35,496 bases of DNA from a virus, in the IMG/VR virus record IMGVR_UViG_3300050120_000081, positions 1 to 35,496 of that record; one strand, written 5' to 3'. The notes under the pieces were generated by a model that was not told the DNA's origin, ran no database searches, and saw only the letters and a program-made list of their open reading frames with translations. Of the stretch, positions 1-35,496 are shown piece by piece (positions within the stretch are counted from its first letter, which is position 1; the number at the start of each line of letters is the position of its first letter). The position numbers were made by a program, and so were the translations under genes.

Positions 1-88
1 GCACAAGACCCTAGCCTTAGCTGAGAAATGCCGTGCGAGGCTGAATGGTGGGGACGCTCCCATCAAGACCAACAAGAAGGAGAAGTAA
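1..88 (+). CDS. C-terminal end of an unidentified protein (partial)
   Basis: An open frame enters from the left edge and ends at the TAA at 86-88. The 28 visible residues are basic and end in KTNKKEK. No family can be recognised from so short a tail. The next gene starts three bases after this stop, so both probably belong to one plus-strand transcript. The 5' part lies outside the window. Confidence 0.55.
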   Translation, partial: HKTLALAEKCRARLNGGDAPIKTNKKEK

Positions 89-91
89 ACC

Positions 92-232
92 ATGGAAATT
101 GACGCGAAGAACCTATGGTGGGAACTGTCAGATGTGGCGGGGGACATCCGCGACAAAGATTATGAATTGGCCCTCAGCAAGTTGGGCTCCATCATGAACC
201 AGTTAGATGATGAAGAGGACGAGGACGAATAA
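92..232 (+). CDS. Small acidic protein, 46 aa, unknown function
   Basis: The ATG at 92 follows a GAAGGAGAAG ribosome binding site that lies inside the end of the previous frame. The product begins MEIDAKNLWWELSDVAGDIR and ends in a strongly acidic tail (DDEEDEDE). It has no Cys motif and no membrane segment. The spacing to the next ATG (235) is two bases, so translation is likely coupled. I recognise no family; it looks like a typical small phage accessory protein. Confidence 0.6.
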   Translation: MEIDAKNLWWELSDVAGDIRDKDYELALSKLGSIMNQLDDEEDEDE

Positions 233-234
233 CC

Positions 235-690
235 ATGGCACAGGAACTACTCACGGTCACACAGTATGAGGCGTTGGGCTACGACCGGCTGATGAAGCGG
301 ATACGGAGCCAACTCCGGGAAGCTGAGCGGATGGGCAGGATGGTGAACAAGGCAAAGCAAGTTCAGGTGTTACCCGCCATCACCGCCCTGAAGAACCTGA
401 CTGCTCAACCCGGTCGCCGCATCACCAAGGAAGGGTTCCCGACGTTCGAAGAATCCCTCCTCTTACTGGAACTCAACCCGGCTACTGTACGTGGTTGGAA
501 ATTCCGTACGGCGGCTGAGATGGACATCGCGTCCTTACTCGGCGAAGAGAAGAAGGCTCCGGTGAAACGGTCACCTTCGAGCACCACAGAACACAGGCGT
601 CTCATCACCATAGCCAGACTGCTCAGGAACGGAAATATTGACAAGGCACTTGAACTAGCTGAACGGATATTAGAAGAGAACGAAGAGTAA
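235..690 (+). CDS. Unknown phage protein, 151 aa, predicted helical
   Basis: The ATG at 235 follows the preceding stop directly. The protein is soluble and mostly helical by composition. A basic N-terminal half (LMKRIRSQLREAERMGRM) is followed by a central ATVRGWKFRTAAEMDIASLL segment, then a Lys/Ser-rich linker (KKAPVKRSPSS). It ends in a helical hairpin with alternating charges (RLITIARLLRNGNIDKALELAERILEENEE, the last part resembling a TPR-like helix pair). The basic first half might bind nucleic acid, but this is inference. No signal peptide or membrane helix is visible. Confidence 0.65.
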   Translation: MAQELLTVTQYEALGYDRLMKRIRSQLREAERMGRMVNKAKQVQVLPAITALKNLTAQPGRRITKEGFPTFEESLLLLELNPATVRGWKFRTAAEMDIASLLGEEKKAPVKRSPSSTTEHRRLITIARLLRNGNIDKALELAERILEENEE

Positions 691-712
691 TTACACCCCC
701 AAGGAGAACAAC

Positions 713-883
713 ATGGCACACACAGATGATGAACTGTTGGATATGCTCGAAATTCTTATCGAACTCCCTACGGAGAAGCGAAAGCAGCTTGTCTACCTCA
801 TAGAGGGTAACCGGGTCTCTTCCGCGAGAGGAGCTATTCAGCATAATCAGGCACTCCTCGACCTGATGGTAACCAGAGCATGA
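713..883 (+). CDS. Small protein, 56 aa, unknown function
   Basis: A clear AAGGAG ribosome binding site stands before the ATG at 713. The product MAHTDDELLDMLEILIELPTEKRKQL... is a short helical acidic/basic protein ending in DLMVTRA. It is the last plus-strand gene before a block of minus-strand genes; the hairpin at 980-1015 lies between the two blocks. I recognise no family. Confidence 0.6.
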   Translation: MAHTDDELLDMLEILIELPTEKRKQLVYLIEGNRVSSARGAIQHNQALLDLMVTRA

Positions 884-891
884 GATTAAGC

Positions 892-933
892 TGACAGCTT
901 TCTTAGCGGGAGCTTTCTTCTCTGCTTTCGCCG
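892..933. repeat. 42-bp direct repeat, copy 1 (relic of a Lys/Ala tail)
   Basis: The 42 bases at 892-933 are identical to 1065-1106, which lies inside the minus-strand gene at 1024-1371. Read on the minus strand both copies encode AKAEKKAPAKKAV. Copy 1 lies just past the end of that gene, outside any convincing gene, so it looks like a duplicated or recombined scrap of the gene's 3' part. Confidence 0.85.
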
Positions 934-960
934 CTCGACTCACGAACCCCGCCGATACTA

Positions 961-1015
961 GGCTCGAACTCCGAGCCGCCATAATGCCTAGCTCAGAGAT
1001 GGGCTAGGCATTATG
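961..1015. terminator. Two hairpins between convergent genes, possible bidirectional terminator
   Basis: A 13-bp perfect stem pairs 980-992 (CATAATGCCTAGC) with 1003-1015 (GCTAGGCATTATG) around a 10-base loop. Directly to its left a second hairpin pairs GGCTCG at 961-966 with CGAGCC at 972-977. They lie between the ends of a plus gene (883) and a minus gene (1024), where a terminator for both strands is expected. There is no T-run beside the large stem, so termination is inferred from position and stem strength. Confidence 0.55.
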
Positions 1016-1023
1016 GTTACTGC

Positions 1024-1371
1024 TTACTTGTCTGACTTCGTTGCTGCTTTCTTCGCCGCTTTCTTGACAGCTTTCTTAGCGGGAGCTTTCTTCTCTGCTT
1101 TCGCCGGGGTCGCTTCCTTAGCTGCTGGCTTCGCTGCCTTCGGTTCTTTGACTGGCACGAGCTTGTCACCCTCAGCGAGTGCGTCAGACAGCTTGCTGAG
1201 CACGTGAGCAGCGCGTGGGTCTGTGATGAATCGGTCGTCCTTCGGTGCTCCGCAGAGGGCGACCGCTTTGAACGTGCTGTGAATCGTCCCGCAGTTGTCA
1301 CACGGGGTGGTCGTTACGTGGTGGGCGTTGAACAGGATGCGGCTGATAAGGTTGCGAGTCGTGACTGCCAT
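1024..1371 (-). CDS. Basic protein with histone H1-like Lys/Ala/Pro tail, 115 aa
   Basis: The start is fixed by a strong AAAGGAG site upstream of the ATG on the minus strand. Residues 1-60 form a compact part with one CDNC pair (about residues 24-27) and a further Cys near 40, which could bind a metal. From about residue 75 the chain becomes a repeat of Lys, Ala and Pro (KPAAKEATPAKAEKKAPAKK, then KKAAKKAATK), as in the tails of H1-like DNA-condensing proteins. Non-specific DNA or RNA binding is likely; the function is not known. A 42-bp piece of its 3' half is duplicated at 892-933. Confidence 0.75.
   Translation of the reverse strand: MAVTTRNLISRILFNAHHVTTTPCDNCGTIHSTFKAVALCGAPKDDRFITDPRAAHVLSKLSDALAEGDKLVPVKEPKAAKPAAKEATPAKAEKKAPAKKAVKKAAKKAATKSDK
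1065..1106. repeat. 42-bp direct repeat, copy 2 (inside the Lys/Ala-tail gene)
   Basis: This is identical over 42 bases to 892-933 and encodes AKAEKKAPAKKAV in the minus-strand gene. It is the presumed source of the isolated copy. Confidence 0.85.
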
Positions 1372-1461
1372 GGGTGATTCTCCTTTGAGTGTTGCGGGTT
1401 AGTGATGCGTTAGTTCAGAAAGGTCAGAACAGCGATAACGAAACAGAGTGAACCCCAGCCT

Positions 1462-1887
1462 TTATGTTTGGTGATGAACAGCCCGAATGCTCCGCTTGAT
1501 GACGGGACGGTGAAGCCCTCCCAGCAGCTTGGCAACGACCGTGAAGCTCCCATGCTCTCGGTACAGGCTGACGTACTGGGCTACCACCGGGTCTTGCCCT
1601 GCCTTGGTCAGGAGGGTCTCCATGGCCTCCTCACTGGGGTGCCCCTGCATCAGGGCGAAGAAGCCCATCTTGAGGGAAGCCAGACGCCATCGCTGGCTAC
1701 ACACCGTCTGTGTGTGCTGCATGATGTCCGCCATTTGGTTCTGAGCAGAGCCCAGACAGAAGATGCTCAACACAAGGTCACGGTCATCACCGGAGAGGTA
1801 CTTCAGATACTGCATGAACGTCCCGAAGTTTTCCTTGATGAAGATGGCTAGGTGGTCTTCGCCACCACCCGCCGTCTCAGCCGACAT
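1462..1887 (-). CDS. Putative helix-turn-helix (sigma region 4-like) protein, 141 aa
   Basis: The frame is open much further upstream (to 2226), but there it overlaps the plus gene starting at 2079 and its composition turns implausible. I take the ATG at 1887 (MSAETAGGG...), with GAGGGC about 10 bases upstream. Residues 20-80 contain YLSGDDRDLVLSIFCLGSAQ followed by QMADIMQHTQTVCSQRWRLASLKM. This spacing resembles a sigma-70 region 4 or similar helix-turn-helix, in which the TQTVCSQR helix would contact DNA. The similarity is by eye and weak. The C-terminus is basic (HRPVIKRSIR). A divergently transcribed DNA-binding gene follows at 2079. Confidence 0.6.
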   Translation of the reverse strand: MSAETAGGGEDHLAIFIKENFGTFMQYLKYLSGDDRDLVLSIFCLGSAQNQMADIMQHTQTVCSQRWRLASLKMGFFALMQGHPSEEAMETLLTKAGQDPVVAQYVSLYREHGSFTVVAKLLGGLHRPVIKRSIRAVHHQT

Positions 1888-2078
1888 GAGGGTGTTGCCC
1901 TCAAGCCAGTCCTCCTCAGACACCGCAAGAGCGCGACGGTGACAGCGTTCCAATAGGGCGTGTTCTCCACACCTTCTAATACTGGAAGTTACGTGGGTTC
2001 CGGTTCCGGCCGGTCCCTTTGGTAACCTGACCGTCCGAAAAGCGGCTAGATTCGAAGGCTGCTCCGTATATCTAGTAG
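1888..2078. promoter_or_regulatory. Divergent intergenic region, probable promoters for both sides
   Basis: About 190 bases separate the proposed starts of the minus gene (1887) and the plus gene (2079). A TATATCT sequence at 2067-2073 lies only a few bases before the GTG at 2079 and could be a -10 element for a leaderless mRNA. I find no convincing -35 box. The direct repeat GGTTCCGGTTCC lies near 1998-2009. The role is inferred from the divergent arrangement. Confidence 0.35.
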
Positions 2079-2432
2079 GTGAAAACCAACATAGTCCTTC
2101 GCCTGTCGCCAAAAACCAAAGCCAAAACCCAACCGTACCGGGAATCCGGTAAGCGTGGTGGTCTCTCCGTGTCCGATGCCAAGCGGGAAGCAGCACGGCT
2201 AAATGGAGCCAAGGGAGGGCGTCCACGCAAGGGTACGGTAAGACCTCAGCCAGCCTCTCCCTTCGTCATCCTGAGCCAGTGTGGTGGCTGCTTAGACATG
2301 CACAAGGGAATCGCCCTGTTGGCGAAAGCCCATCCGCGTTGGAGCGACCCCCAATTAGCAGAGGAGACCGGGTGCAGCCTCACCATGGTCAGGCAAGCAA
2401 GGACACGCTACCTTGCATGGGAGACGGTGTAA
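2079..2432 (+). CDS. Putative DNA-binding protein (KGGRPRK motif plus helix-turn-helix), 117 aa
   Basis: The start is GTG, without a clear ribosome binding site; a leaderless start or a later GTG is possible. The basic N-terminal half contains KREAARLNGAKGGRPRKG, with a GGRPRKG core close to an AT-hook. The C-terminal half has a likely helix-turn-helix: HPRWSDPQLAEETGCSLTMV followed by RQARTRYLAWETV. Binding to DNA is a reasonable inference; a specific role is not. Its TAA overlaps the ATG of the methyltransferase-like gene (TAATG at 2430-2434), so the two are probably translated together. Confidence 0.65.
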   Translation: MKTNIVLRLSPKTKAKTQPYRESGKRGGLSVSDAKREAARLNGAKGGRPRKGTVRPQPASPFVILSQCGGCLDMHKGIALLAKAHPRWSDPQLAEETGCSLTMVRQARTRYLAWETV

Positions 2433-3142
2433 TGGGCTCCCTGTCCTTCAAGCAGGTTCGTGCCGCTGGCTTCCCCATCTACACGCTCACCCGCGATGAG
2501 AAGCTGAAAGCCCTCTGGGGGCTATTACGCTTCAGACGCAGCCATATCATCCACCACCGAATTGTGAGCCAGAGCGGGATGCACGGGCTGGCTCTGGCAT
2601 GGCATTACCAGCCCCATGCGTGGAGTGTGCGGTGCGGTGACATGCGGACATCCATGGAACTCTTTGCAGATGACATACTACCTCGTGCCCTGTCGAGTCG
2701 GATGAGAAAAGGGAAATGCGATACCCAGAGCCGCTTGAGGAAAGTTCTCCGCACTTACTCCGGAACACAGGGGGTGTCGAACTTCCGCCCGACCGCAGCA
2801 GCGGCGATATATGACCGCTACCTGAGGGATAGTGGGGTGGTGTGGGACATGAGTGCAGGGTTTGGGGGCCGGCTGCTGGGTGCCTCCCGGCCCCTTAGAA
2901 AGGAGGACGCAATACCTCCAAAATCTGCCATAGCGAGGTTTGGTATAACGTTGCCCCAGCTACGCTCTGCTTTACCTCATCATGCCACCGCAAATCCAAG
3001 GCGCACCATGCCCGTGCTGAACGAAGTATTACCTTGCCTTCGCAAATCGACACATAGCCGTCACCTGTCCAAGCGTCGTCTGACAATGCCCCTGCTGCTC
3101 GATTCTTTGAAATGTTGCACCATGCCGTTGCAGAACAAGTAA
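2432..3142 (+). CDS. DNA methyltransferase-like protein with abnormal C-terminus, 236 aa
   Basis: The ATG at 2432 overlaps the previous stop by one base. Residues 114-150 contain GVSNFRPTAAAAIYDRY and GVVWDMSAGFGGRLLGA. The second is motif I (SAM-binding, D-x-S-A-G-x-G-G) of a phage family of DNA methyltransferase-like proteins, where FRP-x2-A...IYD-R stands just before it. After residue 151 the expected continuation, including an (S/D)PPY catalytic motif, is missing. The sequence becomes Arg/Pro/Leu-rich with no resemblance to the family. I infer truncation or replacement of the catalytic half, so activity is doubtful. Confidence 0.6.
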   Translation: MGSLSFKQVRAAGFPIYTLTRDEKLKALWGLLRFRRSHIIHHRIVSQSGMHGLALAWHYQPHAWSVRCGDMRTSMELFADDILPRALSSRMRKGKCDTQSRLRKVLRTYSGTQGVSNFRPTAAAAIYDRYLRDSGVVWDMSAGFGGRLLGASRPLRKEDAIPPKSAIARFGITLPQLRSALPHHATANPRRTMPVLNEVLPCLRKSTHSRHLSKRRLTMPLLLDSLKCCTMPLQNK

Positions 3143-3219
3143 TTGATGCACCATACCGGCGCATTGACCTTGTATCGCCTAGCCTAGCCATCGCTGATGG
3201 GGTGTGAACAACCCACGCC

Positions 3220-3429
3220 CTAGATAGTCCTCTTCTCTTCACGTGTCCAAAGATTTATCTGAACTAAGTCAGTTGAACCGCAACCGGGACACTTGGTGGG
3301 TGGTACCTCATCCACCATGGGGCAAGCTGCCAACCCGGTAGCACCCTTCGGTGGAACATAGTGCCGGTAGTCTGACGGGAACTCCTTCTTACAGTCGGAG
3401 CACCGGTAGGTGAAGTAGCTTAGGCCCAT
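3220..3429 (-). CDS. Zinc-ribbon protein, 69 aa
   Basis: The protein starts MGLSYFTYRCSDCKKEFPSD and has a second Cys pair in KCPGCGSTDLVQI. Two CxxC knuckles about 35 residues apart make a typical zinc ribbon. It overlaps the end of the upstream minus gene by 10 bases, so the two are one operon and presumably translationally coupled. Zinc ribbons of this kind bind nucleic acid or protein; the partner may be the product of the upstream gene. The specific function is unknown. Confidence 0.7.
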   Translation of the reverse strand: MGLSYFTYRCSDCKKEFPSDYRHYVPPKGATGLAACPMVDEVPPTKCPGCGSTDLVQINLWTREEKRTI

Positions 3430-4151
3430 ACAGCCTCAATCACCGCATCGAAGCGGCCATGTCCCCCCGTGCGGTATTGTCCCAAGCCGGTGTAGATACC
3501 ATAGTCAAACCATGACTTGAGAACCTCTGGAGTAATCTTCCCCTTCTCACTGGTACCCAAGCCAACTACGGTAAGGTAGAACGGTACAGTGACCGGAGCC
3601 GTGACAATCTCCGATGCAGCCAGTGTGACACGCGGCCCCTGCATGGTCATCGCTCTCAGAGGACGCTCAAAGATGCCGTCAGGCTGAGCTACCGGCTGAC
3701 CATCCCGAAGGATAGGCACTATACGGATGGGACGCCGGTCTTCGTTGGTGACAAAGATAAACTTGTCAATCTTGCTGGTCAGACCCCATGAGGAACCTCC
3801 GACGCCGATAGCAGCAGCACCCTCCTTGAGGTACCCGCGAATCATAGTGTCGGTCAGGATGAGGTTGCCGTTCGGGTCACGCCGGAACACGGTCACACCC
3901 TTGGCACCCTCCTCAGGCAGCATCGCAAGCTCTTCCTTGGTGATGGCATCCTGCTTCTCAGCCACCGCAGCCTTCTCCTCATCGGTCTTGGCAAGCTTCT
4001 TCTCATCCTTCAGAGCCTTGCTGGCGATGTAGTCGGTGTAGATGGTGGCGTTGCTGGGGGCGGTGCCGAGCATGTCTTCGAACACGCTCAGGGTAACCCG
4101 GTAGAAAGTTGGTACTGTAGTCTCGGTTGCTGTCTTGGTAGTCTTAGCCAT
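3420..4151 (-). CDS. Uncharacterised phage protein with C-terminal GLGQYRTGGHGRF motif, 243 aa
   Basis: The ATG at 4151 has GAGGA about ten bases upstream. The protein has YRVTLSVFEDMLGTAPSN, then TDYIASKA, a Lys/Glu-rich stretch, GVTVFRRDPNGN, a helix MIRGYLKEGA, FERPLRAMTMQGPRVTLAAS and finally GLGQYRTGGHGRF (residues 222-234). From memory this matches a widespread, uncharacterised phage/prophage family whose members end in a GxGQWRxSGxGRF-type motif. The last motif also fits the Gly-rich loop consensus of RAMP-fold proteins (GhGxxxxxGhGxh), known from Cas5/Cas6-type RNA-binding proteins. An RNA-related role is therefore a hypothesis only. The first gene of a two-gene minus operon. Confidence 0.75.
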   Translation of the reverse strand: MAKTTKTATETTVPTFYRVTLSVFEDMLGTAPSNATIYTDYIASKALKDEKKLAKTDEEKAAVAEKQDAITKEELAMLPEEGAKGVTVFRRDPNGNLILTDTMIRGYLKEGAAAIGVGGSSWGLTSKIDKFIFVTNEDRRPIRIVPILRDGQPVAQPDGIFERPLRAMTMQGPRVTLAASEIVTAPVTVPFYLTVVGLGTSEKGKITPEVLKSWFDYGIYTGLGQYRTGGHGRFDAVIEAVWA

Positions 4152-4343
4152 GTAAAGTTTTCCTCATGGCCTAATACTCACTTCCTCGCCACTCCTCGCC
4201 GTGATGGCTCACAAGTTGTATCAGGAGACATCCGACCCTCCCACGTGAGTTATAGTTTTATGCTTCTCCATAGTCCACCATAGAACTCAGCACTGAGTAT
4301 TAGAGTTCAGCAGTCACTACTCTACCTTTGGAGAACCATTACC
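4152..4343. promoter_or_regulatory. Divergent control region with inverted repeats
   Basis: This region separates the minus operon (from 4151) and the plus genes (from 4344). CTAATACTCA at 4171-4180 and TGAGTATTAG at 4294-4303 are exact inverted copies, one on each side. A 14-base palindrome, ACTCAG-CA-CTGAGT, lies at 4285-4298 and overlaps the second copy. The neighbouring genes encode helix-turn-helix proteins, so these sites are plausible operators. I see no standard -10/-35 pair that I would defend. Confidence 0.5.
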
Positions 4344-4538
4344 ATGGCAGCACCGAAAGAAACACAGGCCAAGCTTGTAGCTTACATTCTCAAGCATCCA
4401 GACAAGACTTACCGGGAACTGAGCCGCACCATTGGAGTCTCAGCCGAAACCATTAGCCGTATCTGCCTCAAGCATGGTGTCCGCCGTCTTGCACCAGCGG
4501 AGACCATCGACCTCAGCAAGCTGGAGGACGGTGAGTAA
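4344..4538 (+). CDS. Small helix-turn-helix protein, 64 aa
   Basis: The ATG follows TTTGGAGAACC. Residues 14-47 read ILKHPDKTYRELSRTIGVSA, then ETISRICLKHGVRR, a compact helix-turn-helix of the kind found in small phage repressors and replication proteins. It is the first of three genes joined by identical GGTGAGTAATGGC junctions, where each stop overlaps the next ATG by one base. A role in controlling early transcription or in replication is inferred from the neighbours. Confidence 0.75.
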   Translation: MAAPKETQAKLVAYILKHPDKTYRELSRTIGVSAETISRICLKHGVRRLAPAETIDLSKLEDGE

Positions 4539-4903
4539 TGGCTGAGTCCAGAGAAGAAAGAAATTCAGACATCGTCATCGGAAGGCTTGTATCGGGTTGT
4601 ATGCCGCCCAGTTTCAAGGGCACCGAGAAGGTCATGCTATATACCCTGCTGTGGTTGATGGAAACCGGTAAGGCGACCAGCCGTGGCAACCTCAGCAAAC
4701 ACACAGGCTTCGGCGTTGGGGCTGTAGGTCTTACCCTCAAGACGCTGGAGCAGTTGGGAATCATTACCAAGAACCAGCACCGCGATGACCGGAACCGTGC
4801 ATGGCACGCCAATACCTATGACGTAAATCTTGAGTATGTTCTGTCCCGCTGCATCTCCGAAGCGGAATCTGAGGCCCGCTACGCCTTGGACGGTGGTGAG
4901 TAA
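4538..4903 (+). CDS. Winged helix-turn-helix protein, 121 aa
   Basis: The ATG overlaps the previous stop. Residues 28-80 read KGTEKVMLYTLLWLMETGKA, then TSRGNLSKHTGFGVGAVGLT, LKTLEQLGIITKNQHRDDRN. This is a winged-helix pattern: a recognition helix followed by a hydrophobic helix and a basic wing. Similar domains occur in phage replication initiators and MarR/DnaD-like proteins. The C-terminal third is acidic and helical. Coupling to the next gene, and the iteron array 700 bases downstream, make a replication or regulatory role plausible. Confidence 0.7.
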   Translation: MAESREERNSDIVIGRLVSGCMPPSFKGTEKVMLYTLLWLMETGKATSRGNLSKHTGFGVGAVGLTLKTLEQLGIITKNQHRDDRNRAWHANTYDVNLEYVLSRCISEAESEARYALDGGE

Positions 4904-5592
4904 TGGCTACCAGTCCGATTGAACCGTCCATCGCGCAGAACTATAACGGGATTCATCTCAACTACGAGTACAACGTCAACACACCCCTGTGGTTGTACGA
5001 CCAGAAGTGGTGGGATACCGAGGGCGGGGGCCGTAAACCGTCCGTGGATGTCATCCGGGTCTATGCTTGGCTCCTCGACAAGGTAACGTCGTGCGTGGCT
5101 GAAAACGGTGTAACTTATGGGATTGTTTTAGGGGGTCGTGAGCTTAGCCACCTTGATATAGGTTCAACATTTGGTATCTCGTGGAGCGGGGTACAACGAG
5201 CTACCGCTTATCTGGTCAAGGTTGACCTCATCGTCCGGCAACAGAACCCGCGTACGAAGGAACACAGCTACTGTGTCCTGCATTGCCGCAAGTTCGAAGT
5301 AAAGCAGGTAGACAGTGTGCCCAAGGAGCTACCCGCAGGTACCACCGTAGCTGGGACGTACAAGGGTACAACCTACTACCGCAAACCGCCGCTGGAATTA
5401 TCCTCACCACCGGTGATAGACCTCAAGCTGACCAAGGGTGTGGCCATCACCGAGGATGAGGATACCTGCTCCGACTGTGGTAAGACGTGTGACGTGAACC
5501 AGTCGGACGACTTCTGCACGTGTCTTAGTCAGCCGGTGGAGACCACTACTAGCTTCAACATCGCTGAGGTTGACGGTGAAGAACTGTACTAG
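4903..5592 (+). CDS. Putative helix-turn-helix/replication protein with C-terminal zinc motif, 229 aa
   Basis: The ATG overlaps the previous stop. The N-terminal half contains GGRELSHLDIGSTFGISWSG and VQRATAYLVKVDLIVRQQNP, a winged-helix-like pattern resembling phage replication initiator domains. A Pro/Thr-rich linker follows. The C-terminal part has CSDCGKTC...CTC (about residues 189-207), which could bind zinc. The candidate origin with six 12-bp iterons begins just downstream of its stop. Phage initiators often lie beside their own binding sites, so this is the best candidate for the iteron-binding protein; that link is inference. Confidence 0.65.
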   Translation: MATSPIEPSIAQNYNGIHLNYEYNVNTPLWLYDQKWWDTEGGGRKPSVDVIRVYAWLLDKVTSCVAENGVTYGIVLGGRELSHLDIGSTFGISWSGVQRATAYLVKVDLIVRQQNPRTKEHSYCVLHCRKFEVKQVDSVPKELPAGTTVAGTYKGTTYYRKPPLELSSPPVIDLKLTKGVAITEDEDTCSDCGKTCDVNQSDDFCTCLSQPVETTTSFNIAEVDGEELY

Positions 5593-5600
5593 CGAGTGTC

Positions 5601-5626
5601 AGCAAATCTAAGCAAAAGAAAGCAAA
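5601..5626. repeat. Three AGCAAA repeats spaced exactly 10 bp apart
   Basis: AGCAAA occurs at 5601-5606, 5611-5616 and 5621-5626. One helical turn of spacing and short A-runs suggest a curved or easily melted segment. It borders the iteron array directly. Confidence 0.7.
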
Positions 5627-5630
5627 GAGG

Positions 5631-5751
5631 TCATGTCACAAACCGATGCTTCCATCCGTTTGTGCTATGACTGTCATGTCACAAACCGATGCTTCCATCC
5701 GTTTGTGCTATGACTGTCATCGGTTTGTGACATGAAGGTCATCCGTTTGTG
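5631..5751. repeat. Iteron / inverted repeat array, candidate replication origin or operator
   Basis: A 43-bp unit is repeated perfectly at 5631-5673 and 5674-5716. Within it, six copies of the 12-mer CAT(C/G)(C/G)GTTTGTG can be placed. Copies at 5637-5648 and 5680-5691 are inverted; those at 5653-5664, 5696-5707, 5718-5729 and 5740-5751 are direct. The first two pairs form near-perfect hairpins with CTTC loops. ATGACTGTCAT, itself a palindrome, recurs at 5667-5677 and 5710-5720. Phased AGCAAA repeats precede it and helix-turn-helix genes lie upstream, as in iteron origins. A multi-site operator is the alternative. Confidence 0.7.
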
Positions 5752-6069
5752 CCGCATCTTAGAGTATTTCACTGTACCTCACGGGTATTCCAAGGGTATT
5801 CCAACCGTCCTACAGGAGGTAAGGGAAGAACGCCGCCTCCCTACGGGATATAAGCAACGGCAACTTCAACGGCAAAGACAAAGACCATGCGTGTGGGTGT
5901 TAAGTACCCGTTTCATATCGTAGGGTGTTTATTCCCGTGTGGAGTACGAAGAGTTCCGTTCTCGAACCGTTAGGTCTTTAGTTGCCGTCCCAAGTTGAAA
6001 GACTCCCCCTCACACGCGCCGTTCCCCCGCCGATGACGGTATTAGTCTTCAAGGACGGATACCATACCC
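5752..6069. other. Non-coding stretch downstream of the repeat array
   Basis: About 320 bases without a convincing gene. One open frame (5732-5923) starts inside the iterons and has an implausible Arg/Gln-rich composition. GGGTATTCCAAGGGTATTCC near 5780-5800 is a short direct repeat. An AGGAGG-like sequence near 5813-5820 is not followed by a usable start. Several T/A-rich steps could hold a promoter for the gene at 6070, but I cannot point to a defined one. Confidence 0.4.
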
Positions 6070-6282
6070 ATGCAAGTTCATGTACTACTCGACAAAGACA
6101 ACCTAGTGTACGGTGTGGTCACCGATGAGGCCGCTGCTGATGAGTGGCTCAGCTTCGACCCAGACTACATCGCTGTCGGCCCTATCGAGGTCGATGACTA
6201 TGAGTCGTTCCACGAGGTCAAGGAATCGTATGAGGCTGCTCAGGCTGAGGGTGAGCCCGTGGAACTGGATGATGACGCATAA
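6070..6282 (+). CDS. Small very acidic protein, 70 aa, unknown function
   Basis: The ATG at 6070 follows AAGGACGGATACC. The product has a compact N-terminal part (MQVHVLLDKDNLVYGVVTDE) and a strongly acidic remainder (ESYEAAQAEGEPVELDDDA). It lies isolated between two largely non-coding stretches. Small acidic phage proteins sometimes mimic DNA or inhibit host enzymes; nothing in the sequence proves this here. No Cys, no membrane segment. Confidence 0.6.
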   Translation: MQVHVLLDKDNLVYGVVTDEAAADEWLSFDPDYIAVGPIEVDDYESFHEVKESYEAAQAEGEPVELDDDA

Positions 6283-6723
6283 CGTAAGAATGACCACGTT
6301 CGCACTCATCTCCCAGCCGTTTCCCGAGTCCGAGTCACGTCTTCCCTATTGAACTCGAAATGACCTGTGCTTAGTCACATGGGTGAGAGTATATGACTCT
6401 CCCCATTGATAACACTGGACTTACTCCACGTATCAATACACAATCCCCGCTGTTTGTATGACTACCCCTCGTATCTTCGAAAGCCCCCACGACAGTTCAG
6501 GCATGGCCGATAAGTCTTAGTGGCATGACTGGCTCATGTGCAGCACGCACGCGCACTTAGGCCGAAAGAGACCCTATTGGCGGGAAGGGGCGGGGGTCGA
6601 AGCCCCCAAGTACCTCCCATAGCGGCGATGCGTTCGCGTTTACCCAAAGTTGAGGTTGTTACAACGTGTTAGTTTTTCGACTTTCTAAGTATTAGGTAAG
6701 GAGGAGTTACTTCGAACCCTACT
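6283..6723. other. Non-coding region rich in hairpins, 440 bp
   Basis: I see no plausible gene in this stretch. It holds the two adjacent hairpins at 6379-6437, a GGGGG/CCCCC hairpin at 6592-6607 within a very G-rich segment, the palindrome GTTGT-T-ACAAC at 6655-6665, and TAAGTATTAG at 6686-6695 just before the GGTAAGGAGGAG ribosome binding site of the next gene. The 3' part looks like a promoter/operator for the genes from 6724. The 5' part may encode a structured RNA. I looked for a tRNA and found none. Confidence 0.45.
6379..6437. other. Two adjacent hairpins, possible structured RNA
   Basis: The first pairs ATGGG-T-GAGAGT (6379-6390, one bulged T) with ACTCTCCCCAT (6396-6406) around the loop ATATG. 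The second pairs ATTGATA (6405-6411) with TATCAAT (6431-6437), with an inner TGGA/TCCA stem. They share two bases, so they could be alternative folds or DNA operators. No T-run follows. Confidence 0.4.
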
Positions 6724-6891
6724 ATGACCACCTTCTCCACCACTCCTATCCGGGGTGAATATCACCCGGACTACGAGGAACTCCTCCGGCTCAGGTTAAG
6801 GGAGTACCAGACTAGGACAGGGTGCTCCTATGAAGAGCTTCGGGAACTGGAGAAGGAAGTCAGGAGTGTACCGTTCGCCCCCTATGCGTAA
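6724..6891 (+). CDS. Small protein, 55 aa, unknown function
   Basis: The ATG at 6724 follows a GGTAAGGAGGAG site about 15 bases upstream, rather far. The product starts MTTFSTTPIRGEYHPDYEEL and continues with a charged helix (LRLRLREYQ...SYEELRELEKEVRS). It is the first of six small genes that lead to the chaperonin genes. It overlaps the next gene by eight bases. No family recognised. Confidence 0.6.
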   Translation: MTTFSTTPIRGEYHPDYEELLRLRLREYQTRTGCSYEELRELEKEVRSVPFAPYA

Positions 6892-7105
6892 GTTAACTGC
6901 CAACTCGCTCGTCGGCCTAGTTGCCCTCACCATCCCTCCGGTGGAGGGTACCTCTGAGAAGAATCCTGTCACCGAGTTCAAGTCTCCCCAGTTCAAGGTT
7001 CGCTGTACCCGTTGCCAGAGAGACATCACTGAGTTCGACCTTCAGCGGTTGTCGGAACTCATCAACGCTTATGTAGTCATGCCGGGTATTCCCGGTCAGG
7101 AGTAG
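6884..7105 (+). CDS. Small protein with one CxxC pair, 73 aa
   Basis: I choose the ATG at 6884 (MRKLTANSLVGLV...) because an earlier ATG at 6830 would overlap the previous gene by 60 bases. The middle contains KVRCTRCQRDITEFDLQRLS, a single CxxC knuckle, followed by a short hydrophobic helix and PGIPGQE. A single Cys pair would need a partner chain to bind zinc. No function can be assigned. The spacing to the next ATG is five bases, with AGGAG in the stop region. Confidence 0.55.
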   Translation: MRKLTANSLVGLVALTIPPVEGTSEKNPVTEFKSPQFKVRCTRCQRDITEFDLQRLSELINAYVVMPGIPGQE

Positions 7106-7110
7106 TCAGT

Positions 7111-7299
7111 ATGAATCTAGGTTTCCAAGTAACTCGTATCACCATCGAGAACAATGACCTATGGGAGTACACCCTTGAGTCGTTGGACGGCTATGTACGT
7201 GTCATCCCGAGGAGCCTTGGAGGTATCACTCTGTCGGGTGCTCCCAATGCGTACAAGGTGGGGCAACTCCTCACCTTCGAGATAACCGCCCATGTCTAA
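7111..7299 (+). CDS. Small beta-rich protein, 62 aa
   Basis: The ATG at 7111 follows CAGGAGTAGTCAGT. The product MNLGFQVTRITIENNDLWEY... alternates hydrophobic and polar residues and ends VGQLLTFEITAHV, suggesting a small beta-barrel or sandwich. No known family. Its end overlaps the next gene by eight bases, so it is part of the same transcription unit. Confidence 0.6.
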   Translation: MNLGFQVTRITIENNDLWEYTLESLDGYVRVIPRSLGGITLSGAPNAYKVGQLLTFEITAHV

Positions 7300-7660
7300 C
7301 CTCAACTCTTACATCATCTGGTATGCGGACAACCGGTACTCCATCGCATGGGGCGTCAGCCCCGAGGATGCCAAGGCCAAGTATCTCGCCAACTGGGAGA
7401 AGTCCATCGCCTTGGTTGAGTCCACCGCCAAGTACCGCAACCCTCTCCCTCTCGACCGTCAGGTTCCCATCGCCGGTGCTTGCTCATGGGGCGATGAGCC
7501 GGTTCCTCCGACCATCCATGAACCTATCCCGGCCACCCCTGCCCCTGAAACCCCCAAGGCTGACCTTGCTGCTGAGGTAGCTGAACTCAAGGCGTTGGTG
7601 CTGTCTCTGACCAAGGGCAAGGTTGGTTACATCGACCTTGCTGTGAAGGACGCCGAATGA
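7292..7660 (+). CDS. Unknown protein with Pro-rich linker and C-terminal coiled coil, 122 aa
   Basis: The N-terminal part (SNLNSYIIWYADNRYSIAWG, PEDAKAKYLANWEKSIALVE) looks like a small alpha/beta domain. A Pro-rich linker (PPTIHEPIPATPAPETPKA) follows, then a helix with heptad-like leucines (LAAEVAELKALVLSLTKGKV), probably an oligomerisation helix. The stop overlaps the next ATG in an ATGA arrangement. No function is recognised. Confidence 0.6.
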   Translation: MSNLNSYIIWYADNRYSIAWGVSPEDAKAKYLANWEKSIALVESTAKYRNPLPLDRQVPIAGACSWGDEPVPPTIHEPIPATPAPETPKADLAAEVAELKALVLSLTKGKVGYIDLAVKDAE

Positions 7661-7938
7661 AAGTAGAGTCCATCAACCAGACCATCGGCCTCGAACTCCT
7701 ACAGGATGTCATCACCGGCATTCGTGCGGACGGTGCTTACCTCGTCCTGACTTACCGTGACAGGGAAGTCTATTTCAACGACCAAGGCCGCGAAGTCTTC
7801 AGGGTCACTCTCGACCCTCCGCCCCCGCCACCCAAACCCCTCAGCCGCTGGACTCGTTTCTGGCATTGGCTGACCTACATTCAACTTTCACCAAACGAAC
7901 AAGAGGAGATTCAACAGTGGGCCAGACACAGGAAGTAA
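7657..7938 (+). CDS. Unknown protein with polyproline segment, 93 aa
   Basis: The ATGA overlap with the previous gene fixes the start at 7657. The N-terminal 50 residues look beta-rich (GAYLVLTYRDREVYFNDQGR). They are followed by DPPPPPPKPLSRWTRFWHWL, a polyproline run and a Trp-rich amphipathic helix, and a polar tail. The Trp-rich helix could touch a membrane or another protein. Runs of six prolines stall ribosomes unless EF-P helps, an oddity for a small phage gene. Confidence 0.6.
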   Translation: MKVESINQTIGLELLQDVITGIRADGAYLVLTYRDREVYFNDQGREVFRVTLDPPPPPPKPLSRWTRFWHWLTYIQLSPNEQEEIQQWARHRK

Positions 7939-7940
7939 AG

Positions 7941-8198
7941 ATGACCGTCACTCGCACTTGTGACGTATGCAACACCAGCAAGACCATGGTGCAGACGCAG
8001 GGAGAGCCCGTGGACGCGACCCAGCTTGCTGCCCTTGAGGGTTGGTACATCCTCAGCAAAGACCATGTAGTCGGCGAAGGCATCGCTCCCATCGGCAAGG
8101 TCGCATGTTCCCGCACCTGTGCCATCTCGGTCATCGAGAACAACCTGCTTGAGGTTCCGACCACCAACGTCCTCGACTTCAAGAAGGTGATGAACTAA
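7941..8198 (+). CDS. Zinc-binding protein with two Cys pairs, 85 aa
   Basis: The frame is open from 7866, but the ATG at 7941 fits best: it comes two bases after the previous stop, with AGGAAGTAAAG upstream. Residues 4-13 contain TCDVCNTSK and residues 57-62 CSRTC, which could form one zinc site. The part between reads EPVDATQLAALEGWYILSKD. It immediately precedes groEL (stop and ATG are adjacent) and may be part of the chaperonin operon. The function is unknown. Confidence 0.65.
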   Translation: MTVTRTCDVCNTSKTMVQTQGEPVDATQLAALEGWYILSKDHVVGEGIAPIGKVACSRTCAISVIENNLLEVPTTNVLDFKKVMN

Positions 8199-9821
8199 AT
8201 GAGTAAGTCCCTCAGCTACGGCTCCGAGTCACGCAAGCACATCCTCGCGGGTGTGGACTTCCTCGCGGATGCGGTTAAGGTCACGTTAGGCCCCAAGGGC
8301 CGCAACGCGGTCATCGGGCGTCGTCGCCTGAACCTGAACCCGCTTATTACGAAAGACGGCGTGACCGTTGCGAACCATACCAGTCCCTCCGACCCCCGCC
8401 ATGTCATCGGTGCTGACCTTGCACGTGAAGCTGCGAACCGCTGCGTGTATGCAACCGGGGACGGAACCACTACCACGACCGTGCTGGTGCAAGGGATGGT
8501 TCGGGCCGGAATGAACTTCATCAACCAAGGCATCGACCCTTGGTCTATCAAGCGTGGCATGGACAAGGCGTCCGCCCTCATTATTGAACAGTTGGAGACC
8601 ATCGCTCAGCCCTTGACCACCCCAGAGCAGACGTTCCACATCGCCAACATAAGCTCGAACGGTGATGAGGCCATCGCGTCCTTGGTCTGCGATGCCATCA
8701 AGCAGGTAGGTATTGAAGGCTGTGTTGCTGTTGAAGAGTCCCAGACCGTGCTCACCGAGTTGTCAGTCACATCGGGCATCTCTTTCAAGTCCGGTGAATT
8801 CCTATCCACCACGTTCGTCACCGACCCGGAACGATTCGAAGCGGTCTATGAAGACGCGCTCATCCTTCTGTTCGAGGGCAAGATTCTCAGCGGCAAGTCA
8901 TTGGCTCCGCTGTTGGGCCAAGTTGCGAAGGCTGGAAAGCCTCTTCTCATCATCGCCGGGGAGTATGAACAGGACGCTCTCTCTGTGCTCGTCTACAACC
9001 GTGCCAAGGCCAATGTGCCATGGGTGGCTGTGCGGACGGGACAGTATGCGGAACGCCGGAAGGACATCCTCCGTGACATCGCCTCCCTCACCGGAGGTAC
9101 CGCCATCCTTGAAGGGGATGGAACCAAGATTGAGAACGTAACCCTCGCTCAGTTGGGCCAAGCTAAGCGAATAGTCGTCAGCGACCAAAGCACGACCATT
9201 GTTGACGGCTATGGTGACGCTGAAGCGGTCTCCTCACGGGCAGCAGAGATTCGTACCCGTCTGGAGACCGCCGAAGGCGTCAACAAGTCATGGCTCGAAC
9301 GCCGACTGGCCCAACTCACCGGGGGCATCGCTGTCATCAAGGTTGGTGGTCACACCGACACCGAAATGCGCGAGAAAAAGGATAGGTTCGATGACGCTGT
9401 GGGTGCTACCCGTGCTGCTATCGAGAAGGGATTCGTTCCCGGTGGTGGTCTGTCCCTGTTGAAGGCCCAAGCACGGGTCTTCGCAACGCTCAAGGGAGAT
9501 GAACAGGTTGGGTTAACTGTCGTATCCCAAGCCTGTGCAGAGCCGCTGAAGCAGATTGCACGCAACGCAGGGTTCGACCCGGATGAGGTTCTCACCAGCA
9601 CCATGAGTGAGACCGGTTACCGGCTCCCCAACACCGCGTGGGGTTTCGATGCCAAGGCTGGAGAGTACACCGACCTCATTGAGCGTGGCGTCATCGACCC
9701 CGTGAAAGTAGTTATCGAAGCGTTGCGTAACGCAACAGCAACCGCTGGGATGATTCTCACCACTGAGTGCCTCATCGCTGAGGGTGTAGAGGAGGCCACT
9801 CATGTTGACGCCTCTGTATGA
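8199..9821 (+). CDS. groEL: Phage-encoded GroEL-type chaperonin, 540 aa
   Basis: A group I chaperonin: fourteen-subunit double rings fold proteins using ATP, with a GroES lid. Length matches the family (about 540-550). ATP-site motifs are in place: LGPKGRN (30-36), TKDGVTV with D53, GDGTTTTT with D88, the Asp pair FDDAVGATRAA near 398, and PGGG at 414-417. The hinge and apical regions are recognisable (VAKAGKPLLIIAG, ERRKDILRDIASLTGG). The apical substrate-binding segment is changed: E. coli GYLSPYF corresponds to GEFLSTTF. The C-terminus ends HVDASV, without the usual GGM repeats. groES follows with a 20-base overlap and small terminase comes next, so virion proteins are likely clients. Confidence 0.97.
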   Translation: MSKSLSYGSESRKHILAGVDFLADAVKVTLGPKGRNAVIGRRRLNLNPLITKDGVTVANHTSPSDPRHVIGADLAREAANRCVYATGDGTTTTTVLVQGMVRAGMNFINQGIDPWSIKRGMDKASALIIEQLETIAQPLTTPEQTFHIANISSNGDEAIASLVCDAIKQVGIEGCVAVEESQTVLTELSVTSGISFKSGEFLSTTFVTDPERFEAVYEDALILLFEGKILSGKSLAPLLGQVAKAGKPLLIIAGEYEQDALSVLVYNRAKANVPWVAVRTGQYAERRKDILRDIASLTGGTAILEGDGTKIENVTLAQLGQAKRIVVSDQSTTIVDGYGDAEAVSSRAAEIRTRLETAEGVNKSWLERRLAQLTGGIAVIKVGGHTDTEMREKKDRFDDAVGATRAAIEKGFVPGGGLSLLKAQARVFATLKGDEQVGLTVVSQACAEPLKQIARNAGFDPDEVLTSTMSETGYRLPNTAWGFDAKAGEYTDLIERGVIDPVKVVIEALRNATATAGMILTTECLIAEGVEEATHVDASV

Positions 9822-10083
9822 CCAGATTCTTGTGGTGGACATCCCCACGGAACAGACCATTGACGGCATCCTGCTGCCTGAAACCAGCAGAGCCGACGTG
9901 TTCTTCAGCAAGGTGATGGCTGTGGGTGAGGGGTACATCCGTGAAGACGGGTCTACCCGGCCTCTGCGTCTCGCTGTTGGAGACACAATCGTCCGAGGCA
10001 TGTACTCGGGCATCCCGCTTCGTTTCGACGGTGTGGAATTTTTCTTACTCAAGGAGGGCGAATGTCTAGCTCGGATTACCTAA
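9802..10083 (+). CDS. groES: Phage-encoded GroES-type co-chaperonin, 93 aa
   Basis: Ten-kDa co-chaperonin that caps GroEL. MLTPLYDQILVVDIP corresponds to the PLxDRVxV start of GroES. The mobile loop carries TIDGILLPE, where ILL takes the place of the IVL tripeptide that docks on GroEL. VMAVGEGYI, VGDTIVRGMYSGIPLRFDG and the ending KEGECLARI match the family beta-barrel. The gene starts inside the end of groEL (20-base overlap) and itself overlaps the small terminase start by 22 bases. In bacteria groES precedes groEL; here the order is reversed. Confidence 0.93.
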   Translation: MLTPLYDQILVVDIPTEQTIDGILLPETSRADVFFSKVMAVGEGYIREDGSTRPLRLAVGDTIVRGMYSGIPLRFDGVEFFLLKEGECLARIT

Positions 10084-10667
10084 AACGTGAGAACGCGGAC
10101 ATCGCCTATGCTCTCTGGCACTATGCCAAGGATGAGAACGACCGACGTGTGCCTCTGGACGAACTTGCCCAGACACCGGAGTTCCTCGTCCTCACAAAGA
10201 AGCAGAAGTTGTTCATCGCGACATACATCATGAACGGCTACGATGCGGTCAATGCTATCCGCACGGCCTATGACTGCAAGGATGACTCCATCGCAGCCAT
10301 CATGCAGCACCGTTTGTTCAACACCTTCTCGATTTCGATGGCGATGAGCCGTCACTTTGGCTCAGACCCCAAGAAGGTGTTCATGGTTCGCCTCATCAAG
10401 ACCATGACCAAGGGGATTATCAACAACAACCAGATTCGAGCGTACGAGTTGTACGCCCGGTTGAACGGCTGGGACGACTCTCCGCTGCTACAAGCAGCCA
10501 AGATTGCCAAGGAACTGGGCTCGAACTGTGTTACTCGCAAAGGTCAAAAGGGTGAGAAGGTAGACCCCACCAACACCAAGGCCACAATCAAGAAAGTCAT
10601 AGACGACAACACTCCCGACGCGAAGTCAGACTACGACTTCTCTTTTTTGAAGGGAGACAAAGAATGA
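10062..10667 (+). CDS. Terminase small subunit, 201 aa
   Basis: The ATG at 10062 follows a strong AAGGAGGGCG site within groES. The central segment LTKKQKLFIATYIMNGYDAV, NAIRTAYDCKDDS is the hallmark of small terminases of the helix-turn-helix type (LTxKQxxFxxxYxxxGxxAxxAxxxAY). A central helical oligomerisation part and a Lys/Asp-rich tail follow. It recognises the packaging site and recruits the large terminase encoded at 11517. The ATGA overlap at its end joins it to the following damaged gene. Confidence 0.85.
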   Translation: MSSSDYLKRENADIAYALWHYAKDENDRRVPLDELAQTPEFLVLTKKQKLFIATYIMNGYDAVNAIRTAYDCKDDSIAAIMQHRLFNTFSISMAMSRHFGSDPKKVFMVRLIKTMTKGIINNNQIRAYELYARLNGWDDSPLLQAAKIAKELGSNCVTRKGQKGEKVDPTNTKATIKKVIDDNTPDAKSDYDFSFLKGDKE

Positions 10668-10917
10668 AACCTGACATCAAGGGCTCGGAACCACCAAGGA
10701 AGAGGGAGAGTACGGCACTAAGTCATCGGGATTCGCCGGTGGGGGCCCGTTCTCCTGCTCTAACTGCGTCCATGCGAAGCAAGTGAAGCAGGAACTGGTC
10801 TGTGAGCACCCCATCACCAACGCAGACCCGGAGTTGAAGGACGCAGAGCACATCAATGACCTGCTCAAGGTCGATTGGGATGACTGCTGCACCTTCGTTC
10901 GTCCTCGTGGCGAATAA
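10664..10917 (+). pseudogene. Cys-rich phage protein with one-base frameshift
   Basis: An ATG at 10664 (ATGA overlap with the terminase gene) opens a frame that ends after 40 residues of implausible Arg/Ser-rich sequence. From about 10680 a different frame gives convincing protein: TTKEEGEYGTKSSGFAGGGP, FSCSNCVHAKQ, LVCEHP, DWDDCCTFVRPRGE, ending at TAA 10915-10917. That Cys pattern (CxxC, C, CC) occurs in small phage proteins that may bind a metal or Fe-S cluster. One extra base near 10676-10682 would join MKPDIKG to this part, giving about 84 residues. A sequencing error, a true mutation or programmed frameshifting are all possible. Confidence 0.65.
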
Positions 10918-10919
10918 TT

Positions 10920-10944
10920 CTGACTACCGCACTCAATCTTAGGA
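10920..10944 (+). promoter_or_regulatory. Repeated element (C/T)TGACT-N13-TTAGAG, copy 1
   Basis: CTGACT at 10920-10925, then 13 bases, then TTAGGA at 10939-10944. It starts three bases after the preceding stop and lies just before the gene at 10954. Its second half overlaps the ribosome binding site. Confidence 0.4.
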
Positions 10945-10953
10945 GCTTCCTTT

Positions 10954-11157
10954 ATGAAAATGCATGAAGCCTTGTCCTCACTGGGCAAGAAGACGGAAAA
11001 GAAAGACGCTCATCCCGGTTTCAAGGCCATAGAGAGCAAGATTGCTTCGAAGGAAGGTATTTCGAAGGACAGTGCGGGTGCCATTCTGGCCTCTGCGGCT
11101 CGTAAGTCGTCCCCAGCCGCCAATAAAGCCAACCCAAATCTCAAGAAGGTCAAGTAA
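10954..11157 (+). CDS. Small basic conserved phage protein, 67 aa
   Basis: The ATG at 10954 follows TTAGGAGCTTCCTTT. The sequence contains HPGFKAIESKIASKEGISKD, SAGAILASAARKSS and ends NPNLKKVK. This GFKAxxxKIAxKEGxSxxxAGAILASxxR pattern is familiar from small proteins found near terminase or head genes in many phages. It is basic and helical; a DNA or head role is inferred only. The function is not established. Confidence 0.75.
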   Translation: MKMHEALSSLGKKTEKKDAHPGFKAIESKIASKEGISKDSAGAILASAARKSSPAANKANPNLKKVK

Positions 11158-11221
11158 CTCTCAGAACATAGACGGGAGCCTAGCTCAACGTTGTTCTACA
11201 GCCGAGTACGAAAGGTCAACA

Positions 11222-11503
11222 ATGTTGCAGGAGACTCTAGTCAATTTTATTCCCGCGAAGTATGTCTATTACGCTTGCGGAATTCTACTCAGTTTGGTAG
11301 TAGCCATGATTTCACTTGGTGCGAGGAAGGTACTCGATGAGGTCGATGAGGCCAAGGGTAAAATCTCTGCCATCTCCACGGAACTAACCCTCCAGCGAAC
11401 TAACTGCCTCACCACGCTCCAGCAACAGGGAGAGAAGCAAATCCAGTTGCTCGAACGTATTGCCGAGTCGGTCTCTTACCTGAAGGGGAAGAACGACCAA
11501 TAA
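11222..11503 (+). CDS. Small membrane protein with coiled coil, 93 aa, holin-like
   Basis: The frame is open from 11042, but the ATG at 11222 is the sensible start. Residues 10-35 form one membrane helix (YVYYACGILLSLVVAMISLG). The rest is a long charged helix with coiled-coil character (VLDEVDEAKGKISAISTELT, GEKQIQLLERIAESVSYLK). One-helix phage membrane proteins of this form may be holins, spanin-like or superinfection proteins. No endolysin lies nearby, so the lysis role is uncertain. It stands directly before large terminase. Confidence 0.6.
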   Translation: MLQETLVNFIPAKYVYYACGILLSLVVAMISLGARKVLDEVDEAKGKISAISTELTLQRTNCLTTLQQQGEKQIQLLERIAESVSYLKGKNDQ

Positions 11504-11516
11504 AGGACATCCACTT

Positions 11517-13265
11517 ATGGCTTATGACGTGGATATGTCCAACTTCCCCGCAAAGTTCCTCAAAGACTTCAACAAACTAACTACCGCACAAAAGCAAGCA
11601 TGGAAGGACACACGCTATCGTGCCCTGACCGATGAACTGTTTTTCTCGACGGAAGTGATGGGCATGGACTTTCAGGTCAACCCACACTCATTGCTGTTCC
11701 AGAAGCTCATCAAGAAGAAGCCCGGTACGCCGCTCTACGACCTCGACTTGAAAAAGAAGAAGCGGATGATTCTCTGGCCCCGTGGTCTGTTCAAGACATC
11801 CAGCATCATCGTTGAGATATGCCATCTCATCGTGAACTACCCCAACATCCGTATTGCGTTCCTCACCGGTGGCGACATGCTTGCCAAGCGGCAACTCGCC
11901 CGTGTGAAGAAGGTGTTCGAGCAGCCCACCAAGATGTTCGAGCAACTCTTCCCAGAATTCTGCGGCAAGAAGCTAGGCAACATGTCGAGCTTCTCTGTGC
12001 CCTGCCAGTCTGCATCCCGTACCTATGCCGAACCTACGATGGCTATCACCACCGCCCGTAGCGTCAAGGCCGGTTCCCACTACGATGTCATCTTCGTGGA
12101 CGACCTCGTGAACGAAACCAACTATCGTTCCATCAAGTCGCTTGAGAAGTGTATGCAAGACTACCGGGACATCTGCCCCCTGCTTGCTCCTGATGGCTTC
12201 ATGTACATCACTGGGACACGTTACTCGTTCGGAGACACCTACGAAGAGATTCAGGAACTCGCGAAGAAGGAGACTGAGCAGCTTGGCTCTAACCCATGGA
12301 TTTTCTCCATCAAGTCCTGCTGGACAAAAATCTGCTCGTGCGGTCACAACGATGCCTTCCATGACTTTGACTCCGACCCTGACGGCCCGTGCGGCGGAGG
12401 CATCCTTGACGGTACCCTCTGCTCCTGCAAACGGTTCATCGACAGCAAGGCTACCGGTCTGCTCTTCCCCAAGTTCCGTACCAAGAGTGGGGATTCTGAA
12501 GGTCACAGCATCGAGAAGCTCAACTCGGAGAAGCTGCAACTAGGGGCTGAATTCTTCTCCTGCCAGTACGAGAACAACCCTCTGGCTGAGGGTGAGCAGA
12601 CATTCACCGAGGAACTCATCGGCAAGCAGACCGTGTGGCATCAGGCTCAGTTCCCCACCGCTCTACAAGCCCCGTGCTTCTTCATGTGTGACCTGAGCTA
12701 TACCGGCAACGATAAGCGAGACGTGAGCGTGTTCTATTGCGTCCGTCACTGGATGGGCAAGCTGTACGTGGTGGACTGCCACAGCGGTAAGTGGGACGCA
12801 GCCGCAGTTGTGGAAGAGATGTATCGCTTCGCCCTCAAACATCGCCCTGTCCTTATCTGGGTCGAGCAATTTAATGGCTGGGACGCCTATAACAACCTCT
12901 TCATCACGTTCGCCCGTGACAAGAACATCACCCCCCTCCCTATCGAATGGAAAAAGATGTCGCAGGGTGAAGGAGCGAAGAAGGTTCGCATAGGAGCCAT
13001 CAAGGGTGTTCTGGCTCAGGGCAGACTCGTCCTATACGGGCACATGCCGGACTATGAGGCTCTCTGCACCCAGTTGAAGCGTTGGCCCAAGCTCGGCAAG
13101 CACGATGACTTCGCAGACTGCTTGGGTCTGGTGTGTGAGTGCCCGACCGGAATGGTGTCACAAGCTCTGGCTCCAGCAGAGGACATATCTTCGATGTCTT
13201 TTATCAGGAACCTCCACAGGGAGCCTGAAGAGGCTTATGACACCCGGATACCGGGTACGTACTAA
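11517..13265 (+). CDS. Terminase large subunit with zinc-finger-like insert, 582 aa
   Basis: ATP-driven DNA packaging motor and nuclease. The ATPase has a Walker A variant LWPRGLFKTS (86-95), Walker B VIFVDD (191-196) and the motif GTRY (233-236). The RNase H-like nuclease has CDLS with D392, WVEQ with E450 and HDDFAD (529-534). Between the two domains, residues 273-304 contain CSCGH, H282, C292 and CSCKRF, a Cys/His-rich insert that may bind zinc and is not typical of large terminases. The PRG-type Walker A resembles podovirus terminases. The C-terminus is TRIPGTY, shared with the product of the gene at 15484. Confidence 0.93.
   Translation: MAYDVDMSNFPAKFLKDFNKLTTAQKQAWKDTRYRALTDELFFSTEVMGMDFQVNPHSLLFQKLIKKKPGTPLYDLDLKKKKRMILWPRGLFKTSSIIVEICHLIVNYPNIRIAFLTGGDMLAKRQLARVKKVFEQPTKMFEQLFPEFCGKKLGNMSSFSVPCQSASRTYAEPTMAITTARSVKAGSHYDVIFVDDLVNETNYRSIKSLEKCMQDYRDICPLLAPDGFMYITGTRYSFGDTYEEIQELAKKETEQLGSNPWIFSIKSCWTKICSCGHNDAFHDFDSDPDGPCGGGILDGTLCSCKRFIDSKATGLLFPKFRTKSGDSEGHSIEKLNSEKLQLGAEFFSCQYENNPLAEGEQTFTEELIGKQTVWHQAQFPTALQAPCFFMCDLSYTGNDKRDVSVFYCVRHWMGKLYVVDCHSGKWDAAAVVEEMYRFALKHRPVLIWVEQFNGWDAYNNLFITFARDKNITPLPIEWKKMSQGEGAKKVRIGAIKGVLAQGRLVLYGHMPDYEALCTQLKRWPKLGKHDDFADCLGLVCECPTGMVSQALAPAEDISSMSFIRNLHREPEEAYDTRIPGTY
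13242..13264. repeat. 23-bp shared sequence at the end of the terminase gene
   Basis: 21 of 23 bases match 15856-15878. It encodes TRIPGTY and the stop. CCCGG-ATA-CCGGG within it can form a five-bp hairpin. Confidence 0.75.
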
Positions 13266-13282
13266 CAAGAATTAACAGTTTT

Positions 13283-13307
13283 CTGACTATTGCACACGAG
13301 AGTAGAG
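13283..13307 (+). promoter_or_regulatory. Repeated element (C/T)TGACT-N13-TTAGAG, copy 2
   Basis: TTTTCTGACT, with CTGACT at 13283-13288, 13 bases, then GTAGAG at 13302-13307. It lies between the large terminase and portal genes and shares the T-run and ACTAT with copy 3 before the capsid gene. Confidence 0.45.
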
Positions 13308-13312
13308 ACATT

Positions 13313-15484
13313 ATGGACATCGACAAGCTCGGCCAAATAACGCTACAGGATTTGCCGGGGGCATTGCCACCGGGCGAAGCCTCCCTGCTCATTGAAAAGA
13401 CAGATGTGGGCTTTGCCGATGACGACCGCTCTGACTCGTCCATGCTCAAGGAAGCCACGCAGAACCGCAGCATGGCCGAAGCCTTCGAATCCAGCCGTGG
13501 TCTTATCCTCAACTGGAACGTTACCGAACTCATGCTTCGCGCCTACGTGGAGCCGGTCAAGTGGAAGGGTAGCGACCAGTACCGCTCCCACCTTGGTCTG
13601 CCTCTACTCGGCGAACACTTCTACTCCATGTTGGCCGTATGCCAAGAGACCCTCTTCGCGGGGTTCCAGCCATTCCAACTAGACCCAACATCAGGCACCG
13701 ATGCCGACACCGCAGCCGCTGAGACCGCCCTTGTGCGTGCCCAGATGAAGCGTTGCGGCTACCGTGGCTCAACCATGAAGCAGGAGATGCGTCACGTTAT
13801 ATACGACGGCCTTCTGTACGGTACCGGTGTGGCTCACATCGGTTGGGAGTCATACACACAGGAAGTGAAGAAGCTTCGTTCCAAGACCGCAACCACAGCC
13901 ATCGCTGTTGGCGGTGGAGCTATCTCAATTCCGCAGGGTGATATTGACGACACCGAGGAGTATGTAGACCATCTCATTGAATACAACCAAGCCAAGTTTG
14001 AGCACGTGCCGGTTCGTCGTCTCCGTGTAGACCCGACCTGCCGTCGCGGCGAAATCTGGACAGCCCAGTGGGCCGCTCGTCTCATCTACCCAAGCTCGTA
14101 TGACCTTGACCGTCTTCGCGACACCGAAGGGTTCAACATCCCCACCCGTGAGGAACTCATTGCCCTGTCCACTCCTCAGCGGATGGATGGCACTCCTTAC
14201 AACGTCCTCGACACGCAGGGTGCCAACAGCATCGGCAACGTGTTCCGTCAGACCAGTACACCGCAGAAGGCGTACCCCGAAGACTATGACAACTCCAAGG
14301 CTGACCCTCTCGCCAAGGCATGGGAAGTGTACGACTACTGGACGGCCTATCGTCATGTGATGGTGTTGAACAACCAGTACGTCATCTACAACCAGCCCCA
14401 TGATTTGGGCAAGATTCCATTCCTAAGCTTCGTGTTCCGTGAGGCTCCAGACAGTTTTTATGGCTACGGCCTCGGCTTCTGGCTGTGCGACTACCAGCGT
14501 ATCGGTCAGGGCATCGTCAACGCTTTCTTCGATGACTTGAACCTGAACATCATGGGTACATACACATCGGACGCGGGGTCGAACAACTCGGCTCAGGCTC
14601 AGTGGATTTTTCCGGGCAAAATTATGAAGACTGACCCCGGCAAGAAGATTGAACCTCTGGCCCGTAACAGTGTTGGTCTCGAACCGCTTCAGGTCATCGA
14701 GCAGGTCAAGGCGTGGGCAGTTCAAATCTCCGGTGCGGGTATCACCGCCACTGGAACCAACGCAGGAGCCCCCGGCGACCTTCGTACACCCGCTGGTGCT
14801 GCTGCCGTCGCCCAAGGTGAAGGTGTCAAGACCACCGACCTTATCGACCAGATTTGCGACAACATGTTTGTCCCGTTCATCGAGTACGTCATCGAACAGA
14901 ACCACCGCTTGAAGCCTTCTCAAATCAAGCAGTGGCTCTCAGATGAACTCTCGACCGCGTACAAGCAGGTTGACCCTCTGTCGGTTGCCAACGGTCAGTA
15001 CATCGTTACTGTCTCGGCGGCTACACGTCTCCGTGCCCGTCAGCAGTTGAACTCGCTCATGGGCTTTATCGAGACGCTGGTACAGGGTCAGAACACTTCC
15101 GACATGCTTGCCGTTCAGGGTATGAAGATTAACTTCGCTGAACTGGTCAAGACCCTCATCGACTCCAGCGGTCTCCCGATGCGTGAGAACGTCATCCAGC
15201 CGATGACCGATGAAGACAAGCAGCGTCTCGCCGCTCAGCAACAGGCTCCTCCTCCGTTCGAACAGCAGGAGGGAATCAAGGCTCAGGCCAAGATGAAGAT
15301 TGACGACAACCAAGCTGAGAACCGGATTCTCATCAAGACCGGCGAAGCGACGTTGAAGTCCAACCAGATGCAACAGGCTCACGGTCACACGGTGGAAGAG
15401 GATGCTCTCAACCGTGCGGAACGTAGCTCGTTCGAAACCAGCGATAAAAACTTCGTTGGTGGTGGCGGAACAGGACAGATTTAA
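13313..15484 (+). CDS. Portal protein, 723 aa
   Basis: The dodecameric portal forms the DNA channel at one head vertex and docks the terminase. Position between large terminase and scaffold and the length support this. Recognisable portal features are VKWKGSDQYRSHLGLPLLGE, the central FYGYGLGFWLCDYQRIGQG followed by helix NAFFDDLNLN, TDPGKKIEPLARNSVGLEPL, and the C-terminal helical part with VSAATRLRARQQLNSLMGFI. The tail is Gln-rich (LAAQQQAPPPFEQQEG) and ends GGGGTGQI. The length suits podovirus-type portals. The stop overlaps the next ATG by one base. Confidence 0.85.
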   Translation: MDIDKLGQITLQDLPGALPPGEASLLIEKTDVGFADDDRSDSSMLKEATQNRSMAEAFESSRGLILNWNVTELMLRAYVEPVKWKGSDQYRSHLGLPLLGEHFYSMLAVCQETLFAGFQPFQLDPTSGTDADTAAAETALVRAQMKRCGYRGSTMKQEMRHVIYDGLLYGTGVAHIGWESYTQEVKKLRSKTATTAIAVGGGAISIPQGDIDDTEEYVDHLIEYNQAKFEHVPVRRLRVDPTCRRGEIWTAQWAARLIYPSSYDLDRLRDTEGFNIPTREELIALSTPQRMDGTPYNVLDTQGANSIGNVFRQTSTPQKAYPEDYDNSKADPLAKAWEVYDYWTAYRHVMVLNNQYVIYNQPHDLGKIPFLSFVFREAPDSFYGYGLGFWLCDYQRIGQGIVNAFFDDLNLNIMGTYTSDAGSNNSAQAQWIFPGKIMKTDPGKKIEPLARNSVGLEPLQVIEQVKAWAVQISGAGITATGTNAGAPGDLRTPAGAAAVAQGEGVKTTDLIDQICDNMFVPFIEYVIEQNHRLKPSQIKQWLSDELSTAYKQVDPLSVANGQYIVTVSAATRLRARQQLNSLMGFIETLVQGQNTSDMLAVQGMKINFAELVKTLIDSSGLPMRENVIQPMTDEDKQRLAAQQQAPPPFEQQEGIKAQAKMKIDDNQAENRILIKTGEATLKSNQMQQAHGHTVEEDALNRAERSSFETSDKNFVGGGGTGQI

Positions 15485-15879
15485 TGGCAGAGCAACCAGT
15501 ACCGTTTGGAGCCCACACCACGATGGGGATTGACATCGCTAACCGCTTGTATTCACTCAAGACACATCCGGGTTACTACGACCTAGTGAGGATGTCTGAG
15601 GGTGTTGTGCAGATGGCAGAGGATGCCTTCATCAACTTTGAAGGTTGGGACAAAGACGAGTTACAAGCCCGTTCCCTAGCCTTTCAAGCCGCGAAGAGGT
15701 TTCACAAACTTCTCTTCTCGAAGATTGAAGAAGCCATCGCTTCGGGTATTGAAGAGTTGAGAGCCACGCGGCAAGCAGAAGACCCGTTCGCGAAGGAACA
15801 TGCCGACATGGCTGACGACCTTCGCGTAGCGGCCCTACAGTTTGAATCGAATGAGACCCGGATTCCGGGCACGTACTAG
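15484..15879 (+). CDS. Head-associated protein of unknown function, 131 aa, ends TRIPGTY
   Basis: The ATG overlaps the portal stop. The protein is soluble and helical (MSEGVVQMAEDAFINFEGWD, FQAAKRFHKLLFSKIEEAIA) and ends ESNETRIPGTY. The last seven residues equal those of the large terminase. Its location between portal and scaffold suggests a head or packaging role. The shared C-terminal peptide hints that both proteins dock on the same partner, for example the portal; this is inference. Confidence 0.7.
   Translation: MAEQPVPFGAHTTMGIDIANRLYSLKTHPGYYDLVRMSEGVVQMAEDAFINFEGWDKDELQARSLAFQAAKRFHKLLFSKIEEAIASGIEELRATRQAEDPFAKEHADMADDLRVAALQFESNETRIPGTY
15856..15878. repeat. 23-bp shared sequence, second copy
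   Basis: 21 of 23 bases match 13242-13264; the two differences are both silent in the TRIPGTY frame. Confidence 0.75.
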
Positions 15880-15887
15880 GAGATGTT

Positions 15888-16853
15888 ATGGCAGAGTTGA
15901 CCGAAGCACAGGAACTACCGTTGGACAATCCCGAACTGGCAGCAGCCTTGGAAAAGGCTACGACCAAGGAAGAGATTCGTGAGTTGATGTGGGCTGAAGC
16001 TGAGAAGAATGGGTTCTCCCGCCCCGGCCACAGCGTAGCTCCGCCTCTCATCGCTGAGGAGAAGGAAGAGAAGACTGAGACCGCCAAGACTGAGGAAGTT
16101 GAAGACGCTCCTGCGGTCTACAAGGAAGAGATTGTCATCGGTGGGCAGACGTACCAGTTTGAAGGTGACAGTGTTGCTGACGTTCTGCGTCAAATCAAGG
16201 CTGCAAATTCCGCCCACAACGCGGCTACCGCTAAGCCGGAAGTCAAGACGGAAACCAAGACCGCTCCGACCAACGATGAGAAGGTTGCTTTGGAGCTTGA
16301 TTACCGGATGGGGAAGATTTCCATCGACACCTATCTGGAGAAGACCGGTGCTCTGGATGCCTACCTTGAAAAGAAGGGCATCCCGGTCGGCGAACTCAAG
16401 GAAATCGTCAACAAGAAGGTCACCGATAAGGTAGCCGCTGCTTGGGACAACGCTGCCGACGAGTTCAAGACGGCTAACCCGGATTATGTCCCAAACAAGC
16501 AGAATCAGACCGTCATGGGTATGAAATTGGCCGAGTTGAACCTCCGTGAACCTACGGCGGCTAACCTGACCCGTGCTTATGAGGCACTCAAGGCTGATGG
16601 TTTGCTGTTCAATACGGTGGCTGAAACAGCCGCTGTTGTACAGCCAACTACGAAAAAGAAGCTACAGGGTTCCTCTATGTTCGGCGTTGGTGGGCAGGGT
16701 GGGGACACAAGTAAGGCGGTAACAACCAAGACCGCTGGTGTACCCAAAATCACCCCAGATATGACTCCTCAGCAAATCATGAGAGCCATGACCACCGCCG
16801 CACAGGAGTCCGGTTTGAACCCGGATGATGTCATCAAACAATACAGTCGCTAA
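15888..16853 (+). CDS. Capsid scaffold/assembly protein, 321 aa
   Basis: The gene lies directly before the major capsid gene, as scaffolds do. The product is acidic and helical, rich in Glu, Lys and Ala (EEKEEKTETAKTEEVEDAP), with low-complexity linkers and no Cys. A middle helical part (DYRMGKISIDTYLEKTGALD, ELKEIVNKKVTDKVAAAWDN) and a C-terminus ending DDVIKQYSR resemble scaffolds of podovirus-type heads, whose C-terminal helices bind capsid protein. The ribosome binding site is TAGGAG. Confidence 0.75.
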   Translation: MAELTEAQELPLDNPELAAALEKATTKEEIRELMWAEAEKNGFSRPGHSVAPPLIAEEKEEKTETAKTEEVEDAPAVYKEEIVIGGQTYQFEGDSVADVLRQIKAANSAHNAATAKPEVKTETKTAPTNDEKVALELDYRMGKISIDTYLEKTGALDAYLEKKGIPVGELKEIVNKKVTDKVAAAWDNAADEFKTANPDYVPNKQNQTVMGMKLAELNLREPTAANLTRAYEALKADGLLFNTVAETAAVVQPTTKKKLQGSSMFGVGGQGGDTSKAVTTKTAGVPKITPDMTPQQIMRAMTTAAQESGLNPDDVIKQYSR

Positions 16854-16859
16854 AGTTTT

Positions 16860-16885
16860 CTGACTATCTACTTACTCTATTAGAA
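16860..16885 (+). promoter_or_regulatory. Repeated element (C/T)TGACT-N13/14-TTAGAG, copy 3
   Basis: TTTTCTGACT, with CTGACT at 16860-16865, then TTAGAA at 16880-16885 after 14 bases. It lies about 45 bases before the capsid gene and is clearly separate from that gene's ribosome binding site, so it is not a translation signal. Confidence 0.5.
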
Positions 16886-16929
16886 CGCCGGTAAGCTACC
16901 AAGGCATATCGGCCAGAGGATTAAACACT

Positions 16930-17931
16930 ATGCCTTCACTTACTCCCGGCGTAACTTCCGCCACTCTCGCTGCCTTTCCTCAGATTGCTTACAACAAGCA
17001 GTCCATCATGGAATGGCAAGCAAATACTCCGGCTCTGGTCGAGTTGACTGACTCCCGCCCGATGCCCCGGCGCGCTGGTCGCACCCAGCAATTCTACGGA
17101 CAGGTTCCTTTCACCGCTGCTCCCGGCCCTGTTTCCGAGGCAGTTCCTCCTCCGTCTCTCTCCCTCTCGCAGGTTGTGTCGCAGTCGTACTGCGATGAAT
17201 ACGGCGACTGGGTTGGTATCTCGAACGTTGCCAAGGATATGTTCCTCGCGGACATCACCCTCGATGCACAGCGCAACCTTGCATACCGTGGCGCGTTGAC
17301 CGCGAACCTCGTGGTCTTCAATGCGTTCGAGTCGGCGTCAGCAGCTTCTGCTGCGGCCCGTATCGACCTCACGGGTACCATGCTTGCCCAGACTGTCAAG
17401 AAGGCTGAGACCCAGTTGATGGGTGCAAACGTTCCTACCCGTACGGGTGGAATGTACTCCGCAGTCATGCACCCTTATGTGTGCTACGACTTCACCAGTG
17501 ACCAGACCATCGGCGGTTACCTCGACGTTGCCCGTCGTAACTACACCGCTCCTTCCTACGTCAATGCCCTCTCGAAGGACATGACGGTTGGATACACGGT
17601 GTATGACTGGGCCGGTGTTCGCATCGTCCGTACCTCCACGGTTCCGACCTATGCCAACTACCCGACCGCTGGGTTGACTGGATACGCTTCATATTTTGTG
17701 GGCCGCGAAGCCATGATTTCCAGCGAGTTGCTCGGTGAAGCAGTGCCGAAAGACCCGAACTTCAAGACCCGCGTTCAGATTTTCGGCGACAACGATGCAA
17801 GCCTGAGCGACCCGTTGCTCCAGACTCGCGCCATCGTCAGCTATGACTGGTTCCTCGGTGTAACGGCTCGTCCGAACACCAACGGCACTCCGGGCTTCCG
17901 TCGTGTCCGTAGCCAGACAGCCGCTGTCTAA
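16930..17931 (+). CDS. Major capsid protein, N4-gp56-like, 333 aa
   Basis: The ATG at 16930 follows CAGAGGATTAAACACT. Location after the scaffold, length and style fit a major capsid protein. Features suggesting the N4-gp56 family are the N-terminal VTSATLAAFPQIAYNKQSI, a loop GRTQQFYGQVPFTAAPG, SQSYCDEYGDWVGIS, the GGMYSAVMHPYVCYDF segment and the C-terminal IVSYDWFLGVTARPNTNG. The HK97 fold is implied by family knowledge. It is likely highly expressed: its own upstream element, and a hairpin directly after the stop. Confidence 0.85.
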   Translation: MPSLTPGVTSATLAAFPQIAYNKQSIMEWQANTPALVELTDSRPMPRRAGRTQQFYGQVPFTAAPGPVSEAVPPPSLSLSQVVSQSYCDEYGDWVGISNVAKDMFLADITLDAQRNLAYRGALTANLVVFNAFESASAASAAARIDLTGTMLAQTVKKAETQLMGANVPTRTGGMYSAVMHPYVCYDFTSDQTIGGYLDVARRNYTAPSYVNALSKDMTVGYTVYDWAGVRIVRTSTVPTYANYPTAGLTGYASYFVGREAMISSELLGEAVPKDPNFKTRVQIFGDNDASLSDPLLQTRAIVSYDWFLGVTARPNTNGTPGFRRVRSQTAAV

Positions 17932-17948
17932 CAAGTTGTTGCATACGT

Positions 17949-17968
17949 GGGGGTCAGCGATGGCCCCC
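17949..17968 (+). terminator. GNRA-loop hairpin after the capsid gene
   Basis: GGGGGTCA (17949-17956) pairs with TGGCCCCC (17961-17968), with one wobble pair, around a GCGA loop. It lies 18 bases after the capsid stop. There is no T-run directly after it, so it may slow polymerase or protect the capsid mRNA 3' end rather than be a full terminator. Confidence 0.55.
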
Positions 17969-18014
17969 GCCTCCTGAAATCAGTTTCACAATTTTGTACT
18001 AAGGAAAAACCACC

Positions 18015-18653
18015 ATGAGCAATACTCCACTTAAGTTCGCATCGCAGGTCTCCGGTACTATCGAGAAGACCCTTGCGCCCAACAAGACCGGTGTCTCCAC
18101 GACTGAGACCGCGTTTTTGGTCAATGGTAACGCCATTGCCAACATCTCGCCCTTCGTGCTGCCTGTTTCAGTGGGTACTCCGGGTGTGTTCCTTGCCGGT
18201 GCTCCCGGTGCTCTGTCCAACACAGGTCAGGTGTTCCGTCTCCGTGCGTACGGCTTCGCCGTCACCGGTGCGACTGAGAACCTTACCCTCAACCTTTATC
18301 AGGTTCCTGCTGCCTCCATCGCCGGTCTGACCGCTACCAGCTTTGCTGGTGCGACCAAGATTGCAACGACTGGTGCGGTTGCAGTGAACTCGACCATCGG
18401 CTCCTTCCTGATTGACGTTGTTCTTCAGGCGGTTGCTGAGTCTGCTTCAGCGGCTACGCTTCAGGGTTACCAGTTCGGCTACGTCAACAACGGTGGTTCG
18501 CCTCCGACTGTGACGGGTGCCGCACCTATCACCCCTGTCACGGGTCTGCTCGGCGAAGGCGACTTGAACTTCTTCGTCACTTCCACTCTGTCTGGCGGCA
18601 ACGCTGCGGACGTGGTTACTCTCTCAGGCTTGCAGCTTGAGTTCGTCAGCTAA
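18015..18653 (+). CDS. Putative head decoration or minor structural protein, 212 aa
   Basis: The ATG follows AAGGAAAAACCACC. The protein is rich in Ala, Thr, Gly, Ser and Val with alternating hydrophobics (FRLRAYGFAVTGATENLTLN, LSGLQLEFVS), typical of an all-beta virion protein. It directly follows the capsid gene and is separated from it only by the hairpin, as decoration proteins often are. No family was recognised. A strong terminator follows it. Confidence 0.6.
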   Translation: MSNTPLKFASQVSGTIEKTLAPNKTGVSTTETAFLVNGNAIANISPFVLPVSVGTPGVFLAGAPGALSNTGQVFRLRAYGFAVTGATENLTLNLYQVPAASIAGLTATSFAGATKIATTGAVAVNSTIGSFLIDVVLQAVAESASAATLQGYQFGYVNNGGSPPTVTGAAPITPVTGLLGEGDLNFFVTSTLSGGNAADVVTLSGLQLEFVS

Positions 18654-18680
18654 ACATTACACACCCGGTAGGGGTGCGAG

Positions 18681-18706
18681 GGGCGGGGCTTCGGCCTCGC
18701 CCTTTT
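18681..18706 (+). terminator. Intrinsic terminator
   Basis: GGGCGGGGC (18681-18689) pairs with GCCTCGCCC (18694-18702), one wobble, around a TTCG tetraloop, followed by TTTTC. This is a classical rho-independent terminator ending the capsid/decoration unit. Confidence 0.85.
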
Positions 18707-18762
18707 CGGCATTTGGAGATACATCAGTCACCATCAGTTGTCATTTTTGAGTATTAGCACCT

Positions 18763-19245
18763 ATGGCGATAACTATAGGTGAGCGATTTGGTAAGTGGGT
18801 AGTTACTGGGGAGTCGGATAAGAAGTACGGTTCTCTGCATTGGTTGTGTGTCTGCGATTGTGGCACGAAAAAGGCTGTACGGGAGCGGCACCTTATAGGT
18901 CAAGCCTCCACGTGTTGCTCCAAGTGTCAGGCAGGTAAGACATCGGAAGCAGCAACTCGTAGGTTACGCCGCTCTCCACGGGGTCGGTTGCTTCATATAG
19001 GTACCAGCCGTCGTCAGGCTTTTTATAAGCGGGTGGTGGATGAACAATTTGAGCTTCAGAAGGGTTTGTGCGCTGTCTGTATGAAGCCTTTGGTTAACGA
19101 CTTCTCAGCTTGCTTTGACCATGACCATACGACCGATGAATACCGGGAGTTAGTTCACAGGGGCTGTAACGTTTTCATCGGGTGGCTTGAGCGAGACCCC
19201 GAAGTAGTAGCTAGGACACTTGAATACTTGGAGAAATACAAATGA
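18763..19245 (+). CDS. HNH endonuclease of endonuclease VII type, probable homing endonuclease, 160 aa
   Basis: Residues 6-55 (GERFGKWVVTGES, LHWLCVCDCGTKKAVRERHL, STCCSKC) form the Cys-rich N-terminal domain seen in many phage homing endonucleases. Residues 101-140 are a beta-beta-alpha-metal nuclease: CAVC (103-106), FDHDH (118-122) and RGCNVFIGWL with C135 and N136, as in T4 endonuclease VII relatives. D119-H122 should hold the catalytic His. It follows a terminator and has a weak ribosome binding site. The stop overlaps the next gene (ATGA). A free-standing homing endonuclease inserted between structural genes is the simplest reading. Confidence 0.85.
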   Translation: MAITIGERFGKWVVTGESDKKYGSLHWLCVCDCGTKKAVRERHLIGQASTCCSKCQAGKTSEAATRRLRRSPRGRLLHIGTSRRQAFYKRVVDEQFELQKGLCAVCMKPLVNDFSACFDHDHTTDEYRELVHRGCNVFIGWLERDPEVVARTLEYLEKYK

Positions 19246-19910
19246 ACCCTTGGGATTTTCCTACGGCCTTTCTGGTTAGACATGGTACGACGAGCTTGAA
19301 TAGCTCGAACTGTTGGCGTGGCTGGGAGAACCCTTCCCTAAACGAGGAAGGCATCCAAGCCGCTGAAGCAATCCAGAATTACTTCCAGTGGCAAAAGCTT
19401 GGGCGTGTCATCTGCTCCGATTTGAACCGTGCCGTAGAGACGGCTGAGTACATCATGGAGAGCGGTAGCGTAACGTGCCCATTCATTGAACAAGACCCCG
19501 GCCTTCGCTCGTGGGCTATCGGCTCCTTCGCTGGGATGAAGAAGACCGATACCAACAAGAAGACATTCCAGAGGTACATCGACAACCCCGACGAGCGGAC
19601 TCCCAACACGGACGAGCTTCCGGGCGAATCCCTTAACGAGTTTCGTCAGAGGAATGAACGGCTGTTGGAGTACATCCACTCGCCTCATCAGGGTCTGCCC
19701 TCCGCCATCGTGGTTCACACTTCGAACATCACCGCCATCCAGCGGTACATAGACGAGATTGAAGGTCGTGAGCCAAAAAGTGATGAAGAGAGTATTGACA
19801 TGGTAGAACCCGGTGGCATCATCGCAGTCTATGCGGACACCAACGGCAAACTTACTATGGTTCCCGTTCTCGGTGAAGTCGAGGTCGAGGAGACTCCCGA
19901 GGTATCATGA
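19242..19910 (+). CDS. Histidine phosphatase (phosphoglycerate mutase-like) superfamily protein, 222 aa
   Basis: The fold is clear from FLVRHGTTSLN (R13, H14), VICSDLNRAVETAEYI (R63) and AIVVHTSN (H159), the conserved Arg/His set. H14 would carry the phosphate. In place of the usual acid residue of the loop around 88-94 the sequence is LRSWAIGSFAG: I see no Glu at the expected place, so catalysis may differ or the enzyme belongs to a variant subfamily. The substrate is unknown. It overlaps both neighbours, so all three genes are translated together. Such enzymes occur sporadically in phages. Confidence 0.85.
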   Translation: MNPWDFPTAFLVRHGTTSLNSSNCWRGWENPSLNEEGIQAAEAIQNYFQWQKLGRVICSDLNRAVETAEYIMESGSVTCPFIEQDPGLRSWAIGSFAGMKKTDTNKKTFQRYIDNPDERTPNTDELPGESLNEFRQRNERLLEYIHSPHQGLPSAIVVHTSNITAIQRYIDEIEGREPKSDEESIDMVEPGGIIAVYADTNGKLTMVPVLGEVEVEETPEVS

Positions 19911-20458
19911 ACCACTCCGCACCAGCACGTCCCACTGAGGACGACTTCCTCCCCATCAATATCGCCATGGCGAAGTATCAGGCGGAAAGGATTGAGCCTC
20001 TGCTCGATACCTACCGCCTCGATGACCATGAGCAGTTCAAAGACTTCGAACGCAGGAAGGGAGTCGTCCTCCATTCCAGCAGGTTCCTGCACCGCCTCAA
20101 GGAGATGGAGCCCAAGCTCATCATCTGGAAGCAGGAGATGTTCGATGACTGGGGTCTTTACCTCCATGTCAACGGGGCCACGGTCTTCATCTCGCAGGTA
20201 TCCAAGGGATGGCTCACGGAGTTCAGCTACACCGAAGTAGACCACCGCAACCTGCCCTCCGAACCACACTGGGGTTGGCGTACGGTACTACTCCGGCTCA
20301 TGGAGAAGGGTGTCTTCACATGGGAGCAGGTTGTGAAGGAGTTTGGACACAGTACCGGAGCTAACTCCGACCGCTGGTTCCTCTTCACAGAGCCGTTCAG
20401 GAACCATCACAGCACCGGAATTGTCCACTCGAACCTGAGGGCACACATTGAAAACTAA
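19907..20458 (+). CDS. Unknown protein, 183 aa
   Basis: ATGA overlap with the phosphatase gene fixes the start. The protein is Trp-, His- and Arg-rich (KLIIWKQEMFDDWGLYLHVN, GWLTEFSYTEVDHRNLPSEP, HWGWRTVLLRLMEKGVFTWE). It has no Cys pairs and no membrane segment. The compact aromatic composition suggests a folded alpha/beta enzyme or binding protein. Translational coupling points to a joint role with the phosphatase, which cannot be specified. Confidence 0.65.
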   Translation: MNHSAPARPTEDDFLPINIAMAKYQAERIEPLLDTYRLDDHEQFKDFERRKGVVLHSSRFLHRLKEMEPKLIIWKQEMFDDWGLYLHVNGATVFISQVSKGWLTEFSYTEVDHRNLPSEPHWGWRTVLLRLMEKGVFTWEQVVKEFGHSTGANSDRWFLFTEPFRNHHSTGIVHSNLRAHIEN

Positions 20459-20475
20459 CAAAAACTAACTGTTTT

Positions 20476-20500
20476 TTGACTACTCAAAACATGGTTAGAG
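20476..20500 (+). promoter_or_regulatory. Repeated element (C/T)TGACT-N13-TTAGAG, copy 4
   Basis: TTTTTTGACT, with TTGACT at 20476-20481, 13 bases, then TTAGAG at 20495-20500. It starts shortly after the previous stop and precedes the gene at 20507; the GAGG of its second half also serves as ribosome binding site. Confidence 0.5.
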
Positions 20501-20506
20501 GTATTT

Positions 20507-20965
20507 ATGGCTACTACGACAGTTGACAGTAACAAAGACGAAATGCGGTCGCTCATCAAGGAAATCTTTGCTGAGTTCGCCCCCATCATGCAGAGCATGG
20601 CTCTCACCCCGGACAAGCTTCGTGAGGCTCAGAAGCCCTATGTAGACCCGATGGACATTGCCAAGCACAACCATGCACGGAAGCAGTTCCAAGAGGATGA
20701 GCGTCAGCGTGACGCTGACAAAGCTGAGAGGCAAGCACGTTGCTCTCACTTGGATGAGAACGGCAAGTATGCCATTCGACTCCAGCGGAACTTCCACGAT
20801 GGTATGGCCCGTGGGATTTGCCTTCACTGCATGTTGTGCATCGAGCCCCAGCATTGGGATTGGCGTCCCGTGACGAAGGCAGATGGTTCCATCGAGAACG
20901 AAGCGTTCATCGAAAAGGCTCACCCGCTGTATTACATCGTGCAGCAGCTTGAATCACGAAGCTAA
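20507..20965 (+). CDS. Unknown protein with Cys/His cluster, 152 aa
   Basis: The ATG follows TTAGAGGTATTT. A helical N-terminal half (KDEMRSLIKEIFAEFAPIMQ, NHARKQFQEDERQRDADKAE) is followed by ARCSHLDENGKYAIRLQRNF, HDGMARGICLHCMLCIEPQH. Cys and His of RCSH and CLHCMLC could make one zinc site. The C-terminus is HPLYYIVQQLESRS. I recognise no named family; position among structural genes suggests a virion or assembly role. Confidence 0.65.
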   Translation: MATTTVDSNKDEMRSLIKEIFAEFAPIMQSMALTPDKLREAQKPYVDPMDIAKHNHARKQFQEDERQRDADKAERQARCSHLDENGKYAIRLQRNFHDGMARGICLHCMLCIEPQHWDWRPVTKADGSIENEAFIEKAHPLYYIVQQLESRS

Positions 20966-20974
20966 GGGTGAACT

Positions 20975-21151
20975 ATGGGAAGGACGAAGAGGGTCAAACA
21001 CTGTCCCACGTGTGGGACGGAAGACTTGTCGCAGTTTGCACCTAACCGTGCGAGACGTGACCGTTTGCAAGTTTATTGTCGTCCCTGCATGTCGCTGAAG
21101 CGGAAGCAGGTAAAGAAGGAAGAACCGAGGGTACTCATATCATCACTCTAG
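20975..21151 (+). CDS. Zinc-ribbon fragment resembling the N-terminus of HNH homing endonucleases, 58 aa
   Basis: The ORF MGRTKRVKHCPTCGTEDLSQ continues FAPNRARRDRLQVYCRPCMS LKRKQ. CPTC plus CRPC, with the LSQFxxNRxRxDxLQxYCRPC pattern, is the usual N-terminal zinc ribbon of phage HNH endonucleases of the endonuclease VII type. The nuclease part is absent: the frame ends after a short basic tail, within the first codons of the following fibre gene. I read it as the remnant of an inserted endonuclease gene, though a stand-alone zinc-ribbon protein is possible. Confidence 0.6.
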   Translation: MGRTKRVKHCPTCGTEDLSQFAPNRARRDRLQVYCRPCMSLKRKQVKKEEPRVLISSL

Positions 21152-21570
21152 TCAACGGCAATATCCAAGATGCAGCGGGAAACAGCATCATCCCGAACGG
21201 GAGTTTGGAGCTTTATCTGTCCAGTGATGCTCAAGTGATTGCCCCGCCCAACGGTCAGGTACTTGGGGGCACACGCAACTTCGTTCGCTTCTACTTCGAC
21301 TCATCGGGTGTGCTGATTCAGGTTCCTCCGGTTAAAATCTGGTCGAACTTGGAGCTTGCCCCGTCCACGCATTACATCGCCAACATGTACGACGAGAACC
21401 AGACCCGCTTGAACAATGAGCCGATGCAGTGGGTGTTCAATCAAGCCGCTGGTTCCACTGTTGACATCTCCGCCATGATTAACGCGGCAAGCAGCCAACT
21501 TCCGAACGGTACCTATATCGTGACTTGGACGGACGTAAACGGGGTTCTTGTGGGCACCATCACGGTCTAA
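21139..21570 (+). CDS. Fibre-like protein, short paralogue of the next gene, probable AUC start, 143 aa
   Basis: Aligned with the next product (MITLINGHIQDASG), this protein begins IITLVNGNIQDAAG, with ATC (21139) exactly where the ATG of the paralogue stands. A GAGGG site lies seven bases before that ATC, ideal spacing. No ATG is available nearby; the open frame reaches back to a TTG at 21076 without a ribosome binding site. The paralogy continues: LELYLSSDAQVIAPPNGQVL with LGGTRNFVRFYFD, KIWSNLEL, STHYIANMYDENQTRLNNEP. It is a beta-rich N-terminal fibre domain without the long distal repeats of its neighbour. Probably a virion or fibre-assembly protein. Confidence 0.7.
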   Translation: MITLVNGNIQDAAGNSIIPNGSLELYLSSDAQVIAPPNGQVLGGTRNFVRFYFDSSGVLIQVPPVKIWSNLELAPSTHYIANMYDENQTRLNNEPMQWVFNQAAGSTVDISAMINAASSQLPNGTYIVTWTDVNGVLVGTITV

Positions 21571-21579
21571 AGGAAGCCC

Positions 21580-23874
21580 ATGATTACTCTCATAAACGGT
21601 CACATTCAAGATGCGTCGGGCTCCCCTATCGTACCCACGGGTTACATGGAGATGTACCTGAACGGAGACGCTCAGGTCATCGCTGACCCTGAAGGTCAGG
21701 TGTTGGGTGGCACTACGAACTCTGTGCGGTTCCTGTTCGACCTGAACGGTGACCTCATCCAGCCCGTACAAATCTGGAGCAATGCGGAACTCTTTCCTCA
21801 GAACCTAGATGGTCTTGGCACGCACTACATCGTAAATTTTTATGATGAAAATGGGACACGTCTCAACAACGCTCCCATGCTTTGGGTCTTCGCCGAACCT
21901 GAAGGTTCCACAGTGGACATCAGCACCATGGTGAACACGTCACCCTCCGGCCCCTTCTACCCGAAGCCGTTTGTGGTTGAACCGGTCAATGCTCATCTCT
22001 TCTACGCAGGGCCGACCACTGGCCCTGCGGCTGACCCCACCTTCCGTGCGATTGAGACGGATGACCTTCCTCTAGCCACCGATAGCACACCGGGTATCGT
22101 AGAGCCGGATAACACCACCATCACTATTGTAGATGGCGTCATCTCGGCTGTACCCTCTGCGGGGGGTATCACCGACATCACCGTCAGCTATCCTTTGGTT
22201 AGTACCGGAGGGAGCACGCCCAACCTCTCCGTGGCGACAGCTACGAGCACCACCCTTGGTGTGGTTAAGCCGGACGGAACCACCATCACCATTTCAGGTG
22301 GAATTCTATCCGGTGCGTCCTCCGGTGTGGGGGGTTCTGGTACAACCGGGTTCCTGCCAATCTGGACTAGCTCAACTGCGATTGGCAACTCCCATCTCGA
22401 TGAAGTAACCAACCCCGGATTCCTCACCATCGGTGAACCCGTGCTTATCCCTACCTTCATAGGCAGTGGAGCGTCGGCTATCGGCCTTACCCTTGGAATA
22501 CCTACGGGGGCTGTCTCCAATCAAGGGCTCTGGAGCGGTGACCCTGCGTCCTCGCTTGACGCTTACCTAGCCGCCCTATTACCGTTTTATACAAATGTTT
22601 TCGCCCGAGTTGAAGGTGTGGGGAATCAGGGGTCAGTTGTTTCTCTCGCTCAATCGAGTCTTGGCTCAGCGGAGGGATTTGACTCCTACAGCCGCCTAAT
22701 AGGGTCTGTATCGGGTAACAGTGCGGTAGCCCTCTATGGAGAGGCTAGTTCCGATTCCAGCGGGTCGGGTATCGTCTTGCTGGGAGTTGAGGCATTCGTC
22801 CTGAATACAGGCACAGGTACGGTGGACAATGCTATCGGCCTCTACGTTAATAGTCCCTCCGTCACTGGAGGGGGTAGCATCACCAACAGCTTCGGCCTGT
22901 ATGTAGACGACCAGATAGCTTCAGGTGTCGTTACCCCATGGGCTGTCTACACAAACGGCACAGCCCCCAGCTTGTTCGGGGGAAGCGTCACGGTGGCCTC
23001 ACTCAAGATTGGAGCCAACACCGTTATCCCCTCCACGGTAACAGGATTCCATGGCACGGGTGCAGGGGACGTAGCTGTACAGCTAAGCGACGGTACAGGT
23101 ACTTCCGGTCACCCTGCTGTGTTTGATGCTACCGGGGGTATCACCGATGGGGGTGCTTTCCCCGTGTCGGGTATCAACCAACTCACAGGAGATGTCACCG
23201 CAGGGCCGGGTACCGGCTCTCAGGTTGCTACGCTGGTGAATACAGCAGTCACGGCTGGAAGTTACACCAATACCTCACTGACGGTGGATGCTAAGGGTAG
23301 GCTGACGGCTGCTTCTAGTGGAACAGCACCCGTGACTTCAGTTGCCCTAGCGGCACCGGCTGAGTTCACTGTGTCTGGGTCTCCTGTCACCAGCACGGGC
23401 ACTCTTACGTTTACCAAGGCCACGCAGTCAGCCAACCTCGTCTACGCTGGGCCTACAACTGGCTCTCCCGCTGCTCCAACATTTAGAGCGGCTGTCACTG
23501 CGGACATTCCGTCCAACCTAATCAAGGGTGGAGTGGGTATTTCTATTCAGGGGAGCAGTGTACCGAACACGGGACTATTGAACTTTGTTCAAATTCCCTA
23601 TAGTGGAACCATTACGGGATGGACAATCATCACTAACTCAAGCTCAGGCTCTGCTCAGTTTGATGTGAAGAAAAGTACCTACTCGGGTTATCCGACCACA
23701 AGCAGCATCGTTGCCAGTGCCCCGCCGTTAGTATCTTCGGCTCAGAAGGCAACAAGCACGACCCTTACCGGGTGGACAACCACAGTGACGGCGGGGGATA
23801 TGATTGAAATTTATCTAACCAGTGTGAGCACAGCAACAATACTGTCTCTCATTTTGGACATAACGAGGACATAA
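21580..23874 (+). CDS. Tail fibre / receptor-binding-type protein, 764 aa
   Basis: ATG at 21580 with AAAGGAAGCCC upstream. Residues 1-120 form the virion-proximal domain shared with the previous gene. Then fibre repeats appear: HLFYAGPTTGPAADPTFRAI and later NLVYAGPTTGSPAAPTFRAA; TTLGVVKPDGTTITISGGIL; INQLTGDVTAGPGTGSQVAT followed by VDAKGRLTAASSG. These modules are commonplace in phage tail fibres. The C-terminal 120 residues form a separate beta domain (TITGWTIITNSSSGSAQFDV) ending SLILDITRT, a likely receptor-binding tip. Trimerisation is expected but not visible. Stop and next ATG are three bases apart. Confidence 0.8.
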   Translation: MITLINGHIQDASGSPIVPTGYMEMYLNGDAQVIADPEGQVLGGTTNSVRFLFDLNGDLIQPVQIWSNAELFPQNLDGLGTHYIVNFYDENGTRLNNAPMLWVFAEPEGSTVDISTMVNTSPSGPFYPKPFVVEPVNAHLFYAGPTTGPAADPTFRAIETDDLPLATDSTPGIVEPDNTTITIVDGVISAVPSAGGITDITVSYPLVSTGGSTPNLSVATATSTTLGVVKPDGTTITISGGILSGASSGVGGSGTTGFLPIWTSSTAIGNSHLDEVTNPGFLTIGEPVLIPTFIGSGASAIGLTLGIPTGAVSNQGLWSGDPASSLDAYLAALLPFYTNVFARVEGVGNQGSVVSLAQSSLGSAEGFDSYSRLIGSVSGNSAVALYGEASSDSSGSGIVLLGVEAFVLNTGTGTVDNAIGLYVNSPSVTGGGSITNSFGLYVDDQIASGVVTPWAVYTNGTAPSLFGGSVTVASLKIGANTVIPSTVTGFHGTGAGDVAVQLSDGTGTSGHPAVFDATGGITDGGAFPVSGINQLTGDVTAGPGTGSQVATLVNTAVTAGSYTNTSLTVDAKGRLTAASSGTAPVTSVALAAPAEFTVSGSPVTSTGTLTFTKATQSANLVYAGPTTGSPAAPTFRAAVTADIPSNLIKGGVGISIQGSSVPNTGLLNFVQIPYSGTITGWTIITNSSSGSAQFDVKKSTYSGYPTTSSIVASAPPLVSSAQKATSTTLTGWTTTVTAGDMIEIYLTSVSTATILSLILDITRT

Positions 23875-23877
23875 ACT

Positions 23878-24894
23878 ATGAGTATTCTTTGGTGCGGAGG
23901 CGAGGACATCGACTTCCCAAACGGCACAGCAGTTTTGACATCCACAACTAGCGGTTACTTCCGCTCGTCCTACGCACGGGTCAGCCTTTACGGCTCGTAT
24001 GGAGGTACGTCTAGTTCACTCTCCTCCGCCTTTGTTGGTGGTGCTGTGACCACCGCTTGGATTAGCGCACAGATAGGTGGAAATACCGGTAATAACAATG
24101 GTAGCCAGAACAGCAACACTGCACGTCTTCTTGGGCTAGGTAATACCTCCTTGCTCAATGGCACAGGTATATACATCTGCAACACTGCCGCCTTTGGGCT
24201 CAGTATTTCCAAATGGGATGGTACGACGCAGACAGTGTTGGCTTCTGGTTCGCCCTTCATGACGAACGGAATTAACCTGTTCCGCGTAGATATGAGCATC
24301 ACCAACTATGGGGCGTCCTCGGTCATCAACCTCTATGTGAACGGGAACCTGTACGCTTCCTTCAGCGGCTCCTCTACCATCAGTGGGTTGAGCAACTTCA
24401 ACTCGGCTGTTGTCGCTTCGACCATCTCAGGTAACACATCACAGGCGGGTTGTGCTTCTGAGATTATCGTGGCCGACGAGGACACGCGGTCGTTCTCCTT
24501 GCGTACGATGGCTCCAACCGGAGCGGGAACAACATCGCAATGGACTGGGTTGTTTTCGGCTCTTAACCCCACCACCATAAACGATGCGAACTCTAACTTC
24601 ACAAATACGGTAGCCCAAGACCAAGAGTTTACGGTAGCAACTCTTCCAACAGGGGTCTTCGCCGTCCGTCTTGTAAAGGCTACGACCCGTTGTGCCGCTA
24701 CGGCGGGTTCAACCGCTACTAAGGTTGGCACCGGGTTTAAGATTTCGAGCACAGTGTATCCGGGAACCGCTCAAGGCCCACTAGGTACGGCCTACACGGA
24801 CTATGAGCAGTATTACACCGCCAACCCCGCCACATCTACGGATTGGACAACCACTGACCTCGGCTCCCTTCAGCTTGACTTGAGGTCATCGTAA
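23878..24894 (+). CDS. Structural protein, putative lectin/LamG-like fold, 338 aa
   Basis: MSILWCGGEDIDFPNGTAVL, followed by YFRSSYARVSLYGSYG, GTGIYICNTAAFGLSISKWD, GINLFRVDMSITNYGASSVI, LYVNGNLYASFSG, resembles jelly-roll (concanavalin/LamG-like) modules that appear in phage tail proteins. The second half (from about residue 205) is a different beta-rich domain with TRCAATAGSTATKVGTGFKI. Very low Lys and high Ser/Thr/Asn point to a virion-surface protein. A carbohydrate-binding role is possible. Its neighbours are fibre-type genes. Confidence 0.65.
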   Translation: MSILWCGGEDIDFPNGTAVLTSTTSGYFRSSYARVSLYGSYGGTSSSLSSAFVGGAVTTAWISAQIGGNTGNNNGSQNSNTARLLGLGNTSLLNGTGIYICNTAAFGLSISKWDGTTQTVLASGSPFMTNGINLFRVDMSITNYGASSVINLYVNGNLYASFSGSSTISGLSNFNSAVVASTISGNTSQAGCASEIIVADEDTRSFSLRTMAPTGAGTTSQWTGLFSALNPTTINDANSNFTNTVAQDQEFTVATLPTGVFAVRLVKATTRCAATAGSTATKVGTGFKISSTVYPGTAQGPLGTAYTDYEQYYTANPATSTDWTTTDLGSLQLDLRSS

Positions 24895-24897
24895 CCA

Positions 24898-25350
24898 ATG
24901 GCTACAGGCACAGGTGTAAACGTATCGAAGGTAAACCTCTATGGTTTGCTCACACCCCCTGTGGGTGTGAGCGTATCCAAGACGAACCTATATTCGTTGC
25001 TGACGCCGCCCGTGGGGGTAAGTGTCAGCAAGACGAACCTGTACGCCGTGTTGACATCCGCCGCCCCTCCGGTATGGAACGCTTTCACCCCGAACAATGG
25101 GACGGTTGGCACTCCTTATCTTCAAACGTTCTCGGCCTCTGGTACCCCCACCATAACTTACTCGGTGGTGAGTGGGTCTCTTCCAACTGGGCTTTCTTTG
25201 TCGGGGGCATCCATCACCGGAACCCCCACTGTGGCTGGTACATCGTCATTCACGCTACGGGCTACCAATGCCTTTGGCACAGCGGACTACCCAACGTCGA
25301 TTCAGGTTTATGCTGCGGCCTCCGGTGGTGCCGCTATCTTCGTGTTCTAA
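24898..25350 (+). CDS. Repeat plus Ig-like domain surface protein, 150 aa
   Basis: Residues 1-55 consist of three copies of a 17-residue unit: VNVSKVNLYGLLTPPVG, VSVSKTNLYSLLTPPVG, VSVSKTNLYAVLTSA. Residues 65-140 form a He_PIG/Ig-like domain (VGTPYLQTFSASGTPTITYS, GSLPTGLSLSGASITGTPTV, FTLRATNAFGT). Ig-like domains are frequent on phage virions and are thought to bind carbohydrate weakly. The gene follows the LamG-like protein by three bases, so the two are probably co-translated and may assemble together. Confidence 0.75.
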   Translation: MATGTGVNVSKVNLYGLLTPPVGVSVSKTNLYSLLTPPVGVSVSKTNLYAVLTSAAPPVWNAFTPNNGTVGTPYLQTFSASGTPTITYSVVSGSLPTGLSLSGASITGTPTVAGTSSFTLRATNAFGTADYPTSIQVYAAASGGAAIFVF

Positions 25351-25361
25351 AGGAGACTTTT

Positions 25362-25583
25362 ATGTTGGATAAACTCAAACCGCTTTTCACATGGCTAAAA
25401 GTTCTCGGAGTAGGGGTATCTTTTGCGGTCAGCGTCCACCACAAGTACGTGACGATTGAGCAGTTTAACAGTTTCCTCTCCGCCGCAGCTATCTTCATAA
25501 CTAGCACATGTGGTGTGCTCTATGGATTGAACAAGGCCGGTTCCTACATGGACGGCAAGAACGACAAGAAGGAAGGTAACTAA
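25362..25583 (+). CDS. Putative holin, two membrane helices, 73 aa
   Basis: The ATG at 25362 has a strong AAAGGAGACTTT upstream; the open frame continues further back but is implausible there. Two hydrophobic segments, FTWLKVLGVGVSFAVSV (about 9-26) and FLSAAAIFITSTCGVLYGL (about 38-57), are separated by a short loop, with a Lys/Asp/Gly-rich C-terminal tail (DGKNDKKEGN). This is the pattern of class II holins. No endolysin lies beside it in this window, so function is inferred from topology only. Confidence 0.65.
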   Translation: MLDKLKPLFTWLKVLGVGVSFAVSVHHKYVTIEQFNSFLSAAAIFITSTCGVLYGLNKAGSYMDGKNDKKEGN

Positions 25584-25584
25584 G

Positions 25585-26946
25585 ATGGCGAATCCGCTAA
25601 TCACAATGACGACAACGATGGGCATGATGGGCGACCAGTTGCGTTTGTACACCAAGCTCCAGAATTTCTTCGCCATCGGTGGAATCACCGGCGAACCTAT
25701 GTCTTCTATCTGCAACCGTGTGATGGGTCGGTTGTTCTCTCGCCGGATGCCATGGCGTTTCAACCAATGCGACCTTGCTCCGTTTCCTTACGGCCCCGGT
25801 AACTTCATGGTCTCGCAACCCGGCTTCCAGCAGATTCAGTTCGCTGGTGCATCGGTGTTCGTGCTCCTGCCTCAGTCCACTCAGTCGGTAGTGAACATGC
25901 CCTACGGTGGTGTGGGTGTTGACCTCGCTCCGAAGAAGGTGGGTAACTTCATCTACGGCCCACAGGGCGGCGGTTCAAGCTCCGTCTACATCGACCCCAC
26001 TACCGGCATCATCACCGTGCAGACGCTCGACCCTCACCCCTTCCAGTCTCAGAACGTGAGTGGCCCCGCAGCGTACCTCACCGGCCTCACTAACCCAGCT
26101 TTCAACGCGGTCTATACCTACAACGGTCTCCTGTCTCAGGCAGCATGGACGCAGGGTCTCAACATCCTCTCCATCGTGGATGCCACCCACTTCACGCTTC
26201 AGGGGGTGCTGGGTAACCACTATGGTTCGTTGACCCACATCTCCGCCACCGCTGGAACCACAACTGTCACCGTCGCCAACACCATGAGCGTGGGTGACAT
26301 CATGACCTTCTCGAACATCGTCACCAACACCGCTCTCAACGGGTTGCAGGTAACGCTCACAGTGGTCACAGCGACGACGGTGAGCTTTGCTACGCCCTCC
26401 GGTGTCACCATCACCAATGGGGCTGACACAGGCTACATCTACGCTGCTCCTTCAGGGGCTCCGGGTATCTATGACTTCTCGTGGCTTCAGGCCGCTGACA
26501 TCTATGACCTGAACTCGCAGTCATTTCCCATGCCCCTTGACCAGATTCAGGCTGTCCACCGCAAGAGCAAGGAATACTCTCCTACCGGGGATAACCTTGA
26601 GATTGCGTGTCAGAAGGATAACAACAACGGTGTGCTGGTGTTCCGTCTCACGGAGCCACAGGGCAACTACCCGTTCGCGTTTTCTCTGACCTATCAGAAG
26701 CGTGCTCCAAAGATGACCGACCCCGGCAATGTATTCCCGTGGCCGGATGAGTTGAGCTTCGTGCTGTTCGAAATGTGCATGTATGAGGCTTGCCGCATCG
26801 CCTATGGCATCTCGGGTGAAGAGACCCAGCTACAGGCTCAGGCTGCTGCCATTGCCCTAGAGAACGCTCTGTCCAGCGAAGACCGCGAGTCGAACACGAT
26901 GGGTCTGACACCAGATTTCAGCCTGATGACAGGGCCGGGAATGTAA
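25585..26946 (+). CDS. Tail/head-tail connector structural protein with an inserted beta repeat, 453 aa
   Basis: The gene starts one base after the preceding stop, with GGAAGG as ribosome binding site. The N-terminal part (GDQLRLYTKLQNFFAIGGIT, FSRRMPWRFNQCDLAPFP) and the C-terminal helical part (FVLFEMCMYEACRIAYGISG, QAQAAAIALENALSSEDRES) frame a beta-rich middle. Residues about 218-290 (THISATAGTTTVTVANTMSV, ALNGLQVTLTVVTATTVSFA) match the beta repeat found four times in the giant protein encoded at 27524. A gp11-like tail tubular or connector role is suggested by position and layout. Confidence 0.65.
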   Translation: MANPLITMTTTMGMMGDQLRLYTKLQNFFAIGGITGEPMSSICNRVMGRLFSRRMPWRFNQCDLAPFPYGPGNFMVSQPGFQQIQFAGASVFVLLPQSTQSVVNMPYGGVGVDLAPKKVGNFIYGPQGGGSSSVYIDPTTGIITVQTLDPHPFQSQNVSGPAAYLTGLTNPAFNAVYTYNGLLSQAAWTQGLNILSIVDATHFTLQGVLGNHYGSLTHISATAGTTTVTVANTMSVGDIMTFSNIVTNTALNGLQVTLTVVTATTVSFATPSGVTITNGADTGYIYAAPSGAPGIYDFSWLQAADIYDLNSQSFPMPLDQIQAVHRKSKEYSPTGDNLEIACQKDNNNGVLVFRLTEPQGNYPFAFSLTYQKRAPKMTDPGNVFPWPDELSFVLFEMCMYEACRIAYGISGEETQLQAQAAAIALENALSSEDRESNTMGLTPDFSLMTGPGM

Positions 26947-26950
26947 AGGC

Positions 26951-27020
26951 TTAGTGTGGGGTGCCCCCAAGCGTAAGCCGGGGTACGGTTATCCATTCCC
27001 GATTCCTCACCCCACACTAA
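26951..27020 (+). terminator. 13-bp inverted repeat with structured 44-base loop
   Basis: TTAGTGTGGGGTG (26951-26963) pairs perfectly with CACCCCACACTAA (27008-27020). The loop holds a CCCC/GGGG pair as well. TTTGACTTT follows, so termination is possible. It lies between the connector gene and the GIY-YIG insertion. Confidence 0.6.
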
Positions 27021-27021
27021 T

Positions 27022-27046
27022 TTGACTTTCGTTGTCCTAGTTAGAG
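27022..27046 (+). promoter_or_regulatory. Repeated element (C/T)TGACT-N13-TTAGAG, copy 5
   Basis: TTGACT at 27022-27027, 13 bases, TTAGAG at 27041-27046. Here TTAGAG is not a ribosome binding site, so the element is independent of translation. It overlaps the left arm of the hairpin at 27031-27066. Confidence 0.5.
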
Positions 27047-27066
27047 CCCTGGCTCTATAGGACAAC
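27031..27066 (+). promoter_or_regulatory. Hairpin hiding the ribosome binding site of the GIY-YIG gene
   Basis: GTTGTCCTA (27031-27039) pairs with TAGGACAAC (27058-27066), and AGAGCC (27043-27048) with GGCTCT (27051-27056) inside. The only plausible Shine-Dalgarno, TAGGA at 27058-27062, lies in the right arm, seven bases before the ATG at 27070. In mRNAs that include the whole hairpin, translation should be blocked. A start inside the left arm would free it. The T4 I-TevI gene uses a comparable RBS-sequestering hairpin. Confidence 0.75.
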
Positions 27067-27069
27067 TTA

Positions 27070-27531
27070 ATGTATTACACCTACCTCTGGCTTAGAGAAG
27101 ATGGTACCCCTTACTACGTGGGTAAAGGTACGGGCGACCGTGCGTTTGTCAGGTACAACCATCGTCACTATCCGCCCAAGGATAAGTCTCTCATTCTGCT
27201 TCAGGAACACATATCTGAGCAGGACGCCCTTGAGGCTGAGAAGTTCCTCATCACGTTCTATGGGCGAGTTGACCTTGGCACCGGCTGTCTTAGGAACCTG
27301 ACTGATGGTGGGGATAATCCTCCCTCTCGAAAAGGTAAGACCATGCCGGAAGAGGCGAAGCAAAGAATCAGAGCGGCACTTAAGGGAAGGAAGCGACCAG
27401 AATCCTTCCGGCTCAAGATGCTCGGAAAACAAAACAACCTTGGCTACAGACACACTGCTGAGGCCAAGAAGCGAATTGGAGAAGCGAGTCTAGGCAACAC
27501 ATATGCCACTCGTAGAGGAACAAATGGCTAA
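27070..27531 (+). CDS. GIY-YIG homing endonuclease with NUMOD3-type repeats, 153 aa
   Basis: MYYTYLWLREDGTPYYVGKG followed by GDRAFVRYNHRHY is a GIY-YIG catalytic domain (YTYLW and YYVGKG, basic helix), with a conserved Glu in LEAEKFLITFYG. The DNA-binding part has two NUMOD3-type motifs: SRKGKTMPEEAKQRIRAALK with GRKRPES, and LGYRHTAEAKKRIGEASLGN. Its length fits free-standing phage enzymes. The end of the gene overlaps the start of the giant tail gene by eight bases and contains that gene's ribosome binding site (AGAGGAACAA). Translation is probably controlled by the hairpin at 27031-27066. Confidence 0.9.
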   Translation: MYYTYLWLREDGTPYYVGKGTGDRAFVRYNHRHYPPKDKSLILLQEHISEQDALEAEKFLITFYGRVDLGTGCLRNLTDGGDNPPSRKGKTMPEEAKQRIRAALKGRKRPESFRLKMLGKQNNLGYRHTAEAKKRIGEASLGNTYATRRGTNG

Positions 27532-30500
27532 GACACCCACACCACGACCACTAGAGATTCCGTACTTCGGAACGGGTTTCTACACCTATCGCAGCCAGTT
27601 GTTCCAGCCGTTCCGTTCGATGGGCGTGAATATCGTCTCGTTCCATGATGCGGTTCTCGCTGGGGCGGATATGGAGTTGTCGGATTTGATGGAGTGGGTG
27701 CAGCGTCCGGGCTTCACCGTGTTCTGCACCGAACCCCTCTCCACCGGCGAAATCATAAACCAGTTTTATTCAGCCCGTGCCCTCAATGGCACGCTGTTGA
27801 CCATGTTCGATTCGAACGAGCGTCTGGCTACCTTCAACGGTACGACCATCACCACGCTCTACACCAAGAACACGTCTGCTCAGGGGTTCATCAATCAGGT
27901 CGGCAATACCACCTACTTCTACGATGGAGTGGATGCAGTTCGCTACGACCAGACGTATGGTCTGACTCCAAACGGTATTGCTGCACCTACCTCCACTGTC
28001 GATGTCTCAGACACCGGTGGTTGGCTCCCCGACCAGCCTTACGCTGCGGGTTCCGTCCTTCTGGATTACAACGGCAACGTGGAGTATGCGGCTAACGTCT
28101 CCGCTGGTACCTCCCTGCTTCAGGACAACACCGGAGTAGCCGCTGTCAATGGCACATGGTGGGAGACCGTCAACGGCGGAGCCCAGTGGCGTACCACAGG
28201 CTTTGCTACCTCAGGTTCCTACATCACCCCTATCAACTCCTTCATCGCTCAGGGGTTTGGTTTCAGCCTTCCAACCAACGCCGTCATCCTCGGTGTGCAG
28301 GTTGTGTTTGGCACCGTCGCCCAGTTCACCACAGGGGCGAACATTGTAGGTGCCTCCTTGTTCTACAACGGGGCGGCTATCGGCACCACTCGTGACCCTG
28401 CGACTCCCTTCCTCACTATCACTCAGACTCAGACGTATGGTCTGTCGAATGACACATGGGGTGCGACCCTTACTCCCGCTATCGTGAACGACCCGAGCTT
28501 CGGCTTCGGGCTTTCCGTGCAGCTATACAACCAGCGTGTGTTCATTGATGCCCCGTTCGAGATGCGCGTGTACTACTTCATCCCGACAGGTACCGGTGGC
28601 ACGGCTGGTGTCTCTGGCTCCACGCTGCCCAACTGGTCTGCTCTTCCGGGTTCGTACACCACCGATGGCACCATGCGTTGGAACAATTTGGGTGTGATGG
28701 GTCAGTGGATACCGCTGGTAGCTTACACCATCCCATCGGTCATCCTCGACTCGAACAACAACCTTCAGTCGGTCTCCGTCATCACCGCTGTTGCCGCTTA
28801 CAACAACGGTCATACGTATCACTCTGGGGACGTAGTTACCTATGCCGGTCAATACTGGACGGCACAGGCTACCATCACCGGAGTGGTACCTAACTCCTCT
28901 GTGGCGAACGTGGTCACGTCGGGTGGTACTGCGACTTACAACTACAACTGGATTCAGACCCCGAACCCTCAGACATCTGGGGCCACGGTACCGGTGTGGA
29001 ACACGGTGGTCGGTGGTCAGACGAACGACGGCAACTTGGTCTGGACGAACATTGGCCCCGGCAACATCCTTGTGAACGCTGGGTACTCCTACGGCGTCTG
29101 CTACCGCACCATGGATGGGCATCTCTCCACCATGAGCGTACCTGTGCCGAACCAAGGCACCGGCCCGTTGCTGGGTGGAAGTCCGTTGGCTACCTCCAAC
29201 ATCTCCAGCTTCAGCATCACATCGAACATCGTCACCTTCATCTCGCAGCAGACTTTCACCAAGGGTGAAGCGGTCTATGTGCAGGGTATGCTTCAGGGCA
29301 CCTACCTGAACGACCACGTGTTCACGGTAGCCTCGGCTATCCCGTCTGCGTCGTACTCCATCACCAACGTTGCCCTCACCAGCAACGTGGTCACCTTCAC
29401 TGCGGTCAATTCACTCGCAGCAGGTACACAGGTCACCATCCAGAGCCTCACCGGTGCTGCCTTCCTGAACGGTCAAACGCTGACGGTAGCTTCGGCCACG
29501 GGCACAACCTTCACTGCCAACTTCACTCACGCGAACTACGGTTCCGCTGGGGACGCTGGTACCGCCATCGTCGTGGCACAGTTCACCACTGGGTTCACCC
29601 ATGCTGACGTTGCTTCCACCCCGGACGTTGGAACGGTCAACCCGGTCATCGCTACCTTGAATGGTACGGGTACCTCCGACCCACGTCTTCAGTACGTGAC
29701 CAACATCACCGAAGTGGCTGTCACCGGCAACCAAGTCACCTTGACTTGCAACAACATTTTCTTCCCCGGCAACACCATCTTGGTGACCGACCTGAGCCTC
29801 GCTGCGTTCTTGAACGACTTCACGTTGCTCATCGCCACCGCTACGCCTACGCAGATTACCGCTTACTTCCAGACACCGGATTACCCGGCCACTCCCGACA
29901 CGGGACTCGCTACCTTCATGGGTATCGAAATCTACCGCACCGCCGATGGTGGTGGTATCTGGTATCAGGTCGGTGTGGCTCAGCCGAATCAGGATAGCGT
30001 CACCGCTCTTCCTTCCTCGGCATCTAACTCCGGTCTCGGCATCCCGTGGCAGGTTACCAGTGAACTCATCGGTACCGGTACCGGCACAGGAACCACGGCG
30101 GCTATCACCAACATTGCTCTGACCTCGAACGTTGTCACCCTGACCACCAGCAACCAGAGTTTCACTGCTGGTCAGGTTGTCACTGTGTCCAACATGGGCA
30201 ACAACACCTTCCTCAACGGGGCTAACCTCACTGTGCTTGCGAGTGGGTTGACCTCAACCTCGTTCTCCGCTGCCTTCACCCACGGTAACGTGTCATCGGT
30301 TGCGGATGCGGGGTTTGTCTCCGACAACACCGCCTTCACCTATGCTGCGAACCAGCCTTATGTGACGCCGGGTGCGGGTCAGTACGTGGTCTATTGCCCA
30401 GCCGTAGATGGCAGCGGTGCTCTCGAAGAGAGCGGTCTGTACTTCGGCACCCCGTGGAGCTTCTACGGCTCCCAGCGTGCTTGCTCCGGCAACGGGGGTA

Positions 30501-32446
30501 AGGGTCTCTCCCCACCGACGTTCAGCACCACCAGTTCGACAGTAGCCGTTCCCACCCTCCCTGCGGGTGCGACGGTGGTTGGAATCTATCCGTATGCCAC
30601 CGGTGCCAAGGGTGGCTCCATCGGCTCTGCCGCTGTAGTGACCTTCACCGCGAACTACAACAACGGTTCTCCCCACTCCTATGGTTTCAGCCTGAACGGA
30701 ACCTATGAGAACGCGGGTAACATCGGCACCAACCTCGCTTATCTGAACACGTTGACCTTCACAACATTCGCTGAAGCAACGCTCATCGGTGATGGTGGTT
30801 GGTACGCTGGGGTTGGCTCCTATGGTGCAGCGGTTGTCTACACCATCAGCGGGGGCACGCCTCCTAGCTCAACTGCTCTCCAGCAGTTGAACGCAACCGC
30901 ATGGGGTAACTTCAACACCGCTGCATCCGTGCAGGGTATTGAGCTTCGCTTCAACGCGGGAGACATCTCCACGCTGTCGCCTCCTCAGGCCGCTAACATC
31001 ACCGTGCAACTCACGCTCGATGGGGCACCTGTGGGAACCGTGCAGAACATCACGCTCTCGAATTGGGCTCAGAATTTCATCCTTGGTAACCCCAACTACA
31101 TCTGGGGTCTTAGCTCCCTCACGGGTGCTCAACTCACGGGGGGTGGTATGGGCTTCATCATCAATGGAAACCTGCCCACCAACTCGCAAATCAACATGAA
31201 CGCTATGACCGCCCAGATTTTCTACACTGACGGTACATGGACGTTCGTGGACATCTACACCGACCAGCAGTTGAATGAACAGTTGGTTGCACCTATCGCT
31301 CATCTCAACGACCCGCCTCCGGGACAGCTTGGCTCTATCGCCTCTCCATTCGTGGGTGGAACCCTCTGTGCCTATTGGCAGGGTCGTCAGTGGCTTGCAC
31401 AGGGTCAGTTCCTGTACTTTGATGCTGGTGCCGACTGCCTCAACGGTGACCCGCACCAGTCATGGCCTCCGGGCAACCGCTTTGAGTATCCGGGTACCAT
31501 CGTGGGCATCGCAGCCCTTGACCATGGCCTCGTGGTTCTTGGTGCGGACTACTTCGGTGTGGCTCTTGGTGGGCCGCAGACGCTGACCTTCTACCCGTTG
31601 GTCATCTCGAAGAATTTCGGAATCTCTTCACCCAATGCCATGTATCAGGATGGGCAGACCCTCCACGTCCTCACGACACAAGGTCAACTGTTCGAGATTA
31701 CCAACGGAGAGCGGGAGCTTGAGGGCCACGTGGTTGCGGATTACATCGCCTCTACGTTCCCACCAGCTTCCAGTTACCTTACGATGCATCGTAACGGCAA
31801 CGATGTTGGTCTCTTCATGGGCAATGGCTCTACCACCATGCTCCGCTATGGTTCGAACATTGGTGCGTGGTCGGTACCTGCTTACCCTGTGGGTGGCTTC
31901 AAGGCCATGGGCAGCATCGAGACCAGCATCGGCACTTACTCGCTGTGCATCGCTCCTGCATCGGCTCCGCTTACCTCGCCTCCGACGCCGAACTACATCA
32001 TGGCTCGGAACCTGAACGCATGGGCGGACACCAATGGGCCGTACACGTCTGCCTTCAGCCCCAACGGGGTTGGCATCGTCATCGGTTCTATCACCCTGAG
32101 TGGCCCCGGAGAAGCATTGGAGCCGGTGCAGCACATCCTTGGCTACTTCGATGCAGCGGGTGTGGGTGGAGCAGTCGATGTCCCGACCATCTCTCTGTTG
32201 CCGAACGAAATCAGTGCGGCTACTTCGGTCACGGGTTGGATTACCCTCCCCACCGACCAAGTGGTTCCTGAACCGCCTATCGGTACCATCCCATCCACTT
32301 CATTGCAGAGCCTCAGGTACCCCGTTTCCATGTGGAACTCACAGGCAAGCCAGTATATGCATCACCTACAAATCCGGTTGGTGTACCCGAACACCGATGC
32401 ACCGCACACCATCAAGGCTCTGGCGATTAAGTTTGACCAGAGTTAA
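27524..32446 (+). CDS. Giant tail structural protein, 1640 aa
   Basis: I choose the ATG at 27524 (MAKTPTPRPLEIPYFGTGFY), with AGAGGAACAA before it, rather than the in-frame start at 27503. The N-terminal 160 residues and the C-terminal 350 (LCAYWQGRQWLAQGQFLYFD, PGNRFEYPGTIVGIAALDHG, NGERELEGHVVADYIASTFP) resemble T7 gp12-like tail nozzle/tubular B proteins with beta-propeller character. In between lie inserted beta modules; one recurs four times (about 29205-29350, 29357-29570, 29700-29925, 30106-30330) with ITNVALTSNVVTFT, FLNGQTLTVAS and ANFTHANYGSAGDAG. Unusually long for gp12; insertions account for this. Fibre attachment is possible. Confidence 0.8.
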   Translation: MAKTPTPRPLEIPYFGTGFYTYRSQLFQPFRSMGVNIVSFHDAVLAGADMELSDLMEWVQRPGFTVFCTEPLSTGEIINQFYSARALNGTLLTMFDSNERLATFNGTTITTLYTKNTSAQGFINQVGNTTYFYDGVDAVRYDQTYGLTPNGIAAPTSTVDVSDTGGWLPDQPYAAGSVLLDYNGNVEYAANVSAGTSLLQDNTGVAAVNGTWWETVNGGAQWRTTGFATSGSYITPINSFIAQGFGFSLPTNAVILGVQVVFGTVAQFTTGANIVGASLFYNGAAIGTTRDPATPFLTITQTQTYGLSNDTWGATLTPAIVNDPSFGFGLSVQLYNQRVFIDAPFEMRVYYFIPTGTGGTAGVSGSTLPNWSALPGSYTTDGTMRWNNLGVMGQWIPLVAYTIPSVILDSNNNLQSVSVITAVAAYNNGHTYHSGDVVTYAGQYWTAQATITGVVPNSSVANVVTSGGTATYNYNWIQTPNPQTSGATVPVWNTVVGGQTNDGNLVWTNIGPGNILVNAGYSYGVCYRTMDGHLSTMSVPVPNQGTGPLLGGSPLATSNISSFSITSNIVTFISQQTFTKGEAVYVQGMLQGTYLNDHVFTVASAIPSASYSITNVALTSNVVTFTAVNSLAAGTQVTIQSLTGAAFLNGQTLTVASATGTTFTANFTHANYGSAGDAGTAIVVAQFTTGFTHADVASTPDVGTVNPVIATLNGTGTSDPRLQYVTNITEVAVTGNQVTLTCNNIFFPGNTILVTDLSLAAFLNDFTLLIATATPTQITAYFQTPDYPATPDTGLATFMGIEIYRTADGGGIWYQVGVAQPNQDSVTALPSSASNSGLGIPWQVTSELIGTGTGTGTTAAITNIALTSNVVTLTTSNQSFTAGQVVTVSNMGNNTFLNGANLTVLASGLTSTSFSAAFTHGNVSSVADAGFVSDNTAFTYAANQPYVTPGAGQYVVYCPAVDGSGALEESGLYFGTPWSFYGSQRACSGNGGKGLSPPTFSTTSSTVAVPTLPAGATVVGIYPYATGAKGGSIGSAAVVTFTANYNNGSPHSYGFSLNGTYENAGNIGTNLAYLNTLTFTTFAEATLIGDGGWYAGVGSYGAAVVYTISGGTPPSSTALQQLNATAWGNFNTAASVQGIELRFNAGDISTLSPPQAANITVQLTLDGAPVGTVQNITLSNWAQNFILGNPNYIWGLSSLTGAQLTGGGMGFIINGNLPTNSQINMNAMTAQIFYTDGTWTFVDIYTDQQLNEQLVAPIAHLNDPPPGQLGSIASPFVGGTLCAYWQGRQWLAQGQFLYFDAGADCLNGDPHQSWPPGNRFEYPGTIVGIAALDHGLVVLGADYFGVALGGPQTLTFYPLVISKNFGISSPNAMYQDGQTLHVLTTQGQLFEITNGERELEGHVVADYIASTFPPASSYLTMHRNGNDVGLFMGNGSTTMLRYGSNIGAWSVPAYPVGGFKAMGSIETSIGTYSLCIAPASAPLTSPPTPNYIMARNLNAWADTNGPYTSAFSPNGVGIVIGSITLSGPGEALEPVQHILGYFDAAGVGGAVDVPTISLLPNEISAATSVTGWITLPTDQVVPEPPIGTIPSTSLQSLRYPVSMWNSQASQYMHHLQIRLVYPNTDAPHTIKALAIKFDQS

Positions 32447-32488
32447 GTTCCACATGTTTGAAATCGCGAAAACGCGGTATTTACCTTC

Positions 32489-32950
32489 ATGAAAAGGTCA
32501 GACCCAGAGTACGTGAAGGAATACCGCAAGCGAAATGTAGATAAGTTACGGGCTCAAGGTAGAGAGTTCCAGACCAAGTGGTTGGAGAGAGACCCGAAAA
32601 ACAAAGAGTACGCCAAGGAAGCTTGTCGTCTTTATCGGCTGAACAACCCCGAGCGGTTTTTGTGGCTGTCAGCTAAGAAGAGAGCTAAGAAGAGAGCAAA
32701 GGAGCAGGGGCTACCGTTCAACGTGACTGTAGCTGACATTGTGATTCCGTCACACTGCCCAGTATTGGGGATTGAACTGGTGAGGGGCGACTACAACACT
32801 GCTCCGAGTCTCGACAAGATTGTTCCCGCTCTCGGTTACGTGAAGGGGAATGTCGCTGTGATTTCGAAGAGGGCAAACATGATTAAGAGCAACGCGAACG
32901 CAGAGGAATTGTCGCTTGTTCTGGAATACGTAAAGAGGGTCACACCATGA
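32489..32950 (+). CDS. Putative HNH-like endonuclease (phage SLDK/GYVKGN family), 153 aa
   Basis: N-terminal half is a highly basic helix (YRKRNVDKLRAQGREFQTKW, LSAKKRAKKRAKEQGLPFNV). The C-terminal half reads TVADIVIPSHCPVLGIELVR, TAPSLDKIVPALGYVKGNVA, VISKRANMIKSNANAEELSL. The set CPxLGxxL, PSLDxIxPxxGYxxGNVxVIS and RANxIKS is characteristic of phage proteins usually annotated as HNH-type endonucleases; N and H positions of the nuclease are less clear than in typical HNH. It has almost no ribosome binding site and lies between two structural genes, overlapping the next by ATGA. A free-standing homing endonuclease is likely. Confidence 0.7.
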   Translation: MKRSDPEYVKEYRKRNVDKLRAQGREFQTKWLERDPKNKEYAKEACRLYRLNNPERFLWLSAKKRAKKRAKEQGLPFNVTVADIVIPSHCPVLGIELVRGDYNTAPSLDKIVPALGYVKGNVAVISKRANMIKSNANAEELSLVLEYVKRVTP

Positions 32951-33435
32951 TTCCAAGTTGGGACAACTCGGGGACTAACTCTCTCCTCCGTCGCGGCTCC
33001 ATGGATAAGCCGAAGACTTCGTTCACCTACCCAGACGCCTTCAATGGCACCGCTCAGGTGAACCAGCTTCGTGTTGCGTCACAGCCTACGCCTATATCAA
33101 CCTTGAAGCGACCTACTCTCCAGAACACGGTACCAACGATTCCGAAGCCCATCACTGGGTTGAGGATTACTCGTGCTCCCATACCGGGAACCAACAATCT
33201 GAAGGTCAATGTCCACTTCAGCCGAGACCCGTCCGATGTCGCATACCAGTCGGCCAACATCTACCTGAAGCAAGCGAACGGCGGTCACTCTCTCGTGAGT
33301 TCGACGGCGGGTACTACCACTTCGTTTGTCACGGCTAAGACCGGTGCGTCCTCGACCATCACGGTGCAGAGCCAAGGCTCCGGTGCAGCCATCCCTGTGG
33401 CGAACTCCCCCGCCAAAGCCTTCAACCTTTTGTGA
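32947..33435 (+). CDS. Structural protein with fibronectin-like segment, 162 aa
   Basis: The ATGA overlap fixes the start. The N-terminal 70 residues are Pro/Thr-rich and look extended (TPISTLKRPTLQNTVPTIPK). Residues 75-160 look like a fibronectin III-type beta sandwich: GLRITRAPIPGTNNLKVNVH, SRDPSDVAYQSANIYLK, TTTSFVTAKTGASSTITVQS. Position between tail proteins suggests a virion component. No named family was recognised. Confidence 0.65.
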   Translation: MIPSWDNSGTNSLLRRGSMDKPKTSFTYPDAFNGTAQVNQLRVASQPTPISTLKRPTLQNTVPTIPKPITGLRITRAPIPGTNNLKVNVHFSRDPSDVAYQSANIYLKQANGGHSLVSSTAGTTTSFVTAKTGASSTITVQSQGSGAAIPVANSPAKAFNLL

Positions 33436-33456
33436 CTATGGCGTCCTTGTATGAGG
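33432..33456 (+). promoter_or_regulatory. Weaker copy of the (C/T)TGACT-N13-TTAGAG element
   Basis: GTGACT at 33432-33437, 13 bases, ATGAGG at 33451-33456, before the GNAT-like gene. The first half overlaps the end of the preceding gene. The spacing is right but both halves differ from consensus. Confidence 0.3.
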
Positions 33457-33462
33457 ACATTT

Positions 33463-33930
33463 ATGGAAACTCCCGAACTAAAAGCGAGTGGGCTTACCTT
33501 CAGATTCGCACAACCCTCCGACGCTGAGTCATTTACGCGATGGGCTGTTGAGAATCCGAAGATTCCCCACAAGGACATTCTCGCGTCGATGAAGGCGAAC
33601 AACCCCACATCGACCGTGTTGGTGATTGAAGAGAACGGGGTGCCGATTCTGTTTGCCCCCTTCTACTGCCAGATGAACTTGGCCTATCTCGGCTTCAACC
33701 CTGAGTACGAAGGCAAGATTCGATTGAAGGCGTTGAACGCACTCCAGTGGGCGATTGCATCGTTCGCATATGAGTTCGGCGTTCGCGAAGTGACCGTACA
33801 GACTTCGAAAGACTACCCGGTGGGTAAGTGGGCACTGAAGCATGGGTTCAAGGAAGAGAACCGTCAGACTTTCACCATGCGTGTGACTCCCATCAGCAAC
33901 CCGGATGAGGAGACCGCCGATGTGCAGTGA
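33463..33930 (+). CDS. GNAT-like acetyltransferase-fold protein, 155 aa
   Basis: The ATG at 33463 (METPELKASG) has ATGAGGACATTT before it; an ATG at 33451 would use that ribosome binding site as coding sequence. FRFAQPSDAESFTRWAVEN is a usual GNAT start (RxAxxxDxxxx). VLVIEENGVPILFAPFYCQM is the beta-hairpin, and KDYPVGKWALKHGFKEENRQ the C-terminal KxGFxxE segment. The acetyl-CoA loop (Q/RxxGxG/A) is not clear: the sequence there reads EYEGKIRLKALNALQWAIAS. Phage GNAT-like proteins near tail genes are common; their substrates are unknown. Eleven-base overlap with the next gene. Confidence 0.7.
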   Translation: METPELKASGLTFRFAQPSDAESFTRWAVENPKIPHKDILASMKANNPTSTVLVIEENGVPILFAPFYCQMNLAYLGFNPEYEGKIRLKALNALQWAIASFAYEFGVREVTVQTSKDYPVGKWALKHGFKEENRQTFTMRVTPISNPDEETADVQ

Positions 33931-34609
33931 AGCCAGTTCAACATCCGAAGACAATCTCAACGCCTCACAGGCGATGACGACCACGCTTCAGAACGACTAC
34001 AAGACCGCGTTCGCCAACAACCAAAGCATCCTTGGTGGTCTCACCACCACGTTGAACAACGCTGTCGCTAAGCCACAAGGCTTCACGTCACCGCAGATGG
34101 CTGCTCTTCGCACTGGAGCCATGGACACCACGACGGGTCAGTTCAATGCTGCCAAGGCTAACGCTGCGGCGGTTGCTGCTCGTTCGGGTGGGGATACTGC
34201 CTCCGGTGTGACGGGACAGGTTCAGGGACAGCTTGCTGGAGAGGAAGCTGCTACCGAGTCAGGCCAACAGAATGACATCACCAAGGCCAACGCCGAACTT
34301 CAGCAACAGAATTACTGGAAGGGTATCTCCGGTCTCTCGCAGGTCGCGTCTCAGTACAACCCAACTGGCTATGCTAGTGCGGGTGTTGCTTCCACCGATG
34401 CTACAACCGGTGCTGCCAAGCAGGTACAGAGTGAACAAGAACAGGATTGGCAGAACACCTTCGGGGTGGTCAAGGGCATCGCGGGTCTTGCATCCGCAGC
34501 CGCTGGGCCACTAGCTGGTGGCATAGGAAACATCGGTGGTGCCGACTCATCGTTTGGTGAGAAGGTCGGACAATTCTTCTCAGGAGCAGCAGGGGGCGGT
34601 AATGGCTAA
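33920..34609 (+). CDS. Virion-associated low-complexity protein, 229 aa
   Basis: The ATG at 33920 has GAGGAGACCGCC upstream. The protein is rich in Ala, Gly, Gln, Ser and Thr: helical QAMTTTLQNDYKTAFANNQS, AAKANAAAVAARSGGDTASG and YWKGISGLSQVASQYNPTGY. The C-terminus is a Gly/Ala hydrophobic stretch (GVVKGIAGLASAAAGPLAGG) that could insert in a membrane. This type occurs in internal virion or ejection proteins of podovirus-like phages. The assignment is from position and composition only. Confidence 0.6.
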   Translation: MCSEASSTSEDNLNASQAMTTTLQNDYKTAFANNQSILGGLTTTLNNAVAKPQGFTSPQMAALRTGAMDTTTGQFNAAKANAAAVAARSGGDTASGVTGQVQGQLAGEEAATESGQQNDITKANAELQQQNYWKGISGLSQVASQYNPTGYASAGVASTDATTGAAKQVQSEQEQDWQNTFGVVKGIAGLASAAAGPLAGGIGNIGGADSSFGEKVGQFFSGAAGGGNG

Positions 34610-35496
34610 CGACAACTCAATTGGAACAGACACAGGCCCAGCAGGGCCACAGCTACCGCAGCAAGCACCTTCGCCAACTCCCGGCCCTCAACTGGCCGCT
34701 CTTGGTTCTGCCATGAGTGCATCCGCTTACCCGGATGGTTCAGGTGGACAGGGTACCGATGTTCTACCTTCCGGTAATCCCGGCCCTGCACCTGTCACTC
34801 AGAACGGGGCTCAACCTGTACGTGTTGCACCGGGCACTCCTCACGCTGGACTGGTCAACATGATTCAGTCATTGGCCCTTGGGGTCGATGCCTTCGCTAC
34901 GTCTGCGGCCACAAAAGGTCAGCAGGGCGGTGTTGGTGAGGTTCAAGATTACTTCGCCAAGCAGCAAGCTCAGAAGCTTCAGGCCGAACAGGCTCAGCGG
35001 GAACAGGCAGAGAGCGACCTGCGTCTCAAGACGATGAACGCATCCCTGCTCATGAACCAGATGCAGTACCAGCACGCGATGATGATGTTCCCTACTCAGG
35101 TGAAGAACGCTCAGTTGGAACTTCAGAACAACACGGTCGATGCCTTCACCAAGGTAGCTTCCACAGCGAACTCGCTGGGCTATGACATGCAAGACCCCGC
35201 TCAGGCACAGGAAGCCCGTATGCGTATGGGCGTCGGTGATGCTACTCAGCAGCCGGGTGCTATCACCGTCCCGTTCGCCAAGGGTCAGGATACTCAGGCC
35301 GTCATGGACGCTCTCACGAAGTCCCTGCCTCCGGGTAAGAGCCTCACCGATTACACCGTCATGCCGACGTTCAACGATGGCACCCATGGTTCCGGTGGAC
35401 AGATTATCGCTGTACCTGCGAACGCTCCCATCATGACGATGGCTGCAACACCGCGTCAGATAGCTTCCTCCGAAGCTGAAGTGAAGTCGATGATTG
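34602..35496 (+). CDS. Virion-associated protein, Gln-rich coiled coil (partial, open at right edge)
   Basis: The ATG at 34602 overlaps the previous stop by eight bases, with AGGGGG upstream. The frame stays open to the window end, at least 298 residues. A Pro/Gly/Gln-rich N-terminus (GPAGPQLPQQAPSPTPGPQL) is followed by a helix LVNMIQSLALGVDAFATSAA and a long Gln/Glu-rich coiled coil (DYFAKQQAQKLQAEQAQREQ AESDLRLK). A folded part follows with GAITVPFAKGQDTQAVMDAL and GKSLTDYTVMPTFNDG. An internal virion or ejection protein is likely. The C-terminus is not in the window. Confidence 0.7.
   Translation, partial: MANDNSIGTDTGPAGPQLPQQAPSPTPGPQLAALGSAMSASAYPDGSGGQGTDVLPSGNPGPAPVTQNGAQPVRVAPGTPHAGLVNMIQSLALGVDAFATSAATKGQQGGVGEVQDYFAKQQAQKLQAEQAQREQAESDLRLKTMNASLLMNQMQYQHAMMMFPTQVKNAQLELQNNTVDAFTKVASTANSLGYDMQDPAQAQEARMRMGVGDATQQPGAITVPFAKGQDTQAVMDALTKSLPPGKSLTDYTVMPTFNDGTHGSGGQIIAVPANAPIMTMAATPRQIASSEAEVKSMI

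Follow-up and report, generated by a model that had tools for sequence, protein, structure and literature searches.

Why would a phage carry a complete GroEL-GroES pair directly in front of its packaging genes, and whose proteins would such a pair fold? These questions are raised by IMG/VR virus record IMGVR_UViG_3300050120_000081, all 35,496 nt (35.5 kb) of which were analysed here (the window); the record is probably a fragment of a virus genome.

A chaperonin pair at the head of the packaging genes

Three genes follow one another on the plus strand: groEL (8199..9821), encoding a group I chaperonin large subunit of 540 aa; groES (9802..10083), encoding a co-chaperonin, or lid, of 93 aa; and terS (10062..10667), encoding a small terminase subunit of 201 aa. 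The first two overlap by 20 bases and the last two by 22. An earlier note on this DNA had given these positions, the reversed order and both overlaps, and it was right in every detail that we checked. An AGGAGG-type ribosome-binding site precedes the starts of both groES and terS, and the ATG of groEL is immediately preceded by the stop of a 110-aa ORF with a TTG start (7866..8198, plus strand), similar to ORFs found upstream of groEL in three relatives (L002, L003 and L014). The terS call is the weaker one (phrog_51, 1.1e-4; Pfam Terminase_2, E 0.0089, under its cut-off), and we accepted it because the position of the gene and its syntenic homologues adjoining groES in relatives support it. 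Further along the same strand lie terL, the large terminase subunit (11517..13265; phrog_38, 1.1e-47), an SU10-type portal protein (13313..15484; Pfam PF23899, 1.3e-24) and the major head protein (16930..17931; phrog_1357, 3.5e-16), a candidate client of the chaperonin. By Pfam and PHROG the order terS, terL, portal, head protein is that of a phage packaging operon; the groES-groEL order of the bacterial groE operon is reversed, with groEL first. A promoter scan of positions 6000-11600 gave nothing above chance, and a search for phage records with similar DNA across the cassette block returned only short pieces of groEL.

Several other features of the window are worth recording. Two neighbouring weak matches to DnaD-like helicase loaders (4538-5592) indicate that a replication region precedes the cassette. 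Two endonuclease VII/HNH-like genes, possibly free-standing homing endonucleases, lie amid the structural genes (18763-19245 and 32489-32950), and a 1647-aa ORF without a convincing family match in Pfam or PHROG (27503-32446) likely encodes a large virion protein.

Divergent but genuine group I chaperonins

Profile matches and predicted folds place both proteins squarely among the group I chaperonins. GroEL matches Pfam Cpn60_TCP1 (PF00118, E 1.5e-63) over its full length as well as phrog_5725, 'chaperonin groEL' (2.5e-133), and its AlphaFold2 model (mean pLDDT 88) has the three-domain fold and matches GroEL structures (Foldseek E 1e-52). For GroES, the corresponding evidence comes from Pfam Cpn10 (PF00166, E 1.7e-16), PHROG 'co-chaperonin GroES' (2.1e-15) and an AlphaFold2 model (pLDDT 89) that matches GroES/Cpn10 structures. 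The family residues that the earlier note had picked out are present in both proteins: alignment places the ATPase residues D52, D87 and D398 (mature E. coli numbering) at D53, D88 and D399 of the window protein, which also has the GDGTT loop, and the mobile loop of GroES reads IDGILLP with the hydrophobic tripeptide ILL kept. Compared with relative L002, 60% of third codon positions differ but only 17% of second positions, the mark of purifying selection.

At the same time, the proteins are far from their enterobacterial counterparts. GroEL is 42% identical to that of Salmonella and 27% identical to gp146 of phage EL, and GroES is 28% identical to enterobacterial GroES. Alignment with enterobacterial GroEL also bears out the absence of the GGM tail stated in the earlier note. 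We examined eight hydrophobic apical positions that make up the classical lid and substrate contact set of GroEL. Half of them are kept (F204, L237, L259 and V263) and half are changed (Y199F, Y203T, L234A and V264Y), in agreement with the earlier remark that the apical binding segment is altered. Since Y203 and V264 contact substrate directly in E. coli GroEL (PMC10723157), classical folding might be reduced in the window protein.

Gene order and phylogeny of the cassette

The nearest relatives of the window are viral contigs L002, L003 and L017, which have the same gene order and GroELs 64-69% identical to the window's. More distant viral contigs, some up to ~100 kb long and with GroEL about 42-46% identical, share groEL-groES-terS too. 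A profile survey of all loci found this arrangement in 19 distinct contigs; all environmental records compared are fragments. In this survey nearly all bacterial loci fetched and most other viruses had the groES-groEL order. All 19 clade members keep groES, with its conserved hydrophobic loop, downstream of groEL. The tight overlap is not universal: its length differs from member to member, and in several of them 160-620 bases lie between the two genes. Thus it is the gene order, and not the overlap, that is conserved in the clade. Scanning the loci with the single terS protein of the window gave no match, whereas the aligned terS family did find terS homologues. As this profile was built from the groEL-groES-terS clade itself, the absence of terS matches beside other phage chaperonins is not a fair test.

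In a 70-row GroEL tree all 19 contigs form one clade (SH-aLRT 100). Because AR9, EL and others form very long branches in that tree, we take the support from a careful, reduced 42-row tree without them, in which the 14 retained groEL-groES-terS contigs group with bootstrap/SH-aLRT values of 100/99. These trees place no group firmly beside the viral clade. In a weakly resolved GroES tree, the same contigs require 2 label changes versus 15.9 with shuffled labels, which is consistent with joint inheritance of groES and groEL. Within the clade, the GroES proteins of the larger subclade (L004, L006, L007, L010, L014, L023-L026, L028, L031, L033 and L109) are missing ~9-10 residues at the bacterial roof hairpin, which suggests that their lids are more open at the top.

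Outside the clade, reversed order occurs in viral contig L044 and in the cultured Flavobacterium phage elemoD, and would therefore have arisen about three times. The earlier interpretation holds for a complete, divergent and reversed pair joined to the packaging genes and containing a specialised GroEL; the supposed rarity of self-contained pairs finds no support. Of 80 viral contigs selected for having the closest GroELs, 73 have groES within the fetched flanks, and pairs exist in cultured phages, elemoD among them. Three cultured Vibrio phages with groEL also have groES elsewhere (MG592671.1, MW824370.1 and OM249648.1; L195, L197 and L207): their Cpn10 gene lies far off in the genome and not beside groEL. 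Two further observations concern the records themselves. Six IMG/VR records of isolate genomes (L029, L030, L032, L045, L046 and L049) start exactly at the first base of a groEL frame, as though the edge of a provirus coincided with the groEL gene of the host. Another record, titled 'Bacteriophage sp.' (L193, MT835992.1), has a groES-groEL pair placed among Bacillota GroELs and may be bacterial DNA.

When the cassette was acquired

A scan with terL found relatives at 43-61% identity. We counted those whose upstream DNA extends for at least 5.6 kb, because the groES-to-terL distance reaches about 8.6 kb and shorter records could not be judged. All ten carry the pair or a cut remainder of it upstream (L211, L213, L214, L216, L218, L220, L225, L228, L229 and L230, the last being the contig of L010, which has the pair). 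Among relatives at 26-31% identity, a terS-like gene lies upstream of terL in nine loci; the stretches read contained neither groEL nor groES, and no Cpn60 was found in the 9/9 records searched whole. The nearest cultured phage by both terL and portal is Tunturiibacter phage Tunturi_3, a podovirus of an acidobacterium (PMC11924767), whose complete genome has neither groEL nor groES. Since all near terL relatives with enough upstream DNA have the pair, distant ones do not and the GroELs form one clade, the cassette appears to be ancestral to one lineage of uncultured phages. The simplest reading of these mostly partial records is that it was gained at the base of that lineage; loss in the other terL relatives is a possible alternative.

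Loss of allosteric sites

In apo-GroEL of E. coli, two salt bridges, D83-K327 and R197-E386, hold the ring in its taut state; they are an allosteric feature and are not needed for membership in group I. Neither residue pair is kept in the window GroEL, which has Y83, D327, S197 and D386 at these positions. Both D83 and K327 are replaced in all 19 clade members, where position 197 is K, S or E and position 386 is V, L, D, N or, in three members, E. K105 is likewise absent throughout (0/19; one member has R). Sampled bacteria kept D83 in 16 of 17 cases and K327 and E386 in all 17. Together with the apical changes, these clade-wide replacements support the earlier suggestion that this GroEL is specialised.

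Both bridges and K105 have allosteric roles in GroEL, and with K105 replaced by Ala the rings no longer show negative cooperativity toward each other (PMC5941174), while in the E. coli D83A/R197A double mutant neighbouring apical domains detach (PMC10723157). With all of these sites lost, the taut state is predicted to be held only weakly, and negative cooperativity from one ring to the other to be weak as well. We infer that the window GroEL would switch more easily to the lid-accepting state and that its rings would be more loosely coupled, although a K452-D461 bridge could still link them. Such a cycle is predicted to be biased toward lid-accepting, double-lidded or separated rings. Loss of R197-E386 has also been reported for the chaperonins of phages EL (PMC7185714) and OBP (PMC9598537), and part of the allosteric-site loss is therefore convergent. 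It is tempting to speculate further that the phage lineage coupled a full chaperonin set to its packaging genes and re-tuned the allostery of the GroEL, so that the cage leans toward lid-accepting or double-lidded forms and folds only head or terminase proteins of the phage, but we offer this only tentatively.

Proposed function

Our preferred reading, to which we assign a probability of about 0.62, is that the pair is an ATP-driven folding cage encoded, lid included, by the phage itself, produced alongside the head and packaging proteins and serving them, and that it is an ancestral cassette of the lineage. We infer that GroEL forms rings that pair with their own lid: the ring would bind ATP and unfolded protein, and GroES would shut the chamber. 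As the cassette heads the packaging and head gene block and is probably co-translated through overlapping start and stop codons, the cage would be produced together with the proteins needing it. Most plausibly these clients are head and packaging proteins, by analogy with lambda and T4; phages are known to depend on GroE for their head proteins, with lambda and T4 gp31 as cases (PMC9598537). The earlier note likewise put forward the capsid protein as a candidate client and suggested that GroEL may work only with its own lid. The cassette would have settled in front of terS in the lineage's ancestor and been inherited ever since.

Alternatively, the pair might be an auxiliary gene set that boosts folding in general in the infected host, its place before terS being incidental. 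Other phage chaperonins do lie in non-structural regions, namely near nrdAB in Vibrio phage 144E46.1, adjoining DNA polymerase in the Flavobacterium immuto phage and near exonucleases in Cellulophaga phi38:1. However, the linkage to terS persists in contigs whose GroEL shares only about 42-46% identity with that of the window, and the substrate and lid-contact positions have diverged from the bacterial consensus, which makes a general booster unlikely. We regard as rather improbable the idea that GroEL is chiefly a holdase needing no lid, as in phage EL, with GroES being a remnant or acting on host GroEL. The missing R197-E386 bridge, shared with two chaperonins reported to work without a lid, and the changed residues at Y199, Y203, L234 and V264 would fit it, but every clade member has a groES with a conserved hydrophobic loop behind its groEL, and the window GroEL is closer to the enterobacterial protein than to that of EL. 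Finally, although group I chaperonins presumably have a bacterial source in the end, a recently acquired and rearranged bacterial groE operon is made very improbable by a best bacterial GroEL identity of 47% versus 68-69% for viral contigs that share the window's gene order and by the long, fully supported viral stem in the GroEL trees.

Relation to known chaperonin systems

Paired viral chaperonins are already known and common. Marine et al. 2017 (ISME J 11:2479) reportedly described groEL/groES pairs in virioplankton and linked subunit gene order to GroEL phylogeny. These are likewise divergent viral group I pairs, whereas the window lineage has groEL first and terS directly behind. Some phages have been noted to encode both groEL and groES (PMC7185714), and viral GroELs have been reported from environmental marine genomes (PMC5332604) and soil (PMC8390657). 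Two features appear to be new, unless Marine et al. 2017 already covers them: the whole lineage keeps the pair tied to terS, and the whole clade has lost the allosteric bridges.

Among cultured phages, elemoD (NC_055855) resembles the window in layout, as groEL leads and shares a 1-base overlap with groES, but its GroEL is only ~29% identical to the window's, sits on a separate branch of the tree and does not adjoin a terminase. Flavobacterium phage immuto_2-6A and Cellulophaga phi38:1 also have self-contained pairs; in these groES comes first, and no terminase lies alongside in the stretch read. The laboratory-studied GroEL homologues EL gp146, OBP gp246 and AR9 gp228 are phage-encoded as well, and those of EL and OBP share the absence of R197-E386 (PMC7185714, PMC9598537). 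Nonetheless, the EL and AR9 proteins are much more divergent (27% and 22% identical to the window GroEL), and all three are reported to work without a co-chaperonin, whereas the window phage encodes its own lid. T4 provides a phage lid for head protein folding, gp31 (PMC9598537), which serves host GroEL; the window phage, unlike T4, brings its own GroEL, and the fold of its GroES matches gp31 only weakly (E 4.8e-3). With the GroEL-GroES pair of Salmonella and E. coli the window pair shares the three-domain fold, the catalytic Asp residues and a lid with a hydrophobic loop, differing in gene order, in sequence (42% and 28% identity) and in the lack of the GGM tail, the taut-state salt bridges and K105. 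The missing bridges are the very ones that GroEL researchers mutate away. A divergent pair that lacks them, has its own lid and has long stayed joined to packaging genes in evolution offers a natural way to learn which allosteric features are essential to a functioning cage, and whether phages reserve such a cage for building virions.
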